This document shows positions 1-64,000 of a DNA stretch of 64,000 bases, in pieces. This stretch comes from Haloferax elongans ATCC BAA-1513 (GTDB taxonomy: Archaea > Halobacteriota > Halobacteria > Halobacteriales > Haloferacaceae), in assembly GCF_000336755.1 (NCBI RefSeq), contig NZ_AOLK01000024.1, positions 124,001 through 188,000 of the forward strand, in the 5' to 3' direction. How positions within the stretch are numbered: position 1 is the first letter of the stretch; each line of letters starts with the position of its first letter. The position numbers and the translations under genes are program-made. A model generated the notes under the pieces. It was not told where the DNA came from. It was given only the letters and a program-made list of their open reading frames with translations, and ran no database searches.

Positions 1-1906
1 CGAAGAACTGGACCTCGCGGTCGAACTCGGCTTCGAGGACGCCGACGATATCGACTCGTTCGACCCCGGAAACGTCGATTTCGACAATCTCGTCGAGCGC
101 ATCCACGAGTACCTGACCGACGTGAAGACGACGCAGATTCGACTGGGGCTGCACACGATGAGCGAACCCCCAGAGAACGACCGCCTCGTGGAGTACCTCG
201 TCGCTCTCACGCGACTGCCGAACGCCGACACGCCGAGCCTCCGAGCGAGCGTCGCGGGCGTCATGGGCGTCGATTACGACCAGATGCGAGACGAACCCGG
301 AACCTACGACGAGGACCTCGGGATGTACCTCTCGGAGGCGGCCGACCACGTCTACGACCAGTGTGTCGAACTGGTCGAAACCCTCGCGGAACACGACTTC
401 GACGTGCCCGAATCGGAGGTCGAAGCCGACCCCGACGACGAGGTGAACATGAACCTGCTCGTCGTCGATATCGACCAACTCGGCGACGCGCGAGCGAAGC
501 GCGGCGCGCACGACGACCTCCGAGAGGTGCTGGCGTTCATCTGCGACGAGGCCGCCCCGCGAATCGCCGCCGCGGAAGACGAGATCCCGCAGACCGCGAA
601 CGCACTCGCAGGTGAATACGTCCAACCGGGTGGCTCCGGCGCACCGACTCGCGGCGGCGTAGACCTGCTCCCGACGGGCCGGAACTTCTACACGCTCGAC
701 CCCCGGAAGGTTCCCGCCAAACCGGCGTGGGACGTGGGCAAGCGCGTCGCTGAAGGCGTGCTCGAACGCCACCACGACGACCACGACGAGTACCCAGAGG
801 AGTTCGGTGTCGTCGCGTGGGGGACGCCGACGGTTCGAACCCGCGGCGAAACCATCGCGCAGGTGCTCGCGTTCATGGGCGTCGAACCGGTCTGGACCGA
901 CGCGGGCCGCATCGACGACGTAGAGCCGATTCCGCTCGACGAACTCGACCGCCCGCGAATCGACGTGACCACCCGCGTCTCGGGACTCTTCCGCGACGCG
1001 TTCCCGCAAGCCGCGAGCGTTATCAACGACGCCGTGGACGTGGTCGTCGAACTCGACGAACCGCACGAGATGAACTACGTCAAGAAGCACGTCGAGGAGG
1101 AAGCCGAGGAGTTGGAAGCCGACGGCTTCGACGCCAGCGAGGCCGAGAAACTGGCCAAGCACCGCGTCTTCACGACCACGCCCGGCGGGTACGGCGCGGG
1201 GACGAACAAGGCAGTCGACGAAGGCAACTGGGACGACAGAAGCGACCTCGCGGACGTGTACGTCCAGTGGGGCGGCTACGCTCTCGGGAGTCGCGGCCGA
1301 GTGACCGAAGCCCACGACGCGTTCGAACGACGCCTGAGCGGAGTCGAAGCGACAGTGAAAATCGAAGACACCGCCGAGCAAGACGAGTTCGACTCGTCGG
1401 ACTGGTACGCCTTCCACGGTGGGTTCATCTCCGCAGTCGGCGAGATTTCCGGCAGCGACCCGGCGTCCTATGTCGGCGACTCCAGCGACCCGGACAACCC
1501 ACAGATCTACACCAACGAGGAGAAGGTTCGCAAGACGATGCGGGCGCGCGTCCTCAACCCCGATTGGCTCGATAGCATGGAAGAACACGGATACAAGGGT
1601 GCTGGCGACCTCTCGACGACGGTCGATGTCGCGCTCGGCTGGGACGCGACGACCGGCGTCGTCAGCGACACCCTCTGGGAGAGTCTCGCCGAAGCCTACG
1701 CCTTCGACGAGGACCGACAGGAGTGGATGCGCGACGTGAACCCGTGGGCGCTCGAAAGCATCACCGAGACGTTCATCGAGGCCATCGACCGCGGTCTCTG
1801 GGACGCCGACGCCGACGTGAAAGAACAGCTACAGGACATCAACCTCTCCGTCGAGGGAGACCTCGAAGCGAACACGACCAACGCGGTGACGCAGACCAAT
1901 GACTGA
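1..1906 (+). CDS. cobN: Cobaltochelatase subunit CobN (5' end outside window)
   Basis: The large subunit of the ATP-dependent chelatase that inserts cobalt into the corrin ring. The reading frame is open from base 2 with no stop upstream, so about 635 C-terminal residues are visible of a protein usually near 1,250-1,300; the ATG at 122 is internal. The CobN/Mg-chelatase family is recognised from blocks such as LLPTGRNFYTLDPRKVP, GVVAWGTPTVRTRGE and FTTTPGGYGAGTNKAV, followed by the family C-terminal part. The stop overlaps the next gene by 8 bp, and three more cobalamin genes follow with overlaps, so this is one operon. No frameshift is visible. The family call is firm; which small subunits it works with cannot be seen. 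Confidence 0.93.
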   Translation, partial: EELDLAVELGFEDADDIDSFDPGNVDFDNLVERIHEYLTDVKTTQIRLGLHTMSEPPENDRLVEYLVALTRLPNADTPSLRASVAGVMGVDYDQMRDEPGTYDEDLGMYLSEAADHVYDQCVELVETLAEHDFDVPESEVEADPDDEVNMNLLVVDIDQLGDARAKRGAHDDLREVLAFICDEAAPRIAAAEDEIPQTANALAGEYVQPGGSGAPTRGGVDLLPTGRNFYTLDPRKVPAKPAWDVGKRVAEGVLERHHDDHDEYPEEFGVVAWGTPTVRTRGETIAQVLAFMGVEPVWTDAGRIDDVEPIPLDELDRPRIDVTTRVSGLFRDAFPQAASVINDAVDVVVELDEPHEMNYVKKHVEEEAEELEADGFDASEAEKLAKHRVFTTTPGGYGAGTNKAVDEGNWDDRSDLADVYVQWGGYALGSRGRVTEAHDAFERRLSGVEATVKIEDTAEQDEFDSSDWYAFHGGFISAVGEISGSDPASYVGDSSDPDNPQIYTNEEKVRKTMRARVLNPDWLDSMEEHGYKGAGDLSTTVDVALGWDATTGVVSDTLWESLAEAYAFDEDRQEWMRDVNPWALESITETFIEAIDRGLWDADADVKEQLQDINLSVEGDLEANTTNAVTQTND

Positions 1907-2579
1907 AAAAGAAGCCTACGCGGACCTCGGTGCAACGACGCAGGAAGCGATGGATATCGCGGAGACGAGCATGGACATCGTCCGGACGTTCGTCCCCGAC
2001 GAGACGCTGAACGACCGGCTGCGGCAGAAGGCGGTCCACTCGACCGGCGACATCGAGTTCCAGCACCTCATTCGCTGTCAGAACAACCCGGTCGTCGCCG
2101 GTGCGCGGGCCGTCCTCGACGAACAGCCAATCGTGACGGATATCACGATGGCGAAAGCCGGAATCACCGGCCGCGGCCACGACTGCCCGGTCCAGAAGGC
2201 AATCGGCAACGGTGCCGAACTCGCCGCCGAAACCGGAATGACACGCACCGCGGCCTCGGTGCTCGAACTCGACAAGCAAGGCGTCTACGAGGGTGCAATC
2301 GCGGTCGTCGGCAACGCCCCGACCGGCGCGCTCGCGCTTGCCGACTGCATCGAAGACGGAACTCGCCCGGCAGCAATCGTCGCCACCCCCGTCGGCTTCG
2401 TCAAAGCCGAGGAGAGTCGAAAACGCATCCGCGAGGTTGCCGACGAGTACGACATCCCCGCCGTGACGAACGTCGGAAAGCGAGGCGGAAGCGGCCTCGC
2501 GGCGGCGCTCACGAACGAACTGATTCACGTCGCGAGCGACGCCCGCGACGGCGAGGTGGACCTGACCGCTCATGAGTGA
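1899..2579 (+). CDS. cbiC: Precorrin-8X / cobalt-precorrin-8 methylmutase CbiC (CobH)
   Basis: Moves the methyl group from C-11 to C-12 of the corrin ring to give (cobalt-)hydrogenobyrinate. The 226-residue length is normal for the family. Family blocks include FQHLIRCQNNPVV (near residue 50), ITMAKAGITGRGHDCPVQ (near 78, with the region that holds the catalytic His) and VGNAPTGALA (near 135), then an ATPVGFVKAEESR block. It overlaps cobN by 8 bp and cbiE by 8 bp, so the genes are probably translationally coupled. The C-terminal ~15 residues are an acidic tail typical of haloarchaea. Confidence 0.92.
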   Translation: MTEKEAYADLGATTQEAMDIAETSMDIVRTFVPDETLNDRLRQKAVHSTGDIEFQHLIRCQNNPVVAGARAVLDEQPIVTDITMAKAGITGRGHDCPVQKAIGNGAELAAETGMTRTAASVLELDKQGVYEGAIAVVGNAPTGALALADCIEDGTRPAAIVATPVGFVKAEESRKRIREVADEYDIPAVTNVGKRGGSGLAAALTNELIHVASDARDGEVDLTAHE

Positions 2580-3375
2580 GGACGACCCGTACGACCTCGA
2601 TTCGGGGCCGGACCCGGCGACGTTCGCGGCCACCGAACCCGAGCCGAACATCGAGGAGGCCGACAACCCAGTCTACGGCGTCGGCGTCGGCCCCGGGAAT
2701 CTGGAGTATCTGACGCCGCGCGGCCTGCGAGCCATTCAGGAAGCCGACGTGGTCGTCGGCTTCCAGACGGTCGTCGATTTCGTCGCCGACGAGACCGACG
2801 CGGACCTGCTCACCTGTGGGTACGCCGACGAAGCCGAGGCGCTAAACGAGTTCGCCGAGCGCGTCGCGGCCGGTGAGCGCGGGACGGCAGTCCTGATGGG
2901 CGACCCGAACCACTCGGGCTACCAGTTCCTCGGGAAAGTTCAGCGGGCGGTTCGGCGAGTGTCCAAGCGGCCGGTCAAGGCGATTCCGGGCATCTCCTCG
3001 CTGCAAATCGCCGCGAGCCGCGCGCGAACGCCGATGGAGGACACCCGATTCGTCACGCTCCACAAGAGCGGGTCGCTGGACTCCGACCTCGACCGGCTCG
3101 CCGAAGTCGTCGGCGAGCGACACCTCCTCGTGTTGCCGCGCCCGTTCGATTTGATGCCCGGCGATATCGCCGACTTCCTGCTCGACTCCGGCGCTGACGA
3201 GTCGCTGGACGCGCTCGTTCTCGAACGACTGACCCACGACGACGAACACATCACGCGAACGACGCTCGGCGAACTGAGCGAGTCTGCCGGTGGGAGTGGT
3301 CCCGAATCGACGCCGTACTCGGACCTGTCCGTACTTGCGGTTCGCGCGCCTATTGGGGAGGAAGAACGAGCATGA
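2572..3375 (+). CDS. cbiE: Cobalt-precorrin-7 C5-methyltransferase CbiE
   Basis: A tetrapyrrole (SAM-dependent) methyltransferase that methylates C-5 of the corrin ring. The SAM-binding N-terminal motif GVGVGPGN lies at about residues 36-43, after an acidic N-terminal extension of about 33 residues. The block PGISSLQIAASRARTPMEDT and the following LHKSGSLDSD are diagnostic of CbiE rather than other Cbi methyltransferases. The CbiT partner (C15 methylation, decarboxylation) is not fused here and not in the window. It overlaps cbiC by 8 bp and cbiA by 4 bp. The CbiE call is favoured over CbiF or CbiH by the PGISS block and the operon. Confidence 0.85.
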   Translation: MSEDDPYDLDSGPDPATFAATEPEPNIEEADNPVYGVGVGPGNLEYLTPRGLRAIQEADVVVGFQTVVDFVADETDADLLTCGYADEAEALNEFAERVAAGERGTAVLMGDPNHSGYQFLGKVQRAVRRVSKRPVKAIPGISSLQIAASRARTPMEDTRFVTLHKSGSLDSDLDRLAEVVGERHLLVLPRPFDLMPGDIADFLLDSGADESLDALVLERLTHDDEHITRTTLGELSESAGGSGPESTPYSDLSVLAVRAPIGEEERA

Positions 3376-4667
3376 AAGGGTTCGTCCTCGGCGGCACGAG
3401 TTCCGGCGTCGGAAAGACAGTCGCGACGCTGGCTATCGTGAAGGCACTCCAAGACGCAGGATACAGCGTCCAGCCCGCGAAGGCCGGACCCGATTTCATC
3501 GACCCGAGCCACCACGAGCAGGTCGCCGGACGGCCATCACGGACACTCGACCTGTGGCTCGAAGGCGACGACGGCGTCCGCCGGAACTACTACCGCGGTG
3601 AGGGCGGCATCTGCGTCGTCGAGGGCGTGATGGGACTGTACGATGGCGACGGTTCGAGTACCGCGATGGTCGCCGAAGCGCTCGATATTCCGGTCGTGTT
3701 GGTCGTCGATGCCAAAGCCGGGATGGAGAGCGTCGCGGCTACTGCGCATGGATTCCGCGAATACGCCGCACATGCTGGACGCGACATCGACGTTGCCGGA
3801 ATCGTTGCCCAGCGCGCCCACGGCGGCCGCCACGAAAACGGCATCAAAGACGCCCTTCCGCCGGGTATCGACTACTTCGGTCGCATTCCGCCGCGGTCGA
3901 ATCTCGAAATCCCGGACCGGCATCTGGGACTCCACATGGGCGATGAGTCGCCACTGGACGAGGATGCGCTGTCGGAGGCTGCCGAATCCTTGCGCCCCGA
4001 GCAATTGGTCGATGCCGCGCGGGAACCGCCTCGGCCAGCCTCCGAAGAGCCGCCCGAGAAGACCGGCGCACGAGTCGCACTCGCCCGCGACGAAGCGTTC
4101 TGCTTTGCCTATCCTGCAAGTGTCGAACGCCTCCGAGAGCGAGCCGACGTGGTGACGTTCTCCCCCGTCGCTGGCGACGAACTTCCAGAGTGCGATGGCG
4201 TCTACCTCCCCGGCGGCTACCCTGAACTCCACGGCCCCGAACTGGAACAGAGTCCAGCACTCGACGACATCGCCGACCGCGCCGCTGACGGCCTCCCGGT
4301 GTTTGGAGAGTGCGGCGGGCTGATGGCGCTCACCGAGTCGCTGACGACTGACGACGGCACGTACGAGATGGCCGGCGTGCTCCCGGCGTCCGTGACGATG
4401 TGCGACCGCTATCAGGCGCTCGACCACGTGGAACTGCAGGCGAAGACAGACACGCTCACCGCAGGGCAGGACGGTCACCTCCGCGGTCACGAGTTCCACT
4501 ACTCCAGTGCAGACGTCGATTCGGACGCACGCTTTGCCTTCGACGTGGTCAGAGGAAGTGGGATTCAGGATAGTTCAGACGGCCTCTTCGAGTATCAGAC
4601 GCTCGGCACCTACTGCCACGTCCACGCAGAGAGCGGGGCGTTCGATACGTTCGTCGAGCGTCTGTAG
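3372..4667 (+). CDS. cbiA: Cobyrinate a,c-diamide synthase CbiA (CobB)
   Basis: Amidates the a and c carboxylates of cobyrinate using glutamine and ATP. Residues 1-200 form the dethiobiotin-synthetase-like ATPase domain, with the P-loop GGTSSGVGKT at residues 7-16 and a VVEGVMGLYDGDGS block. The C-terminal half is a class I glutaminase: VFGECGGLMAL puts the nucleophile Cys near residue 314, and GTYCHVHAE near 413 holds the catalytic His. The 431-residue length is normal. Its start overlaps cbiE (ATGA), and it is the last gene of the cobalamin operon; the next gene is convergent. Confidence 0.93.
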   Translation: MKGFVLGGTSSGVGKTVATLAIVKALQDAGYSVQPAKAGPDFIDPSHHEQVAGRPSRTLDLWLEGDDGVRRNYYRGEGGICVVEGVMGLYDGDGSSTAMVAEALDIPVVLVVDAKAGMESVAATAHGFREYAAHAGRDIDVAGIVAQRAHGGRHENGIKDALPPGIDYFGRIPPRSNLEIPDRHLGLHMGDESPLDEDALSEAAESLRPEQLVDAAREPPRPASEEPPEKTGARVALARDEAFCFAYPASVERLRERADVVTFSPVAGDELPECDGVYLPGGYPELHGPELEQSPALDDIADRAADGLPVFGECGGLMALTESLTTDDGTYEMAGVLPASVTMCDRYQALDHVELQAKTDTLTAGQDGHLRGHEFHYSSADVDSDARFAFDVVRGSGIQDSSDGLFEYQTLGTYCHVHAESGAFDTFVERL

Positions 4668-4716
4668 TCGCTCCTCGAGACAGCTTCTCGGAATCTTCCC
4701 GGAAGCGTTCTCCGAA

Positions 4717-5076
4717 CTACGTCAGCGTGTCACACACCGCGTCGAGTTCGGACTCGACGTCCGAAACCGACTCGCTGACGTCCGAGATGCAGGCCCCGAA
4801 CGTCACGAGTTGAAGCGCAGAGTCGTATTCGACGAGCCCCGCCCGGTCGAGTTTCGGGAGGTGGATGTGGTGTAGCATGACGATGAGTTCCTCGTCGACG
4901 AGGCCGCGGTGCGATGGGTCGCGTTGCGAAAGCGTTCCTGCGAGGCCGAAGAGCGTAACGGGACTGGTTTGGGAACCCAGCTCGACGATAATTTCCCGGC
5001 GGCGGTGGTCGCTGAGGATGTCGAATAGCTCGTCGGTAGATGCGGGAGAGCGCTCGGTTGACCCGATCGTACTCAT
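4717..5076 (-). CDS. Small haloarchaeal winged-helix protein (DUF7344-like)
   Basis: A 119-residue protein with the sequence LFDILSDHRRREIIVEL near residues 16-32, which is the start of a winged-helix domain very common in haloarchaea. A helix-rich segment and MLHHIHLPKLDRAGLVEYD (about residues 67-85) complete the wHTH. The C-terminal 35 residues are acidic and could form a dimer helix. There is no metal-binding or ligand domain. It is divergent from the TrmB gene and convergent with cbiA. It is probably a DNA-binding regulator; the target is unknown. Confidence 0.75.
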   Translation of the reverse strand: MSTIGSTERSPASTDELFDILSDHRRREIIVELGSQTSPVTLFGLAGTLSQRDPSHRGLVDEELIVMLHHIHLPKLDRAGLVEYDSALQLVTFGACISDVSESVSDVESELDAVCDTLT

Positions 5077-5180
5077 ACACGTCTCAACGAACGTCGAGTA
5101 GATAAAGAGACACTAGAACTCAGATCGAAACAACACAAAAATTCCGTCTCTGCCTCCATATTTTCACTAATATATACTAG

Positions 5181-5199
5181 TTGAACAACTTTCGTTCAA
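5181..5199. promoter_or_regulatory. Inverted repeat in the TrmB-gene promoter
   Basis: TTGAAC and GTTCAA form perfect 6-bp arms separated by 7 bp. They sit just downstream of an AT-rich TATA-like stretch (aatatatact, about 5169-5178) and 27 bp before the ATG at 5226. An operator between the TATA box and the start site would suit repression, possibly autoregulation by the TrmB protein. This is inference from position only. Confidence 0.35.
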
Positions 5200-5225
5200 T
5201 TTAGTCCAGACGTTTTGAATATCCG

Positions 5226-6080
5226 ATGACTCCTACTATCCGCATGGTCTCCTTCGACCGAGAGCGAACGGAAGATAGGGCAATCGAGCTTATGACAGAA
5301 CTCTCTCTGACCGAGTATGAGGCCCGCACGTTCGTTGGCTTACTTCGGCTCGGGCGAGGGAGCGCGAAAGAAGTGAGCGACACCGTCGAAGTTCCCCGCT
5401 CGCGGGTGTACGACGCGGTGGAGTCGCTCCACGAGATGGGGCTGGTGGACATCCGCTACGGGACGCCGAAGCAGTTCATTCCCGTCTCCCGCGAGACGAC
5501 GGTCCGGAAGTTCGAGGTGAAGTACGAAGACCTGACCGAGGAGCTTTCGACGACGTTGGAGCGGCTGAATCCCACAGGGGCGATGACCGAACAGATTGGC
5601 GTCTGGACGGTCACCGGAACAGAGAACATCAATCGGCGTATCGTCGAGTTCGTCAACGACGCGAAGGCCGAAATCGTGTTCATGACCGACGCCTCGCTGT
5701 TGTCGACTGACATCGTCGAATCGCTCACCGCAGCGGAAAAACGGGACGTTGGCGTTCACCTGGTCGGCGTCACAGAGGAGACGACAGACACCGAGACCGT
5801 GCAGCCAGATTCCAGTGTCGTCGAGGCGCTTTGGGCGTGGTCTGGGTCACACATCTCTCGCTTGCTGCTCGTCAACGACGAAGTCACGCTCGTGAGCGTC
5901 GAGCGCCCGGTCGACGACACGGAGACTGTCGAGGTCGCAATCTGGGGCCGCGGGACCAAGAACAACCTCGTGGTCGTCCTGCGGACGATATTCGCTGTCC
6001 AGTTCGGTGAAGACCGAGACACGGTCGAACTGGATACAGACCTGCTCGAAACGACCGAAGAGACAGACCTCGACGGGTAA
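5226..6080 (+). CDS. TrmB-family transcriptional regulator
   Basis: A 284-residue regulator. The N-terminal TrmB winged helix lies at about residues 20-85 (LSLTEYEARTFVGLLRLGRGS, then VPRSRVYDAVESLHEMGLVDI), and a predicted coiled segment follows (VKYEDLTEELSTTLERL). The remaining ~170 residues resemble the TrmB C-terminal PLD-like effector domain (ENINRRIVEFVNDAKAEIVFMTD). There is a second in-frame ATG at 5244. TrmB proteins often respond to sugars or metabolites, but the ligand cannot be read here. It lies upstream of the iron-box gene in the same direction, but a strong promoter separates them, so joint function is not implied. Confidence 0.87.
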   Translation: MTPTIRMVSFDRERTEDRAIELMTELSLTEYEARTFVGLLRLGRGSAKEVSDTVEVPRSRVYDAVESLHEMGLVDIRYGTPKQFIPVSRETTVRKFEVKYEDLTEELSTTLERLNPTGAMTEQIGVWTVTGTENINRRIVEFVNDAKAEIVFMTDASLLSTDIVESLTAAEKRDVGVHLVGVTEETTDTETVQPDSSVVEALWAWSGSHISRLLLVNDEVTLVSVERPVDDTETVEVAIWGRGTKNNLVVVLRTIFAVQFGEDRDTVELDTDLLETTEETDLDG

Positions 6081-6165
6081 ACGACACCCACGAGACGGGT
6101 GTGAATTAATCCACAGCACATCAGGCAGACACATCCATTCGAGACATAATCGCGCAACCACACAC

Positions 6166-6182
6166 TTTTGGCCCGCCTAAAA
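6166..6182. promoter_or_regulatory. Distal iron box (DtxR/Idr-type), degenerate
   Basis: TTTTGG-CCCG-CCTAAAA is an imperfect copy of the iron-box palindrome. It lies 36 bp upstream of the proximal box, at about -40 to -56 from the ATG. The same arrangement with a perfect distal palindrome occurs at 42196-42213. The position upstream of the TATA region would fit activation or cooperative binding. Confidence 0.55.
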
Positions 6183-6201
6183 ATCGAAGAAGGTAAATTG
6201 T

Positions 6202-6217
6202 TTTAGGTTAGCCTAAA
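6202..6217. promoter_or_regulatory. Proximal iron box overlapping the start site
   Basis: TTTAGGTTAGCCTAAA matches the core of the DtxR/IdeR-type consensus (TTAGGTTAGCCTAA) used by metal-dependent repressors, including the haloarchaeal Idr proteins. It ends 5 bp before the ATG at 6222, so bound repressor would cover the transcription start of a near-leaderless mRNA. An almost identical site lies 5 bp before the ATG of the second binding protein at 42156. Confidence 0.82.
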
Positions 6218-6221
6218 CAGT

Positions 6222-7466
6222 ATGCAGAGAGAAAATGCAGGTGAGAGCGGCCCGACGCGCCGCGAGTATCTGGCGTACGCAGGTGTCGTTGGGAGCGGAC
6301 TGCTCGCTGGCTGCACAGCGAGCGGCGACGGCGATTCGACCGAGACAGAGACGACCGAAACGGCCGTGACGACAAGCCAGCCCGAGACGGAGACGAAAAC
6401 CGCCGAACCGGAGTCGGGGTACTCGGTGTCGATGTCTCCTGTGGGTGACGTCGAGTTCGAGTCACCGCCCGAGGATGCGATGGTCATATTCTCCCACTAC
6501 GCAGACATGGCCGTCGCACTGGGCAAGGCAGACACCGTCAATTCGCTCTACGCACCCAGCTTCGCAGGCCCGGCGCTGGACGCATTCTACAGCCGACTCG
6601 ACGGCGTTTCGCTGGAGTGGGACGGCCTGCCGGACCCGCTTTCGAACGGCGTCGACAAGGAGATGCTGTACGAACTCGACAGCGACGTTCACTTCATCGA
6701 CCCGTCGTACGTCGTCAAAAACCAAGACAAGTGGAACACCGACGACGTCGCGGAAATCGCCGAGAACGTGGGGCCGTGGTTCGGGAACTACCACAGCGGA
6801 CTCCACGACAAGCCCGTCTCGGCCTACGCCGACGACTACCAGTACTACTCTCTCTGGGAACTGTTCGAGAAGGTCGCAGCAGTGTATCAAGAACAGGAGC
6901 GCTACGAGGCGCTGCGGGCAGTCTACGACGACATGGTGCGCGACATCGAGTCGTCGCTCCCCCCCGAATCGGAGCGTCCGACGGCGGCTCGCGTCACGCT
7001 CATCAACGGCACGTTCTACGCGTACAAGCTGAACGCGCCGGGATTCTGGCACGCCGACACGCGGCCGCTCGGTGCGACCGACGCCTTCGCCGACGTCGAG
7101 TGGGAGGGGACGTGGGGCATGTTCGACTACGAGACCATGCTCGAAACCGACCCCGACGTCATCCTGCACCTCTGGGGGATGTCGCCGGGCTACTATATCG
7201 ACGACATCCGGGAGGAGGTCGCAAACGACCCGGTCGGCAGCCAACTCTCTGCGATTCAGAACGACCGCTTCTTCGCCGGTGGCGTCCGCTTCCAAGGCCC
7301 ACTCACGAACCTGTTCCAACTCGAACTGACCGCGAAACAGCTCTATCCCGAGCAGTTCGGCGAGTGGCCAGGCTACTCGCCCGGAGAGCCGTACCCGGAG
7401 ATTCCCGAAGCAGAACAGTTGTTCGACCGCCAGCGCGTCGCAGACATCGTCAACGGAGACCTGTAA
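6222..7466 (+). CDS. Iron-regulated ABC importer substrate-binding lipoprotein (siderophore/cobalamin type)
   Basis: A 414-residue extracytoplasmic binding protein of the FepB/BtuF-like class III fold. The N-terminus has a Tat lipoprotein signal (TRREYLAYAGVVGSGLLAGC, residues 12-31) with the lipid-anchoring Cys at 31, then a Glu/Thr-rich linker to about residue 65. The mature part begins VSMSPVGDVEFES, and FDYETMLETDPDVILHLWG is the typical PBP block. It is a paralogue of the protein at 40966-42156, with matching blocks such as VDKEMLYELDSDVHFIDP. No permease or ATPase lies beside it, so it probably feeds a system encoded elsewhere. The iron boxes immediately upstream indicate induction by low iron, which favours a ferric chelate over cobalamin. 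Confidence 0.85.
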   Translation: MQRENAGESGPTRREYLAYAGVVGSGLLAGCTASGDGDSTETETTETAVTTSQPETETKTAEPESGYSVSMSPVGDVEFESPPEDAMVIFSHYADMAVALGKADTVNSLYAPSFAGPALDAFYSRLDGVSLEWDGLPDPLSNGVDKEMLYELDSDVHFIDPSYVVKNQDKWNTDDVAEIAENVGPWFGNYHSGLHDKPVSAYADDYQYYSLWELFEKVAAVYQEQERYEALRAVYDDMVRDIESSLPPESERPTAARVTLINGTFYAYKLNAPGFWHADTRPLGATDAFADVEWEGTWGMFDYETMLETDPDVILHLWGMSPGYYIDDIREEVANDPVGSQLSAIQNDRFFAGGVRFQGPLTNLFQLELTAKQLYPEQFGEWPGYSPGEPYPEIPEAEQLFDRQRVADIVNGDL

Positions 7467-7519
7467 CGCGAACCGAACACCCAGCAACGTACACTGAACA
7501 CCCTACTGTCCCCCATCCA

Positions 7520-8446
7520 ATGTTTGGAACAACACTCGTCGAAATTCGGAACCACATCGAAGAACTCGCCACGGACGACGGCAGCTACGTCATCGTCTGC
7601 GGGCGGACAGGTGAACAGCCCGTTCCGACTACCGGACTCACTTTCGAGGACCGAACGACCGCCGAGAACGCCGTTCGGGCCGCGACGCAGTACCGGTCCG
7701 CACTTCGGCGATACGACCCCCGCGTGCCGTACTACGACCTGATTGTATCGCAAAGCGACGACGTACGCATGGTGTCGGCCCGACCCAACGGGACGTGGGA
7801 CACCAAGACCGAACAGGAACGTGGGCCCCCGGTCTTCGAAATCGAGGGAGACGGGGGACAGCAGACCGAGCGCATCGAGTTCTGTCATCGCGTCGCCTCC
7901 TCGGTGTTCGAAGCGCTCAGCGATACCGGGCACCGGGCCGTCGAGACGGCGGTCATGGACGCGTACTTCGAACTCGCGGAGACGACATCGAGTCCTGACG
8001 AACTCTGCCTGCGACTGCTCGAAAGCATGGCAACAGAGTTGCACTACCGGCTGGAGTCGTCCGAACAGGCTGCGGTGCTCGCTCGCGCCTCGGAGCGTCT
8101 CCCCTCGCGACCCGGCGCAGATGGCTCGGTCGAAGCGACGTTAGACGAGATGCAGCGACTCGGGCTCATCGGCTCGTACACCTGCTCTCAGTGGTCGCCG
8201 AACCCAGAAGACGGCACGAAGTCGGTCGAAATCACCTTCGGCGAGTACGCGCTCTCGGAACGGGAGGGTCGGCTGCCGGTCCTGCCGGTCATACTTGACC
8301 TCTACCGGCGGCGCGGGGCGTCGAAGCCGGTTTCGCTGCACGTCACTCGCGAGGGCGACGAATGGCACGGAAGGCTGGCAGTGTCGGCCGAATCGAAGGG
8401 AGTCGGTCTGGCGAGCGTTCCGATTCACTCGAAGATGACCGGGTAG
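7520..8446 (+). CDS. Conserved haloarchaeal protein of unknown function, beside the iron-regulated binding protein
   Basis: A 308-residue soluble, acidic protein starting MFGTTLVEIRNHIEEL. The ATG at 7520 is chosen because the open frame upstream of it is the shadow of the preceding gene. The first ~100 residues resemble a small alpha/beta domain (YVIVCGRTGEQPVP, then a beta-rich VPYYDLIVSQSDDVRMV). A helical middle (about 125-200) and a basic C-terminal part follow. There is no signal peptide, TM segment or metal motif. It lies 53 bp after the binding protein on the same strand and could be co-transcribed from the iron-box promoter. I do not recognise a function. Confidence 0.72.
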   Translation: MFGTTLVEIRNHIEELATDDGSYVIVCGRTGEQPVPTTGLTFEDRTTAENAVRAATQYRSALRRYDPRVPYYDLIVSQSDDVRMVSARPNGTWDTKTEQERGPPVFEIEGDGGQQTERIEFCHRVASSVFEALSDTGHRAVETAVMDAYFELAETTSSPDELCLRLLESMATELHYRLESSEQAAVLARASERLPSRPGADGSVEATLDEMQRLGLIGSYTCSQWSPNPEDGTKSVEITFGEYALSEREGRLPVLPVILDLYRRRGASKPVSLHVTREGDEWHGRLAVSAESKGVGLASVPIHSKMTG

Positions 8447-8547
8447 TTCGGTTCGGGTCTGTTCGGAGAAGGAAAGTAAGGGAAGGGTAGGGAAGGACTG
8501 ACGCCGTCGCTGGGGACGACGAGGGACGCGCGCTGTGACAGTTGAGT

Positions 8548-8561
8548 TTGGGACATACCAA
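8548..8561. promoter_or_regulatory. TTGG-N6-CCAA promoter palindrome (copy 1)
   Basis: TTGGGACATACCAA lies 43 nt upstream of the in-frame GTG at 8604. It is one of five matching elements found at 8.5-13 kb, each about 38-44 nt before a start codon. That places it just upstream of the expected BRE/TATA position. Confidence 0.6.
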
Positions 8562-8603
8562 CCGAATTTGAAAGGGGGTTTCACTCGTTTTTGCACACAG
8601 ACA

Positions 8604-8921
8604 GTGGCATCCGAACACGCTCGAACGGGTGAGTCCCACGCCCGAGCCGACGCAGAACCGATATCGTCCCAGAGGCAGCAGTGGCGGCAGGCCGCTCGGC
8701 AAGGACTCGCGCTCTGGGGACTGGTCGTACTGGGATGGCTGGTGGTCCCTGCCGACCATCCAGCCCAGATTGCCGTCGGATTCGGCGGGATGTATGCAGC
8801 GATTCTCTTCGCAGTGGCGCTCTACTTCGGGTATCGAGGAGGCGAGACCGCGGCGTGTGTTCGAAAGGTAGTGGGCTGTAGAGTCGGTCTCCGGCGGTCT
8901 CGCTGCCAGTGTGACTCGTAA
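8604..8921 (+). CDS. Small two-TM membrane protein
   Basis: About 105 residues from the GTG at 8604. An in-frame ATG at 8535 exists, but translation from there would include the promoter palindrome, so the GTG is preferred. After a polar N-terminus of about 30 residues come two hydrophobic stretches, LALWGLVVLGWLVV and YAAILFAVALYFGY, separated by a short loop. They are followed by a Cys/Arg-rich tail (four Cys). Function is unknown. It shares its promoter element with the TFB, SUI1, HTH_10 and zinc-ribbon genes that follow. Confidence 0.5.
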   Translation: MASEHARTGESHARADAEPISSQRQQWRQAARQGLALWGLVVLGWLVVPADHPAQIAVGFGGMYAAILFAVALYFGYRGGETAACVRKVVGCRVGLRRSRCQCDS

Positions 8922-8981
8922 CTCCCAGTCGAGTCCGAGAAATCGAGCGCGACCGCTGATTCGGGTCCGAGAGAAGAGACG

Positions 8982-9995
8982 TTACGCCGTTGCGCCCGCT
9001 CGCATGCTGTGTAAGCCGTCTTCGCCAGTCGCGTCGAGCAGTTCGCGGTAGCGCTTCCGAATCGTCACCTCGCTGATGTCGGTCGCCTCGCTGACTTCGC
9101 TTTGGGTCAGTTCTTCGTCCGCGATGAGCGCACCGGCGTAGATGGCCGCGGCGGCAAGTCCGACCGGGCTCTTTCCGCTGTGGATACTCTCTCGTTTCGC
9201 CGTCTGGAGGAGCGTCCGAGCGTATCGCTCGACTGCGTCGTCGACACCGAGTTCGGAGACGAACCGCGGGAGGTACTGCGCCGGGTCCGCGGGCCGAATG
9301 TCGAGTCCCAGTTCACGGGAGATGTAGCGGTAGGTTCGCGTGAGTTCCAATTTGTCGACGCGGGAGACGTGCTGGACTTCGTCGAGCGACCGCGGAACGC
9401 CGACCTGTCGCGCGGCGGCATAGATAGCCGCCGTGGCGACGCCCTCGATAGAGCGACCCGGAAGCAGGCCGTCGTCGAGTGCGCGGCGGTAGATGACCGA
9501 CGCAGTCTCGCGGACGGTGTCTGGGAGACCGAGCGCCGAACCCATGCGCTCGACTTCGCCGAGCGCTTGTTTGAGATTCCGCTCTTTCGAGTCGCGGGTG
9601 CGATAGCGCTCGTTCCACGTGCGGAGTCGCTGCATCTTCTGGCGCTGCCGCGACGACAGGGAGTTTCCGTAAGCGTCACGGTCCTGCCAGCCGATGTTGG
9701 TCGACAGCCCGTTGTCGTGCATCAGGTTCGTCGTCGGCGACCCGACGCGGGATTTCTGGTCGCGCTCTGCGGCGTCGAACGCCCGCCACTCGGGACCGCG
9801 GTCGACAGCGTCCTCGCGGACGACTTCGCCCGTCTCGGGGTCGACCCACTCACCATGCTGTTCGTCGTAGACGAGGTCGTCGTCGTCCATCGCCGACTCG
9901 GCTCGCGTTCGCACGACGTCGCGTGACTCGCTGTTTGCGGACGACTCGACACGACTCCCTGCGGAACGCCAACTGATTCGCTTCGTCTCGGACAT
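8982..9995 (-). CDS. tfb: Transcription initiation factor TFB paralogue without zinc-ribbon cysteines
   Basis: An archaeal TFIIB homologue, about 337 residues from ATG 9995 (an upstream ATG at 10052 would include the promoter palindrome). Two cyclin-fold repeats are clear: the first spans roughly residues 110-210 (SIEGVATAAIYAAARQVGVPRSLDEV), the second 215-315 (SPVGLAAAAIYAGALIADEELTQSEVSEATDISEVTIRKRY, with the DNA-recognition helix). The B-reader/linker block DRGPEWRAFD is present. The N-terminal ribbon (VYDEQHGEWVDPETGEVV) is recognisable, but the positions that normally hold four Zn-binding Cys are not Cys; the protein has no cysteine at all. It is therefore probably an alternative TFB that recruits polymerase differently, or needs a partner. 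Confidence 0.9.
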   Translation of the reverse strand: MSETKRISWRSAGSRVESSANSESRDVVRTRAESAMDDDDLVYDEQHGEWVDPETGEVVREDAVDRGPEWRAFDAAERDQKSRVGSPTTNLMHDNGLSTNIGWQDRDAYGNSLSSRQRQKMQRLRTWNERYRTRDSKERNLKQALGEVERMGSALGLPDTVRETASVIYRRALDDGLLPGRSIEGVATAAIYAAARQVGVPRSLDEVQHVSRVDKLELTRTYRYISRELGLDIRPADPAQYLPRFVSELGVDDAVERYARTLLQTAKRESIHSGKSPVGLAAAAIYAGALIADEELTQSEVSEATDISEVTIRKRYRELLDATGEDGLHSMRAGATA

Positions 9996-10038
9996 TGAGG
10001 TACCTCTTCGTTCCGGCGTCTGGCTAATGGAATCTCGT

Positions 10039-10052
10039 TTGGGACATTCCAA
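10039..10052. promoter_or_regulatory. TTGG-N6-CCAA promoter palindrome (copy 2, TFB promoter)
   Basis: On the gene strand this reads TTGGAATGTCCCAA. It lies 44 nt upstream of the TFB start at 9995. The bases after it on the gene strand (ACGAG) are the same as those after the copy in front of the SUI1 gene. Confidence 0.65.
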
Positions 10053-10069
10053 CTGGACAGTCTATCGGG

Positions 10070-10861
10070 CTACTTCGCGAGGAAGGAATCGACTGCCGCG
10101 ACGACGCGTTCCGGGGTCTCACTGGGGCCGCTGTGGCTGACGCCGTCGAATTCGACGAACCGACTTCGGGGCAGTGTTTCGTGAACACTGCGGGCGCTCT
10201 CGCGGAGGAAGTCCGGGCCAGCGGTCCCTGAGAGGACGAGAACCGGAGCATCTACGTCGAGTTGGTCGGGGAGTCGGTACTGTTCGACAGCGCGGTTCAT
10301 TCGAATGACTTCCTCGACGAGGTCGACACACTGGGGCCACACCGGCCAGTCGTCGAGCCACGCGTCGAGGTCGGCGAGACCATCCGGGTGGAGCACCATC
10401 TCGATGTAGCGTTTGATAGCCTCGCCGGGGCGACCGACCTCGACCAAATCTGCCATTCGGTCGGCGAGGTCGGCCTCGCGGCGGAAGTCGTCTGGGAGAA
10501 TCGCCGGTTCGTAGGCGACCACTGCCTCGACATCTACCTCGCTGGCTGCCTCGATAGCCGTGAGTGCGCCGAAAGAGTGCCCAAACAGGATTGGGTCGCC
10601 ATCGACGGCGTCGGCGAGTGCCCGGACGTAGTCGACTTCTCGCGCCAGTACGTCGGCAGCGCTTGTCTCCTCGGGGTCGTCGAGACAGGTGCCGAACCCC
10701 GGTCGCTGGGGGACGACTGCGGCGTAGTCGTCCAGGTGGGGAAGGACCGGATGCCAGTACTCTTTGGGGGCCATTCCCCCGTGGAGCAACAGCATCGGTT
10801 GTCCGTCGCCGTGTCGTTCGTACGCAACCTCGATTTCGTCGACCGAGTGTGATGACTGCAT
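10070..10861 (-). CDS. Alpha/beta hydrolase
   Basis: A 263-residue alpha/beta-hydrolase-fold enzyme without signal peptide. The oxyanion-hole block LLLHGG is at residues 24-29. The nucleophile elbow GHSFG puts the catalytic Ser near residue 96. VLVLSG precedes the likely acid, and DGVSHSGPSE near residue 240 holds the probable catalytic His. A helical cap lies between about 125 and 195. Substrate is unknown (ester, lactone or haloalkane are all possible for the fold). It has no TTGG-N6-CCAA element at its promoter and so may not belong to the regulon of its neighbours. Confidence 0.85.
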   Translation of the reverse strand: MQSSHSVDEIEVAYERHGDGQPMLLLHGGMAPKEYWHPVLPHLDDYAAVVPQRPGFGTCLDDPEETSAADVLAREVDYVRALADAVDGDPILFGHSFGALTAIEAASEVDVEAVVAYEPAILPDDFRREADLADRMADLVEVGRPGEAIKRYIEMVLHPDGLADLDAWLDDWPVWPQCVDLVEEVIRMNRAVEQYRLPDQLDVDAPVLVLSGTAGPDFLRESARSVHETLPRSRFVEFDGVSHSGPSETPERVVAAVDSFLAK

Positions 10862-10998
10862 TGCACTCCGTGTTGGGCCGTGCCCCGGCTAAGCCGTTCT
10901 CTCAGTGGTTCGGCCGTTTAAGTGGTGGCGGGAATCACGGGGGCTGCGTCTCGATGCCGCTTCGACACGTCCATCACTTTCGAGAGGGACCGGAGTCC

Positions 10999-11685
10999 AT
11001 GGGACTCGTCGCCGAGTTCGAGATTGATTGCGATGCACTCCCGCTCACTGGGGTCGCCGCGGCGGTACCCGAAGCGACGGTCGTCCTCCAACTCCAGTTC
11101 AACCACGGTCCCCGGCCGATGTTTCTCGTCACCGTGACCGACGGGCCAAAACAGGCCGTCGAACAGGCGTTCGACGACGCCTACGATGTCGCGGAGTGGT
11201 CGCTCGTCGGAACGGCCGGAGCGACGCGACGCTATCAGGCACGGCCAGCCCTGAGTTTCGAAGCACAACTCGGCGACGCTATCGACGACCTTGGCGAACT
11301 CGAAGCCCTCGCTCGGGCCGACGCCATTATCGAACGAATCGAAGTCCAGAAAGACGGGTGGAGACAGACCGGGTGGTTCGCTGACCGCGAGGAGTTCGGC
11401 GCGTTCTCGTCGTTCTGGCAGCACCACGCCGGATTTCGACTGTGTCGTCTTACCCATGACGGCGAGTCCGAATCGTCCGGGAGCGGCTTGACCGACTGTC
11501 AACAGGAGGCGCTCCGAATCGCCTACGAACGCGGCTACTTCGAAATCCCGCGCCGAACGTCGCTCGAAGAAATCGCGACAGAACTCGGTATCTCTCCCTC
11601 GTCGGCGTCCGAGCGGCTCAGGCGAGCGCAAACGCAACTCGTCGAAGAGACAGTCGCACCGACGTGGCCGCCGCTTCCCGACTAA
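10999..11685 (+). CDS. HTH_10 (bacterio-opsin activator type) regulator
   Basis: About 228 residues from ATG 10999; an earlier in-frame ATG at 10954 would add 15 residues. The N-terminal ~150 residues form the ligand-sensing-like domain usual in short Bat-family proteins (opening GLVAEFEIDCDALPL). The C-terminal HTH_10 domain is clear: LTDCQQEALRIAYERGYFEIPR, then TSLEEIATELGISPSSASERLRRA, the helix-turn-helix. It is convergent with the SUI1 gene. The signal it senses is unknown. It is a candidate, with its neighbour at 12076, for the protein that binds the TTGG-N6-CCAA element. Confidence 0.87.
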   Translation: MGLVAEFEIDCDALPLTGVAAAVPEATVVLQLQFNHGPRPMFLVTVTDGPKQAVEQAFDDAYDVAEWSLVGTAGATRRYQARPALSFEAQLGDAIDDLGELEALARADAIIERIEVQKDGWRQTGWFADREEFGAFSSFWQHHAGFRLCRLTHDGESESSGSGLTDCQQEALRIAYERGYFEIPRRTSLEEIATELGISPSSASERLRRAQTQLVEETVAPTWPPLPD

Positions 11686-11700
11686 GCTACGGGCGAGTGC

Positions 11701-12006
11701 TTAGAGTTCGACGTCGAACCCTTCGTCGCGGAGGGCAGCTTCGAGACGCGCTCCGTGTTCTCCTTGGAGTTCGATAGCGCCGTCGTCTGAAACCGTTCCA
11801 CCGACCGCGAGTTGGCTTTTCAGCGTCGACGCGAGCGACGCGAGTTCGTCCGCCGGGAGGTCGAGTCCGGCGACGATAGTGACGGGCTTTCCGTACCGGC
11901 GGGTGTCGACGCGAATCGAGGCACGCTGGTTCGACCGGGCGAGGTCGTCTTCGATTCCGAGGTCGTCTGGCAAGCCGGTGATGTCGCTGAATGTGTCCTT
12001 TGCCAC
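11701..12006 (-). CDS. eIF1/SUI1-family (YciH-like) translation factor
   Basis: About 101 residues from the GTG at 12006 (VAKDTFSDITGLP). Upstream frame as far as TTG 12057 is open but would run through the promoter palindrome. The SUI1 domain fills the C-terminal two thirds: VDTRRYGKPVTIVAGLD, then LASTLKSQLAVGGTVSDDG and IELQGEHGARLEAALRDEGF. The protein family acts in start-codon selection on the small ribosomal subunit. Haloarchaea normally carry more than one copy, and this one shares a promoter element with an alternative TFB, which suggests a condition-specific role. Confidence 0.88.
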   Translation of the reverse strand: MAKDTFSDITGLPDDLGIEDDLARSNQRASIRVDTRRYGKPVTIVAGLDLPADELASLASTLKSQLAVGGTVSDDGAIELQGEHGARLEAALRDEGFDVEL

Positions 12007-12043
12007 ACTCCTGAGTAGGAAGGGAGAGCCAATGACGACTCGT

Positions 12044-12057
12044 TTGGAATGTACCAA
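12044..12057. promoter_or_regulatory. TTGG-N6-CCAA promoter palindrome (copy 3, SUI1 promoter)
   Basis: TTGGAATGTACCAA lies 38 nt upstream of the GTG start at 12006. On the gene strand the palindrome is followed by ACGAG, as at the TFB promoter. No good TATA box is visible downstream of it, which fits an activator-dependent promoter. Confidence 0.65.
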
Positions 12058-12075
12058 TCCGAGGGAGAACCCTGA

Positions 12076-12849
12076 TTAGGCGCTGAGTTCGAGTTCGGCA
12101 GGGTCGATGCGGTCTTCGACTTCGGTGCCAAGCGTGTCGGAGACGAACTGCTGGGCTAACCACGCCTCGGCGCGCGTCAGGCGGTACTGGAGCGTCGAGT
12201 TCGGCACGTCGAGTTCGTTCGAAATCTCTTGGACGGTGTTGCGTCGCGGCGTCTCGTAGTACCCGTATTCGACCGCTGCTTCGAGGGCGGCCTGTTGCTC
12301 CGGCGGGAGGCCGTCCGGACCGACGCCCGCTTCGAGCCAGCACTCGGGTTCGCTGATGCGCTGGACGCTGAGCGAGAGGTCGTCGCTCAGCGCATCGTGG
12401 ACCTCTTCGTAAATCTCGCCGACCGTGTCGTCGTCGTCGATGAGGAGTCGCCACTGATACTGGTTGCCCCGACGCTCGGCTTGCATCAGGAGGCCGTCGC
12501 CGATGTGTTTCGCCGCGATGTGCGGAATCGAGTGGACGCCGTCGCCCTCCTCGCGGAAGGAGTAGACGATTCGCTTGTCGGGGGTGCGAGAGAGAACTTC
12601 GAAATCCCACTCGACGACCGGCGCGCCACACATTCCCTTGACGCCGTCGCAGTGGGTGACGTATTCGGTGATGTCGTCGAACTGTTCGAGAACCTCGGTC
12701 GGCCCCGTAAGCCGGTCGAGACGCCACATCGACTCGCTTGTCGCGTGGATGGCCATCGTCTTCGAGTGCAACCCCGGATTCTCGATGAAGAGGTCCATCA
12801 ACTCGTCGACGCCCTCCTCGTATTCGATAGTAAAGACGAACTCGCGCAT
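12076..12849 (-). CDS. HTH_10 (bacterio-opsin activator type) regulator, likely autoregulated
   Basis: About 257 residues from ATG 12849 (MREFVFTIEYEEGVDEL). An ATG at 12885 exists upstream, but TATA-like ctatag at 12875-12880 places transcription start at the chosen codon. The N-terminal ~190 residues form a variable sensory domain. The C-terminal HTH_10 domain reads LPPEQQAALEAAVEYGYYETPR and NTVQEISNELDVPNSTLQYRLTRAE. Its own promoter carries the only perfect copy of the local palindrome, so it is my first candidate for the factor that recognises it. Ligand unknown. Confidence 0.87.
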   Translation of the reverse strand: MREFVFTIEYEEGVDELMDLFIENPGLHSKTMAIHATSESMWRLDRLTGPTEVLEQFDDITEYVTHCDGVKGMCGAPVVEWDFEVLSRTPDKRIVYSFREEGDGVHSIPHIAAKHIGDGLLMQAERRGNQYQWRLLIDDDDTVGEIYEEVHDALSDDLSLSVQRISEPECWLEAGVGPDGLPPEQQAALEAAVEYGYYETPRRNTVQEISNELDVPNSTLQYRLTRAEAWLAQQFVSDTLGTEVEDRIDPAELELSA

Positions 12850-12886
12850 GTTGCTGGTGTATTCGGCTCCATGCCTATAGCCTTGG

Positions 12887-12900
12887 TTGGAATATTCCAA
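12887..12900. promoter_or_regulatory. TTGG-N6-CCAA promoter palindrome (copy 4, perfect 14-mer)
   Basis: TTGGAATATTCCAA is a perfect 14-bp palindrome. It ends 38 nt upstream of the HTH_10 start at 12849 and 7 nt upstream of the ctatag TATA element, so it abuts the BRE. Confidence 0.72.
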
Positions 12901-12936
12901 CTGGCTTGCTGCAGAGTGCTCGCGCAGCGACAGGTC

Positions 12937-12950
12937 TCGGAATACTCCAA
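12937..12950. promoter_or_regulatory. TTGG-N6-CCAA-like promoter element (copy 5)
   Basis: TCGGAATACTCCAA matches 13 of the 14 positions fixed in copy 4 apart from central variation, and lies 40 nt upstream of the ATG at 12990. Together with copy 4 it forms a divergent promoter pair, 37 bp apart. Confidence 0.58.
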
Positions 12951-12989
12951 GCGAGGACTGAGGGGCCTTGCGAACGAAGAACGAATCGG

Positions 12990-13400
12990 ATGAGCGACCG
13001 ATGGGCCACCCTCACCGACGCGCCGCTTTCGTGTTACGACTGCGGGCACTCGTACTGGTACGTCGGCGACGGACCACACGACGGACGCTGCCCACGTTGC
13101 GGTTCGCGACTTGTCTCACCCGCAGGCGACCTCCGAATCGTGAACACGCAACCGGTCGATGCCGAAGACGACACAGCAGGCGTCCAACTCGTCGGACGCG
13201 ACGACTCGGGGCGGCTGTTTCAGTACTGGCTCTGCACGGATAGCGACGAGCGTGCCCGCTGCACCCGAATCGACATCTGCGGCAACCGAGTTCCGCACGG
13301 AGACGAAGGCGGATACCCACCCGAATTCTTCCCACCGGCAGTTCAAGACGCCGCCACCGAGGCCGGACTGGTCGTTCCAGACGGACCATACGGCGAGTGA
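12990..13400 (+). CDS. Small zinc-ribbon protein
   Basis: A 136-residue protein starting MSDRWATLTDAPLSCYDCG. The start is chosen because the frame upstream runs through the promoter. CYDCG (residues 15-19) and CPRCG (residues 35-39) form a C4 zinc ribbon near the N-terminus. The rest is acidic, with three more Cys (CTDSDERARC, then ICG). There is no HTH or TM segment. It is divergent from an HTH_10 regulator and carries the same promoter element. Function is not recognised; nucleic-acid or protein binding is likely for such ribbons. Confidence 0.72.
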   Translation: MSDRWATLTDAPLSCYDCGHSYWYVGDGPHDGRCPRCGSRLVSPAGDLRIVNTQPVDAEDDTAGVQLVGRDDSGRLFQYWLCTDSDERARCTRIDICGNRVPHGDEGGYPPEFFPPAVQDAATEAGLVVPDGPYGE

Positions 13401-13502
13401 CAGTCAGGCGGTGTCAGCCCCCCAATCCACCTCGGTGGCAAAAATTTCAACTCGGAGAGTGATTGCGTGAACTATACCAACCAGAGTCCCCACTGATACC
13501 GT

Positions 13503-14051
13503 ATGTCACACGACAGGGTGACGGTCTCACTCGACGCCGACGCTCGGGCGGCGCTCGAAGACCTGACGAGCCGCACCGGCGTCGGGCAAAGCGAGATGGT
13601 TCGCCGGGCGCTCGCGTTCTACGCCGCGAACTTTCAGGCGGCAACCACCGATACCAGCGCGAACCTGCAAGATTACCACGAGATGCTCTCGGGGGGCGAA
13701 CACGTCCTCCTCGACATCGACTTCCTGCACTGCTTTCTCGACTTCGTCGAGGGTGAAGACGGCAAACCCGACCCGAAGTTCCTCGAAGGTGCCGACCAAG
13801 TATCGGACTACCACGCCCACGAATACGACGGCGAGTTTGACTCACTCGGTGAGCTACTGGAGTGGCTCTCGCTCTGTGGCTTTCTCACGGTTCGGCGGAG
13901 CGAAGAGAACACCTACCACGTCGTCTACCCGTCCGAGCAACTTCGGTGGTTCATGACCCGATTTATCGAACGGAGCGTCGTCAATCTCCCTTTCACCGTC
14001 GATATCGAAGAGGGGCTTACGAAGGTGCTGATGACCGAGACACCCAAGTGA
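13503..14051 (+). CDS. Ribbon-helix-helix (CopG/MetJ-type) regulator with C-terminal domain
   Basis: A 182-residue protein. Residues 1-45 are a ribbon-helix-helix DNA-binding domain: DRVTVSLDADARAALEDLTSRTG, then QSEMVRRALAFYA. The remaining ~130 residues are an uncharacterised acidic alpha/beta domain (DIDFLHCFLDFVE, LLEWLSLCGFLTVRR, LRWFMTRFIERSVVNLPFTVDIEEG). This second domain may sense a ligand. It lies 135 bp upstream of the Liv/Hyu operon on the same strand, and a block of phased TTCAT repeats lies between, so it is the obvious candidate regulator of that operon. This is an inference from position. Confidence 0.78.
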   Translation: MSHDRVTVSLDADARAALEDLTSRTGVGQSEMVRRALAFYAANFQAATTDTSANLQDYHEMLSGGEHVLLDIDFLHCFLDFVEGEDGKPDPKFLEGADQVSDYHAHEYDGEFDSLGELLEWLSLCGFLTVRRSEENTYHVVYPSEQLRWFMTRFIERSVVNLPFTVDIEEGLTKVLMTETPK

Positions 14052-14065
14052 CTGCGACCTATTTA

Positions 14066-14097
14066 TTCATTCTTCATACTCGTTCATAACTATTCAT
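14066..14097. repeat. Four TTCAT repeats, mostly helically phased
   Basis: TTCAT occurs at 14066, 14073, 14083 and 14093, the last three exactly 10 bp apart and each followed by A. Direct repeats on one face of the helix are a common target for ribbon-helix-helix proteins. The block lies between the RHH gene and the Liv/Hyu operon, about 60 bp upstream of the operon TATA box. Confidence 0.5.
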
Positions 14098-14156
14098 ACG
14101 CGGTCGACACCACCTCATACGGCGCACACACGCCATGAGACACGATAACAAGAGAC

Positions 14157-14162
14157 TATATA
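14157..14162 (+). promoter_or_regulatory. TATA box of the Liv/Hyu operon
   Basis: TATATA in ctatatagg lies 25-30 nt before the ATG at 14187. This is the spacing expected for a leaderless haloarchaeal transcript and supports this start codon. Confidence 0.7.
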
Positions 14163-14186
14163 GGCCCGCCATACAGAGGCATTAGC

Positions 14187-15539
14187 ATGTCAGAGGGTGA
14201 CAGATTCCAAGACGCGCTCAGACGGCGGCGGTTCATGCGGCTCGCTGGAATGGCGGGCGTCGCTGGGCTGGCGGGATGTATCGGACAAGAAGACGTCCAA
14301 GAAGGCGGAAACACCGGCGGAAGCGGTGACAGTGGAAACGGTGGCGACTCCGGCGGCGACACCACCGAAAGCGGCGGTGGTGGCGACGAATCCAGCGGAG
14401 AACCCGTCGACGTGGGCGTGGTCATCCCGTTCAGCGGCGACCTCTCGGACTTCGGCGGTCCGATGATGAACGCGCTGCGGATGGCTCAAAAGGACATCAA
14501 CGCGGCTGGCGGCCCCCTCGGTCGGGAACTCAAGCTTCACGACGAGGACTCGGGTACCGACTCGACGCAGGGCGTCAACGCGGCGAACAAGCTCGTCGAC
14601 ACCAACGGCGTGAGCGCGGTCATCGGCGCCGTCTCGTCGGGCGTCACGATTTCCATCGCGAAGTCGGTCACAATCCCGAACGAGGTCCTGCACATCACCT
14701 CGGCGTCCTCGTCGCCGAGTATCAGCACGCTCGACGACGACGACCTCGTGTTCCGAACGCGGACGAACGACCGCTTCGTCGCCAAGGTGATGGCGAGAAT
14801 CATCGAAGACCAGGGCGTCGAGAAGGCGTCGGTCGTCTTCATCAACAACGACTTCGGCGAGGCGCTCGCCGATACGTTCGAATCGTCGTTCTCGGGGACG
14901 ACCACGACCACGGTCGGATACGAATCCGGCCAGTCGTCCTACCAGCAGGTCCTCGCGAAGGCGTTCGAGGACGACCCCGGATTCGTCGCGTTCGCGGGCT
15001 ACCCCGAAAGCGGGACGACCATGCTCAGCCAGTGGGCCGAAGAGGGCTACGGCGGCAACTGGGTGCTGCACACCAGTCTGCTCTCAGAGGACGTTATCTC
15101 GAACGTCGGCGCGGAAGTTATGAACGACATGTACGGCGTCCGAACCAAGCCACCGAGCGGCGGCGCGACCGAGTCGTTCGTCTCCGACTACCAGGAGGCC
15201 TACCCCGACGCGCAGGTGTTCGACCCCTACTCGTGGAACTCCTACGACGCACTCGTCTCGTACGCGCTCGCCGTCGAGAAGGCCGGAACCACCGACGCCG
15301 CCGAGGTCAAGAAAGCGATGCGCGAGGTCTCGAACTCGCCCGGAGAGGCCGTCGGCTACACCGAGTTCGGTGCTGGCGCGGATAAAATCGGTGCTGGCAC
15401 GGACATCGACTACAGCGGCCCCAGCGGCAACGTCAACTACGACGACAACGGGGACGTGGCGAGTGACATGGTCATCGTCCAGGTCGAAGACGGGACGTTC
15501 GCGAACAAGGACACGATTCCGGCAGACGAACTCGTCTAA
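14187..15539 (+). CDS. Liv-type ABC importer substrate-binding lipoprotein, first gene of the hyu operon
   Basis: A 450-residue periplasmic-binding protein of the Leu/Ile/Val (amide/urea) family. It has a Tat lipoprotein signal (RRRRFMRLAGMAGVAGLAGC, with the lipobox Cys near residue 31), then a Gly/Ser/Asp-rich linker to about 72. The mature fold opens DVGVVIPFSGDLSDFGGPM. Further family blocks are ASVVFINNDFGEALADTF and FVAFAGYPESGTTM. It is the first gene of an apparent operon with hyuA, hyuB, an MFS gene and livHMGF. This suggests its ligand is a hydantoin, 5-oxoproline or related cyclic amide, rather than a branched-chain amino acid. Confidence 0.88.
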   Translation: MSEGDRFQDALRRRRFMRLAGMAGVAGLAGCIGQEDVQEGGNTGGSGDSGNGGDSGGDTTESGGGGDESSGEPVDVGVVIPFSGDLSDFGGPMMNALRMAQKDINAAGGPLGRELKLHDEDSGTDSTQGVNAANKLVDTNGVSAVIGAVSSGVTISIAKSVTIPNEVLHITSASSSPSISTLDDDDLVFRTRTNDRFVAKVMARIIEDQGVEKASVVFINNDFGEALADTFESSFSGTTTTTVGYESGQSSYQQVLAKAFEDDPGFVAFAGYPESGTTMLSQWAEEGYGGNWVLHTSLLSEDVISNVGAEVMNDMYGVRTKPPSGGATESFVSDYQEAYPDAQVFDPYSWNSYDALVSYALAVEKAGTTDAAEVKKAMREVSNSPGEAVGYTEFGAGADKIGAGTDIDYSGPSGNVNYDDNGDVASDMVIVQVEDGTFANKDTIPADELV

Positions 15540-15650
15540 CACACATGTTCCATCTTTCCGACGTACGCAACACAGCCCAGTCACGACTGTCGCGAAGGTC
15601 GCGCCGCCGACCGTCGCGAGACCCCCGCTCACGACCGGTACGGAGGTCCT

Positions 15651-17699
15651 ATGAGTGAGGAGCGCCGGGTCGGCGTCGACATCGGCGGGACGTTCACCGA
15701 CATCGTCACCATCCACGACGGAACGGTGAACGTCTCGAAGACGCCATCGACCCCCTCGAACCCGGACGAAGGCGTCATCAACGGCCTCACCAAGGTCAGC
15801 GACCGCGACGACTTCGACCTCTCGGAAATCGGCTTTCTCGCCCACGGGACGACCGTCGCTACCAACGCCGTCCTCGAAGGCGAGTGGGCCGATACCGCCC
15901 TCGTCACCACCGAGGGCTTCCGCGACGTACTCGAAATCGGCCGCCAAGCACGGCCCGACATCTACGACTTTCAGGTCGAAAAACCGACGCCAGTCGTCGA
16001 GCGAGACCGCCGTTACGAGGTGCGCGAACGCCTCGACGAGCGCGGGAACGTCCTCACCGAACTCGACGAATCGGACGTGCGCGACCTCGCGGCCGACCTC
16101 GTCGAGGCCGACGTGGACAGCGTCGCCATCAGCCTGCTGTACGCCTTCGAGGACGACAGCCACGAACAGCGCGTTCGGGACATCCTCGCCGAAGAGGGCC
16201 TCGACGCGACCTACTCGCTTTCGAGTGGAGTCCTCCCCGAGATTCGCGAGTACGAGCGCACCCTCACCACGGCGCTAAACGGGTCGCTCAAACCGGTGAT
16301 GGACCGCTACATCGGCAACCTCGAATCGAAGGTCGAAGCCGAGGGCGTCGGCGCGGAGCTGAAGATTATGCAGTCCAACGGCGGCATCATCACCGCCGAT
16401 ATTGCCCGCGAGCGCCCGGTCAACACCCTGCTTTCCGGCCCCGCCGGTGGCGTACAGGGCGCGACCTACGTCTCCGGTCTCTCCGACGAATCCAACCTCA
16501 TCACGATGGACATGGGCGGCACGTCCTGCGACGTGTCGCTCGTCGAAGACGGCACGCCGCTGGTCTCGACCGACACCGAAGTCGGCGACTACCCGGTGTC
16601 GGTTCCGACCATCGACATCCACACCGTGGGCGCGGGCGGCGGCTCTATCGCGTGGATTGACGCCGGTGGCGCGCTGCGCGTCGGCCCGAAATCCGCGGGC
16701 GCAGACCCCGGTCCAATCTGTTACGGTCGCGGCGGCGAGCAACCGACCATCACGGACGCGAACCTGCTTCTCGGCCGTATCGACCCCGGCGCGTTCCTCT
16801 CTGGGGAACTCGACGTGGAACTCGAAGACGTGCGCCGAACCGTCGAGGAGGAAATCGCCGACCCGCTCGATATGTCGGTGACGGAAGCCGCACAGGGAAT
16901 CCTCGATGTCGCCAACGCGAACATGGCGCGGGCGCTCCGGGTCGTCTCTGTCGAACGCGGCTACGACCCCCGCGAGTTCGGTCTCGTCGCCTTCGGCGGC
17001 GCTGGCCCGCTGCACGCCTGCAAACTCGCCGAGGAACTCGACATTCCGAAAGTCATCGTCCCCCGGACGGCGGGGGTCCTCTCAGCGCTCGGGTTGCTCA
17101 TCAGCGACATCCTCTACGACTACAGCACCTCACGAGTGCGTCCGTGGGCGGACGTGTCGCCTGCAGACCTGCACGCTCAGTTCGACGAGTTCGCCGCCGA
17201 GGGGCGCGAGCGCCTCGACTCCGAGGACCTCGACGCGGACGCGATGCAGTTCGAGCGCACCGTGGACCTGCGCTATGCGGGACAGGCGTTCGAACTCTCC
17301 GTCTCCGTTCCCGAAGGCGACCTCGACGCAGACGCGATGGAGACGATTGCCGAGCGCTTCCACGAGCGCCACCGGCAGCGCTACGGACACGCCTACCCCG
17401 AAGAACCGGTCGAACTCGTCACCATCCGACTCCGGGCGCGTGGCGTGGTTGAGACGCCTGACCTCCGCCCCGCAGAGACGGGTGGCTCGGTCGAGGCTGC
17501 CGTCACCGACACCCGCGAGGTTGTCTACGACGGCGAACCCACGGAGACGCCGATTTACGACCGCGACGCGCTGCCAATCGGCTCCTCGTTCGAGGGTCCC
17601 GCGGTCGTCAGCGGGGTCGAGAGCACAGTCGTCATCCACCCCGGCCAGCGGGTGTCGGTCGACGACTTCGGCAGTCTCCACGTGGAGGTGAACCAATGA
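15651..17699 (+). CDS. hyuA: Hydantoinase/oxoprolinase subunit A (HyuA family)
   Basis: A 682-residue ATP-dependent ring-opening amidohydrolase subunit of the HyuA/5-oxoprolinase/acetone-carboxylase-beta family, usual length 650-700. The N-terminal ATPase fold opens RVGVDIGGTFTDIV. HGTTVATNAVLEG and a TLLSGPAGGVQGA block follow; LITMDMGGTSCDVSLV and VGAGGGSIAWIDAGGALRVGP are the actin-like phosphate loops. The C-terminal ~180 residues are the HyuA C domain. It overlaps hyuB by 4 bp. The substrate could be 5-oxoproline, N-methylhydantoin or a similar lactam. The family cannot be resolved further by eye; acetone carboxylase is less likely because no gamma subunit follows. Confidence 0.93.
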   Translation: MSEERRVGVDIGGTFTDIVTIHDGTVNVSKTPSTPSNPDEGVINGLTKVSDRDDFDLSEIGFLAHGTTVATNAVLEGEWADTALVTTEGFRDVLEIGRQARPDIYDFQVEKPTPVVERDRRYEVRERLDERGNVLTELDESDVRDLAADLVEADVDSVAISLLYAFEDDSHEQRVRDILAEEGLDATYSLSSGVLPEIREYERTLTTALNGSLKPVMDRYIGNLESKVEAEGVGAELKIMQSNGGIITADIARERPVNTLLSGPAGGVQGATYVSGLSDESNLITMDMGGTSCDVSLVEDGTPLVSTDTEVGDYPVSVPTIDIHTVGAGGGSIAWIDAGGALRVGPKSAGADPGPICYGRGGEQPTITDANLLLGRIDPGAFLSGELDVELEDVRRTVEEEIADPLDMSVTEAAQGILDVANANMARALRVVSVERGYDPREFGLVAFGGAGPLHACKLAEELDIPKVIVPRTAGVLSALGLLISDILYDYSTSRVRPWADVSPADLHAQFDEFAAEGRERLDSEDLDADAMQFERTVDLRYAGQAFELSVSVPEGDLDADAMETIAERFHERHRQRYGHAYPEEPVELVTIRLRARGVVETPDLRPAETGGSVEAAVTDTREVVYDGEPTETPIYDRDALPIGSSFEGPAVVSGVESTVVIHPGQRVSVDDFGSLHVEVNQ

Positions 17700-19357
17700 G
17701 CATCGATTCAGTCACGCTCGAAGTCATCAGAAACGCCTGTATCGCCATCGCCGAGGAGATGAACGCGAACCTGATTCGCACCGGCTACTCGCCGAACATC
17801 AAGGAACGACGCGACTGCTCGTGTGCGATGTTCGACGCCGACGCCGAACTCATCAGCCAGGCGGAGAACATGCCCGTCCACCTCGGCGCGATGCCGTTCT
17901 CGGTGGCTGCGGCCATCGACCGCTATCCACCCGAGACACTGGAAGAAGGCGACGCGATAATCCTCAACGACCCCTTCCGCGGGGGCGCGCACCTCCCGGA
18001 CCTCACGCTCGTCACGCCAATCTTCGTCGACGGCGACATCGTCGCCTACGCGGCGAACCGCGCCCACCACGCCGACATCGGCGGGGCGCGGGCTGGCAGT
18101 GTCGCCGCCGACTCGACCGAAATCTACCAAGAGGGCCTTCGCATCCCGCCGGTGAAGCTGTTCGCCGGTGGCGAGGTGAACGAGCCGGTCATGGAGATGA
18201 TTCTGTCGAACGTCCGGACGCCGGACGAACGCCGCGGCGACCTCCGAGCGCAGGAGGCCGCCAACCAGACCGGCAAACGGCGCTTTACCGAACTCGTCGA
18301 GAAGTACGGCGTCGAGACGCTCACGGAGGCACTCGCGGAGATTAAAGACTACTCCGAGCGCCGGATGCGCTCGGAAATCGAGTCGCTTCCGGACGGGACC
18401 TACTCGTTCGAAGACGTGCTCGACGACGACGGCGCGGGCAACGAGAACCTGCCCGTCGTGGTGGAGTTGGAGGTCGACGGCGACTCGGTCCACGTGGATT
18501 TCGAAGGCACCGCACCGCAGACAGACGGCCCGATAAACGCCGTCTTCGCGGTGACCGCGAGCGCGACCTATTACGCGGTTCGCTGCGTGACCGACCCGGA
18601 TATCCCGCCGAACCACGGCTGTTATCGACCCATCGACATCCACGCACCCGAGGGGACCATCGTCAACCCGACGCTCCCCGCGGCCGTCGTCGGCGGGAAC
18701 CTCGAAACCTCCCAGCGCGTCACGGACGTGGTGCTTGGAGCCTTCGGGAACGAAGTGCCAGAGCGGGTCGTCGCGGCCGGGCAGGGCACGATGAACAACA
18801 TCACCTTCGGCGGCACCGACCCGCGCGACGACTCGCCGTATGCCTTCTACGAGACGCAGGGCGGCGGCTTCGGCGGTCGCACCGGGAAAGACGGCATGGA
18901 CGGCGTCCACGTCCACATGTCGAACACGATGAACACGCCCATCGAGGTGCTGGAGACGGCCTACCCGCTTCGGGTGACGCGCTACGAACTCCGGCAGGAC
19001 TCGGGCGGTGCGGGCGAGTTCCGCGGCGGCCTCGGCCTCCGGCGGGACATCCAGGTCCGTGACCACCACGCGACCTTTAGCTTGCTCGCCGAGCGCCACC
19101 GCAGCACCCCGTACGGACTCGCAGGCGGCGAATCCGGCGGCAACGGCGCGGCCTACCTCATCGACGGCGACGAGGAGAAACTGCCCGAGAAATCGACGCA
19201 CGTGCTCGAACCCGACCAAATCGTGAGCGTTCGGACGCCCGGCGCGGGTGGCTACGGCGACCCCGACGACCGCGACCCCGAGGCTATCGCTCGGGACCTT
19301 CGGCTCGGCAAGGTATCGCCCGAATTCGCCCGCGAGCACTACGACTACGAGGACTAA
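17696..19357 (+). CDS. hyuB: Hydantoinase/oxoprolinase subunit B (HyuB family)
   Basis: A 553-residue partner subunit, usual length 520-590. Family blocks include EVIRNACIAIAEEMNANLIRT at the N-terminus, LNDPFRGGAHLPDLTL near residue 90, AYAANRAHHADIGG near 117 and TQGGGFGGRTGKDGMDGVH near 395. It is translated from an ATG that overlaps the hyuA stop, so the two subunits are probably made in equal amounts. It opens the ring together with HyuA, in the cytoplasm. The MFS gene follows 3 bp later. Confidence 0.93.
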   Translation: MSIDSVTLEVIRNACIAIAEEMNANLIRTGYSPNIKERRDCSCAMFDADAELISQAENMPVHLGAMPFSVAAAIDRYPPETLEEGDAIILNDPFRGGAHLPDLTLVTPIFVDGDIVAYAANRAHHADIGGARAGSVAADSTEIYQEGLRIPPVKLFAGGEVNEPVMEMILSNVRTPDERRGDLRAQEAANQTGKRRFTELVEKYGVETLTEALAEIKDYSERRMRSEIESLPDGTYSFEDVLDDDGAGNENLPVVVELEVDGDSVHVDFEGTAPQTDGPINAVFAVTASATYYAVRCVTDPDIPPNHGCYRPIDIHAPEGTIVNPTLPAAVVGGNLETSQRVTDVVLGAFGNEVPERVVAAGQGTMNNITFGGTDPRDDSPYAFYETQGGGFGGRTGKDGMDGVHVHMSNTMNTPIEVLETAYPLRVTRYELRQDSGGAGEFRGGLGLRRDIQVRDHHATFSLLAERHRSTPYGLAGGESGGNGAAYLIDGDEEKLPEKSTHVLEPDQIVSVRTPGAGGYGDPDDRDPEAIARDLRLGKVSPEFAREHYDYED

Positions 19358-19360
19358 CGC

Positions 19361-20539
19361 ATGACGACCCGACCCACTCGGTCACTTCGGCTCACGCCGC
19401 ATCTCGCGGTTGCCAGCGTCGGCTACGTGGTGTTTGCTTACGCCGCGGTTCCCGACGCGCTGATGGCCGCTTACGGGGTCGGGTTCACCGAAATCGGCTT
19501 GCTGATGAGCGCGGCACTCGCCGCGTTCGTCCTCGTGCAGGCTCCAACGGGCCGCCTCACCTCGAAAACGGCGACGACGCGGCTGCTCCTCTACGGGACG
19601 GCCGCCCACGCCCTACTCGCGGTGTTGCTCGACGTGGTGTCGGGATTCGCCGCACTGCTCGCGCTCCGCGCGCTCTGGGGGCTGGCTGGAGGCTTCGTCC
19701 TCTCGGTCGGCGCGACCCACATCGCCCGCCTCTACTCGGGGCAGGCCGCGACGCGGCAACAGGGCCTCTACGGCGGGATGCTGACGCTCGGCGGCGCGGT
19801 CGGCTTCGCTGTCGCACCCGCGCTCGTCGAGGAAGGGCTGCTCCACGGATTCGGCAGTGGGCTACTCCACAGCCCCGGCGCGGTGCTGGCGACTCCAGCA
19901 CTCGTCGTCCTCGCGCGGGAGCGCCACGACACGCTCACAGTCCCAAAGTCGGGGACCTCACCCGGCACCTTCTCGTCCACGCTCACCCTCGCGGTGGCGC
20001 TGGCATCACTGTGCTACGTGGCCATCATCGCCTCGTACATCACGCTCTCGACGTTCATCACGGCCTACGCCGCAGACATCGACGTGACCGGGCCACTCAA
20101 CGTGGCCGTCTTGCTGACGGCCACGCTCGGGCGGGCGACCGGCGGCGCGGCGGTCTTCCAGTTCTCGATAGGCGACCCGTGGTTCATCGCCGGAGCGACC
20201 GCGCTCGCGGCGGCCTGCTTCGCGGGACTCGCCGGACTGGGCACCTCACCACTCACCTTGGTGTTGCCCGTGGCGGCGATGCTCGCCGTCTCGGTTCCCT
20301 TCGGGGCAGTGTTCTCGGTCGCTGCCGACGCCGCCGTCCACGAAGGTGCCGCAATCGCGGTCGTCGTCGCGGCGGGCAACGTCGCGGCGCTCGTGCTTCC
20401 GGCGGTCACCGGCATGCTGCGCGACGCCACGGGCACCTACGCGAGCGGGTTCGCCCTGCTCGCCGGACTCAACGTGGTCGCCGTCGGCGCGGCCACGCTT
20501 CTCGGAACGAACCGGTTCTCACAGACTCACCAGACATGA
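19361..20539 (+). CDS. Major facilitator superfamily permease in the hyu operon
   Basis: A 392-residue membrane protein with about 12 hydrophobic segments and the length of an MFS carrier. The loop between TM2 and TM3 (APTGRLTSKTATTR) resembles the MFS motif A region. It begins 3 bp after hyuB, and livH follows after 52 bp. It may export a product or provide low-affinity uptake of the substrate that the ABC importer takes up with high affinity. Ion or substrate cannot be inferred. Confidence 0.85.
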   Translation: MTTRPTRSLRLTPHLAVASVGYVVFAYAAVPDALMAAYGVGFTEIGLLMSAALAAFVLVQAPTGRLTSKTATTRLLLYGTAAHALLAVLLDVVSGFAALLALRALWGLAGGFVLSVGATHIARLYSGQAATRQQGLYGGMLTLGGAVGFAVAPALVEEGLLHGFGSGLLHSPGAVLATPALVVLARERHDTLTVPKSGTSPGTFSSTLTLAVALASLCYVAIIASYITLSTFITAYAADIDVTGPLNVAVLLTATLGRATGGAAVFQFSIGDPWFIAGATALAAACFAGLAGLGTSPLTLVLPVAAMLAVSVPFGAVFSVAADAAVHEGAAIAVVVAAGNVAALVLPAVTGMLRDATGTYASGFALLAGLNVVAVGAATLLGTNRFSQTHQT

Positions 20540-20591
20540 CTCACAGACACAGACAAACGGACGTATCGCCAGCCGTGGAGGAGGGTCGCTG

Positions 20592-21794
20592 ATGGCATCG
20601 GCGGGCCTCCTCGACGCGCTGTTACAAGGACTCATCACGGGGATGATTATCGCAGCGGGCGCGCTCGGCCTCTCGCTTATCTACTCCATCGCGGAGGTTC
20701 CGAACTTCGCCCACGGCGATATGATAACCATCGGTGCGTACCTCGCACTCGCTTTGAACAAACCCGGGGCGATTCCCTTCGTTCCCGAATTCGGCGGCCT
20801 CCCGCTCATCGCGGCGGGCATCCTCGGCGTCGCCGTCGCCGGTAGTACCGGGGCAATCTACGAGGTCGCCATTTTCCGGCGGTTCCGCTCGAAAGGAGCC
20901 GACCTCATCACGATGGTCATCGTCTCGCTCGGCCTCGCGCTCGTGCTCAGAAACGTCGTGTTGTTCCTCGTCGGCTCGGGGAACATCAACTACGACACCG
21001 AGCGCGTCACCAACACCAACGTCGAACTCTACCTGACCGGAAACGGGCTGAGCGTCCAGACCGTCCAGCGACAGGCCGGTGACCTCGTCACGCTCGGCGA
21101 GTGGGGCTACGGCTGGCTCTCGCTGCTTGCTATCGTCGCTCTCGCCGCCGCGGTCGGCATCGGCGTCTACCGCTGGCGGAGCGACGACGCCTCCTTCGAG
21201 ACGGTCCACCTCGTCTCGCCGCGCATCTTCGGCATCGCTTCGGGCATCACCGCCCTCGCCGCCCTCGCAACCGTCTTGCAGGGCGCACCGCACACCATCG
21301 ACGCCGCAGTCTGGTCGACGAGCGTCGGCGTCAGCATCAAATACGGCGTCATCATCGGCCTCACGCTGGTGACGATGCTCGCCATGAATCTCCTGCTCAA
21401 GGGGACGAAGACGGGTCGCGCGATGCGCGCCACCGCCGACAACATGGCGCTCGCAGAGATTCGCGGGGTCAACATCGACCGCGTCCAGCTCGTCGTCTGG
21501 GTTCTCGCCGCGCTTTTGACCGCGCTCGCGGGCGTCCTGACGGGCTGGTTCGCGAGCAACCTGAATCCAAATATGGGCTTTTCACTCCTGCTTCCCATCT
21601 TCGCCGCCGTCATCATGGGTGGCATCACCTCCCCCTACGGGGCGGTGCTCGCCAGTCTCATCATCGGCGTCTCGATGGACGTGGGCGTCTTCCTCCTGCC
21701 CGCGGAGTTCGCGACGTACCGGACCGCAATCGCCTTCGTCATCCTCATCGGCGTCTTGCTCGTCAAGCCCGAGGGACTGTGGGGTGACGTCTGA
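20592..21794 (+). CDS. livH: Liv-type ABC importer permease LivH, extended
   Basis: About 400 residues from ATG 20592. An open frame upstream is the out-of-frame shadow of the MFS gene. The N-terminal part is typical (ALGLSLIYSIAEVPNFAHGDMITIGAYL), and the C-terminal EAA-like block reads AMRATADNMALAEIRGVNIDRV. Typical LivH proteins are near 290-320 residues. The excess is a central insert, about residues 130-245, that includes an additional hydrophobic segment (LSLLAIVALAAAVGIGVY) and a second (IFGIASGITALAALATVL). The stop overlaps the livM start (TGATG). Confidence 0.9.
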   Translation: MASAGLLDALLQGLITGMIIAAGALGLSLIYSIAEVPNFAHGDMITIGAYLALALNKPGAIPFVPEFGGLPLIAAGILGVAVAGSTGAIYEVAIFRRFRSKGADLITMVIVSLGLALVLRNVVLFLVGSGNINYDTERVTNTNVELYLTGNGLSVQTVQRQAGDLVTLGEWGYGWLSLLAIVALAAAVGIGVYRWRSDDASFETVHLVSPRIFGIASGITALAALATVLQGAPHTIDAAVWSTSVGVSIKYGVIIGLTLVTMLAMNLLLKGTKTGRAMRATADNMALAEIRGVNIDRVQLVVWVLAALLTALAGVLTGWFASNLNPNMGFSLLLPIFAAVIMGGITSPYGAVLASLIIGVSMDVGVFLLPAEFATYRTAIAFVILIGVLLVKPEGLWGDV

Positions 21795-23248
21795 TGGCGC
21801 TTGCTGACTTCTTCATCAGCCTGCTCACGTTCGTCACCATCTACAGCCTCTTCGGGCTGGGACTCAACGTGAAGTTCGGCTTCACCGGCCTCATCGACTT
21901 CGGCCACGTGGCGTACTTCATGATTGGCGCGTACGTCACCGTCTTCGTCGCCATGCCAGCGGGTCTCTCAGAGACCTACGAGGGCCTGACGGGACTTGGT
22001 CTCGCCACGGCCTTCGCGGGAGTCCCCGGCGGCGACCTGCTCGGCTGGCTCGTCGCGCTCGTCATCGGGATGGCCGCCGCGGCGCTCGTCTCGGTGTTGG
22101 TCGGCATTCCGACGATACGCCTCCGCGAGGACTACCTCGCCATCACGGCGCTCGGTATCGCCACCATCCTGAACGCGATCTTCCACAACGAGCGCTGGCT
22201 GTTCAACGGCGCGTTCGGCATCCGCGAGGTTCACGAACCCCTCTCGGGCGCGTTCCCCATCGGAACGGGGAGCTTCCAGCTGAACCTCCTGCTCTTCGGC
22301 CTGCCGTCGGTGGCCATTCTCGGTTACGCGGCCTACCGCACAGCCAAGGTCGTCCGCCCGCTCAGTGTCCGTCCGGCACTGCTTGGGACTGGCGCGACTC
22401 TCGCGCTCGCCGGGAGCGTCGTCTTCGTCATCACGACGATGACGGGGCTCGTCGTCGACCTCGGCGTGTTCGTCCTCAACGTGGACAACACCATCGCGTT
22501 CGTGCTGCTGGTCGGGTCGGTCGTCGCGGGCCGGGCGGCGCTCACGGAGACCGACCACATCGGCGCGCTGCTCGCGCTCGCGTCGGCGCTCCTCTTTACG
22601 CTGTGGTACCTCGGCCAGCCGCTCGTCGCGTTCGTGACCGAAGGTGAGACCGCAGACCTGCTTCTCAACCTGTTTTGGCTCTACGACGCCACCGCAGGCT
22701 CGGCAGGCGGACTGGACTACGACCGGTTCTTCTTCCTGTTCACGCTCGCGTTCCTCGTGGGCGCGTACCTCTGGGTCGAGCGCACGGTCAACAGCCCCTA
22801 CGGGCGCGTCCTGCGCGCAGTGCGCGAAGACGAGTCGGTGCCCGAAGCACTCGGGAAGCCGACGTTCCGCTACAAGATTCAGAGCCTGATGTTCGGGTCC
22901 GCGCTTGCGGGCGCTGCGGGCGGTCTCTGGGCCGCCAACATCGGCTTTATCGACCCGACGCAGTTCGCCTCGACGGTGACGTTCTTCGCCTACACGGCGG
23001 TCATCATCGGCGGCACCGCGAACAACCGAGGCGTCATCCTCGGAACCGCGGTCTTCTGGGTCATCAACTCGGGGACGCGCTTCCTCGACGACTTCTTCCC
23101 GAGCGAGTACGCCCAGCAACTCGCGGCGCTGCGGCTCATCCTCATCGGGGCGCTGCTCATCGTCATCCTCTACTACCGGCCGGAGGGGATGCTCGGCGAG
23201 CAGGACTACGACATCGACCTCGGCCGGGGAGGTGTGAGCGATGACTGA
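21794..23248 (+). CDS. livM: Liv-type ABC importer permease LivM, extended
   Basis: A 484-residue permease, against about 320-360 for typical family members. The N-terminal half is normal (NVKFGFTGLIDFGHVAYFMIGAY, TIRLREDYLAITALGIATIL). A central insert of about 130 residues (roughly 190-320) adds three or four hydrophobic segments. The C-terminal part then continues normally with LRAVREDESVPEALGKPTFRYK, the ATPase-contact loop. The neighbouring LivH is extended at the comparable place, so the insert is a feature of this importer type and not a local error. Overlaps livG by 8 bp. Confidence 0.9.
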   Translation: MALADFFISLLTFVTIYSLFGLGLNVKFGFTGLIDFGHVAYFMIGAYVTVFVAMPAGLSETYEGLTGLGLATAFAGVPGGDLLGWLVALVIGMAAAALVSVLVGIPTIRLREDYLAITALGIATILNAIFHNERWLFNGAFGIREVHEPLSGAFPIGTGSFQLNLLLFGLPSVAILGYAAYRTAKVVRPLSVRPALLGTGATLALAGSVVFVITTMTGLVVDLGVFVLNVDNTIAFVLLVGSVVAGRAALTETDHIGALLALASALLFTLWYLGQPLVAFVTEGETADLLLNLFWLYDATAGSAGGLDYDRFFFLFTLAFLVGAYLWVERTVNSPYGRVLRAVREDESVPEALGKPTFRYKIQSLMFGSALAGAAGGLWAANIGFIDPTQFASTVTFFAYTAVIIGGTANNRGVILGTAVFWVINSGTRFLDDFFPSEYAQQLAALRLILIGALLIVILYYRPEGMLGEQDYDIDLGRGGVSDD

Positions 23249-24014
23249 GATTCAAAACCCGATTCTCGACGTACAGGGCCTCGAAAAGCACTTCGGCGGT
23301 ATCACCGCCATCGGCGGCCTCGATATGCGCGTCGGCGAGGGTATCACCGGCCTCATCGGACCGAACGGCGCGGGGAAGACGACGTTCTTCAACTGCGTCA
23401 CCGGCGCGCTCACTCCCGACGCGGGTCGCGTCGCCTTCGCCGACGGTGACATCACCGGCAAGCGCCCCTCGGCAGTCGCACAGGAGGGACTCGTTCGGAC
23501 GTTCCAGATTCCACGGGAACTCCCGGAGATGACCGTCCGCGAGAACCTCCAACTGGCACCGCGCGGACAGAGCGGCGAGCGTCTGGCGCAGGCGTGGCTC
23601 CGCGGCGACGAGTTCGCCGACGACGAACGACGCGTCCGCGAGAAAGCAGCCGAGATGGCCGAGTTCCTCGAAATCGACCACGTCCTCGACGCGAAAGCGG
23701 GGACGCTCTCGGGCGGCCAGCGCAAGTTGCTCGAACTCGCCCGTGTCCTCCTCACCGAACCAGACATGATTCTGCTCGACGAACCGCTCGCGGGTGTCAA
23801 CCCCACGCTGGAACAGAAGATTCTCGACCGCATCCACGACCTCGAATCGCAGGGGTACAGCTTCCTCTTTATCGAACACGACATCGACGTCATCATGGAG
23901 ACGTGCGAGCGCGTCGTCGTCATGCACCAAGGGCAAGTCCTCACGTCGGGCGAACCGGCGGACGTAAAGAGCGACGACCGCGTCATCGAGGCCTACCTCG
24001 GGGAGGAGGTCTAA
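23241..24014 (+). CDS. livG: Liv-type ABC importer ATPase LivG
   Basis: A 257-residue ABC ATPase. Walker A GPNGAGKTTFF lies near residue 40, the Q-loop region near 92, signature LSGGQRKLLELAR near 157, Walker B MILLDEPLAGVNP near 176 and the H-loop EHDIDVI near 214. The LivG-specific long insert between Walker A and the signature is present. It pairs with LivF, whose start codon directly follows the stop (TAAATG). Confidence 0.95.
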   Translation: MTEIQNPILDVQGLEKHFGGITAIGGLDMRVGEGITGLIGPNGAGKTTFFNCVTGALTPDAGRVAFADGDITGKRPSAVAQEGLVRTFQIPRELPEMTVRENLQLAPRGQSGERLAQAWLRGDEFADDERRVREKAAEMAEFLEIDHVLDAKAGTLSGGQRKLLELARVLLTEPDMILLDEPLAGVNPTLEQKILDRIHDLESQGYSFLFIEHDIDVIMETCERVVVMHQGQVLTSGEPADVKSDDRVIEAYLGEEV

Positions 24015-24713
24015 ATGCTCGAAATCACCGGACTCGACGCTGGATACGGCGACCTCCAGATTCTCACCGACGTGGACATGCACGTCGACGACGGCGAGTA
24101 CGTCACCATCGTCGGCCCGAACGGAGCCGGCAAATCGACCGCGATGAAATCTGTCTTCGGACTGACCACCCACATGGACGGCACCATCACCTTCCGCGAC
24201 GAGCGGATAGCGGGTATCGACACGCCCGAAATCATCCGTCGCGGCATCGGCTTCGTTCCCCAGACGGACAACATCTTCCCGACGATGACCGTCCGCGAGA
24301 ACCTCGAAATGGGGTCGTACATCGACGAAGAGTCGGCCGACGAAGCGCTCCAAGCGGTGTTCGACCGCTTCCCCATCCTCGAAGAGCGCCAGCGCCAGCG
24401 CGCCGGAACCATGTCCGGTGGCCAGCGCCAGATGCTCGCGATGGGTAGCGCGCTGATGCTCGACCCCGACTTGCTCCTCCTCGATGAACCCTCGGCGGGG
24501 CTCGCACCCGACCTCGTCGACGAGATGTTCGACAAAATCGACGAAATCAACGAAGCAGGGACGGCCATCCTGATGGTCGAACAGAACGCAAAAGAGGCGC
24601 TTCGACGCTGTGACCGCGGGTACGTACTGGTCAACGGCGAGAACGCCTACGACGGCCCGGGGACCGAACTCCTCGGAGACGACGAAGTGCGCCAGCGCTT
24701 CCTCGGTGGCTGA
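24015..24713 (+). CDS. livF: Liv-type ABC importer ATPase LivF
   Basis: A 232-residue ABC ATPase, the usual LivF length. Walker A GPNGAGKSTAMK, signature MSGGQRQMLAMG, Walker B LLLLDEPSAGLAPDLV and an H-loop-like VEQNAKEALRRCD are all present; the Gln-for-His change in the H-loop position is normal for LivF. It is the last gene of the operon. A T-rich stretch (gtctttttcg, about 24808-24817) downstream may terminate transcription. Confidence 0.95.
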   Translation: MLEITGLDAGYGDLQILTDVDMHVDDGEYVTIVGPNGAGKSTAMKSVFGLTTHMDGTITFRDERIAGIDTPEIIRRGIGFVPQTDNIFPTMTVRENLEMGSYIDEESADEALQAVFDRFPILEERQRQRAGTMSGGQRQMLAMGSALMLDPDLLLLDEPSAGLAPDLVDEMFDKIDEINEAGTAILMVEQNAKEALRRCDRGYVLVNGENAYDGPGTELLGDDEVRQRFLGG

Positions 24714-24769
24714 GCCTCGCTCGGCCGCCCTCAGGGTCTTGTCAGAGAGACCCCACTGGCACGACGAGT

Positions 24770-24784
24770 CAACATCGGATGTTG
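24770..24784. repeat. Short inverted repeat downstream of livF
   Basis: CAACATC-G-GATGTTG is a perfect 7-bp inverted repeat with a 1-bp centre, in the 278-bp gap between livF and the next gene. A T-rich run follows about 25 bp later. It may be part of the operon end or an operator; nothing else recognisable lies in this gap. Confidence 0.3.
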
Positions 24785-24991
24785 GTGAGAATCCACGTTC
24801 CGACCGTCTTTTTCGACAGTCGCTTTCTTACGATGATTGTGACAGCGACGATATGACCACCAAAATTGTCGTCTGAGAGCGTTCACGTCCCGACGGTGAG
24901 AGTTGAACCGCGCGACGACAGTCTTTCCGATGGACGGATCACTGCCGGAAATTAAGTCATTGTTTTTACACTATCGGGTCGTAAGCCAGCT

Positions 24992-25261
24992 ATGGCGACG
25001 ACAGAACCCATTCAAATCACCGACTTCGACTTCATGGAAGGCGACGACGGGAAGACGCTCGTCGTCGTCGAGATGCGTAATGCGAGCACGGAAGCACAGA
25101 CGCGAACGCTCAACGTGGTCGGGTCGTCGGGTGGAAACGAACGCGAGGGGTCGGCGACCGTGACGGTGTCGCCAGAGAGACCGCAGTCGGTCGAAGTCCC
25201 GCTTGGCCTCGAATTCGAGATGTTTCGTGTTCGCGGCGACCTCTCGTTCGACCTCGAATAG
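24992..25261 (+). CDS. Small beta-rich acidic protein
   Basis: An 89-residue protein, MATTEPIQITDFDFMEGDD at the N-terminus. Alternating hydrophobic residues (KTLVVVEMRN, RTLNVVGSSG, SATVTVSPERPQSVEVPL) suggest a single beta-sandwich domain. There is no signal peptide, although the pattern is like a domain found on exported proteins. A TATA-like tttttacact lies about 27 nt upstream of the ATG. Function unknown. Confidence 0.6.
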   Translation: MATTEPIQITDFDFMEGDDGKTLVVVEMRNASTEAQTRTLNVVGSSGGNEREGSATVTVSPERPQSVEVPLGLEFEMFRVRGDLSFDLE

Positions 25262-25271
25262 TGTGGCTGGG

Positions 25272-25355
25272 TTCGACCTGAAATGGGTGGCCCGTGCGTT
25301 CGACCTGAAGCAGATATTCGACGCGAAGCAGTGGTCGCGTCAGTTCCACCCGAAA
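25272..25355. repeat. Degenerate 12-bp repeats at 27/18/27-bp spacing
   Basis: Four related units, TTCGACCTGAAA, TTCGACCTGAAG, TTCGACGCGAAG and TTCCACCCGAAA, start at 25272, 25299, 25317 and 25344. The spacings are all multiples of 9. They fill the gap between the small protein and the convergent coiled-coil gene. They may be remnants of coding repeats. Confidence 0.4.
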
Positions 25356-25404
25356 TAGACGTCTGTTCTGCTCGATCAGAGACAGGCTGTCGCCTGAATC
25401 GACC

Positions 25405-26373
25405 CTATGTGGACGATTCCTGCCGATACTGGTCGAGTGTCTCCTGTACCGCACCCCACGAGACCGGGGGTTCGAACTCGTCGATAGCCGACTGGAACGC
25501 GTCGAGGTCGTCGCCGTAGCGGTCTGTCCACGCCGACTGTGCGAGCGAATCGAGTTGTTCGGCGAGCCGTCCGGCTCGGGCGTCGATGTCGTCGAGTCGG
25601 TCGCCGATGTCGTCCAGTCCCCCGGTCTCGTCGACGTCGTCTCGACTCGCCAACTCCCGCAGATCGTCGAGTTCTGCCCGCACGTCGGCGACGAGGAGCG
25701 GGACGACGCGACACCGGAGCGCCGCCTCGTACCACGCGTGGGCCACGTCGTTGCCGTCACTCACGGAACTTGATACGTTTTCTCGCGTGCGCGCGATGTC
25801 GTCGAGCGACTGCTCCAGTGCGTCCACGTCGGTGTCGAGGTCGCGCCGCCGCAGGTCGTGGTCGGCCAACCAGCGTTCGAAGTCTTCGAGTTCGAGTTGC
25901 GTGTCGTCGGCCGCCATCTGGACCGTTTGGGCGTCCGAAGCGATGTCCCGCAGTCCGGTCACGAGGTCGAAGACGGGGCGGTCGTCGCGTTGCCAATGTG
26001 AGAGCGACTGCAGTTCGGACCCAAGTCCAGAGACTCGCTTTTCAGCCGCGGTAACAGTCTCTTCGAACGAGTCGAGGCGGGTTCGGACAGCGTCCACGTC
26101 GGTGACGTCGCTGGCTTCTTCTTCGGCCTCTGAGAGCGCGATTTCAGCCAGTTCGACGCGCGTCTCGGCCGTGGAAAGCATCATCGACGTGTCCGTCACG
26201 GCGCTGTCCACGGCCGACTGGGTAACGACACCGTCGTCGTCAGTAACGTGGTCGAGGACGGCGCGCACGTACTCGGGGTCGCGCGTCTCGTCTTCAGCGA
26301 GGAGTACGTCCACGGCGTCGTCCTTCGACAGCCCGACGATGCACTTCGGGGCGTCGCTGTCTCCGTCGTCCAT
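25405..26373 (-). CDS. Haloarchaeal coiled-coil protein ('halo transducer'-like)
   Basis: A 322-residue, highly acidic, almost wholly helical protein without TM segments. Residues 10-75 form a small globular part (CIVGLSKDDAVDVLLAEDE). Long heptad-like stretches follow (RVELAEIALSEAEEEAS, FEETVTAAEKRVSGLGSELQS, VDALEQSLDDIARTRENVSS). It resembles the coiled-coil part of a transducer but has no conserved methyl-accepting hairpin or HAMP domain, so direct chemotaxis signalling is unlikely. It is divergent from pstS, 208 bp away. Function unknown. Confidence 0.68.
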   Translation of the reverse strand: MDDGDSDAPKCIVGLSKDDAVDVLLAEDETRDPEYVRAVLDHVTDDDGVVTQSAVDSAVTDTSMMLSTAETRVELAEIALSEAEEEASDVTDVDAVRTRLDSFEETVTAAEKRVSGLGSELQSLSHWQRDDRPVFDLVTGLRDIASDAQTVQMAADDTQLELEDFERWLADHDLRRRDLDTDVDALEQSLDDIARTRENVSSSVSDGNDVAHAWYEAALRCRVVPLLVADVRAELDDLRELASRDDVDETGGLDDIGDRLDDIDARAGRLAEQLDSLAQSAWTDRYGDDLDAFQSAIDEFEPPVSWGAVQETLDQYRQESST

Positions 26374-26518
26374 ATTTGAAGTCGTCTGACCGCCGCATTC
26401 TACATTCTATCGGTCAGAGAATATATAGCAGAACGTAGCACTCAGTCCCCATCATATGTGGTTGTAGCAGTCACGTACTGTATTAGCGGCGTCATACCGC
26501 TCATTATTACTACAGTCG

Positions 26519-26543
26519 AATACTATTGGACTAAAGTAGTATT
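26519..26543. promoter_or_regulatory. Inverted repeat in the pstS promoter
   Basis: AATACTA and TAGTATT form perfect 7-bp arms with an 11-bp spacer. A TATA-like ttttattatat (26553-26563) follows about 20-30 nt before the ATG at 26582. The repeat lies immediately upstream of it, which suits a phosphate-starvation activator site. The binding factor is not identified. Confidence 0.4.
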
Positions 26544-26581
26544 ATAAACGCATTTTATTATATCACGGGTCGGTGCTGGTG

Positions 26582-27778
26582 ATGGCGCGCGACTCCAAGC
26601 AGCTCACAGAGAGCGTATCACGTCGGAAATTCCTCGTCGCATCCGGTGCCGCCGGCCTCGCTGGTCTGGCAGGATGTAGCGGTTCCTCGGGTTCGGAGAC
26701 GGACGCAGCGACCGATGCTCCCGAAACTGAAGCGGAGACTGACGCCCCCGAAACCGAAGAAGAGACCGCGAAGCCGGAAGACAACGAGCCAGAGATGCTC
26801 ACCGCCGAGGGTTCCTCGACGGTCTACCCCATCGCGAACAAAGGCAGCTCCTACTGGAACTCTAACGCACCGCCGAGCGACGGTGAGTACTGGGGTTCGA
26901 GCTCCGAAGGCACCGTCCCCGGCTGGTCCGAACTCGGCGAGCCAGACATGCGTCTCGCAGACTACTTCGCGAGCCTCTACGGCTTCGAGCCGACCGAAAC
27001 GCAGGCGAACCCGCCGTTCGCGACCAGCATCGGTCTGAGCCACTCGGGTACCGGTTGTAAGTCCGTCCGTGACGGCCTCGTCGACATCGGTAACTCCTCC
27101 GGTCCCATCACGGCCGAACTCGGAATCAGCGAAGCAGAGCGCGACGAGAAGTACGTCGACCACGTCGTCGGCCGCGACGGTCAGCCCGTCGTCGTCTCGA
27201 AGGACATCTTCGACGCCGGTGTCACGGAACTCACCGGTGAAGAAGTCAAGAAAATCTACCAGGACGAAATCACGAACTGGAAGGACGTCGGCGGCCCGGA
27301 CAAGGAAATCTACGTCGTCGGCCGTGCGGAAGGGTCCGGTACGGACACCTCGTTCCGCCTCAACATGCTCGGTGACGCCGATGCGTCGATGGAAGGCGTC
27401 GACACCCGGAAGGGTCAGAACCAGCAGGTCAAGACGGTCGTCCAGCAGAACGAAGGTGCCATCGCGTACATGGCACTCGCGTTCACCGGCCCGCAGGTCA
27501 AGCCCATCGGTATCGAGTTCGAGGGCACGCTCTTCGAGCCTGACAAGGACGCCGAGAACACCATCTTCGACAGTGCCTACCCGCTCAACCGTGACCTGCA
27601 CCAGTACACGACCATCACGGACGGGACGCCCAACGGCACCGACAAGCGCGAAGCGGCGTTCATCAACATGTTCCTGACGACGTTCGGCCAGGAGCTGTTC
27701 GTCGAGGCGAACAACTACATCCCGCTTCCGACGAAGGACCTCGAAGCCGAGAAGGCGAAGCTGCCCGACCAGGCGTAA
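26582..27778 (+). CDS. pstS: Phosphate ABC importer binding lipoprotein PstS
   Basis: About 398 residues from ATG 26582; a GTG at 26573 is in frame but less likely given the TATA position. A Tat lipoprotein signal (SRRKFLVASGAAGLAGLAGC) and an acidic Thr/Glu-rich linker precede the mature fold. Phosphate-binding blocks are seen: LTAEGSSTVYPI, SIGLSHSGTGCKSVRDGLVDIGNSS and GRAEGSGTDTSF. It captures phosphate outside the cell for PstCAB. It heads a pstSCAB-phoU operon. Confidence 0.94.
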   Translation: MARDSKQLTESVSRRKFLVASGAAGLAGLAGCSGSSGSETDAATDAPETEAETDAPETEEETAKPEDNEPEMLTAEGSSTVYPIANKGSSYWNSNAPPSDGEYWGSSSEGTVPGWSELGEPDMRLADYFASLYGFEPTETQANPPFATSIGLSHSGTGCKSVRDGLVDIGNSSGPITAELGISEAERDEKYVDHVVGRDGQPVVVSKDIFDAGVTELTGEEVKKIYQDEITNWKDVGGPDKEIYVVGRAEGSGTDTSFRLNMLGDADASMEGVDTRKGQNQQVKTVVQQNEGAIAYMALAFTGPQVKPIGIEFEGTLFEPDKDAENTIFDSAYPLNRDLHQYTTITDGTPNGTDKREAAFINMFLTTFGQELFVEANNYIPLPTKDLEAEKAKLPDQA

Positions 27779-27841
27779 CTCCCCGGTCCGCACGCAGCAC
27801 AGGCCTGGACTCGTTCTTCACCATTCATTTCAATTTCAATC

Positions 27842-28975
27842 ATGACCATACTGCCAGACAAAGACGCCGGCGACCTGCGAGCCGCAGCACGGCGTGAGGT
27901 CCAGCGGGGGCGTGACTTCGTCGACGAAGCCGACCCGGAGGCGCTCGTCACGGTGACAGTCGCCTCGGTGGCACTTCTCGCCGCGTTCGTTGGCTTTCTC
28001 GCCGTGTCGTCGCTCACAGCCATCCCGTTCGTGGTGTTCCTCATCGCGTCCGGGTACGGCTGGTTCAGACATCAAGAACTGACCGCGCGCGTCCTCACGC
28101 TGACGACGACCGTCTCGACGATTCTGATACTCGGGCTCATCCTCGTGTTCATCTTCGTCGAGGCGTGGCCGACCGTCGAGTACGCGACTGTGACGGTGTT
28201 CGGACTCCCCATCCCCGGGCTTCGACTCTTCATCGACACCCGCTGGAGTCCGGTCTCGCCGCCAATTCGCTACTCGTTGGTGCCGATGATTCACGGGACC
28301 GTCCTCGTCACCATTATCGCGACGGCCGTCGCCGCACCACTGGGCGTCGCGGCCGCGCTCTTCCTGAGCGAAATCGCACCCCGAGCGGTCCGCGAAGTCG
28401 TCAAACCGGGCGTCGAGATTCTCGCCGGAATCCCGTCTATCGTCTACGGATTCATCGGGTTCACCATCCTCAGCCCGTGGGCGTCGGACCAGTTTTCCAT
28501 CGTCGGACAGGGAACGTACCTGTTCGTCGGCGTCGTCGTCGGTCTGATGGCGCTTCCGACCGTCGTCTCGGTCGCCGAAGACGCCCTCAACAGCGTCCCC
28601 GAATCCATGAAAAGCGGGTCGCTCGCGCTCGGCACGACCGACTGGCAGACGATGACCTCGATTACGCTTCCGGCGGCCTTCTCGGGCGTGTCGGCGGCGG
28701 TACTCCTCGGTGTCGGCCGCGCCATCGGCGAGACGATGGCCGCGACCGTGATGCTCCGCGGGAGTCCGGGCCTCACGAAGCCACTGTACAACGTCTTCTA
28801 CGGAAACGATACCCTGACCTCGCTCATCGCGGCAAACTACGGTGATGCCGACGGCCTGCAACTCTCGGCGCTGTTCGTCGCCGGTGTCATCCTGTTCATC
28901 ACGGTGCTGTTCCTCAGCATCGGGTCGCAGTACATCGAGGCGCGCATGCGGAAGAAGCTCGGAGGTGCCGAATAA
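27842..28975 (+). CDS. pstC: Phosphate ABC importer permease PstC
   Basis: A 377-residue permease. The N-terminal ~110 residues contain two or three extra hydrophobic segments and a soluble lead-in (AARREVQRGRDFVDEADPEALV). The canonical transporter domain begins near HGTVLVTIIATAVAAPLGV. The EAA motif region is SMKSGSLALGTTDWQTMTSITLPAAFSGV. Its stop overlaps the pstA start (TAATG). Confidence 0.93.
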   Translation: MTILPDKDAGDLRAAARREVQRGRDFVDEADPEALVTVTVASVALLAAFVGFLAVSSLTAIPFVVFLIASGYGWFRHQELTARVLTLTTTVSTILILGLILVFIFVEAWPTVEYATVTVFGLPIPGLRLFIDTRWSPVSPPIRYSLVPMIHGTVLVTIIATAVAAPLGVAAALFLSEIAPRAVREVVKPGVEILAGIPSIVYGFIGFTILSPWASDQFSIVGQGTYLFVGVVVGLMALPTVVSVAEDALNSVPESMKSGSLALGTTDWQTMTSITLPAAFSGVSAAVLLGVGRAIGETMAATVMLRGSPGLTKPLYNVFYGNDTLTSLIAANYGDADGLQLSALFVAGVILFITVLFLSIGSQYIEARMRKKLGGAE

Positions 28976-30597
28976 TGGCTGGCGCAGTCGAATCCGAACT
29001 CGTCAGCGAAGACACCTCCGAGACGGAAGCCGTCGCGGCGGCCGCGGTGGGCGTCGCCGCAATCCTGTTCGCGCTCTCGCTCGCCGCGCTGTTCGAACTC
29101 GTCACGATTACTGACACCGTCGCGGGCATCCCGATGGTCGCACTTCTCGGCGCACTGTTGATTCTGCTCGGTCTCGGCGTCGTCGGCTTCGGCGTCGGGT
29201 CGCGACTCGGCTACGTCGCCACCAACCCGCGACCGTCTGCGGGCTTGGTCGCGGCAGTCGCCTTCTCGGGTATCTGGTTCGTCGTCGGTGGCCTCGTCGC
29301 CTCCCAAACGCTCGGACTCGGAACTATCGGCTGGGGCGGCGTCGCGTTCGTCACCGGTGGGCTGGCGTTCGCCGTCACCGCGCTCCCCCGCGAAGACATC
29401 GGCTCGACGCTTCCGGCAGGTCTGCTTGCAGTGTTTGCCGGCGCTGTCTTCGTCACCGGTCTCATTGGCCCAGGGTGGGTGTGGGACCTCGGGTGGGAGC
29501 AGTCTGCGTCGTTCAATGCTGAGTTCACCATCCCGGTGATTACGGCGTTCTGTTCGCTCCTCGTTTCGTGGGGAGCCGCCAAATCCTACGGCGGATTCGG
29601 TGCTCGCGGCCGACACGTGGGCGCGTATCTCCTCGTCTATCTGAACGCTCTCTCTATCATCGCCGTGCTGTTCCTCCTCGTCGCGTTCACCGTGTTCAAA
29701 GGCCTTCCGGGGCTGTTCAACAGTATCTCGTTCGGCCTCGGAGTAGGACCCGAGACGACCCTCTTCGGGTTCACGTTCGCGTGGCCGCTCTCGTGGCCGT
29801 TCGTGATGAACGGTGTCGCGCTTCTCAACGACGTCAACGGCGTTCTTCCGGCTATCGCTGGAACCATCTGGCTCGTCATCGGGGCCGTACTGTTCGCCGT
29901 CCCGCTCGGCGTTGGTGCGGCGGTGTTCATCACCGAGTACGCCGAACACGGCCGGTTCACGCAGGTTGTCGAAATCGCGACGAACGGCCTCTGGAGTACC
30001 CCGAGTATCGTCTTCGGGCTGTTCGGCCTCGCCTTCCTCGTTCCGCGTCTCGGAAACGGGAAGTCGCTCTTGGCCGGGATGCTCACGCTCGGATTCATGC
30101 TCCTCCCGCTTGTCGTCATCACCAGTCGCGAGGCGATGCTGGCGGTTCCCGACGAGTACCGCGACGCGAGCGCGGCCCTCGGCGTCACCAAGTGGCAGAC
30201 GATTCGCAGCATCGTCCTGCCCGCGGCACTTCCCGGTATCGTCACGGGAATCATCCTCGGCGTCGGCCGCATCGCGGGCGAGACCGCACCGATTCTCCTA
30301 ACCATGGCCGGCAGCGTCGCGCCGCCGGGCAGTCAGACGGTGGACGTTATCGGCGGCTTCCGATTTATCTCGTCGCCGCCGTTCGTGGAGAATCCCGAAC
30401 TTCTGCAGGCGACATCTGCACTTCCGTACCAACTGTACTCGCTTATCACTGCGGGCGTCGGGCAGTCGTCGAGCATCGCGAACATCGAACAGTTCCGGTG
30501 GGCGACGGCGCTCATCCTGCTCGTGGTGGTCTTAGGCTTCTATGCGGTGGGTATTGCGACCCGGTACTACTTCCGGCGGAAACTACAGCACGAGTGA
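28975..30597 (+). CDS. pstA: Phosphate ABC importer permease PstA with long N-terminal membrane extension
   Basis: A 540-residue protein, nearly twice the usual ~290. The canonical PstA domain is C-terminal, from about residue 290 (GTIWLVIGAVLFAVPLGVGAAVFITEY), with the EAA region YRDASAALGVTKWQTIRSIVLP. The first ~220 residues add about five or six hydrophobic segments separated by Gly-rich loops, with no recognisable domain. Extended PstA proteins are found in haloarchaea; the function of the extension is unknown. pstB follows after 3 bp. Confidence 0.92.
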   Translation: MAGAVESELVSEDTSETEAVAAAAVGVAAILFALSLAALFELVTITDTVAGIPMVALLGALLILLGLGVVGFGVGSRLGYVATNPRPSAGLVAAVAFSGIWFVVGGLVASQTLGLGTIGWGGVAFVTGGLAFAVTALPREDIGSTLPAGLLAVFAGAVFVTGLIGPGWVWDLGWEQSASFNAEFTIPVITAFCSLLVSWGAAKSYGGFGARGRHVGAYLLVYLNALSIIAVLFLLVAFTVFKGLPGLFNSISFGLGVGPETTLFGFTFAWPLSWPFVMNGVALLNDVNGVLPAIAGTIWLVIGAVLFAVPLGVGAAVFITEYAEHGRFTQVVEIATNGLWSTPSIVFGLFGLAFLVPRLGNGKSLLAGMLTLGFMLLPLVVITSREAMLAVPDEYRDASAALGVTKWQTIRSIVLPAALPGIVTGIILGVGRIAGETAPILLTMAGSVAPPGSQTVDVIGGFRFISSPPFVENPELLQATSALPYQLYSLITAGVGQSSSIANIEQFRWATALILLVVVLGFYAVGIATRYYFRRKLQHE

Positions 30598-30600
30598 CCA

Positions 30601-31551
30601 ATGACTGAAACGACACAATCGACAGATACGGATCAGGCGGCAGAATCGGCGCAGACGAGCGATATCGAGATGCAGGGCTCGGGTCAGCCACTCGAAGTCA
30701 CGGCTGGCGAGACGCGAGAGAAGACTCGCGACGAGTGGACCGACTACGAGTTCGAAGGCGACGCGAAGTTCGCCGTCGAAGACCTCGACGTGTACTACGG
30801 CGACGACCACGCGCTGAAGGGCGTCTCGATGGATATTCCCGAAAACAGCGTGACCGCGCTCATCGGCCCCTCGGGCTGTGGGAAGTCCACGTTCCTCCGG
30901 TGTCTCAACCGGATGAACGACCGCATCAAGGCGGCCAGTGTGGACGGCACCGTCGAACTCGACGGCGAAGGCATCTATCAGGACGGCATCAACCTCGTCG
31001 AACTCCGCAAGCGCGTGGGCATGGTGTTCCAGTCGCCGAATCCGTTCCCGAAGTCGATTCGGGACAACATCTCCTACGGCCCGCGAAAGCACGGCGACCT
31101 CGAAACGGGCTTTCTCGCGAACCTCCTCGGCCGGAGCGACGACGAGGAAGTCGAGGAACTGGTCGAGCGCTCGCTCACGCAGGCCGCTCTCTGGGACGAG
31201 GTCAAAGACCGCCTCGACGACAACGCACTCGGACTGTCCGGTGGGCAGCAACAGCGACTCTGCATCGCCCGCGCGCTGGCGACCGAGCCAGACGTGCTCT
31301 TGATGGACGAGCCCGCGTCCGCACTCGACCCGATTGCCACCTCAAAAATCGAGGACCTCGTCCACGAACTCTCGGAGCACTACACCGTCGTCATCGTCAC
31401 CCACAACATGCAGCAGGCGGCGCGTATCTCCGACCAGACCGCCGTGTTCCTGACGGGCGGCGAACTCGTCGAGTACGGCGATACCGAGCAGGTGTTCGAA
31501 GACCCAGAGAGCCAACGCGTCGAAGACTACATCAGCGGCAAGTTCGGGTGA
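30601..31551 (+). CDS. pstB: Phosphate ABC importer ATPase PstB
   Basis: A 316-residue ATPase with a ~60-residue acidic N-terminal tail. The ABC domain begins [19 protein letters not shown]. Walker [10 protein letters not shown], the PstB-specific LNRMNDRI after it, signature [15 protein letters not shown], Walker [14 protein letters not shown] and switch His in [11 protein letters not shown] are all intact. It powers PstCA. Confidence 0.96.
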
Positions 31552-31647
31552 GGAAAGTGGCACCGAGCCGACCCCCGAACGGTCGGCCGCCCGCGGCAGT
31601 GAGCCACTGGTCCCCCGACACTGTCGTGGACACGCGCACGGAGAACC

Positions 31648-32706
31648 ATGGAGACACGTAAGATACAACAAGTCAGCAACGGGACGTTCACGGTCTCACT
31701 GCCGAGAGACTGGGCGGATTCGGTCGGTATCTCCGCCGGGGCGGTCGTCGACCTCCACACGCACATCGACGGCCTACTCGTGATTCAGCCACCGGAGAGC
31801 GAACTGGACACGGTCGCCGCAGTCGAAATACAAACCGAGTGCGGTGACACGGCCCACCTCGAACAGACCCTCCGTGCGGCCTACGCCGCCGGACCGAGTG
31901 AAGTCGTCCTTACCGGAAGTAGCGAGTTCACCGGCAGCCAGAAACAAGTCATCCGCAGCGTCGTTCGCAACCTCGTCGGCGTCACCATCGTCGAGGAGTC
32001 GGTGTCACACGTCGTCGTGCGAAACGTCCTCGACTCGACGGAGGTGTCGGTTCGGCAGTCTATCCGCCAACTGCAGTTCGTCGCGCTGTCAATGCACCGC
32101 GAGGCGACCACTGCACTGACGAGCGACGCGCCCGCGGTGGGCGGTGCCGACCAAGACGACCGCGCCGACAGACTGTACGCGATGGTCGAACGGCACTTCA
32201 CCCGGAGCCTCGAACGCCTCGACGAAGTCGACGCGCTCGGCGAGACCCGCCGGGAGTTGTTTCGGCTCCACGAGACCGCACGCGAGTTAGAGCGCATCGC
32301 CGACCACGCAGAACGAATCGCGGACGTCGCGACCGCAGTCGACAAGTCGCTCGCTGACCCACTCGCAGAGGACGTGTCAGCAGTCGCCGAGCGCGCCCGC
32401 GATGCCGTCGAGTCGGCTGTCGATGCTGTCTTCGACGATGGGAGCATCGAGGACGCCCAGTCGGTGTTCGAAGCTCGGGACGACGTGTTCGAGCGCGTCG
32501 ACGCCCTCGAACGCGAGTTGTTCGACGCAGCCGACGCCGAGTACCAGTACACCCACGCGCTCGACAGCATTCGCCGGACGGCCGCCCACGCCGGAAACAT
32601 CGCCGAGCGAGGGTTACAAACCGCTATCTGTCAGCAGGAACCGGCCGACGTGGCAGTCGACTTCGGCGGGAACGAAGGCGTCGGAAGCCAACGCGTCGGC
32701 GAGTAA
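31648..32706 (+). CDS. phoU: PhoU-type phosphate regulator with N-terminal AbrB/SpoVT domain
   Basis: A 352-residue protein. Residues 1-50 are a SpoVT/AbrB-like swapped-hairpin DNA-binding domain (RKIQQVSNGTFTVSLPRDWADSVGI). The C-terminal half contains PhoU helical bundles with the E/D-rich metal-binding repeats (LHETARELERIADHAERIADV; SIRRTAAHAGNIAERGLQT). The AbrB-PhoU fusion is the usual archaeal form and is thought to link phosphate uptake to transcription. It lies 96 bp after pstB. Confidence 0.93.
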   Translation: METRKIQQVSNGTFTVSLPRDWADSVGISAGAVVDLHTHIDGLLVIQPPESELDTVAAVEIQTECGDTAHLEQTLRAAYAAGPSEVVLTGSSEFTGSQKQVIRSVVRNLVGVTIVEESVSHVVVRNVLDSTEVSVRQSIRQLQFVALSMHREATTALTSDAPAVGGADQDDRADRLYAMVERHFTRSLERLDEVDALGETRRELFRLHETARELERIADHAERIADVATAVDKSLADPLAEDVSAVAERARDAVESAVDAVFDDGSIEDAQSVFEARDDVFERVDALERELFDAADAEYQYTHALDSIRRTAAHAGNIAERGLQTAICQQEPADVAVDFGGNEGVGSQRVGE

Positions 32707-32722
32707 GTCCCCGCAGGCACAC

Positions 32723-33181
32723 TCACACATCGTATTCGATAGCCCAGTGGTGAAGGTGGGCGAACACAGGAAACAGCGCTTTGCCTTTCTCTGTCGGTTC
32801 GTACTCGACTCGCGGCGGCATCTCGTCGTAGGCACGCCGAGTCAGCAATCCCGCCTGCGTGAGTTCGTGCAACCGTGTCGAGAGCGTGTTCGGCGGGACG
32901 TCGAGGTCAGATTCGAGGTCACTGAATCGCAGTGGCCCATCTGCGAACGCGAAGGCGCTGAGAATCGACATCGCGTGGACTTTCCCGAGCACCGAAAGCA
33001 ACGACGCGACCGTCTCCTCGATTCGCGCTCGCTCGTCGGGGTCGAACGACGCTCGCAACGCGGTCGCTTCCTCGCGGGAGAGTTTTTCGCCGATTTCGGG
33101 CGTGGGTGCTTCCCCAGTGTCGGGTGTAGGCGGCGTCTCGGACGTAAGTTCGTCCTCGTCTGTGGGCGGCGTCTCAGCCAT
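32723..33181 (-). CDS. HxlR-type winged-helix regulator
   Basis: About 152 residues from ATG 33181. The frame stays open upstream to 33391, but that would overlap the divergent gene and the operator. The first ~55 residues are a Pro/Thr/Glu-rich, disordered tail. The HxlR wHTH follows: LLSVLGKVHAMSILSAFAFADGPLRFSDLESDL, then PNTLSTRLHELTQAGLLTR and YEPTEKGKALFPVF. It is divergent from the NAD-binding gene at 33317, so probably regulates it. Confidence 0.83.
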   Translation of the reverse strand: MAETPPTDEDELTSETPPTPDTGEAPTPEIGEKLSREEATALRASFDPDERARIEETVASLLSVLGKVHAMSILSAFAFADGPLRFSDLESDLDVPPNTLSTRLHELTQAGLLTRRAYDEMPPRVEYEPTEKGKALFPVFAHLHHWAIEYDV

Positions 33182-33263
33182 GCCTCCTTCTACACCGCCA
33201 TCCGTAATGAGCACTCGCACCAGCGTGCTGTTAAACCGCGATTTGAGTTTCGAGACCTTCGAT

Positions 33264-33281
33264 ACTTCGAAGATTCGAAGT
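33264..33281. promoter_or_regulatory. Operator-like inverted repeat between HxlR gene and epimerase-like pair
   Basis: ACTTCGAA-GA-TTCGAAGT is a perfect 8-bp inverted repeat in the 135-bp divergent promoter region. Two more TTCGA units lie just to the left (33249-33262), so several copies are present. It lies 36 bp before the ATG at 33317. Confidence 0.55.
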
Positions 33282-33316
33282 TGCAAGTATTTCACTTCAA
33301 CATCCGTATTGTTGGT

Positions 33317-33946
33317 ATGCGAATCACAGTGTTCGGGGCCTCCGGTCGGACCGGCGTCCCCTTCGTTCGACAGGCAGTCGCCCGTGGACACGACGTGGTC
33401 GCGTTCGTCAGAAACGCCGACCGCTTCCCGGTGACAGACGAGTCGGTGACGGTCGTCGAAGGTGACGCCTACGAGGGAACTGGTGTCCGAGACGCCGTCC
33501 GCGACGCCGACGCCGTCGTCTCAGTCCTCGGCCAGACGAAGTCGGGGCCAGACGACCTACTCACCGTCGCGGGCGACACCGTCGTCGCGGCGATGCGTGA
33601 CGAAGGCGTCAGCCGGTACGTCACGCTCGTCGGCGCGGGCGTCCGCAAAGACGGCGAATCCGTCTCCCTCTCGGGGAAGGTGATGGGAACGTTGCTGAAA
33701 GTACTCGCTGGCGAGGTTCTCGACGACGCGACAGAACACGTTCGGCGGGTCCGAGCGAGGGACCTCGAATGGACCGCCGTTCGCGCACCGCGACTCACCG
33801 ACGACGAGGCGACCGGCGAGTACCGCCACGGCGACATCGACCTCGGATTCGAGTCCATCGCCCGCGGGGACGTGGCGACGTTCCTCCTCGACTGCGTCGG
33901 AGACGATCTGTACGTCCACGACCTGCCAAAGGTGGGACCAGCATGA
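33317..33946 (+). CDS. NAD(P)-binding SDR-like protein (NmrA/SDR5 type)
   Basis: A 209-residue protein with a Rossmann N-terminus: MRITVFGASGRTGVPFVRQAV (GxSGxTG dinucleotide motif at residues 7-13). DADAVVSVLGQTKSGPDD and the block VTLVGAGVRKDGESVSL are like NAD-dependent epimerase/biliverdin-reductase-B-type proteins. No Tyr-x3-Lys pair is evident, so a sensor or an atypical reductase are both possible. Its stop overlaps the next start (ATGA). Confidence 0.82.
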   Translation: MRITVFGASGRTGVPFVRQAVARGHDVVAFVRNADRFPVTDESVTVVEGDAYEGTGVRDAVRDADAVVSVLGQTKSGPDDLLTVAGDTVVAAMRDEGVSRYVTLVGAGVRKDGESVSLSGKVMGTLLKVLAGEVLDDATEHVRRVRARDLEWTAVRAPRLTDDEATGEYRHGDIDLGFESIARGDVATFLLDCVGDDLYVHDLPKVGPA

Positions 33947-34836
33947 CGGCACAGCGCGTGTTGGTCACAGCAGGAACGGGGACCGTCGGACAGCACGTCG
34001 TCCGAGAGTTACGCGATGACGACATCGAGGTACGCGTCGGAACGAGACGGCCACAGTCAGTTCGGGAGGCCAACGACAGCGACGAGTGCGTCGTCGAGTT
34101 CGACTTCGTTCGACCCGAAACGTGGGGGGCTGCGCTCGACGGGGTGGACGCCATCTTCCTCGTCAGGCCGCCCGGTGTCGAACAAGGACAGGTCACGGCG
34201 TTCGTCGACGCGGCGAGTCGCGTCGGGGTCGAGCACGTGGTCTATCTCTCGACACTCGGCGCGGACAAGAACGTCCTCATTCCGCACCATCGTATCGAAT
34301 CCCACATCCAGCAGTCGGCGGTCCGCCCGACGTTCCTCCGCGCGTCGTTCTTCAGCCAGAACCTCCACGAAGTCCACGGACAGGACGTCGTCGAACACCA
34401 CGAGATTTTCGTCCCCGCAGGCACGGGTGAGACGAGTTTCGTCGACGCTCGTGACGTCGCCGCCGTCGCCGCTGTCGTGCTCACGGACGACCGTCACGAC
34501 AAACAAGCCTACGACCTCACCGGTCCCGAGGCACTCCGATACGACGAGGTTGCAGCGGTGTTCAGCGACGCTCTCAACCGCCGAATCACCTACGCCGAGC
34601 CGTCGATTCCGGCGTTCATCCGTCGAATGCTCTCCAGAGACCTCCCGCTGTCGTACGTCCTCCTGATGGTCGGCATTTACAGTACGGCGCGATTCGGCTT
34701 CGCTGGTCGCGTGACCGGCGACGTGGGACGGCTGCTCGGTCGTCCACCACGAACTGTCCGAGACTACGTCGAAGACTACCGAGACCGCTTCGAACCCGCC
34801 AACCCTCCGGCAGCGACACACTCCCCGGAGCGATGA
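33943..34836 (+). CDS. NmrA-family NAD(P)-binding protein
   Basis: A 297-residue protein starting MTAQRVLVTAGTGTVGQHVV, which has the GxxGxxG-type dinucleotide loop. VYLSTLGADKNVLIPHHRIESHIQQS and PTFLRASFFSQNLHEV are typical of NmrA/azoreductase-like SDRs (QorB/YtfG type), where the Ser/Lys region replaces the usual catalytic pair. It is translationally coupled to the preceding SDR gene. Role may be quinone or redox sensing, an inference from family and the HxlR neighbour. Confidence 0.83.
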   Translation: MTAQRVLVTAGTGTVGQHVVRELRDDDIEVRVGTRRPQSVREANDSDECVVEFDFVRPETWGAALDGVDAIFLVRPPGVEQGQVTAFVDAASRVGVEHVVYLSTLGADKNVLIPHHRIESHIQQSAVRPTFLRASFFSQNLHEVHGQDVVEHHEIFVPAGTGETSFVDARDVAAVAAVVLTDDRHDKQAYDLTGPEALRYDEVAAVFSDALNRRITYAEPSIPAFIRRMLSRDLPLSYVLLMVGIYSTARFGFAGRVTGDVGRLLGRPPRTVRDYVEDYRDRFEPANPPAATHSPER

Positions 34837-34912
34837 CGCCACCCAGTACGGTTGTGCGCATTAATCGCCCACCCGGAGCAGAATTACCCGCTGACGCCCT
34901 TCCTACACACCA

Positions 34913-35527
34913 ATGACAAGTAGTCCGACGCGAACGGGAACCCGCAGACGATTCCTCCAACTCGCAGGCGCAGGGACAATCGGTCTCGCTGGCTGTCTCG
35001 GCGGTGGGTCGGGGTCGGCAGACGGAGGCGGCGGAGACGGAAGTGGCGGAGACAGTGAAAATGGCGGTGGTGGTGGCGATGAGAACACGGCCGGTGACGG
35101 CGCGTGGCGTACCACCGAACTCACCGACGTGCTCACGGGCGAGACGTTCACCGTCGAGGGGCTTCTCGACCGCCCGGTCCTCCTCGAAACGTTCGCAGTC
35201 TGGTGTTCGAACTGTCTGCGACAGCAAAAAGAGATGATTTCGTTCCACGAGGCGGTCGGCGACGACGTGGTGACCGTCGCCCTCGACATCGACCCGAACG
35301 AGGACGCCGAGAAGGTCCGCGAGCACGCCGAGCGCCACGGCTTCGACTGGCGATACGCCGTCTCGCCCGAGCCGGTGACGAAAAGTCTCACCGACGAATT
35401 CGGCTCGTCGATGGCGAGCGCGCCGACCGTCCCGATGCTTCGTATCTGCCCTGACGGGACGGCAACCCGTCTCAAGAACGGGCACAAGACCACCGAGTTC
35501 CTCCGCGAGAAAGTCTCTGAGTGCTGA
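34913..35527 (+). CDS. Thioredoxin-like (TlpA/ResA) lipoprotein
   Basis: A 204-residue exported redox protein. It has a Tat lipoprotein signal (TRRRFLQLAGAGTIGLAGCLG, Cys near residue 28), a Gly/Asp-rich linker to about 60, then a thioredoxin fold. The active site is WCSNC (near residues 101-105), a CxxC motif. cis-Pro is in SAPTVPML. It is followed immediately by a CcdA-like gene (TGATG overlap), so CcdA probably supplies its electrons. Confidence 0.88.
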   Translation: MTSSPTRTGTRRRFLQLAGAGTIGLAGCLGGGSGSADGGGGDGSGGDSENGGGGGDENTAGDGAWRTTELTDVLTGETFTVEGLLDRPVLLETFAVWCSNCLRQQKEMISFHEAVGDDVVTVALDIDPNEDAEKVREHAERHGFDWRYAVSPEPVTKSLTDEFGSSMASAPTVPMLRICPDGTATRLKNGHKTTEFLREKVSEC

Positions 35528-36291
35528 TGGGGCTCGGTACGAAACTCCTCGAACTGTTCGTCATCGGCGTCGGCACGCCACTGACCGCGGCGTGTGCGCT
35601 CCCGCTGTACCCCGGATTTCTCGCGTATCTCGCCCGACAGAGCCGACAGGGAGGCGACGACGCCGGGGCCGGAGCTACCTCTGCACCTACCGGCCTCCCA
35701 ATCGCCGTCCTCGGCGTGCTCGTGACGCTCGGTGCAGTGACGTTCATGCTCGGCGTCGGCGTCCTGTTTTCGCTCCTCTTGGAGGTTTCACTCACGGCCG
35801 TCGTCAGTGTCGTCTCCCCGGTCGCGTTCGGTATCCTGTTCGTCGTGAGCCTCGCACTCCTCGCGGACGCGAAGATATTCACTCGCATTCCGACTATCGA
35901 ACCGCCGGAGACCAGACACCCGGCGCTGTCGGCGTTCTCCTACGGATTCTTCTTCGGAGCCATCATCCTCCCGTGTAATCCCGGGTTCATCGCGCTGTTC
36001 TTCGCTCGCGTGCCAGTCCTGTTCGATACGGCTGCCGAGAGCCTGCTCGGCTTTCTCGCGTTCGGCCTCGGTATCGGCGCGCCGCTGCTCGCGTTCGCAC
36101 TCGTCTCCGAGCGCTACAGTCGGCAGGTGACTCGCTGGTTCGCCCGCCACACCACCGCAATCAACCGCGTCACCGGCGCGGTCATGCTCGTCGTCAGCGT
36201 CTACTATCTCCTCGTCGTCTTCGACGTGCTCGGCGTCGCCGGGGCGGTCGAGATGGTCTTCGATGCAGTTCTCAGCCCGTTTACTGGCTGA
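35527..36291 (+). CDS. CcdA/DsbD-type thiol-disulfide transmembrane carrier
   Basis: About 254 residues from ATG 35527; an in-frame GTG lies 6 nt earlier. Six hydrophobic segments are visible. Family-typical cysteines occur in TPLTAACALPLYPGFLAYLAR (TM1) and GAIILPCNPGFIALFFAR (TM4), the pair that carries electrons across the membrane. It works with the thioredoxin-like lipoprotein encoded just upstream, to reduce disulfides outside the membrane or to serve cytochrome c maturation. Confidence 0.87.
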   Translation: MGLGTKLLELFVIGVGTPLTAACALPLYPGFLAYLARQSRQGGDDAGAGATSAPTGLPIAVLGVLVTLGAVTFMLGVGVLFSLLLEVSLTAVVSVVSPVAFGILFVVSLALLADAKIFTRIPTIEPPETRHPALSAFSYGFFFGAIILPCNPGFIALFFARVPVLFDTAAESLLGFLAFGLGIGAPLLAFALVSERYSRQVTRWFARHTTAINRVTGAVMLVVSVYYLLVVFDVLGVAGAVEMVFDAVLSPFTG

Positions 36292-36370
36292 TTTTCTATC
36301 GAGTCGTCGTCCTGTCGGTTGTCCGTAATAGCGCCTTTGACGCTTCGACCCGTCTCTCACGGGAGAGACG

Positions 36371-37906
36371 ATGGAACCCCGACAGGGGGAACGCGGCGAC
36401 CAATCCGTGCCCGAACAGACCCGGCTCTCGCTTCTCACCAGCAACCTCAGACGCCTCGATAGGCAGGCCTGCCGCGCGTTCGTCGCCGACCTCTGGGCAG
36501 CCCGTGGGTTCGAGACGCAGGTCGATGGCGCGGTCATTCGGGCGACTCGCGGCGGGCGACGCACGACGATTCTCCCCGTCTCCGGCCAGCGTCGCGATAG
36601 ATTCCGTTCGTCGAACCCCAGCGTTTCCGGGGTGGAAATCGACGTGGTCGCTTCCTTCGGAACCAACAATCGCGGGGCGCGACTCGCAGACGAGCACGAC
36701 GCTCGACACCTCGACGCGACTGCGCTCTCCGAGATGCTCCTGTACGCGCTCGACCACAACGTGGCCGACGCACTCTGCGAGCGCCACTTCGGTGCACCGC
36801 TCGATGGTCTTCTGCCGCCACTTTCGACGCGCACGCAGTACCGCATCGAATACGTTCGACAGCGCGTCTCTCGTGTCGGGCGTCGCGTCACCAGTCCTGT
36901 CGCCCGTGGGTTCCGCGTCGGTCGGAATCTGGTACCCGACACCCCTCAGACGAGCCGAGGGGTTGCAACACTTCTCGTCGTCGCCCTTCTCGTAAGTGGC
37001 GCGGCAGTCGCACTCGGTCTCGTCGACAACCCATTCGACGAAGACGGCCACTCCGGGAGCAACGTGGCCCAAACGACAGCCCAATCTGGCGATAGCGCAG
37101 CGAACCAGGCGACCGCAATACCGCCAGACGGGACGGGGCGATTCGGTGATACGCTGGTGTCGCCACCGATGTTCCCCGAGGAACGAGAGCAACCGCCACT
37201 CGAACCAGTGGAAGCCGGTGAGCTCGCGGGCGTCCCGGGCGTCGGCCCGACGGGAATTACCAACCTGACGGCACTCAGTGCAGCCCACCAGACAAGCCTC
37301 GAAAATCGGTCGTACACGCTGTGGATAGACGAGTACCGACCCCGAGACGACGACCCGAACGAGACGCGCGTCCAGTACGATACCGACGTTACGGTCGACG
37401 GAGACCGGTATTTCGTCGCCGAGAACGTCGAAGCGGGTCGCACGCAGGTCCGCTTGCGAGCGGTCTACTACGACGGGACCGACTGGTACGTCGCCGAGCG
37501 CGAGAACGGAACCGAGCGCGTTCGTCGAATCGGCGGCAACACGTCTGCGCCGTCGATGGAATTCGACCCGGGGAAACGGAACGAGTCGCTTGTCGGCCAG
37601 TATCTCGCCACGCTGAAGACGAACGTCACGGGGAAGGTCCGCAGTGGCACGAACACGTACTACCGTATCGAAGGCGAGACGCGACCGACCATCGGCAGCG
37701 ACGGCCTCGTTCGAGACTATCGGTTCGTGGCGTACGTGGACAAACAGGGGTTCGTCGCCGACGCAATGGTGACGTACGTCCACCTCACCAGCGACGGCCC
37801 GGTTCGCGTCCAATTCGAATGGACCTACGGCCGACTCGACGAGACGACGCTGACTCCACCGCCGTGGGCCGAAGAAATCGAGACTGCGGACGACGCTCCG
37901 CCGTAG
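36371..37906 (+). CDS. One-TM haloarchaeal protein: endonuclease-like N-domain plus exported C-domain
   Basis: A 511-residue protein. Residues 25-150 resemble a restriction-endonuclease-like fold (RQACRAFVADLWAARGFETQVDG, IDVVASFGTNNRGARL, DATALSEMLLYAL), but I cannot find a complete D-(D/E)xK site. A single TM helix follows near residues 197-216 (VATLLVVALLVSGAAVALGL). The C-terminal 290 residues, outside the membrane, form a beta-rich domain (DTDVTVDGDRYFVAENVE, TYYRIEGETRPTIGSDGL) like the lipoprotein-type DUF common in haloarchaea. It is convergent with the iron importer operon. Function unknown. Confidence 0.75.
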   Translation: MEPRQGERGDQSVPEQTRLSLLTSNLRRLDRQACRAFVADLWAARGFETQVDGAVIRATRGGRRTTILPVSGQRRDRFRSSNPSVSGVEIDVVASFGTNNRGARLADEHDARHLDATALSEMLLYALDHNVADALCERHFGAPLDGLLPPLSTRTQYRIEYVRQRVSRVGRRVTSPVARGFRVGRNLVPDTPQTSRGVATLLVVALLVSGAAVALGLVDNPFDEDGHSGSNVAQTTAQSGDSAANQATAIPPDGTGRFGDTLVSPPMFPEEREQPPLEPVEAGELAGVPGVGPTGITNLTALSAAHQTSLENRSYTLWIDEYRPRDDDPNETRVQYDTDVTVDGDRYFVAENVEAGRTQVRLRAVYYDGTDWYVAERENGTERVRRIGGNTSAPSMEFDPGKRNESLVGQYLATLKTNVTGKVRSGTNTYYRIEGETRPTIGSDGLVRDYRFVAYVDKQGFVADAMVTYVHLTSDGPVRVQFEWTYGRLDETTLTPPPWAEEIETADDAPP

Positions 37907-37950
37907 TCGCCCGGGAGACGACTACGACGGTCGGGTACGGCAGGAATGGA

Positions 37951-38877
37951 TTACAGCGACCGGTTCGGGAGGATGCTCGGGTCCGGCGTGTACGTGACCG
38001 TCGCGTCCACACGGAAGACGTCCGCGAGGAGTTCTTCCGTGACGACGTCGGTCGGCGGTCCCCAGTCGTAGACCGAACCGTCCTGCATGGCGATGAGGTA
38101 GTCGGCGAAGCGAGCGGCCTGTGCGATGTCGTGGAGGACGACTGCGACCGTGACGCCGCGTTCCTCGTTGAGTTGGCGAACCGTCTCCAACACGCGCAAC
38201 TGGTGGTGCAAGTCGAGGTAGGTCGTCGGCTCGTCCAACAGCAGCACGTCGGTGTCCTGTGCGAGCACCATCGCAATCCACACGAGTTGGCGCTGTCCGC
38301 CACTCAGGCTCGACACCTGTCTGTCGCGGAGGTGTTCGACCCCCGCAAGGTCGATAGCGCGGTCGATAGCCTGCCGGTCGTCCTCGCCGAGTTGCTCGAA
38401 GAACCCACGGTGTGGGTACCGACCGTGTGAGACGAGCTTCTCGACGGTAATCGAACCGGGGGAGTCGTGTTCCTGTGAGAGCAAGCCGAGTTCCCGAGCG
38501 AAGGCTCCGTCGTCGTACTCGGAGAGTTTCTGGCCGTCGAGGTAGACGTGTCCCTCGTCGGGCGACAGTTGCTTGGCGAGTGACTTCAAGAGCGTACTCT
38601 TGCCGGACCCGTTCGGGCCGACGAGCGCCGTCACCTCACCGCGCGGGATGTCGATTCGGTCGCATTCGACGACCGGGCCATCGCTCGTCGGATACGAAAG
38701 CGCGAGTTTGTCGCCGACGAGCGCGCTCTCGGTTTCGCTCGACGCTCGGGTGACGTCAGACTCGGACGCTGCAGCGTCGGGAGCCGCCATCGCGACCTCT
38801 TCGGAGGTGCCAGTGCGGGCCTCGTCCGTCTGGCCATCGGCGGCCGCGTCTCGTTCCGATTCCATCCCTGACATCAT
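37951..38877 (-). CDS. Ferric-chelate ABC importer ATPase (FecE/BtuD family)
   Basis: About 308 residues from ATG 38877 (MMSGMESER), which overlaps the permease stop (ATGA). The first ~50 residues are an acidic Ala/Glu/Ser-rich tail. The ABC domain has Walker A GPNGSGKSTLLKSLA, signature SSLSGGQRQLVWIAM, Walker B VLLLDEPTTYLDLHHQ and H-loop VVLHDIAQAAR. The TYLD block is typical of iron-siderophore ATPases. It is the last gene of the iron-box operon 40-42 kb. Confidence 0.94.
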   Translation of the reverse strand: MMSGMESERDAAADGQTDEARTGTSEEVAMAAPDAAASESDVTRASSETESALVGDKLALSYPTSDGPVVECDRIDIPRGEVTALVGPNGSGKSTLLKSLAKQLSPDEGHVYLDGQKLSEYDDGAFARELGLLSQEHDSPGSITVEKLVSHGRYPHRGFFEQLGEDDRQAIDRAIDLAGVEHLRDRQVSSLSGGQRQLVWIAMVLAQDTDVLLLDEPTTYLDLHHQLRVLETVRQLNEERGVTVAVVLHDIAQAARFADYLIAMQDGSVYDWGPPTDVVTEELLADVFRVDATVTYTPDPSILPNRSL

Positions 38878-39977
38878 ACCTCCCCCAGCTGTTGTTGTTT
38901 TCGCATCAGGTAGAGGAAGTACGGGCCACCGACGAGCCCAGTGACGACCCCGACCGGAAGCTGCGAGGGGCTCAAGAGGAGTCGCGCGCCGACGTCGGCG
39001 ACGACCATCAACGCGGGTCCCGCGAAGACACACCCGAGGATGAGCCGTTTGTAGTCGCTGCCGACGATGTTGCGAACGAGGTGGGGCACGACCAAGCCCA
39101 CGAAGCCGACGATACCGGCGACGGCGATGCTCGCTGCGGCCGCGAGAACGGCGACACCGGCGAGGGCGAACCGAACTTTCTCGATAGACATCCCCAGCGA
39201 GCGCGCGGTCTGTTCGCCCAAGAGGAGGACGTTCAGCTGTCTCGACCCCGCGAGCGCGAGGAAGATTGCTAATATCGACCACGGCAGGGCGGTTCTGACC
39301 TGTTCCCAGTCGGTCCCCGTGAGCGACCCAGTGGTCCACGCGAGGGCGGACTGGACGACGCCGAGGTCGTCGGCGAAGAAGAACAGCCCCGTCTGGAGGC
39401 TCTGGAAGACGGTGCCGACGACGACACCGGCCAACACCAGTCGAACCGGGGACGTGCCGTTCTTCCACGCGATGGCGTAGACGATGGCGAACGCGGTCGC
39501 CCCGCCGAGTGCGGCGAGAATCGGGAGGAACGCCGACAGCCCGGAGAAGACCACGAGCGTGAGCAAGATTGCGAGTCCAGCCCCGGAGGAGACGCCGAGG
39601 ATGAACGGACTCGCAAGCTCGTTGCGCGTAATCGCCTGGAAGATGGCCCCGGAGACGGCGAGGTTCGCCCCGACGAGTATCGCAACGAAGACGCGCGGGA
39701 CGCGAATCGTCCAGACGACGAGTGTCTGCTTCGCGAGGTCGGGAAGCGCGCCACCGAGGAGGAGCGACACCCACACGCTGGGGTTGGAGACGACCGCCGG
39801 GTCGAAGACGGCCTGCCACGCCTCGGCGAGACTCATCGAGAACGCGCCGAGGCTGACCTGCACGAGTCCCCCGATGAAGACGACGAGAATCGACGCGAGA
39901 CAGAGCGACACGAGCGAGCCGTCTATCCATCCGAGTGGGTTCGCCGACTGCGACTCGGTTCGGTGTGCGTCGCTCAC
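38874..39977 (-). CDS. Ferric-chelate ABC importer permease (FecCD/BtuC family)
   Basis: A 367-residue permease with about ten hydrophobic segments. Family blocks include TIRVPRVFVAILVGANLAVSG, RNELASPFILGVSSGAGLA, LLLGEQTARSLGMS and GFVGLVVPHLVRNIVG. One permease gene is present, so it probably works as a homodimer. It overlaps the flavoprotein gene by 4 bp and the ATPase by 4 bp. Confidence 0.94.
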   Translation of the reverse strand: MSDAHRTESQSANPLGWIDGSLVSLCLASILVVFIGGLVQVSLGAFSMSLAEAWQAVFDPAVVSNPSVWVSLLLGGALPDLAKQTLVVWTIRVPRVFVAILVGANLAVSGAIFQAITRNELASPFILGVSSGAGLAILLTLVVFSGLSAFLPILAALGGATAFAIVYAIAWKNGTSPVRLVLAGVVVGTVFQSLQTGLFFFADDLGVVQSALAWTTGSLTGTDWEQVRTALPWSILAIFLALAGSRQLNVLLLGEQTARSLGMSIEKVRFALAGVAVLAAAASIAVAGIVGFVGLVVPHLVRNIVGSDYKRLILGCVFAGPALMVVADVGARLLLSPSQLPVGVVTGLVGGPYFLYLMRKQQQLGEV

Positions 39978-40963
39978 AGTTGATTCACCTCGCTGTCGGC
40001 TGTGTCGTCATCGCTCGCCTCTCGGTTGCCGTCAGTCGAGTCGAGATACGCCTGAATCTCGTCTTCGGGGAGGGCGTCGAGGACGCGGTCGGTGCCGAGT
40101 ACGTCCACAAGTCGGCGAATACCGCGGTCCTCCATCGCCTCGACTTCCTCGTCGCTCCGACGAGTCTCGAACGCGCGGTCGATGTAGGACTCACGGAGGT
40201 CGGCGAGTCGGTCGTCGCTCACGTCGCAGTCCTCGGGCACTTTACCGTCGAACCACTCGCGCCAGCGGTCTCGGTCTCCCCACTCGCCCGAGAACTCTGT
40301 CTCCGGGCGAAGCCAGTCGTAGTGGTCGGCGAGCATGCCGGGATATCCCTGCTCGCGGCGGTGGTCTTCGAGCAGACACCGGGCGACGTGTGCGCCCTGT
40401 CCCGCGGAGATTGCGACCTGTGCGTTTCGCTGGCCGGACGGGGAGGCGACGTACAGCCCATCGACCGGCGTTCTGCCGTCTTCGTCCGAGTACGATGGGT
40501 CGAAGTGTTCGTGCTCCTCGCCGTGGTGGTCGTGGCGTTCGAACATCGTGTCGTCGTCATCGAGGCCGCGGAGATACGACCCGTCGTACCACGCTGCAGC
40601 CAAGACGGCGTCGGTGGCGACGCGTCGTCCGTCCTGTGTCTCGACGACGAATCGCGTCTCGGCTTCGTGGTCGTCGTCTGCGCGGTCGACCGAGACGACC
40701 ATGTCGGAGACGAGTTCGCCACCCGCGTCGTCGACGTGGGCGTGCAGCAAGTCGAGAAGCGTCTCGACGCCGACGCCGCCGGGGAATCCGGGGTAGTTCT
40801 CGACGTAGGCACACCGCTGCAGTGCGGCGTTCCCGCGGTCGAAGACCACGGTGTCGAGACCGTAGCGGGCGGTGAATATCGCCGCTGCACAGCCCGCTGG
40901 GCCGCCACCGACGACCACGACGTCGGCGACATCACTCGTCTCGCGTTGCTCGGAAGTGGACAT
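39974..40963 (-). CDS. Flavoprotein of thioredoxin-reductase type without NAD(P)H domain or CxxC, in the iron operon
   Basis: A 329-residue protein with FAD-binding ADVVVVGGGPAGCAAAIFTARYG at residues 13-35 and the second FAD block DGLYVASPSGQRNAQVAISAGQGAHVA near 180-206. In thioredoxin reductases these two blocks are separated by the NAD(P)H domain with a CxxC. Here only a short segment joins them (TDAVLAAAWYDGSYLRGL), with a His-rich stretch FERHDHHGEEHEHF. No CxxC exists. A helical C-terminal extension of about 115 residues follows. Position between the binding-protein and permease genes suggests a role in reducing or releasing the ferric chelate, with the His stretch as a possible metal site. 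This is inference. Confidence 0.8.
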   Translation of the reverse strand: MSTSEQRETSDVADVVVVGGGPAGCAAAIFTARYGLDTVVFDRGNAALQRCAYVENYPGFPGGVGVETLLDLLHAHVDDAGGELVSDMVVSVDRADDDHEAETRFVVETQDGRRVATDAVLAAAWYDGSYLRGLDDDDTMFERHDHHGEEHEHFDPSYSDEDGRTPVDGLYVASPSGQRNAQVAISAGQGAHVARCLLEDHRREQGYPGMLADHYDWLRPETEFSGEWGDRDRWREWFDGKVPEDCDVSDDRLADLRESYIDRAFETRRSDEEVEAMEDRGIRRLVDVLGTDRVLDALPEDEIQAYLDSTDGNREASDDDTADSEVNQL

Positions 40964-40965
40964 CG

Positions 40966-42156
40966 TCAGAACTCCCCGGCGACGATATCGGCGACGCGCT
41001 GGGCGTCGTAGAGTTGTTCGTCGATATCGTAGAGCGACTCGGCGGTGCGCTGGGTGAGCACGAGGTTCGTAATCGGACCCTGATACAGACTGCCTGCACG
41101 GTAGATGTCCCCGTTCTCGACGGCGGTGAGCGCGCTCGCAGTCTCGTGGTTCTGCAGGAAGTCGACGACCGTGGACTCGAACGCTTCGCGGGTCTTCGAC
41201 TCGTAGCCGCGGAGTAAGAGCACTTCGGGGTCGACTTCGAGGAGCGTTTCGAGGTCGATAGCGGCGCGCGTACCGTGGAAGTCCTTCACGTCGGAGGCGG
41301 CGAGGGCGTCCTTCACGCCGAGGTCACGGAAGTGCTTGAATCCGGTTCCGTCGCCGATGATGTACGGGTAGTACTTCTCGGGTTCGTCGCCGACGCCCCA
41401 GAGAACTGCCCCGGCGGGGCGGTCGCCCTTGGCCGGAACGACCGATTCGAGGTTCGTCTTGAACTCGTCGTGGAGTTCGACGAACGCCTCGTAGCGGTCG
41501 GTGCGCTGGAACACCTGCGCGAGTTTCTCGAAGCCTTCGTACAGAGAGTAGTAGCGGTAGTCCTCGTGCCACGGGTAGTGCTGGGCGTAGATGCAGTTCC
41601 CGAACATCGGGGCGACTTCGGAGACGACTTCGTCCACGTCCTCTTGGGTCCAGCCCTTAAACCGGTTCATCAGGAAGTTCGGGTCCATGACGTGCACGTC
41701 GGCGTCGAGTTCGTAGAATAGCTCCTTGCTGACGCCGTCCTGATACAGCGAGACCATGTCGCTCTTGTCGACCGACAGCCCCGGAATCGCGTCGTAGTAC
41801 TGGGTGTGGTACCGTCTCGTCAGCCAGACGGCTTTCGGCGCTTCGAGACCGAGGGCGACGCCCATGTCGGCCCAACTGCCGTTGTTCGCAACCCACGTCT
41901 CGGGGACGGACTCGAACTGAACGTCACCGACGGGGTCGATGGAGACGGTGTACGAATCGTCTGGCGCGTTCGTCGTCTGCTGTGTATCGGTCTCGGTCGG
42001 CGCGTCCGTCTGCGTCGACGTTTTCGTCTCCGCATCGGCTTCCGAACTCGTCTGTCCCATACACCCGGCGAGCAGTCCGGCACCCGCGATGGCTCCCGCA
42101 CTGTGAATAATCGACCGACGTGTCGGCCCACTCGAATTCGTCTCGTCTCCGTTCAT
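40966..42156 (-). CDS. Iron-regulated ABC importer substrate-binding lipoprotein (operon copy)
   Basis: A 396-residue binding protein paralogous to that at 6222-7466. Signal: TRRSIIHSAGAIAGAGLLAGC (twin Arg, lipobox Cys near residue 32), then a Thr-rich linker. The mature part opens YTVSIDPVGDVQFESVPE, with VSKELFYELDADVHVMDP and LETLLEVDPEVLLLRGYES. It is the first gene of the iron operon, and the start ATG is 5 bp from a DtxR-type box. The flavoprotein, permease and ATPase follow with gaps of 2 bp or overlaps. Ligand is probably a ferric siderophore. Confidence 0.9.
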   Translation of the reverse strand: MNGDETNSSGPTRRSIIHSAGAIAGAGLLAGCMGQTSSEADAETKTSTQTDAPTETDTQQTTNAPDDSYTVSIDPVGDVQFESVPETWVANNGSWADMGVALGLEAPKAVWLTRRYHTQYYDAIPGLSVDKSDMVSLYQDGVSKELFYELDADVHVMDPNFLMNRFKGWTQEDVDEVVSEVAPMFGNCIYAQHYPWHEDYRYYSLYEGFEKLAQVFQRTDRYEAFVELHDEFKTNLESVVPAKGDRPAGAVLWGVGDEPEKYYPYIIGDGTGFKHFRDLGVKDALAASDVKDFHGTRAAIDLETLLEVDPEVLLLRGYESKTREAFESTVVDFLQNHETASALTAVENGDIYRAGSLYQGPITNLVLTQRTAESLYDIDEQLYDAQRVADIVAGEF

Positions 42157-42160
42157 ACGT

Positions 42161-42176
42161 TTTAGGCTAACCTAAG
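42161..42176. promoter_or_regulatory. Proximal iron box of the importer operon
   Basis: TTTAGGCTAACCTAAG (on the gene strand CTTAGGTTAGCCTAAA) matches the DtxR/IdeR core and ends 5 bp from the ATG at 42156. It is the same site at the same distance as at 6202-6217. Confidence 0.85.
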
Positions 42177-42195
42177 GCGATAAACTACTTTCGAA

Positions 42196-42213
42196 TTTTA
42201 GGCGCTCCTAAAA
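42196..42213. promoter_or_regulatory. Distal iron box of the importer operon (perfect inverted repeat)
   Basis: TTTTAGG-CGCT-CCTAAAA has perfect 7-bp arms. It lies 35 bp from the proximal box and upstream of the probable TATA (gene strand AGTTTATC). A metal-dependent repressor could bind both boxes as a pair. Confidence 0.72.
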
Positions 42214-42339
42214 CCTGAGAACGGGCCGAGAAAACAACGAAGCAGAGAATCGTTAAATCGTGGAAGGGGACGTAGCAGATGGCTACGCCGAAGCGACCCA
42301 CAGTATATAGCGTTCGCGTAGAAACGTAGGCACACCCTG

Positions 42340-42560
42340 GTCAACTGCCTCGGGGTCAAGCCCCGAGGCTTGTCAGTGGATTCCCGCTCTAACCAAGTAA
42401 CTCGGTAGGTCGGAATCGGCCGTTCGCGTTCAACGTCCCTGACTTGAGAGCCAGTTGACTTGTGGCCCGTTCAGCACCAGACTTGAGCCAGTGCTGAACA
42501 AGACGCCACCCGACGTTCCGAGCGGCGTTATAGTCGGCGTGGAGTTCTTTCCCGCACTTC
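42340..42560 (-). ncRNA. Candidate TnpB guide RNA (omega RNA / sotRNA)
   Basis: In this family the guide RNA is made from the 3' end of tnpB through the right end of the element, and sense-overlapping RNAs at the 3' end of tnpB are known from Halobacterium. The region holds the strong right-end hairpin at 42347-42369, and the GGTTAG/AGCGGGAATCC stretch downstream of the stop. The RNA limits are approximate; the guide would be the flank beyond the right end. Confidence 0.35.
42347..42369. repeat. Right-end hairpin of the TnpB element
   Basis: GCCTCGGGG-TCAAG-CCCCGAGGC, a perfect 9-bp stem with a 5-nt loop, just beyond the tnpB stop (42389). Confidence 0.75.
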
Positions 42561-43609
42561 AGACACTCGAACTCGTCACCATCTCGATTATCTTCGTGGG
42601 TGAATCCACATTCACCATGACTGCATCGTTGAGAAGTGTACGCAGGGTTCACGTCGTCCACGCCGATACTGTATTCTTCGGCTTTGTATTCGACGTGCCG
42701 TTGGAGTTCCTTGAACGCCCACTGCTGGAACTTTGAAGCGTTCGAGATACGCTTCCTGATGTGTTTCAGGTTCTCGAACGCGATTGCCGTACAATCGTTC
42801 TCCACGGCTTCTTGCACGATTTCTTTGGAGATGCGGTGAAGGTAATCGGCACTCCACCGAGCGAATCGGTCGCCAATCGACTGTATCGTGAGGTGGGCCG
42901 ACCGAGTGCCTGTTTGTTGCAGGTTTCCACGCCGATGTTCGTACTCATCGCGTCGATGGTTGAGGTAGTCTGCGTTACCGAGGAACGCTCCTGTGCTGGT
43001 GACGGCGACGTATCCGTCCACGTTGAGGTCTACACCGAGAACCACTCCGTTCTCGGATTCTTCGTCGCAAGAGGTGTCAACGTCTTTCTTCACGGCGACG
43101 TGGAGGTAGTACGTGCCATCGCGTTTGTGGAGCGTTGCTTCGGCTTTCTCCCAGTCATCCGTCCAGTACTCTGCGAACGGCGTTCCGTCTTCGTTGACGG
43201 GCGTGACGTACTCTGCGGTCACGCGCTTGTCTGTGGTAGCGAGGGAAACGTGGTCGTCGTTGTACGTGATGGTTCGACCATTGTACACAACGACGCTCCC
43301 TCGGAACTCAGGTTTGCTTGCTCGTTCGCCGTCAAAGATTCTGTCTTTGCAGTTCCCGAGTGCGGTGGCCGCGAGGTTTCTCGCGGATTGAACGAGACTG
43401 GATTGCAGGGAGAGTTCATCACGAACATCAGAATACGTCTCGTCGTGGAGCGTATTTTTGGTGTCCGTGATGTTGTAGGGGTTGTCGTCCCATCCATGGT
43501 CTGCGACGTGTTGGGCCGCTTGTCGGAACTGCTCGAACGTCTCATCGAGGACTTCAACGTCCTCAGGGGAAACGTCGAGTTTGACTTGGATGTTCCGAAC
43601 AACCTCCAT
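42389..43609 (-). CDS. tnpB: TnpB RNA-guided nuclease (IS200/IS605 OrfB family)
   Basis: A 406-residue TnpB, normal length. RuvC-like active site residues are present: Asp in VVLGVDLNVDGYVAV (near 193), Glu in CTAIAFENLKHIR (near 280) and Asp in ELHADYNAARNVG (near 363). A zinc finger lies between the second and third (CSHGECGF, then CLKCGKE). The N-terminal helical domain (NIQVKLDVSPEDVEVLDETFEQF) is intact. It is therefore probably active as a guide-RNA nuclease. The start codon lies inside a palindrome (43604-43626). TATA-like tttaagta on the gene strand (about 43633-43640) lies ~27 nt upstream. Confidence 0.94.
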   Translation of the reverse strand: MEVVRNIQVKLDVSPEDVEVLDETFEQFRQAAQHVADHGWDDNPYNITDTKNTLHDETYSDVRDELSLQSSLVQSARNLAATALGNCKDRIFDGERASKPEFRGSVVVYNGRTITYNDDHVSLATTDKRVTAEYVTPVNEDGTPFAEYWTDDWEKAEATLHKRDGTYYLHVAVKKDVDTSCDEESENGVVLGVDLNVDGYVAVTSTGAFLGNADYLNHRRDEYEHRRGNLQQTGTRSAHLTIQSIGDRFARWSADYLHRISKEIVQEAVENDCTAIAFENLKHIRKRISNASKFQQWAFKELQRHVEYKAEEYSIGVDDVNPAYTSQRCSHGECGFTHEDNRDGDEFECLKCGKELHADYNAARNVGWRLVQHWLKSGAERATSQLALKSGTLNANGRFRPTELLG

Positions 43610-43626
43610 ACTTCATTAGTATGGAG
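43604..43626. promoter_or_regulatory. Palindrome over the tnpB start codon
   Basis: CTCCATACT-TCATT-AGTATGGAG has perfect 9-bp arms and contains the tnpB ATG (43607-43609). Being at the expected transcription start, it could be an operator for a repressor, perhaps TnpB itself, or an mRNA hairpin that hides the start codon. Confidence 0.55.
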
Positions 43627-43707
43627 AGAAATACTTAAACCACATAATGGGGTGAGGAGTCGGCCTTGCTATCGAGCGTGGTTTGTGAGGGGTAGTGTCG
43701 GCTTCCT

Positions 43708-43728
43708 CCCCGAGGTCAAGCCTCGGGG
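43708..43728. repeat. Left-end hairpin of the TnpB element
   Basis: CCCCGAGG-TCAAG-CCTCGGGG, an 8-bp stem with the same 5-nt loop as the right-end hairpin. Confidence 0.75.
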
Positions 43729-43746
43729 TATCCGCCTTGAAATCTG

Positions 43747-44583
43747 ATGAAATCGTATCCACCGCTCCCACGACTCGCCGACGCACCCGAGGAGTTGCTC
43801 GCGAGTGGTCACCTGTGGCTCCGGGAGGACGTGACCGGCCCCCGGATACGGTTTCAGATGACCTCGGCGGGACTCCTGGTCTTCGGGGACCGCGAGCACC
43901 GCTTCGACGACATCCCGCCCGCCTACAGATACGCCGTCCGGTATGTCCGAGACCGGTTCGACCGCGACGCCTTCGGCGACGCCGTCTCCGAACCCACCGA
44001 CTTCGTCTTCTTCGGCGTCGCACCGTGTAACCTCGGTCTCGACTACGATTGGGCACGCCTCCCACCATTTCTCGGACACGCTGTGTGGACAGACGAACAG
44101 GACCGGCTTCTTCCAGTCGATACGGCCGAACAGGTGTTCGAACGACTCGGTCTCGACCCGGTGAACACCGTCGAAAAGGAAGTGAACGTCAGGGACTTCC
44201 ACCCGGGTCGATACGAGATTCCGGACTCGGCGTGGGGTAACGGTCCCGCAGCAGGCGTTATCGTCGAAAACAGACGCGGCGGGCGCGCACTCCTTCGAAA
44301 CCCGGCGTTCGACGACCGGGACAGTCCGGGACCGATTCGAGACGACCCTGCATCGGTTGCCGACAGGCTCGTGACCAGCGACCGAATCGAACGAGCGGTC
44401 GGCGAAGTCGAATCGGCTGGGAACCCGGTCACGACGGAAGCGGTTCGCACACGGGTGTTCGAGATGGTCGCCCGAGAGGAGTACATCCGACTCGACGCGG
44501 CAGGCGTGGACTGGGATGGCCTACGTTCGGCCGTCGGGTCAGTTGTCGGCGCAGCACTTGGTCGAAGAGGTGTAGACAGGTAA
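43747..44583 (+). CDS. RNA/DNA-ligase-like nucleotidyltransferase-fold protein lacking catalytic lysine
   Basis: A 278-residue protein with the outline of an RNA ligase (Rnl2-like) nucleotidyltransferase: LASGHLWLREDVTGPRIRFQ (residues ~19-38) at motif I, LVFGDRE after it, TDFVFFGVAPCNLGLDYDWARLPPFLGHAVW at motif III and AAGVIVENRRGGRALLRNPAF at motifs IV-V. The motif I lysine that takes AMP (K-x-(D/H)-G in ligases) reads D-V-T-G here, and the motif V K-x-K reads R-A-L-L. It should not form a covalent AMP intermediate. It lies 19 bp after the end hairpin of the TnpB element, so its native promoter may have been displaced. A binding or regulatory role is possible. Confidence 0.68.
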   Translation: MKSYPPLPRLADAPEELLASGHLWLREDVTGPRIRFQMTSAGLLVFGDREHRFDDIPPAYRYAVRYVRDRFDRDAFGDAVSEPTDFVFFGVAPCNLGLDYDWARLPPFLGHAVWTDEQDRLLPVDTAEQVFERLGLDPVNTVEKEVNVRDFHPGRYEIPDSAWGNGPAAGVIVENRRGGRALLRNPAFDDRDSPGPIRDDPASVADRLVTSDRIERAVGEVESAGNPVTTEAVRTRVFEMVAREEYIRLDAAGVDWDGLRSAVGSVVGAALGRRGVDR

Positions 44584-44676
44584 TCATCGAGACGACTGCG
44601 TTCCGCGAGGCACTGATATACCCCCGCGAAATCGTGGGTGCATACCGTCAGTGGTACGTCACGTATTCACACAGTA

Positions 44677-45285
44677 ATGGACGTGACGGTCGAACGCGGT
44701 GATGGGGACACCGCCCTCTGGGACCCGAGCCAGTGCGCTGGAACGCCGTACTGCCCCCCTCGATGCCCTCGATTCGTCGACAAACACGGCGATGGACTCG
44801 TCGTCCGTACCTACGTCTCGGACGATTGGGAGCGACTGCGCGAGATGTACCTCAGCTACGGAACGGAGCATCAGTCGTTAGGACTGCCGCCGACTGGCGC
44901 GACCCGAATCGACGAGTGGCTGGAGGGGCTGGTCGAACGTGGGCGCAACTACGTCGCCGTCGACGGCGACGAGGTCGTCGGTCACGTGACCTACGCGCCG
45001 CGTGACGACCCGGAACCGGAACTCGCCGTGTTCGTCCACCCCGACAGTCACGACCGGGGTATCGGGACCGAACTCTGTCGCCACGTCGTCGCGGACGCCG
45101 AATCGAACGGTCACGACGCGCTCGTGCTCCACGTCGCACCCGAGAACCGCCGGGCGATACACGTTTATCTCGGACTCGGATTCGAAGTGGTTCCCTCGGA
45201 GAGTTCGGAGACGAAGATGCGACTCTCGTTCGACGCCGTGGACATCCCGACCGCTGGGGGACCTGCCGACGCGAGTCGGGAGTGA
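44677..45285 (+). CDS. GNAT-family N-acetyltransferase
   Basis: About 202 residues from ATG 44677; a GTG at 44638 is in frame but has no support. The GNAT fold is clear from the acetyl-CoA loop DRGIGTELCRHVVADAE (R/Q-x-x-G-x-G/A type) near residue 127, preceded by PELAVFVHPDSH, and followed by LHVAPENRRAIHVYLGLGFEVV. An N-terminal Cys/Pro-rich segment (CAGTPYCPPRCPRF) could bind metal. Acceptor substrate unknown. Confidence 0.86.
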   Translation: MDVTVERGDGDTALWDPSQCAGTPYCPPRCPRFVDKHGDGLVVRTYVSDDWERLREMYLSYGTEHQSLGLPPTGATRIDEWLEGLVERGRNYVAVDGDEVVGHVTYAPRDDPEPELAVFVHPDSHDRGIGTELCRHVVADAESNGHDALVLHVAPENRRAIHVYLGLGFEVVPSESSETKMRLSFDAVDIPTAGGPADASRE

Positions 45286-45347
45286 GTTCGTGAATTAGGA
45301 GTGAGAAATCACGGCCCCTCACGCGACACGAGGCGGCTGCACCTGCT

Positions 45348-45698
45348 TCACTCAGCGTCGAGAACCGTCGACTCGCCAGCGTGTTCGAGGCTGACTTCGT
45401 GGGTCGTATGGCGAGTGTGCGTCCGCGCCCATCGGCGAGCGGGAGACTCAGAGAGGAACTGCTCGCCATCCGGGCACTGCCGACACGACGCGACCCACGG
45501 AGTCACGTCGTCGGGGAAGTGGCCGGTGTGACGGTGGTGGTCGAGCGCAAACTGCTCGACCGACTGGTTTCCGAGTTTCAACTCGTCTAGCTCGTAGGTG
45601 AGGTCCCACTCGCGGTTACAGCGCGAACAGGTGACAGTCGGAACGTCGTCGACGGGGTCGCGCGGCGGCGTCTGGAAGTCGTCGCTCGGAGGAGACAT
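45348..45698 (-). CDS. Small zinc-ribbon protein
   Basis: A 116-residue protein from ATG 45698. CSRCNREWDL (residues ~24-33) and CRQCPDGEQF (~72-81) form a CxxC-CxxC zinc site. His-rich segments lie between and after (ALDHHRHTGHF; RTHTRHTTHEVSLEHAG). The long frame upstream of the chosen start is the shadow of livM. Function unknown; nucleic-acid binding is plausible. Confidence 0.65.
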   Translation of the reverse strand: MSPPSDDFQTPPRDPVDDVPTVTCSRCNREWDLTYELDELKLGNQSVEQFALDHHRHTGHFPDDVTPWVASCRQCPDGEQFLSESPARRWARTHTRHTTHEVSLEHAGESTVLDAE

Positions 45699-45819
45699 AC
45701 GCTGGCTTTGGGACCGAGCCTCTTGTACCTGCACCTTGCACCACACGGGCTGGGAACTCGCTGTGCTCGCCTCGGACAGCCGCCGAGTCTCGCCGTCGAA
45801 TCTCCCCCAAACCAGCACC

Positions 45820-47133
45820 CTATCGACCCCACAGGCGGCGAATCGTCGTCGGGAGTTCGGTTCGGTATCGGCCCCAGAGGCGACGAACCGCAGCGGGGAG
45901 TTCGCTTCCGACCGTCCCACCGAGTCGGTCCTGAACCGACCCCAGCAGGCCGTTGGGGACGTAGAACACGAAGAGGACGAACAGAACACCGAGATAGAGA
46001 CTCTCGTGACCGTTGACGAATACCTCGACGAACTCGCCGACAGTGAATCCGTTGTAGAGTTCGGTGGCCAGCGTCGATTCGCCGAGCGTCTGTCGCAGGT
46101 ACGGAAGCAGTCCCAACTGCCCCACGTCGATGTGAGGGCCGCCAGCTTGGTCCGAGAGGAACTCGCTGAGCGACTCGTGGAAGAGTCGGCCGAGAAGTGG
46201 CCCCGCGAGCGTCCCGAATCCGCCGAGGATAGCCGCCAGCAGCGCGTCACCGCTCACGAGGAAGAAGAACGTGTTCTCGGGCGTGACAGACCGGGCGTAA
46301 CCGGCGAAGAGTCCGCCAGCGATAGCGGCGAAGAAGGCGCTCACGGTGAACGCTCCGAGTTTGTACCGGAACGTGTCGTAGCCGATGGCTCGCGCGCGTT
46401 CTTCGTTTTCGCGGATGGCAACCATGGTGCGGCCAAAGGGCGAGCGAAGTGCGCGGCGCATGGCGAGATAGCACGCGAGGACGACGAGACCGACCATGTA
46501 GTACGACACCTCGGCCGCAGAGAGCTGTATCCAACCCATCGAGATGGTTTCACCGACGAAGTCGGCGCTGGCGATTTGCAGGTTCAGCGCGTCGATGCCG
46601 GGAACGCCGACTTCGAACCCCGCCGGGTGTTCGAGGACGCTCATTCCGTCGCGTGGATTACTGGAGAGGTAGTCCCAGTTGCGGACGAACACGTACAACA
46701 CCTGCGCGAAGCCGAGGGTAATCATCGCGAAGTAGACGCCGCTGAGTCGGAACGAGACCGCTCCGATGAGAAGGGCCAGCATCACCGCCAAGACGGCCCC
46801 CAAGAGGAGCGACAGCATAAACGGCGTCGACGACGCCAGAAACGGAATCTTCCCGTTGGCGACGAGGATAACGGTGTACGCGCCGGTGCCGAAGAATGCC
46901 GCGTGGCCGAACGAGAGGTAGCCGGTGTAGCCGCTGACGAAGTCGAAGCTCATCGCGAAGAGCCCGAAGTAGAACACCGAGACCATCGTCTCGACCCGCG
47001 GGAGCACTAATGCGAGTTCCGTGCCGACAGGCGAGCTAACGAGGAGGTTGTGGAGTCCCGGATACGCACCGAGAAACGCCACGAGCGCGACGAGGACGAC
47101 ACGGCGTCGAAGGTAGGACCGAAGCGCCGTCAC
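45820..47133 (-). CDS. livM: Liv-type ABC importer permease LivM (system 2)
   Basis: A 437-residue permease from a GTG at 47133. Family blocks: DFVSGYTGYLSFGHAAFFGTGAY, LSGVYFAMITLGFAQVLY and VAIRENEERARAIGYDTFRYKLGAF. The C-terminal ~40 residues after the last TM contain a near-duplicate (GSELPAAVRRLWGRYR, then TELPTTIRRLWGR) ending the protein. It is the last gene of the operon 49668-51095 to 45820 and lies 25 bp after livH. Confidence 0.92.
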   Translation of the reverse strand: MTALRSYLRRRVVLVALVAFLGAYPGLHNLLVSSPVGTELALVLPRVETMVSVFYFGLFAMSFDFVSGYTGYLSFGHAAFFGTGAYTVILVANGKIPFLASSTPFMLSLLLGAVLAVMLALLIGAVSFRLSGVYFAMITLGFAQVLYVFVRNWDYLSSNPRDGMSVLEHPAGFEVGVPGIDALNLQIASADFVGETISMGWIQLSAAEVSYYMVGLVVLACYLAMRRALRSPFGRTMVAIRENEERARAIGYDTFRYKLGAFTVSAFFAAIAGGLFAGYARSVTPENTFFFLVSGDALLAAILGGFGTLAGPLLGRLFHESLSEFLSDQAGGPHIDVGQLGLLPYLRQTLGESTLATELYNGFTVGEFVEVFVNGHESLYLGVLFVLFVFYVPNGLLGSVQDRLGGTVGSELPAAVRRLWGRYRTELPTTIRRLWGR

Positions 47134-47158
47134 GCCGGGAATCGAAGGGACAGCGGAG

Positions 47159-48199
47159 CTAATGGCCCCCCACCTCCGCGACGCCGAAGAGTCCCTGCGG
47201 CCTGACGACGAGCATCACCACGAGGATGAGGAAGATAGTCATCTCGGGGAGTCCCGGGAAGTCCACGACGTTCTGGAACCACCACGTCATCGTCGCGTCG
47301 ACGAGGCCGACGATAATCGCGGCGGCGACGGTTCCGCGGAAGGTCCCGAGTCCGCCGACGATGACGACGACGAACGCCGGCAACAGCGTCTCCGCGGCGA
47401 GCGGGACGCTGGCACCCCACGTCACGTCCCACGCGAGAAGCACGCCAGCGACGGCCGCGATGCCGACACCGAGTCCGAAGACGACGGTGAACGCCCGACG
47501 GACGTTGATGCCGAGCGCCTCGGTCATCTCGCTGTCCTCGCTTCCCGCGCGGATGTACAGCCCGTAGCGCGTCCGGGTCAGGAACGCCCAGACCGCGACG
47601 ACCGTGAGCACGCCGAAGGCGATTTCGAACAGGTCCAACCCGACGACCGACAGTCCCAAAAGCGAGTACGTCGCGGTCAGGAAGGCGGGTTTGGTCGCCA
47701 TCGCGGCTTGCCACTCGTGGGTCGGCTGGATGCCGTAGAAGTGGACGATAATCTCGACCAACTCGTCGAGGACGAGCGTCAGCCCGAACGTGAGCAGAAT
47801 CTGGTACAGGGGGTTGCGGTCGTACAGCGGCCGGACGAGTTTCATCTCGATTCCCGCACCGGCAACCGCGAGCAGGGCGAAGACGACCGCGACAGCGGCG
47901 AAGAACGCCCCAATTCGGGCGACACTGCCGGTCGAATCGCTCACGAGCACCACGAGCACGAGCCCGCCGGCGTACGCGCCAATCATCGTCAGCGACCCGT
48001 GGGCGAAGTTGAGGACGCCCATCAACCCGAAGATGAGCGTCAACCCTGCCGTAATCATCACGTACAGGGCAGCTTTCGAGAGACCGTCGACGAACACCGA
48101 CGCCAGCGTCCCCGGGTCGAGGAAGTCGAGCAGGGAATCGACGAAAAGCGGCGTCGCAACTGCGACATCCGACATCGCCGCGAGAGCAGCACCCGTCAT
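47159..48199 (-). CDS. livH: Liv-type ABC importer permease LivH (system 2)
   Basis: A 346-residue permease from ATG 48199, which overlaps the livF stop. Blocks: LTLIFGLMGVLNFAHGSLTMIGAY, LYQILLTFGLTLVLDELVEI, RAGSEDSEMTEALGINVRRAF and GGLGTFRGTVAAAIIVGLVDA. There is a short N-terminal extension of about 30 residues; a second Met at residue 9 could also serve as start. Confidence 0.92.
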   Translation of the reverse strand: MTGAALAAMSDVAVATPLFVDSLLDFLDPGTLASVFVDGLSKAALYVMITAGLTLIFGLMGVLNFAHGSLTMIGAYAGGLVLVVLVSDSTGSVARIGAFFAAVAVVFALLAVAGAGIEMKLVRPLYDRNPLYQILLTFGLTLVLDELVEIIVHFYGIQPTHEWQAAMATKPAFLTATYSLLGLSVVGLDLFEIAFGVLTVVAVWAFLTRTRYGLYIRAGSEDSEMTEALGINVRRAFTVVFGLGVGIAAVAGVLLAWDVTWGASVPLAAETLLPAFVVVIVGGLGTFRGTVAAAIIVGLVDATMTWWFQNVVDFPGLPEMTIFLILVVMLVVRPQGLFGVAEVGGH

Positions 48200-48894
48200 G
48201 CCGACAGATGCCTCCGTATCTGTTCGTCCTCGCGCGAGACGTCGTCAGTCGAGCCCTGTTCGACCACCTGCCCGTTGTCGAGCAGGTAGAATCGGTCCGC
48301 GAGGTCCATCGCCAGCGGGAAGTTCTGTTCGACCAAGAGGAGCGACGTGTCGGACGACACCCGCCGAAGCGACTCGGCGACCGTCTCGACGATGAGCGGT
48401 GCGAGCCCCTCGCTCGGTTCGTCGACCAAAAGCAGGTCGTTGTCGCCGACGAGGCCGCGGGCGATGGCGACCATCTGCTGTTGGCCCCCACTGAGCGCGC
48501 CAGCCTTCTTGTCTCGGAACTGTTCGAGGTCGGGAAACACCTCGAAGGCGTGGGCGAGTTTGCCGCCGACGCGGTCGGTGTCTTTCACCGCGATGCGGAG
48601 GTTCTCTTCGACGCTCAGTTCGCTGAACATCCGTCGGTCCTCGGGAATCCACCCGAGGCCGCGCCGGGCGACATCGTGGGTTCCGAGGCCCGTCACGTCT
48701 TCGCCTCGAATCCGAACCGACCCGCGGCGCGGAGCGGTTAGCTGGAGAATCGTCCGCAGCGTCGTGGTCTTTCCGACCCCGTTTCGACCGATGAGCGCGA
48801 CGGTTTCGCCCGCTTCGACCGTCAGCGAGACGCCTTCGAGGATGTGGCTCTGTCCGTAGTAGGTGTGGACGTCGTCGACTTCGAGGAGTGTCAC
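48196..48894 (-). CDS. livF: Liv-type ABC importer ATPase LivF (system 2)
   Basis: A 232-residue ATPase from a GTG at 48894 that overlaps the livG stop. Walker A GRNGVGKTTTLR, signature ALSGGQQQMVAIARGL, Walker B LLLVDEPSEGLAPLIV and LLVEQNFPLAMDLADR (H-loop region) are present. Confidence 0.94.
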   Translation of the reverse strand: MTLLEVDDVHTYYGQSHILEGVSLTVEAGETVALIGRNGVGKTTTLRTILQLTAPRRGSVRIRGEDVTGLGTHDVARRGLGWIPEDRRMFSELSVEENLRIAVKDTDRVGGKLAHAFEVFPDLEQFRDKKAGALSGGQQQMVAIARGLVGDNDLLLVDEPSEGLAPLIVETVAESLRRVSSDTSLLLVEQNFPLAMDLADRFYLLDNGQVVEQGSTDDVSREDEQIRRHLSA

Positions 48895-49658
48895 GCCGCT
48901 TCACCTCGCTCGTAGCCGCCGAGATACGCCTCCTGAACCCGCTCGTTGTCGCGGATTTCCTCGGGTGGGCCGTCGGCGATGACGCCACCCTGATTCAAGA
49001 CGACGATGCGGTCGGAGACGTTCATCACGATGTCCATGTTGTGTTCGACGAGCAGGACCGAGTGGTCCTGTGCCACGTCTTCGATGAGGTCGACGACGAT
49101 GTCGATACTCGCCGACGAGACGCCGGCGTTCGGTTCGTCGAGGAGGAGCACGTCCGGGTCGCCGGCGAGCGCGATAGCGATTTCGAGTTGCCGTTTCTCG
49201 CCGTGGCTGAGGCTCTGTGCCGTCTCGGCTGCGACGCCCGACAGACCGACGCGGTCGAGGATGGCGTCAGCCTCCTCGTAGTACCGGTCGAACGACTGGA
49301 CCGAGCGCCACAGTTTGTGCGAGTCGGTTCCGTGGGCCTGCGCGGCGATACGAACGTTTTCGCGCACCGTACTCGTCGGGAAGACGTTCGTAATCTGGTA
49401 CGAGCGGTGGAGACCCATCGTCGCGGTTTCGTGCGGCGGGCGGCCGGTCAGGTCGACCCACTCGTCGTCGACGTTGAGTTCGACCGTTCCGCGAGTCGGT
49501 GCGAGCGTCCCGGTGAGCAGGTTGAAGAACGTGGTCTTCCCCGCGCCGTTCGGGCCGATGAGCGAGCAGAGTTCGCCGTCACCGAGGGAGAAGTCCACGT
49601 CGTCGACCGCGACGAGGCCGCCGAATTCGCGCGTGAGTCCGTGAGTTCGGAGAATCAT
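48891..49658 (-). CDS. livG: Liv-type ABC importer ATPase LivG (system 2)
   Basis: About 255 residues from ATG 49658; an in-frame TTG lies 6 nt earlier. Walker A GPNGAGKTTFFN, signature SLSHGEKRQLEIAIAL (the Gly-Gly of the usual LSGGQ is SHGE, a common LivG variant), Walker B VLLLDEPNAGVSS and H-loop VEHNMDIVM. It begins 9 bp after the binding-protein stop. Confidence 0.94.
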   Translation of the reverse strand: MILRTHGLTREFGGLVAVDDVDFSLGDGELCSLIGPNGAGKTTFFNLLTGTLAPTRGTVELNVDDEWVDLTGRPPHETATMGLHRSYQITNVFPTSTVRENVRIAAQAHGTDSHKLWRSVQSFDRYYEEADAILDRVGLSGVAAETAQSLSHGEKRQLEIAIALAGDPDVLLLDEPNAGVSSASIDIVVDLIEDVAQDHSVLLVEHNMDIVMNVSDRIVVLNQGGVIADGPPEEIRDNERVQEAYLGGYERGEAA

Positions 49659-49667
49659 AACCAAGAG

Positions 49668-51095
49668 TTACAGACGGCAGCTCATGTCGGGCGAGTCGGA
49701 CGGAATCGTCACTTCGTCGGCGGCGATTCGGGCGACCGGAGCGCTCGGCATGATTGCTGCGCCCCACTGGTCGGTCCACTCGTCGGTCGTCGGCACCGGG
49801 TCCGCGATAGTCATCTCCGAACGAGCCTGGTTGTTGTACGTCTGGAACGTGTAGCCGTCGTTCCCCTTCGGGGTGTCCGCGACCGTCATTCCGCGGAGGG
49901 CGGCGGCGATGTCCGCACCCTCGGTCGACCCACTTTCTTCGACAGCCTGCACGAGAGCCGACGCGGCGGTGAACTGCCCTGCCGACAGCAGGTCGGGGAC
50001 CTTCCCGTACGTCGAGGTGTGCATGTCGACGTAGGCGCTGTTGATGTCGTTGTCGTACTGATTCCAGTGGTACCGCGTGGTGAACGGACCGAACTGCTGT
50101 TGGGCGATTTTCTCCTTCGTCAGCGGCTTTCCGAGTGCCTTCTGGAGCGTCTGGCCGATGACGGTGTTCGTAATCTCGGTGGCGAACCCGCCGAACAGTC
50201 GCATGTCGTAGCCGCCGTTGATGAACGTCGTAATCAGCGCAGGGAGCGTCTGTGCGGTGAAACCACCGACCACGCCCTCCGCACCGGCTTCGGCGGCGTT
50301 GTCGAGGAGTCCCTCGAACTCGGAGTAGCCCTGCGGGACGAACTTCTCGCCGACGATTTCGATGCCCTCCGCTTCGAGCACCGACCGGTAGTTCGAGACC
50401 ACGGCGTGGCCGAACGAGTAGTCCGCACCCAAGAGGTACACCGCGTTCACGTCGGTCTCGCTGGCGACGTACTTGCCGCCGCTTCGGGCGTCCATCGCGG
50501 TGTTCTCGTTCACCCGAAAGACCGAATCGGTGCACGTCTCGCTCGACGCGGTGATGCTCGCCGAGGCCGCAGGGCCGACCATCATCGGTGTCCCGCTCGG
50601 CTTCGCGACGTTCTTGACGACTCGGTCGGCCGCCGCAGACGACGTCGCGCCGAACAGGAGGTCTACGGATTCGTTCTGTACGAGGTCGGTCGCCACGCTC
50701 TGTGCCTTGTCGGCGCTCAGCTCCGTGTCCCGAATCACGAGTTCGTAGTCGACATCGCCGACTGTCACCGTCTGCGTGCCCGACTCCGCCGTCGCAATCG
50801 GATCCGTGCCCGCTTTGTACGCAAATCCAGAGAACATCCCCCAGAGGCTCTGTTGTCCGTAGTACGTCAGTGGACCAGAGAGCGGTTGTATCACGCCGAT
50901 TTTCACGGAGCCAGCCGACCCGCCACCGCCGTTACCACTGTCCGATTGAGCCGTGTCGGTGTTGCCGTCGGTCTCGGCCGACGTCTCGGTCGCCGTGTCT
51001 CCGTCACCGGAACCCCCAGTACAGCCCGCAATTCCTGCGAGCCCCGCGACAGGAACCGTTCGAAGGAGCTTCCTACGCGATATGTTACCAACCAT
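49668..51095 (-). CDS. Liv-type ABC importer substrate-binding lipoprotein (system 2)
   Basis: About 475 residues from ATG 51095; an ATG at 51116 is in frame. Tat-like lipoprotein signal SRRKLLRTVPVAGLAGIAGC (Cys near residue 25), then an acidic linker to about 60. The mature fold opens VKIGVIQPLSGPLTYYGQQS; NAVYLLGADYSFGHAVV is a family block. First gene of the livGFHM (system 2) operon. It has its own GGTT-N8-AACC palindrome 37 nt upstream, although the hydrolase gene lies directly upstream on the same strand. Confidence 0.9.
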   Translation of the reverse strand: MVGNISRRKLLRTVPVAGLAGIAGCTGGSGDGDTATETSAETDGNTDTAQSDSGNGGGGSAGSVKIGVIQPLSGPLTYYGQQSLWGMFSGFAYKAGTDPIATAESGTQTVTVGDVDYELVIRDTELSADKAQSVATDLVQNESVDLLFGATSSAAADRVVKNVAKPSGTPMMVGPAASASITASSETCTDSVFRVNENTAMDARSGGKYVASETDVNAVYLLGADYSFGHAVVSNYRSVLEAEGIEIVGEKFVPQGYSEFEGLLDNAAEAGAEGVVGGFTAQTLPALITTFINGGYDMRLFGGFATEITNTVIGQTLQKALGKPLTKEKIAQQQFGPFTTRYHWNQYDNDINSAYVDMHTSTYGKVPDLLSAGQFTAASALVQAVEESGSTEGADIAAALRGMTVADTPKGNDGYTFQTYNNQARSEMTIADPVPTTDEWTDQWGAAIMPSAPVARIAADEVTIPSDSPDMSCRL

Positions 51096-51131
51096 GTGTG
51101 GATAATCTTCACACACGTCAATACAACGATG

Positions 51132-51147
51132 GGTTGATATACAAACC
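51132..51147. promoter_or_regulatory. GGTT-N8-AACC palindrome (copy 1, system 2 promoter)
   Basis: GGTTGATATACAAACC lies 37 nt upstream of ATG 51095. TATA-like ttgtatt follows about 30 nt before the start on the gene strand. Confidence 0.62.
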
Positions 51148-51164
51148 CTGCAAGGGCAACCCGC

Positions 51165-52076
51165 TCAAGCGCGCTGCTGGAAGTCGTAGACGGTGTCGTA
51201 GAGGGTCTGGCGATGCGGTCCGTGCATCGCGAAGTGTGTTCCACCACCGATTTCGTGGTACTGTTTTTCGGTGGCACCGAGGTCATCGTAGAGCGCGAGG
51301 GCGTCAGGGCGCTGGGCGACGGGGTCGTCGCTTCCGCGGACGACGAGCGTCGGGGTGTCGATTGCGTCGGCGTCGTACACCGGGTTCCCCTCGCACCCAT
51401 CTCGAACGTCGGCGAGCGCACCCGTCTGGGCGACGTAGGCGTCTTCGCCCTCGACGCCCTGGTTCGAGTTCACCTGCGTCTGCCAGATTGCTTCGAAAAG
51501 CGGCGTCGGTTCGTCCATCCCCTGTCGAGCCATGACGGTCTGTTTTTCTTCTTTGTAGTAGGCGTCGAGGTCGGGGTCGAGTCCGAGTCCGGCGAGTCCC
51601 TCTTCGAAGTCGTACGGCGGGAGATAGACGGGCGCGCACATGACGAGCGATTCGAGGTTCGGCGAGTGCTCGGACACGAACGTTCCGCCGGTCATCGTCC
51701 CCCACGAGATGCCGACGAGGTGGACAGCGTCGAATCGCTCGCGTACGAACTCGAACCCCGCTTCGATGTCCATCACCGCGTCGCTGGCGCGTACTGGCGG
51801 GTCGTGTGCTTCCGGCGGGGCCTGCATCTCCGGCGGTCGCTCACTCTCGCCGTAGCCGCGAACGTCGAGCGCGAAAACGGCCTGCCCGTGTTCGGCCGCG
51901 CGGCTCAGCCACGAGTACGAGTCGTCGTCGGGGACGGGCGGCGCGAGAAGCGCCTCCGACGAGGTCATGCCGCCGTGGAGGAACAAGACGGCCTCCTCGG
52001 CCTCGTCCGGCGTTCGTTCCCAGATGCGGAGGCGAGTCCCGTCGCTGGCGTGTACGTCGTGTGCTACCAAACTCAT
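51165..52076 (-). CDS. Alpha/beta hydrolase (carboxylesterase-like)
   Basis: A 303-residue alpha/beta hydrolase from ATG 52076; the frame is open upstream only through the promoter. Oxyanion block LFLHGGMTSSEA near residue 39, nucleophile elbow GISWG (Ser near 130), acid region PTLVVRGSDDPVA near 262 and HFAMHG near 285 for the catalytic His. Residues ~190-235 form a cap. It lies between two Liv importers and beside an acyl-CoA ligase, so it may release a carboxylic acid from an imported ester or amide. It has its own palindrome promoter. Confidence 0.88.
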   Translation of the reverse strand: MSLVAHDVHASDGTRLRIWERTPDEAEEAVLFLHGGMTSSEALLAPPVPDDDSYSWLSRAAEHGQAVFALDVRGYGESERPPEMQAPPEAHDPPVRASDAVMDIEAGFEFVRERFDAVHLVGISWGTMTGGTFVSEHSPNLESLVMCAPVYLPPYDFEEGLAGLGLDPDLDAYYKEEKQTVMARQGMDEPTPLFEAIWQTQVNSNQGVEGEDAYVAQTGALADVRDGCEGNPVYDADAIDTPTLVVRGSDDPVAQRPDALALYDDLGATEKQYHEIGGGTHFAMHGPHRQTLYDTVYDFQQRA

Positions 52077-52112
52077 ATGTAACACAACCATCCTTTCGCT
52101 CAAGAAGAGGCA

Positions 52113-52128
52113 GGTTTACGTGTAAACC
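52113..52128. promoter_or_regulatory. GGTT-N8-AACC palindrome (copy 2, hydrolase promoter)
   Basis: GGTTTACGTGTAAACC, 7-bp arms with a 2-bp centre, exactly 37 nt upstream of ATG 52076. On the gene strand it continues TGCC, as does copy 3. No strong TATA box is visible below it. Confidence 0.72.
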
Positions 52129-52224
52129 CGCAGCCGAAGCGTGTACCTATCTCTCGCCGACCATCTGGCCTCCTGTCCTTCGCTGACCATCCGGCCTCCA
52201 ATCTCTCGCCAACCACCTGGCCTC

Positions 52225-53862
52225 TTATCCCTCACCGACCATCCGGTCTTCAGTGTCCCACTCTCGCTGCCGCAGTTCGTACTTCTGTACCTTCCCGGTC
52301 GCCGTCGTCGGTAAGTTCTCGACGAACTCTACCTCCTTGACTACCTTGTAGCCCGCCAACGACTCTCGCATGAACGACTCTAGTTCGTCTTTCGTGACGC
52401 CGGGGTTCTGTGAATCACCGCTCGTCGGCAGGACGTACGCCTTCGGCGACTCACCCCACTTGTCACTGGGAGTGGGAACGATTGCGACCTCCGAGACAGC
52501 GGGGTGGTCGTGCAGGACGTCTTCGAGTTCGAGGCTAGAGATGTTCTCCCCGCCGGAGATGATGATGTCCTTCTTGCGGTCCTGAATCGTCAAAAAGCCC
52601 TTCTCGTCGACGGTCGCCAAGTCGCCAGTGTGGAACCAGCCCTCGATTCGGTCGTTGAATGCCTTTTCGGTCTCTTCGGGCTTGTTCCAGTATGCTTCGA
52701 GAATCTGGTTGCCGCGGACGACGACTTCGCCGACGGTCTGGCCGTCGTGAGGGACTTCCTCGCCGTCTTCGTCGACGACCGTGATTTCGGTCCCCATGAA
52801 CCCGATTCCAGTCTTCTTCTTGACCGCGAAGCGCGAGTCGCTGTCTTCGTCGTAGAACCGCCGGAAGTCCGACGAGACGATGAGCGGTCCCGTCTCCGTG
52901 AGGCCGTACATCTGCTTGAAGTGCCACCCGAAGTCGTCTTCGAGGGTTCGCATGGTCGCCTCCGGCGGGGCCGCGCCACCCGAGGCGATTCGAAGCGGGT
53001 TGTCACCGAGCGTCTGCGGCTCGTGGTCCCGATAGTGGTCGATGAGCATGTTCATCACCGTCGGGGCGGCGCACATGTACGAGACGTCTTCCTCGACGAT
53101 TGTCTCGAAGATGTCCGCCGTGTCGATGCCGCGAGTGCAGACGTGAGTCGCACCCATGCCGGTGATAGAGAAGATGTGACCCCATCCGTTCGCGTGGAAC
53201 ATCGGGAGCGTCCACAGATACACGTCCTCGTCCGAAATCTCCTGGTGAGCCGCCGAGAGGTACGTGTGAATCACCTCGGCGCGGTGAGTCATCACGACGC
53301 CTTTCGGATTCCCGGTCGTCCCCGACGTGTAGTTGATGGCAGCAACGTCGTCTTCTTCCATCTCGGGGCGGTCGTACGCGTCGGGGTCGGTCTCGGCGAT
53401 GGCCGCGTCGAAGTCCTCCCAGTTTTCCGCGTCGACCGTCGGCTCGTCTTCGAGGGCGTCGCGGTCGTTGGTGATGAACACCTCGGTCGGTATCTCGTCG
53501 CGAATCGCCTCGATTTTCTCGGCGTACTCGTAGTCGACGATGATGGCTTTCGCCCCGCAGTCGTTGACGACGTAGTCCAGTTCGCTCGGCGTGAGCCGGT
53601 AGTTCAGCGGGGTGTGTATCGCGCCGATTTGAAGCGACGCGTACGCCGTTTCGAGGTGGTAGTGCGTGTTCGGGTCGATGACGGCGACGCGGTCGCCCTG
53701 CTCGACGCCGTGGGCCTGCAACGCCGCCGAGAGTCGGTCTACCCGGGCTCCGAGTTCGTCGTACGTCAGCCGGTCACCCGTGGTCGTGACGACGGCGTCC
53801 ATCTCACCGTAGTACGTCCTCGCTCTGTCGAGGAACTCCGTCGCAAGCAGCTCACTGTGCAT
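52225..53862 (-). CDS. Acyl-CoA synthetase (AMP-forming acid:CoA ligase)
   Basis: A 545-residue ANL-superfamily enzyme. The AMP-binding P-loop NYTSGTTGNPKGVVMTHR lies near residues 171-188. YGLTETGP near 290, the hinge GWFHTGDLATVDEKGFLTIQDRKKDIIISGGENIS (shown here by its blocks WFHTGD and DRKKDIIISGGEN) and the C-terminal catalytic Lys in LPTTATGKVQKYELR are intact. It resembles medium/long-chain and aromatic/phenylpropenoate-type ligases; the chain length cannot be fixed by eye. It probably activates an acid taken up by the flanking importers or released by the hydrolase. Confidence 0.93.
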   Translation of the reverse strand: MHSELLATEFLDRARTYYGEMDAVVTTTGDRLTYDELGARVDRLSAALQAHGVEQGDRVAVIDPNTHYHLETAYASLQIGAIHTPLNYRLTPSELDYVVNDCGAKAIIVDYEYAEKIEAIRDEIPTEVFITNDRDALEDEPTVDAENWEDFDAAIAETDPDAYDRPEMEEDDVAAINYTSGTTGNPKGVVMTHRAEVIHTYLSAAHQEISDEDVYLWTLPMFHANGWGHIFSITGMGATHVCTRGIDTADIFETIVEEDVSYMCAAPTVMNMLIDHYRDHEPQTLGDNPLRIASGGAAPPEATMRTLEDDFGWHFKQMYGLTETGPLIVSSDFRRFYDEDSDSRFAVKKKTGIGFMGTEITVVDEDGEEVPHDGQTVGEVVVRGNQILEAYWNKPEETEKAFNDRIEGWFHTGDLATVDEKGFLTIQDRKKDIIISGGENISSLELEDVLHDHPAVSEVAIVPTPSDKWGESPKAYVLPTSGDSQNPGVTKDELESFMRESLAGYKVVKEVEFVENLPTTATGKVQKYELRQREWDTEDRMVGEG

Positions 53863-53898
53863 GGGTATAGCATGGCAAGAATAGTGGGAAAGTTGGCA

Positions 53899-53914
53899 GG
53901 TTCACATGTGAACG
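53899..53914. promoter_or_regulatory. GGTT-N8-AACC palindrome (copy 3, CoA-ligase promoter)
   Basis: GGTTCACATGTGAACG contains a perfect 14-bp palindrome (53900-53913), 37 nt upstream of ATG 53862. Position and arms match copies 1 and 2. Confidence 0.7.
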
Positions 53915-53942
53915 AGAATGCGGGACGGCAACCCGACGCTCG

Positions 53943-54668
53943 CTACACCCCGCTTCCCTGCATCAACTTCTGAATCTCCGGTTCCTCAGCGAGCGCCTCT
54001 GGGTCGCCGCTGGCGACGATTTCCCCTCGCTCGACGACGTAGATTCGGTCGACGATATCGGGCACGTGCGTCACGTTCGATTCGGCGACGAGCACCGCGA
54101 TTCCGCGGTCGTTGATGGCGCGGATGTGGCGCTTGAGGTTCGAGACGACGACGGGAGCAAGCCCCTCCAGCGGTTCGTCGAGGAGGAGCAAGTCGGGTTG
54201 CAGCGACAGTGCGCGCCCGACGGCGGTCATCTTCGCCTGTCCGCCGCTGAGGTTCTCGACGTTCGCCTCGCAGCGCTCTTCGAGTTCCGGGAACACGTCG
54301 TAGATGTCGTCCACGACGGCGTCTTCGTCGTCGATGCCCCGTTCGTCACCGAGCGACCAGATGGGGAGTCTGAGGTTCTCCTCGACGGTCATCCCGGTGA
54401 ACAGTTTGCGGTCTTCTGGCTGGTAGCCGAGGCCGCGACTAGGGATGCGGTCGGCCGGTAACTCGGTCAGTTCCTCGTCGCGGAAGCGAATCGACCCCGC
54501 TGTCACGTCGGCGAGGCCCATGATGCTCCGGAACGTCGTCGTCTTGCCAGCGCCGTTGCGGCCGACCAGCCCGACGGCCTCGCCCTCGCCGACCGACAGC
54601 GACACGTCGTGCGTCACGTCGAATCCGGCGACAGCGGCGTCTACGGCGGTCAGTTCGAGGAGGCTCAC
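53943..54668 (-). CDS. livF: Liv-type ABC importer ATPase LivF (system 3)
   Basis: A 241-residue ATPase from a GTG at 54668. Walker A GRNGAGKTTTFRS, signature NLSGGQAKMTAVGRAL, Walker B LLLLDEPLEGLAPVVV; VAESNVTHVPDIVDR in place of the usual VEQN block. Last gene of the system 3 operon; overlaps livG by 4 bp. Confidence 0.93.
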   Translation of the reverse strand: MSLLELTAVDAAVAGFDVTHDVSLSVGEGEAVGLVGRNGAGKTTTFRSIMGLADVTAGSIRFRDEELTELPADRIPSRGLGYQPEDRKLFTGMTVEENLRLPIWSLGDERGIDDEDAVVDDIYDVFPELEERCEANVENLSGGQAKMTAVGRALSLQPDLLLLDEPLEGLAPVVVSNLKRHIRAINDRGIAVLVAESNVTHVPDIVDRIYVVERGEIVASGDPEALAEEPEIQKLMQGSGV

Positions 54669-55414
54669 TGTTCTACCCCCAAGAGGAGTCGGCGAAGTTC
54701 GTCATCAGTTTCGAGGATATCGGGTGGCCCCTCTCCGTGGACACCGCCCTGATGGAGCGCGACGACGCGGTCGGCGTACTCCGAGACGATGTCCATGTCG
54801 TGTTCGATGGTGACGGTCGTGACACCCTCTTCGCGACTCACTTCCGCGATGGTGTCGATGACGTAGGCCTTCTCCCGCGTCGAGACACCCGCGGTCGGTT
54901 CGTCGAGAAGGAGGTAGTCCGGGTCGAGCCCGAACGACATCGCCACGTCGAGCAGTTTGCGCGTCCCGTGCGCCAGTTCCTCGGCGACCGTGTCGGCGTG
55001 TTCGGCGAGGCCGAACTTGTCGATGAGTCCGGCGACTGTCTGTTCGACTTCCTGGTGGCCGTCTCGCAGCGTGAACATGCTTCGCGTGAGTCGGTGTTGC
55101 GAGAGGACGGCGGTGCGGACGTTTTCGCGAACCGTCATCTCCTCGAAGAGCTTCACAACCTGGAAACTTCGGACGAGTCCGGCGTGGACGCGCTCGTCGG
55201 GAGACAGCCCCGTCACGTCCTCGTCGTCGAGGAGCACGCGACCGCTGTCGGGAGTGAGGTGTCCCGTCAGGAGGTTCACGAGCGTCGTCTTTCCGGCCCC
55301 GTTCGGGCCGACGATAAAGACCATCTCACCCGTCTCCTTGCCGAATTCGACGCTCACGTCGTCGGTGGCGCGAACGTTTCCGAAGGACTTCCGAAGGGAG
55401 TCTGCACGGAGCAT
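54665..55414 (-). CDS. livG: Liv-type ABC importer ATPase LivG (system 3)
   Basis: About 249 residues from ATG 55414 (MLRADSLRKSFGNV); the frame is open upstream only through the livM shadow. Walker A GPNGAGKTTLVN, signature ELAHGTRKLLDVAMSF (LivG-type variant), Walker B YLLLDEPTAGVSTRE and H-loop IEHDMDIVSEYADR are present. It begins 1 bp after the livM stop. Confidence 0.94.
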   Translation of the reverse strand: MLRADSLRKSFGNVRATDDVSVEFGKETGEMVFIVGPNGAGKTTLVNLLTGHLTPDSGRVLLDDEDVTGLSPDERVHAGLVRSFQVVKLFEEMTVRENVRTAVLSQHRLTRSMFTLRDGHQEVEQTVAGLIDKFGLAEHADTVAEELAHGTRKLLDVAMSFGLDPDYLLLDEPTAGVSTREKAYVIDTIAEVSREEGVTTVTIEHDMDIVSEYADRVVALHQGGVHGEGPPDILETDDELRRLLLGVEQ

Positions 55415-55415
55415 C

Positions 55416-56579
55416 TCACCGCACCCCCAGGATGGACTGAACGTCTCGAAGCCAGTTTCGGGTGGCCTCCACGATTCCCGTGACCGCCGCCGAAATCCAC
55501 TCGCCGACGACAGCCGGGTTCTCGCGGAAGTCGCGGGTCGCCGCGGCGAGAAGCCCGCCCGCACGGAGCGACCCGACGAGGCCACGCGGTAGCCCGAAGA
55601 CGATGATGAGAAGCGCCACTCCGGTCAGCGCGTCGAAGTAGGCAGTCACGTCGCGGCCGACGTCCTGCAGGAACACCAGCAAGACGCCGCCCACGAGCGG
55701 TCCGAGGAGCGTCTGGAAGCCACCGAGGATGGCCATGAACAGGATGTCACCGGAGCGGAGGAAGTACAACACCGGACCGGGGCGGACGTGCTGTTGGACC
55801 ATCGCGTAGAGCGCACCAGCGACGCCGCCGTAGACGCCCGAGATGACGAACGCAATCCAGACGTACCGTTGGACGGGGATGCCGATGAACTGCGCGCGGG
55901 TTCGGTCCTGCCCGATGGCGTCGAGGGCGTTGCCGAACGGCGAGTTCACCAGCCGCCACATGACCACGAGCGACACCACGAGGATGATGACGGTCAGGTA
56001 ATAGAGGATGACCGCATACGCCTCTGAATCGAGCGCGAGACCGAAGATGAGCGGTTGACGCGCTGCGCCGGGTCGAACCGGAAGCCCGTCGCTCGACCCG
56101 AAGAAGGACTGGCCCTGAACGAGCGCGTACAGGAGTTGCCCGAACGCGAGCGTCAGAAGCGAGAAGTACAGCCCCGTGTGTCGAAGCGAGAGGTATCCGA
56201 CGATTGCGGCGACGAGCGTCGCGACGACCATCGCGGCGATGAGCAACAGGCTGAACGACGCCACGTCGAACTTGGCCGCGAGCACCGCTGCGGTGTACGC
56301 GCCGGTTCCGAAGAAGGCCGCGTGGCCGAACGAGACGAGACGCGTGTGTCGAAGCAAGAGGTTCAGTCCGACCGCGGCGAGGCCGAACAGTAACCCCTGA
56401 TGGACGACAGTCAGTTGCAGGCTCGGCGTTACCGTCGCGATGTCGGGAATCGCGAACACTACGAGGAGGCCGACGAGTGCGAGCATCGACTGCCGCTTGG
56501 TGAGTTCGAGTCCCTTGGTCACGCGGACGCGTGTCTCGCCGTCGCGCGAGACGAGTCCGGGGAGCGAACGATTGCTCAT
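55416..56579 (-). CDS. livM: Liv-type ABC importer permease LivM (system 3)
   Basis: A 387-residue permease. Blocks: RHTRLVSFGHAAFFGTGAYTAAV, LRHTGLYFSLLTLAFGQLLY, ALDAIGQDRTRAQFIGIPVQRY. There is an N-terminal cytoplasmic lead-in of ~25 residues and a C-terminal ~45-residue soluble tail. Overlaps livH by 4 bp. Confidence 0.92.
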   Translation of the reverse strand: MSNRSLPGLVSRDGETRVRVTKGLELTKRQSMLALVGLLVVFAIPDIATVTPSLQLTVVHQGLLFGLAAVGLNLLLRHTRLVSFGHAAFFGTGAYTAAVLAAKFDVASFSLLLIAAMVVATLVAAIVGYLSLRHTGLYFSLLTLAFGQLLYALVQGQSFFGSSDGLPVRPGAARQPLIFGLALDSEAYAVILYYLTVIILVVSLVVMWRLVNSPFGNALDAIGQDRTRAQFIGIPVQRYVWIAFVISGVYGGVAGALYAMVQQHVRPGPVLYFLRSGDILFMAILGGFQTLLGPLVGGVLLVFLQDVGRDVTAYFDALTGVALLIIVFGLPRGLVGSLRAGGLLAAATRDFRENPAVVGEWISAAVTGIVEATRNWLRDVQSILGVR

Positions 56580-57514
56580 CCCATCTCACCCCACGTGCCG
56601 AAGAGACCCTCCGGGCGAACCAGAAGGACGATAGCCATAATTGCGAACGGTGCGGCGAGTTCCGCCGGTGGGTACTGCCAGATGGCCCATCGACTCAACA
56701 CGCCGACGAGGAGTGCGGCGACGAACGCGCCGCGGAGACTTCCGAGCCCGCCGATGACGATGACGACGAACGACAACACGAGCGGGTTCGCCCCCATGTC
56801 GAGACTGGCGAAGCGCGGCGGCAGCGCGAGCGCCCCCGCGAACCCGGCGAAGAACGCGCCGAGTGCGAATACGAGCGTGAACGTGCGACCCGTGTTGACG
56901 CCGATTGCAGTGGCCATCTCGCGGTTGATGGCCGTCGCACGGATGATGCGGCCGGTCTTGGTCCGATTGAAGAACCAGAACAGCCCCGCGACGGTCACCA
57001 GCCCGATGACGATGATGACCACGTTGTAGGTCGGGTAGGTGAGGCCGACACGCGACAGCACCGGAATCGAGTTGATTCCTCCGTAGGCGTCCTGGAGACG
57101 GAGCGGCGAGGGCCCCCAGATGAGCTTGTTCACGTCCTTGATGATGAGCAAGAGCGCGAACGTGAGGACGATTTGGTACACCTCGTCGCGGCCGTAAATC
57201 GGCTTGAAGAACGTCGTCTCCAGAAAGACCCCGACCGGAACGAGGATCGCCGCGGTGAGGGCGGCACCGAGGAGGACGACGCCGAGGAATACGAGTTGTG
57301 TCGAGAGCGTCGTCGGCGGGGCGACCAGACCGGTGAGGTACCCGATGATGGTAAAGCCGACGTACGCACCGAGAGCGAACAACTCCCCGTGGGCGAGATT
57401 CAACACGTCGAGGATACCCAAGACGATGGTCAGCCCCGACGCGATGAGAAACAGGACGAACCCGTACTGAATCCCGTGGAGCGTGTGTGTGACGAAAGTT
57501 TCGAGTCCAGTCAT
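56576..57514 (-). CDS. livH: Liv-type ABC importer permease LivH (system 3)
   Basis: A 312-residue permease of normal length. Blocks: LFLIASGLTIVLGILDVLNLAHGELFALGAY, VYQIVLTFALLLIIKDVNKLIWGP, RATAINREMATAIGVNTGRTF and GGLGSLRGAFVAALLVG. Begins 12 bp after the binding-protein stop. Confidence 0.93.
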   Translation of the reverse strand: MTGLETFVTHTLHGIQYGFVLFLIASGLTIVLGILDVLNLAHGELFALGAYVGFTIIGYLTGLVAPPTTLSTQLVFLGVVLLGAALTAAILVPVGVFLETTFFKPIYGRDEVYQIVLTFALLLIIKDVNKLIWGPSPLRLQDAYGGINSIPVLSRVGLTYPTYNVVIIVIGLVTVAGLFWFFNRTKTGRIIRATAINREMATAIGVNTGRTFTLVFALGAFFAGFAGALALPPRFASLDMGANPLVLSFVVIVIGGLGSLRGAFVAALLVGVLSRWAIWQYPPAELAAPFAIMAIVLLVRPEGLFGTWGEMG

Positions 57515-57526
57515 GCGTGTCCTGCA

Positions 57527-58843
57527 TCACCAACTCGAAATCCATTCCGACGCGGTGGTTCCCGGCGGCGGTGCGAGTTCCGGCGGACTGTGCATCGAGA
57601 TGTTCTCCAAGGCGGGTGCGCCGAGGTCGTCGTCCCAGACCATATCGCCGTAGTAGGCGTTCGACAGGCCCTGATGGCCCTGTCCCATCACGTGATAGCC
57701 CGCAGGGGTGTAGAAGCCGTGGCCTTCGAGCGCCGTCGCAATCTGTTCCTGTGACGGCCAGCCGCCGACGAGGTTGACCGTCTTCTCTACGGCAGTCGCC
57801 CACGCAGCAACCGCACCGTACCCACTCATGAAGTGGGCGCTGGGGACGATATCCCATTGGTCGCGGGCGTCCTGCAGGACTTGTTTGCCGGGCTCCCACC
57901 GCGACGGCGTGGGTTCACCCCAGTAGAAGTTCCGCGACCCGGAGACGGCGTTTGCCTGCTCGACGACGTCCTTACTGAGGTCGTTGACGGCGCTGTAGAG
58001 CACCGACCCGACGAGCTGGGTGTTTTCGAACATGTTGTTCGCCGCCGCCTGATTCAGGAGCGTCGTGACGTCGCCGCCCCAGTTCGACGAGAAGGTCACG
58101 TCGGGTTGTTTGTCGTTGACCTCGGTGATGTGGGTAGACATGTCCTCGGCCAAGAGGTCTGGATAGCCCTCGTAGACGACCTCAGCCCCAGTGAGCTTCT
58201 GGATAGCCGACTTGAACACGCTGAACTCGTCTTTCCCGAACGCGTAGTTCGGGTTGATACCCGCGACGGTGTCGATGTTGTCCGCGCCCAGTCGGTCTAC
58301 TGCGGCGCGGGCAGCGGCGACACACTCCATGACGTCGTGGTTCTGGAATCGGAACGAGTAGGTCGGGTCGGGAACCGTCTCCTCGTACAGCGTCGTCACC
58401 GTCCCGTCGGTTCCGACGTTGACGACACCCTGATTCTCGACTTCGGGAGCGAGTGCCGCGTGTCCCCCACTCGACGTGGGGCCGAACGTCACGTCCTTTC
58501 CCTCGTCGACGAACTGTTTGTAGTTCTCGACGTGTGCGTCGGCCTCGTGGACGACGTCGAGTTGTATCTCTCGGCCGGCGACGCCGCCCGCGTCGTTGAT
58601 TCGTTGCACCGCCAGTTCAGCGCCGTACTGTGTCTGGAGGCCGAGAACGGCTGCCGCGCCCTCCGTGAACGTCTGGAGGCCCGCCTGAACCGGCTCGTCG
58701 GGGACATCCACGGCGCCTTCGGACTGCGACGACTCGTCGTCACCCAGCAGCGCAGTACAGCCCGCGAGAGAGGCCGCAAGTGCGGTCCCACCGATTGCTT
58801 TGAGCATCGTACGTCTGTCGAGTGAAGTGTGTGGTGTTGACAT
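57527..58843 (-). CDS. Liv-type ABC importer substrate-binding lipoprotein (system 3)
   Basis: A 438-residue binding protein with lipoprotein signal DRRTMLKAIGGTALAASLAGC (twin Arg, Cys near residue 29) and a Gln/Ser/Glu linker. Mature part opens PVQAGLQTFTEGAAAVLGLQTQYGAELAVQRINDAGGVAGREIQ, represented by its blocks VLGLQTQYGAELAVQ and GREIQLDVVHEAD. First gene of the livHMGF (system 3) operon. A palindrome lies 89 nt upstream, so a leader of about 50 nt is likely. Ligand unknown; neighbours point to a carboxylic acid or ester. Confidence 0.9.
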   Translation of the reverse strand: MSTPHTSLDRRTMLKAIGGTALAASLAGCTALLGDDESSQSEGAVDVPDEPVQAGLQTFTEGAAAVLGLQTQYGAELAVQRINDAGGVAGREIQLDVVHEADAHVENYKQFVDEGKDVTFGPTSSGGHAALAPEVENQGVVNVGTDGTVTTLYEETVPDPTYSFRFQNHDVMECVAAARAAVDRLGADNIDTVAGINPNYAFGKDEFSVFKSAIQKLTGAEVVYEGYPDLLAEDMSTHITEVNDKQPDVTFSSNWGGDVTTLLNQAAANNMFENTQLVGSVLYSAVNDLSKDVVEQANAVSGSRNFYWGEPTPSRWEPGKQVLQDARDQWDIVPSAHFMSGYGAVAAWATAVEKTVNLVGGWPSQEQIATALEGHGFYTPAGYHVMGQGHQGLSNAYYGDMVWDDDLGAPALENISMHSPPELAPPPGTTASEWISSW

Positions 58844-58931
58844 TGGTGTGCACTGTCAGAGTCGCGGTGTCGGTTTCGAAACCACGCGACCTTAGGTAAC
58901 AATTGACACTGAACAACCGGAAAGTGGTCTG

Positions 58932-58947
58932 GGTTTATCGATAAACC
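58932..58947. promoter_or_regulatory. GGTT-N8-AACC palindrome (copy 4, perfect 16-mer)
   Basis: GGTTTATCGATAAACC is a perfect 16-bp palindrome in the divergent region between the system 3 operon and the HTH_10 gene. It lies 89 nt from ATG 58843 and 87 nt from ATG 59034. A shorter relative, GGTTTCGAAACC, lies at 58872-58883. Confidence 0.68.
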
Positions 58948-59033
58948 TTAGACAAAATCGGGAGACAGCACCGCACTATGACGGAAAATTCGATGGAAGA
59001 GTTTATTTGTAGTGATTAATGATACCATCTAAC

Positions 59034-59744
59034 ATGGAATCATTAATGGTCGATATGGTGCAATACGATTGCCCGTACATCGACACCACAGTGGACCACG
59101 ATGTCTCGTTCACTGGTCTGCACTGGGATTTCAATACTGCACGACAGCAACTCGAATCGCGTGTGTTGGTGAAAGCCGAGTGCGTCGAAGAACTCGACAG
59201 TGGGCTCAACGCACTTCGGGACCACCACAACATGACCGACTACCGGCTCCTTTCGCGACGTGGCGACCGGGCGATTATCAAAAACGCGGTCGGACAGACG
59301 AGTGCGATGCGGGCGATTCGAAACAACAACGGCTATCTCACAGGTGCGTTCGAAGCGAGTGACGGGAGCGAGCGGTGGCACATCGGGTTCGACCGAAGCG
59401 ACATGGTGAGCGACGCGCTCTCGGAACTCGACCGCGAGAACGACTTCACGGTGGAGTCGCAAGCGACCATCACCTTCGAGGACTACTTCGACCTCGTCGA
59501 GCACGTCGGCCCCGCGAAGACGCTCCTCGACGCGTGTCGCTCGCTTTCGTCTGTCGAGCGCGAGACGCTCGAAACGGCGCACAAAAACGGCTACTTTTCC
59601 ACCCCGCGCGACGCGACGCTTGGAACGCTCGCCGACGAATTCGGAATTTCGAAGACCGCTGTCTCGAAGAACCTCCGTCGTGGACAGGGGAAACTCATGG
59701 GCCAAGTACTCGACGCGATGACCGACATCGACGAGCGCGCGTGA
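59034..59744 (+). CDS. HTH_10 (bacterio-opsin activator type) regulator
   Basis: About 236 residues from ATG 59034; an ATG at 59019 is in frame but TATA-like gtttatttg at 59001-59009 favours the later codon. The N-terminal ~170 residues are the sensory domain. The HTH_10 domain is at the C-terminus: LSSVERETLETAHKNGYFSTPR, then ATLGTLADEFGISKTAVSKNLRR. It is divergent from the system 3 operon, with the perfect palindrome between them, so it is the best candidate activator of the 49-59 kb genes. Inference only. Confidence 0.86.
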   Translation: MESLMVDMVQYDCPYIDTTVDHDVSFTGLHWDFNTARQQLESRVLVKAECVEELDSGLNALRDHHNMTDYRLLSRRGDRAIIKNAVGQTSAMRAIRNNNGYLTGAFEASDGSERWHIGFDRSDMVSDALSELDRENDFTVESQATITFEDYFDLVEHVGPAKTLLDACRSLSSVERETLETAHKNGYFSTPRDATLGTLADEFGISKTAVSKNLRRGQGKLMGQVLDAMTDIDERA

Positions 59745-59869
59745 CTGACGTTCACGTATCAACCCGGTGATTGAATGACTCCGTAAGCCAGTATTCTAGT
59801 GGGACGTGGCGACCCGGTGATACCGTCGCATTTGCCTGCCAGTGGGTTCCTCGTTCCGATATCCGTGCC

Positions 59870-59895
59870 GAATCCGGGCCCCCAGTCCCGGATTC
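59870..59895. repeat. Strong intergenic stem-loop
   Basis: GAATCCGGG and CCCGGATTC form a perfect 9-bp GC-rich stem with an 8-nt loop, in the 247-bp gap between the HTH_10 and MaoC genes. No T-run follows at once, so it is not a typical archaeal terminator. TATA-like gatatatc (59944-59951) for the MaoC gene lies downstream. Confidence 0.45.
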
Positions 59896-59991
59896 CTCTC
59901 CTGTCCTTCGAGCCGACTGTCGCGGCAGTCGTCACCCGACGTCGATATATCAACCTGTGCGTAGAAGCCGTTGACTACGCATTTTCTCTCT

Positions 59992-60387
59992 ATGCCAGTC
60001 GCGTCCGTCGGCGACACCGCCGACTCGACACTCGACGTAACGACAGACAGAATCGACGCGTTTGCCGAGGTAAGCGGCGACACGAACCCACTTCACCTCG
60101 ACGACGACTACGCAGAGTCGTCCATGTTCGGCGGGCGTATCGCACACGGAATGCTCGCCGCCGGTGTCGTCAGTGCTGCGCTCGCCAACCTCCCCGGTGA
60201 GGTGGTCTACCTCTCACAGAACCTCGACTTTCGAGAGCCGATTCGCCCCGGTGAGACGGTTACTGCCACCGCGACAGTGGTCGAGGACCTCGGTGACGAC
60301 AAAGTTCGCGTCGAGACGACAGCCAAGACGGACGAGACGGTAGTCGCCGGCGAAGCAGTCGTTCTCTCGCTACCGCGTGCCGTCTGA
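59992..60387 (+). CDS. MaoC-like (R)-specific enoyl-CoA hydratase
   Basis: A 131-residue hot-dog-fold protein from ATG 59992 (frame open upstream to 59971). The hydratase motif is clear: AFAEVSGDTNPLHLDDDYAE, with the catalytic Asp and His, then GGRIAHGMLAAGVVSAAL. The size matches PhaJ-type enzymes that hydrate trans-2-enoyl-CoA. Its position after the CoA-ligase region suggests acyl-CoA metabolism, although the gene is separate. Confidence 0.88.
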   Translation: MPVASVGDTADSTLDVTTDRIDAFAEVSGDTNPLHLDDDYAESSMFGGRIAHGMLAAGVVSAALANLPGEVVYLSQNLDFREPIRPGETVTATATVVEDLGDDKVRVETTAKTDETVVAGEAVVLSLPRAV

Positions 60388-60409
60388 GTGGACCATCGAC
60401 TCGAAGCAG

Positions 60410-60607
60410 TCAGTTGCTCGCGTCGTATCCGGCGTCTTCGACAGCCGCGACGAGCGACTCCACGTCGGCGTCGCCTTCCACAGTCGCAGCGTCCGTCTCG
60501 CGGTCGGCGGTCGCCGACGCGACGCCGGAGACAGATTCGAGCGCGTCGACGACGCGCCCCTCGCAGTGCTCGCAGGTCATACCCGTAACGGTGAGAGTCG
60601 TGCTCAT
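60410..60607 (-). CDS. Copper chaperone (HMA domain)
   Basis: A 65-residue single heavy-metal-associated domain. The metal-binding motif GMTCEHC lies at residues 8-14. The ferredoxin-like pattern (VVDALESVSGVASATADRE, then VESLVAAVEDAGYDAS) is complete. It delivers Cu(I) to the P-type ATPase encoded at 61442. It is divergent from the TRASH-domain regulator. Confidence 0.92.
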   Translation of the reverse strand: MSTTLTVTGMTCEHCEGRVVDALESVSGVASATADRETDAATVEGDADVESLVAAVEDAGYDASN

Positions 60608-60738
60608 CGTTCGAAGAGACGGGCTTCTTCCCTTAGTCGATTTTCCTTTCGACAGTTCGGCACATGAGGCGTTCCACTTTGGAATCTAAAGCAAAATCTG
60701 GAGAACACCTTATCATCTCACGGTCCTAACGACCACTC

Positions 60739-61341
60739 ATGCGTAGCCTCGACGAGACCGACCTTCGAATCCTCGAACTCCTCGCCGACGATGCTCGGCG
60801 GCCGTTCAGCGACATCTCCGACGAAGTCGGACTCTCGGCTCCGGCCGTCTCCGACCGAATCGACCGGCTCCGCGAGGAAGGTGTCATCCGGCGTTTTACG
60901 GTCGATGTAGACCGTTCGACGCTCTCGGGCGGGACGCCCGTGCTCGTCCGTCTGTCGGTTCGGCCGGAGTTCGTCAGTGACGTCCGCGACGCGCTTCGAG
61001 AGGCAGACCCAGTCGAGCACCTCTTCGTGACCGTAGACGGCGACGTGACGTTCCACGCGCGGCTCGACGGCGGGTCGATTCGCGTCGAACTCGACGACTT
61101 GGTCGACCTCTCGACGGTGCGCGAGTACGATGTCAGCCTCGTCGAATCGGCCGAGTGGACGCCCACAGTCAACGGAACGGGATTCGCATTGGAGTGTGCG
61201 GAGTGCGGCAACACCGTCACGAGCGAGGGCGAACGCGCTCGCATCGGCGGCACGCTCTATCACTTCTGTTGTTCGTCCTGTCTTGGCCGCTTCCAGACAC
61301 GGTACGACCGAATGGAGGCGGGTGCACGGTCGGATAACTGA
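60739..61341 (+). CDS. Copper-responsive Lrp/AsnC-type regulator with TRASH domain
   Basis: A 200-residue regulator. Residues 1-60 are an AsnC-type wHTH ([37 protein letters not shown]). Residues ~65-145 are the effector-binding-like part. The C-terminus is a TRASH metal-sensing domain with CAECGNTV near residue 154 and [11 protein letters not shown] near 175. It lies between the chaperone and copA and is the probable copper sensor for both. Confidence 0.92.
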
Positions 61342-61441
61342 ATTTCTCGGTCCGCTTTCGAATCGAAGCTTCCCACCTGGTTTGACCTTCACTTCTGAAG
61401 GCACAATCGAGGTAAGAGAGGGGCACGTACTGTATAGTATC

Positions 61442-64000
<2,559 letters not shown>

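Follow-up and report, generated by a model that had tools for sequence, protein, structure and literature searches.

A fixed-distance promoter palindrome as the predicted operator of a proposed HTH_10 regulator of short-chain hydroxyacid utilization in haloarchaea

We analyzed a 64,000-nt stretch of the Haloferax elongans ATCC BAA-1513 genome (the window), in which genes for two Liv-type importers, a hydrolase, an acyl-CoA ligase and a MaoC-like hydratase lie around a gene for an HTH_10 protein (Table 1).

Table 1. Genes and predicted operators of the cluster, in window positions. "Edge" is the edge of the site facing the start codon.
Feature	Position	Strand	Details
SBP2, Peripla_BP_6 binding protein	49668..51095	-	first gene of importer 2, then genes at 48891, 48196, 47159, 45820
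Operator 1	51132..51147	-	read GGTTTGTATATCAACC; edge 37 nt from SBP2 ATG (51095); TATA-like TGTATT 51125-51120
Alpha/beta hydrolase	51165..52076	-	PF00561
Operator 2	52113..52128	-	GGTTTACACGTAAACC; edge 37 nt from hydrolase ATG (52076); TATA-like TTCTT 52106-52102
AMP-binding acyl-CoA ligase	52225..53862	-	long-chain-fatty-acid--CoA ligase subfamily NF004837
Operator 3	53899..53914	-	CGTTCACATGTGAACC; edge 37 nt from ligase ATG (53862); TATA-like CTTT 53892-53889
Importer 3	53943..58843	-	SBP3 57527-58843; permeases (named by sequence similarity) 56576-57514, 55416-56579; ATPases 54665-55414, 53943-54668
Operator 4	58932..58947	-	perfect palindrome GGTTTATCGATAAACC; SBP3/HTH_10 intergenic region; CTTT 58924-58921
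HTH_10 regulator, proposed cognate factor	59034..59744	+	HVO_2525_N (Pfam PF24279) and HTH_10 (PF04967)
Additional degenerate match	59749..59764	+	CGTTCACGTATCAACC; 5 nt past HTH_10 stop codon; 228 nt before MaoC ATG
Operator 5	59940..59955	+	CGTCGATATATCAACC; edge exactly 37 nt before MaoC ATG (59992)
MaoC-like hydratase	59992..60387	+	PF01575
Lrp/TRASH regulator	60739-61341		

The four palindromes listed in a first-pass annotation lie where it placed them, at 51132 (GGTTGATATACAAACC), 52113 (GGTTTACGTGTAAACC), 53899 (GGTTCACATGTGAACG) and 58932 (GGTTTATCGATAAACC). The 37-nt distance that it gave from the first three to the start codons of minus-strand genes is exact, the TGCC following sites 2 and 3 is present, and site 4 is indeed a perfect 16-mer. 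The shared GGTT...AACC arms hold for sites 1, 2 and 4 but not for the site at 53899, which ends in AACG rather than AACC. At site 1, only six of eight positions pair. GGTTN8AACC was found three times against 0.47 expected, a count reached by none of 100 shuffles. Two further matches had been overlooked, namely operator 5 and a more degenerate one. Outside the window, SBP2 orthologues of other genera carry a site at about the same position as operator 1, and the ligases of loci L055 and L056, 85-86% identical to the one here, are preceded by the same site as operator 3 at the same offset.

A genome-wide scan, as the first-pass annotation had called for, did not single out the bare motif, which gave 40 matches against 39 for a reversed control (≤1 mismatch). 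Motif sequence alone is therefore not significant; significance rests on the position of the motif and on its conservation in relatives. Sites in the H. elongans genome were examined region by region, and hundreds of related haloarchaea were compared. In HTH_10 neighborhoods of other haloarchaea the consensus is GGTTcACATGTkAACC, and the conserved core of the predicted operator is GTTnACATGTnAAC, which is more than the GGTT/AACC arms alone. Across 1,099 called genes (≤2 mismatches), offsets 36, 37 and 38 hold 17, 44 and 5 sites, respectively, with at most 9 at any other offset. At 80 named HTH_10 loci, offsets 36-39 hold 79 sites, compared with about 1.5 per other offset and with 1-2 sites for five permuted palindromes used as a control. 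Targets at the canonical offset in these loci include SDR (25), hydrolase (23), SBP2 (18) and MaoC (7) genes; no site at this offset was found in 24 of the 80 neighborhoods. A TATA-like TT(G/T)(A/T) follows 6-7 nt downstream of the operator, and the BRE position beside it is GC-rich and lacks the usual A-run. The site thus lies directly upstream of TATA/BRE, as for an HTH_10 activator with a TATA-proximal site.

Presence of the site follows that of the HTH_10 orthologue. By counts that are not phylogenetically independent, MaoC promoters in the family carry the site in 22/22 HTH_10-positive and 0/8 HTH_10-negative genomes (Fisher 1.7e-7), and promoters of a 3-hydroxybutyrate-dehydrogenase-like SDR in 14/14 and 0/16 (Fisher 6.9e-9); class-wide, outside the family, SDR promoters do so in 22/40 and 0/25 (Fisher 1.3e-6), the site not being found before the SDR gene in the other 18 of the 40. 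The MaoC operator is centered at -43/-44 in 21 other HTH_10-positive genomes, and site presence also differs by HTH_10 status within each of three genera. Motif matches at six HTH_10-negative loci are either within coding sequence or at positions well away from the canonical offset. In a further genus, g10, the HTH_10 gene stands alone, far from its putative targets, and sites still precede SBP2, MaoC, SDR and PHB depolymerase genes. A methylmalonyl-CoA mutase gene of H. elongans with a site at offset 38 was considered as a trans target but is not supported as one, because an identical site occurs in a genome without an HTH_10 orthologue (G091) and the site is degraded in two HTH_10-positive genomes (G065 and G124).

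The protein encoded at 59034 belongs to the HTH_10 (Bat-like) family, with an HTH_10 domain scoring 58.9 bits against a cut-off of 23.1. Its sole N-terminal Pfam domain is HVO_2525_N; since PAS and GAF domains do not precede the HTH, it falls outside the Bat orthologues and in the wider HTH_10 family only. An AlphaFold model has an ACT-like N-terminal domain and a sigma-region-4-like HTH; within the orthologue group, conservation of the HTH region is strong. A search by sequence for solved relatives gave none that was convincing, and structure comparison (Foldseek and VIA-align) gave a Z of 11.5 to Ta1207, a value that indicates fold only; the top Foldseek rows had high rmsd, and VIA-align rows were used in their place. 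At least 18 HTH_10-like homologues were scored in the H. elongans genome.

The first-pass annotation had suggested that one regulator beside the BRE controls all of these genes, with the HTH_10 protein as the candidate; the fixed spacing, the restriction of the site before MaoC and SDR genes to HTH_10-positive genomes and the trans sites support this, direct binding and activation being inferred. We consider it likely that the GGTTnACATGTnAACC palindrome, a predicted operator, belongs to the HVO_2525_N-HTH_10 regulator, which would activate a regulon for short-chain hydroxyacid utilization. The ACT-like domain probably senses a small metabolite as inducer, and the protein would bind in dimeric form immediately ahead of BRE/TATA, at mostly leaderless promoters, where it may recruit or stabilize TFB/TBP. 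Separate transcription units would thereby be switched on, here those of both importers, the ligase, the hydrolase and MaoC, and in relatives also 3-hydroxybutyrate-dehydrogenase-like, symporter and PHB-depolymerase genes.

Among the alternatives, the same protein could bind the operator as a repressor and be freed by the substrate, and archaeal repressors do also use sites overlapping or beside the BRE. We regard this as unlikely, as the site is placed ahead of the TATA-like element and covers neither TATA nor start, and the BRE position is GC-rich without its A-run. Characterized HTH_10 regulators also argue for activation, NarO and DmsR being described as activators (PMC11218638) and Bat inducing bop (PMC2253796). 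It is still less probable that the operator is owned by another transcription factor, co-inherited with HTH_10 and the catabolic genes, and that the HTH_10 protein merely resides in the cluster. Clusters gained or lost whole would give the same co-occurrence for any cluster-linked regulator, HTH_10-positive genomes could have a second regulator in common, and an Lrp/TRASH regulator is encoded nearby. Against this, L056 was the only one of the scanned family neighborhoods in which an Lrp homologue was found close to the HTH_10 gene, the association holds in g10 where gene and targets are unlinked, and HTH_10-negative genomes that keep MaoC or SDR do not keep the site. That the palindromes are chance occurrences or a general haloarchaeal promoter element, as the lack of enrichment of the bare motif in the H. 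elongans genome might suggest, is hardly credible given the offset peak, the permuted motifs and the orthologous promoters that lack the site in HTH_10-negative genomes.

For the substrate of the proposed HTH_10 regulon, we lean slightly towards short-chain (3-hydroxy)carboxylates such as 3-hydroxybutyrate. The best family of the SDR is 3-hydroxybutyrate dehydrogenase TIGR01963, although its 225 bits are below the cut-off of 307, and the g10 extracellular PHB depolymerase matches NF050058 well above cut-off. The 148 family genomes yielded four PF10503 genes, each from g10 and each with the operator upstream. In the H. elongans genome, no SDR was found at E≤1e-60 and no Esterase_PHB gene was found, which leaves 3-hydroxybutyrate an uncertain substrate in this species, and a depolymerase under the operator is a feature of relatives only. 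A more tentative idea, which we hold at somewhat less than even, is an archaeal regulon, class-wide in reach, by which 3-hydroxybutyrate and extracellular PHB-type bioplastic are taken up and broken down. An HTH_10 activator would switch it on by sensing the monomer or its CoA ester via the ACT-like domain and binding a palindrome that stands where a good BRE would otherwise be, and transport modules (two ABC types and one sodium symporter pair) would be exchanged from genus to genus, the operator staying the same.

This kind of regulator is already known from Bat and NarO; descriptions of the present regulon and operator were not found in the literature open to searching. In the bop promoter the UAS occupies about -39 to -52, which is where the operator sits here; the UAS is asymmetric and of different sequence. 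As in our system, Bat of Halobacterium salinarum combines a bacterio-opsin-activator-type HTH activator with a short upstream element proposed to coordinate several genes, bop and crtB1 (PMC2253796, PMC3184054), whereas its sensor domains are PAS and GAF (PMC2253796) rather than ACT-like, and the operator described here is palindromic and precedes catabolic and transport genes. A semi-palindromic Haloferax denitrification motif, CGAAYATDKTYG, likewise recurs ahead of several promoters in a cluster with a bacterioopsin-activator-like gene, its binding regulator being undisclosed (PMC11218638). That motif differs in sequence and regulon, lies 66-79 nt upstream of three of the ATGs rather than at a fixed 37, and serves denitrification, unlike the present operator, which would serve a carbon source. 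Bacterial PhaR and AniA belong to an unrelated protein family, act at bacterial promoters and concern a stored rather than an imported polymer. They share with our system a connection to PHB-related metabolism, which they are reported to control (PMC12542648).

The proposed assignment links one HTH_10 orthologous group to a specific predicted operator and to a list of targets whose promoters have a fixed geometry, and all of this can be tested directly in the genetically tractable Haloferax and Haloarcula. HTH_10-like proteins are numerous in haloarchaeal genomes, and to our knowledge few of them have a known binding site. The fixed operator-TATA spacing would offer a clean system for studying the contacts that an archaeal activator makes with TFB/TBP where promoters have no good BRE. 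Should 3-hydroxybutyrate prove to be the substrate, this would also identify what controls the use of PHB monomers in halophiles studied for bioplastic production.

The regulator gene itself does not appear to be a target. Autoregulation was rejected, as no HTH_10 gene is among the targets at offsets 35-39 in the 80 loci, and no operator at the canonical position was found before the HTH_10 gene in the loci scanned. Operator 4 was likewise rejected as an operator of this gene, there being no T-run at the right spacing in that direction; its placement fits a role at the SBP3 promoter, with a predicted leader of ~52 nt. SBP3 genes at five compared loci have the same operator-TATA spacing upstream.

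The first-pass annotation had placed four palindromes with GGTT and AACC arms in the window, and all four lie at the positions it gave; for sites 1 to 3 its distance of 37 nt, counted from site edge to first ATG base, is exact. Its shared arms hold for three exact GGTTN8AACC matches (3 observed in the window, 0.47 expected) and fail at site 3, which reads GGTT...AACG, one base off. We find a further copy, absent from that annotation, upstream of MaoC. A degenerate copy follows the HTH_10 regulator gene, and no start codon was seen at the canonical distance from it. Pfam assigns the window proteins as Peripla_BP_6 binding proteins, alpha/beta hydrolase, AMP-binding ligase, ABC ATPase, MaoC hydratase and an HVO_2525_N plus HTH_10 regulator.

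Predicted operators and other features discussed, with window coordinates unless a locus or contig is given
Feature	Position	Strand	Associated gene	Offset (nt)
Site 1	51132	-	SBP2 (binding protein, importer 2)	37
Site 2	52113	-	hydrolase	37
Site 3	53899	-	acyl-CoA ligase	37
Site 4	58932	-	SBP3 (binding protein, importer 3)	
HTH_10 regulator gene	59034-59744	+		
Degenerate copy	59749-59764		5 nt past HTH_10 stop codon; MaoC	228
Additional copy	59940-59955		MaoC	37
Liv-type importer system	14250-24713		hydantoinase A/B-like genes	
Halogranum (g23) target	L060:13089-15112; L061:3449-5499		membrane protein and symporter pair	
Mutase-like candidate	G000:C15:494819; L378; L396		methylmalonyl-CoA mutase-like	38
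HTH_10 paralogue, other Haloferax	L051:9497; L052:10326			

The proposed genome scan for GGTTNAN4TNAACC at no more than one mismatch returned 40 matches and the reversed pattern 39. With no genome-wide enrichment of the bare motif, the claim could not rest on sequence alone. That scan at one mismatch gave no match in the region of the further Liv-type importer system with its hydantoinase A/B-like genes.

Conservation of promoter geometry is more informative. Of 148 family genomes, 38 (own genome counted) have an orthologue of the regulator at E<1e-69, as do 140 of 292 Halobacteria genomes at E<=1e-50. Across 41 loci around these orthologues, a few of them around ~33% identical paralogues, the palindrome at one mismatch lies upstream of starts 49 times and elsewhere 7 times; 29 permuted palindromes gave 0–7 upstream matches each. 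Offsets in HTH_10 neighbourhoods peak at 36–38, and in 80 named loci, which overlap partly with the other sets and are not fully independent, 79 sites fall at offsets 36–39 versus ~1.5 per other offset, with 1–2 for five permuted motifs. In the aligned promoters the consensus GGTTcACATGTkAACC is followed by a BRE position rich in G and C, and then, at about -30 to -27, by a TT(G/T)(A/T) run. Given that 72% of haloarchaeal protein-coding transcripts are reported to be leaderless and the TATA motif to be TTWT (PMC4983044), this layout fits a predicted operator set directly against the BRE of leaderless promoters. SBP3 promoters keep the operator–TATA spacing with a longer leader (~50–100 nt), which suggests that operator-to-TATA distance is the constant quantity. 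An element within the SBP3 5′ leader, GTGACAGT, is also conserved across genera (L057, L058, L059, L210, L218, L219).

Presence and absence of the regulator track the sites. MaoC promoters carry the palindrome at two mismatches or fewer in 22/22 genomes with HTH_10, the own-genome entry being the degenerate copy rather than the additional one, versus 0/8 without, although MaoC in those eight is 60–78% identical. SDR (3-hydroxybutyrate-dehydrogenase-like) promoters give 14/14 versus 0/16, and outside the family they carry a positional site in 22/40 versus 0/25 (Fisher 1.7e-7, 6.9e-9 and 1.3e-6, respectively, with no phylogenetic correction). Within-genus contrasts set G000, G065 and G124 against G130, G028, G127, G097 and G112; G016 and G058 against G040; and G047 against G063 and G075. 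Simple linkage within one cluster is disfavoured: in genus g10, sites precede SBP2, MaoC, SDR and PHB-depolymerase genes that all lie elsewhere in the genome than the HTH_10 gene, which lacks the catabolic cluster and is paired instead with a tubulin/FtsZ-like gene (L063, L072, L043, L047). This persistence of unlinked sites argues for a regulator acting in trans. A methylmalonyl-CoA mutase-like gene preceded by the operator-like GGTTCACACGTAACCC is not supported as a target, as G091 shares the site yet has no HTH_10 orthologue.

Genes with a site at the canonical offset fall into the SDR, alpha/beta hydrolase, SBP2 and MaoC families. The best family for SDR is 3-hydroxybutyrate dehydrogenase (TIGR01963), with a score below its cut-off; a g10 esterase scores well over the cut-off for NF050058, extracellular short-chain-length PHA depolymerase. 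Only four family genomes have PF10503, and each of them has HTH_10 and the site. Neither SDR nor depolymerase was found in the own genome at the thresholds used. Judging from enzyme families, a coherent Haloferax alternative to the dehydrogenase route would be a ligase plus MaoC route, with the acid converted to its CoA ester and then dehydrated into beta-oxidation. In Halogranum, the site stands before a gene pair for a small membrane protein and a sodium:solute symporter; this pair apparently replaces the ABC importer near the regulator.

The AlphaFold model of the HTH_10 protein (mean pLDDT 93.6) combines a C-terminal sigma-region-4-like HTH with an N-terminal domain that we call tandem ACT-like because of its two successive beta-alpha-beta units. 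By VIA-align, the latter best matches Ta1207 (Z 11.5, rmsd 3.1, 138 aligned), ahead of the ACT domains of prephenate dehydratase and SerB. This architecture makes a putative ligand-sensing, operator-binding activator a reasonable reading. HTH_10-type activators are already known (NarO and DmsR, PMC11218638; Bat, PMC2253796), as are repeated promoter motifs: the denitrification motif CGAAYATDKTYG likewise recurs at promoters of a gene cluster that contains a Bat-like gene (PMC10062603, PMC11218638). For the present regulator, no earlier description of operator or regulon was found in the literature searched, mostly without subscription papers. In other Haloferax, a related palindrome, GGTTAGGATGCTAACC, adjoins the gene of a 33% identical HTH_10 paralogue and is possibly the operator of this sister regulator.
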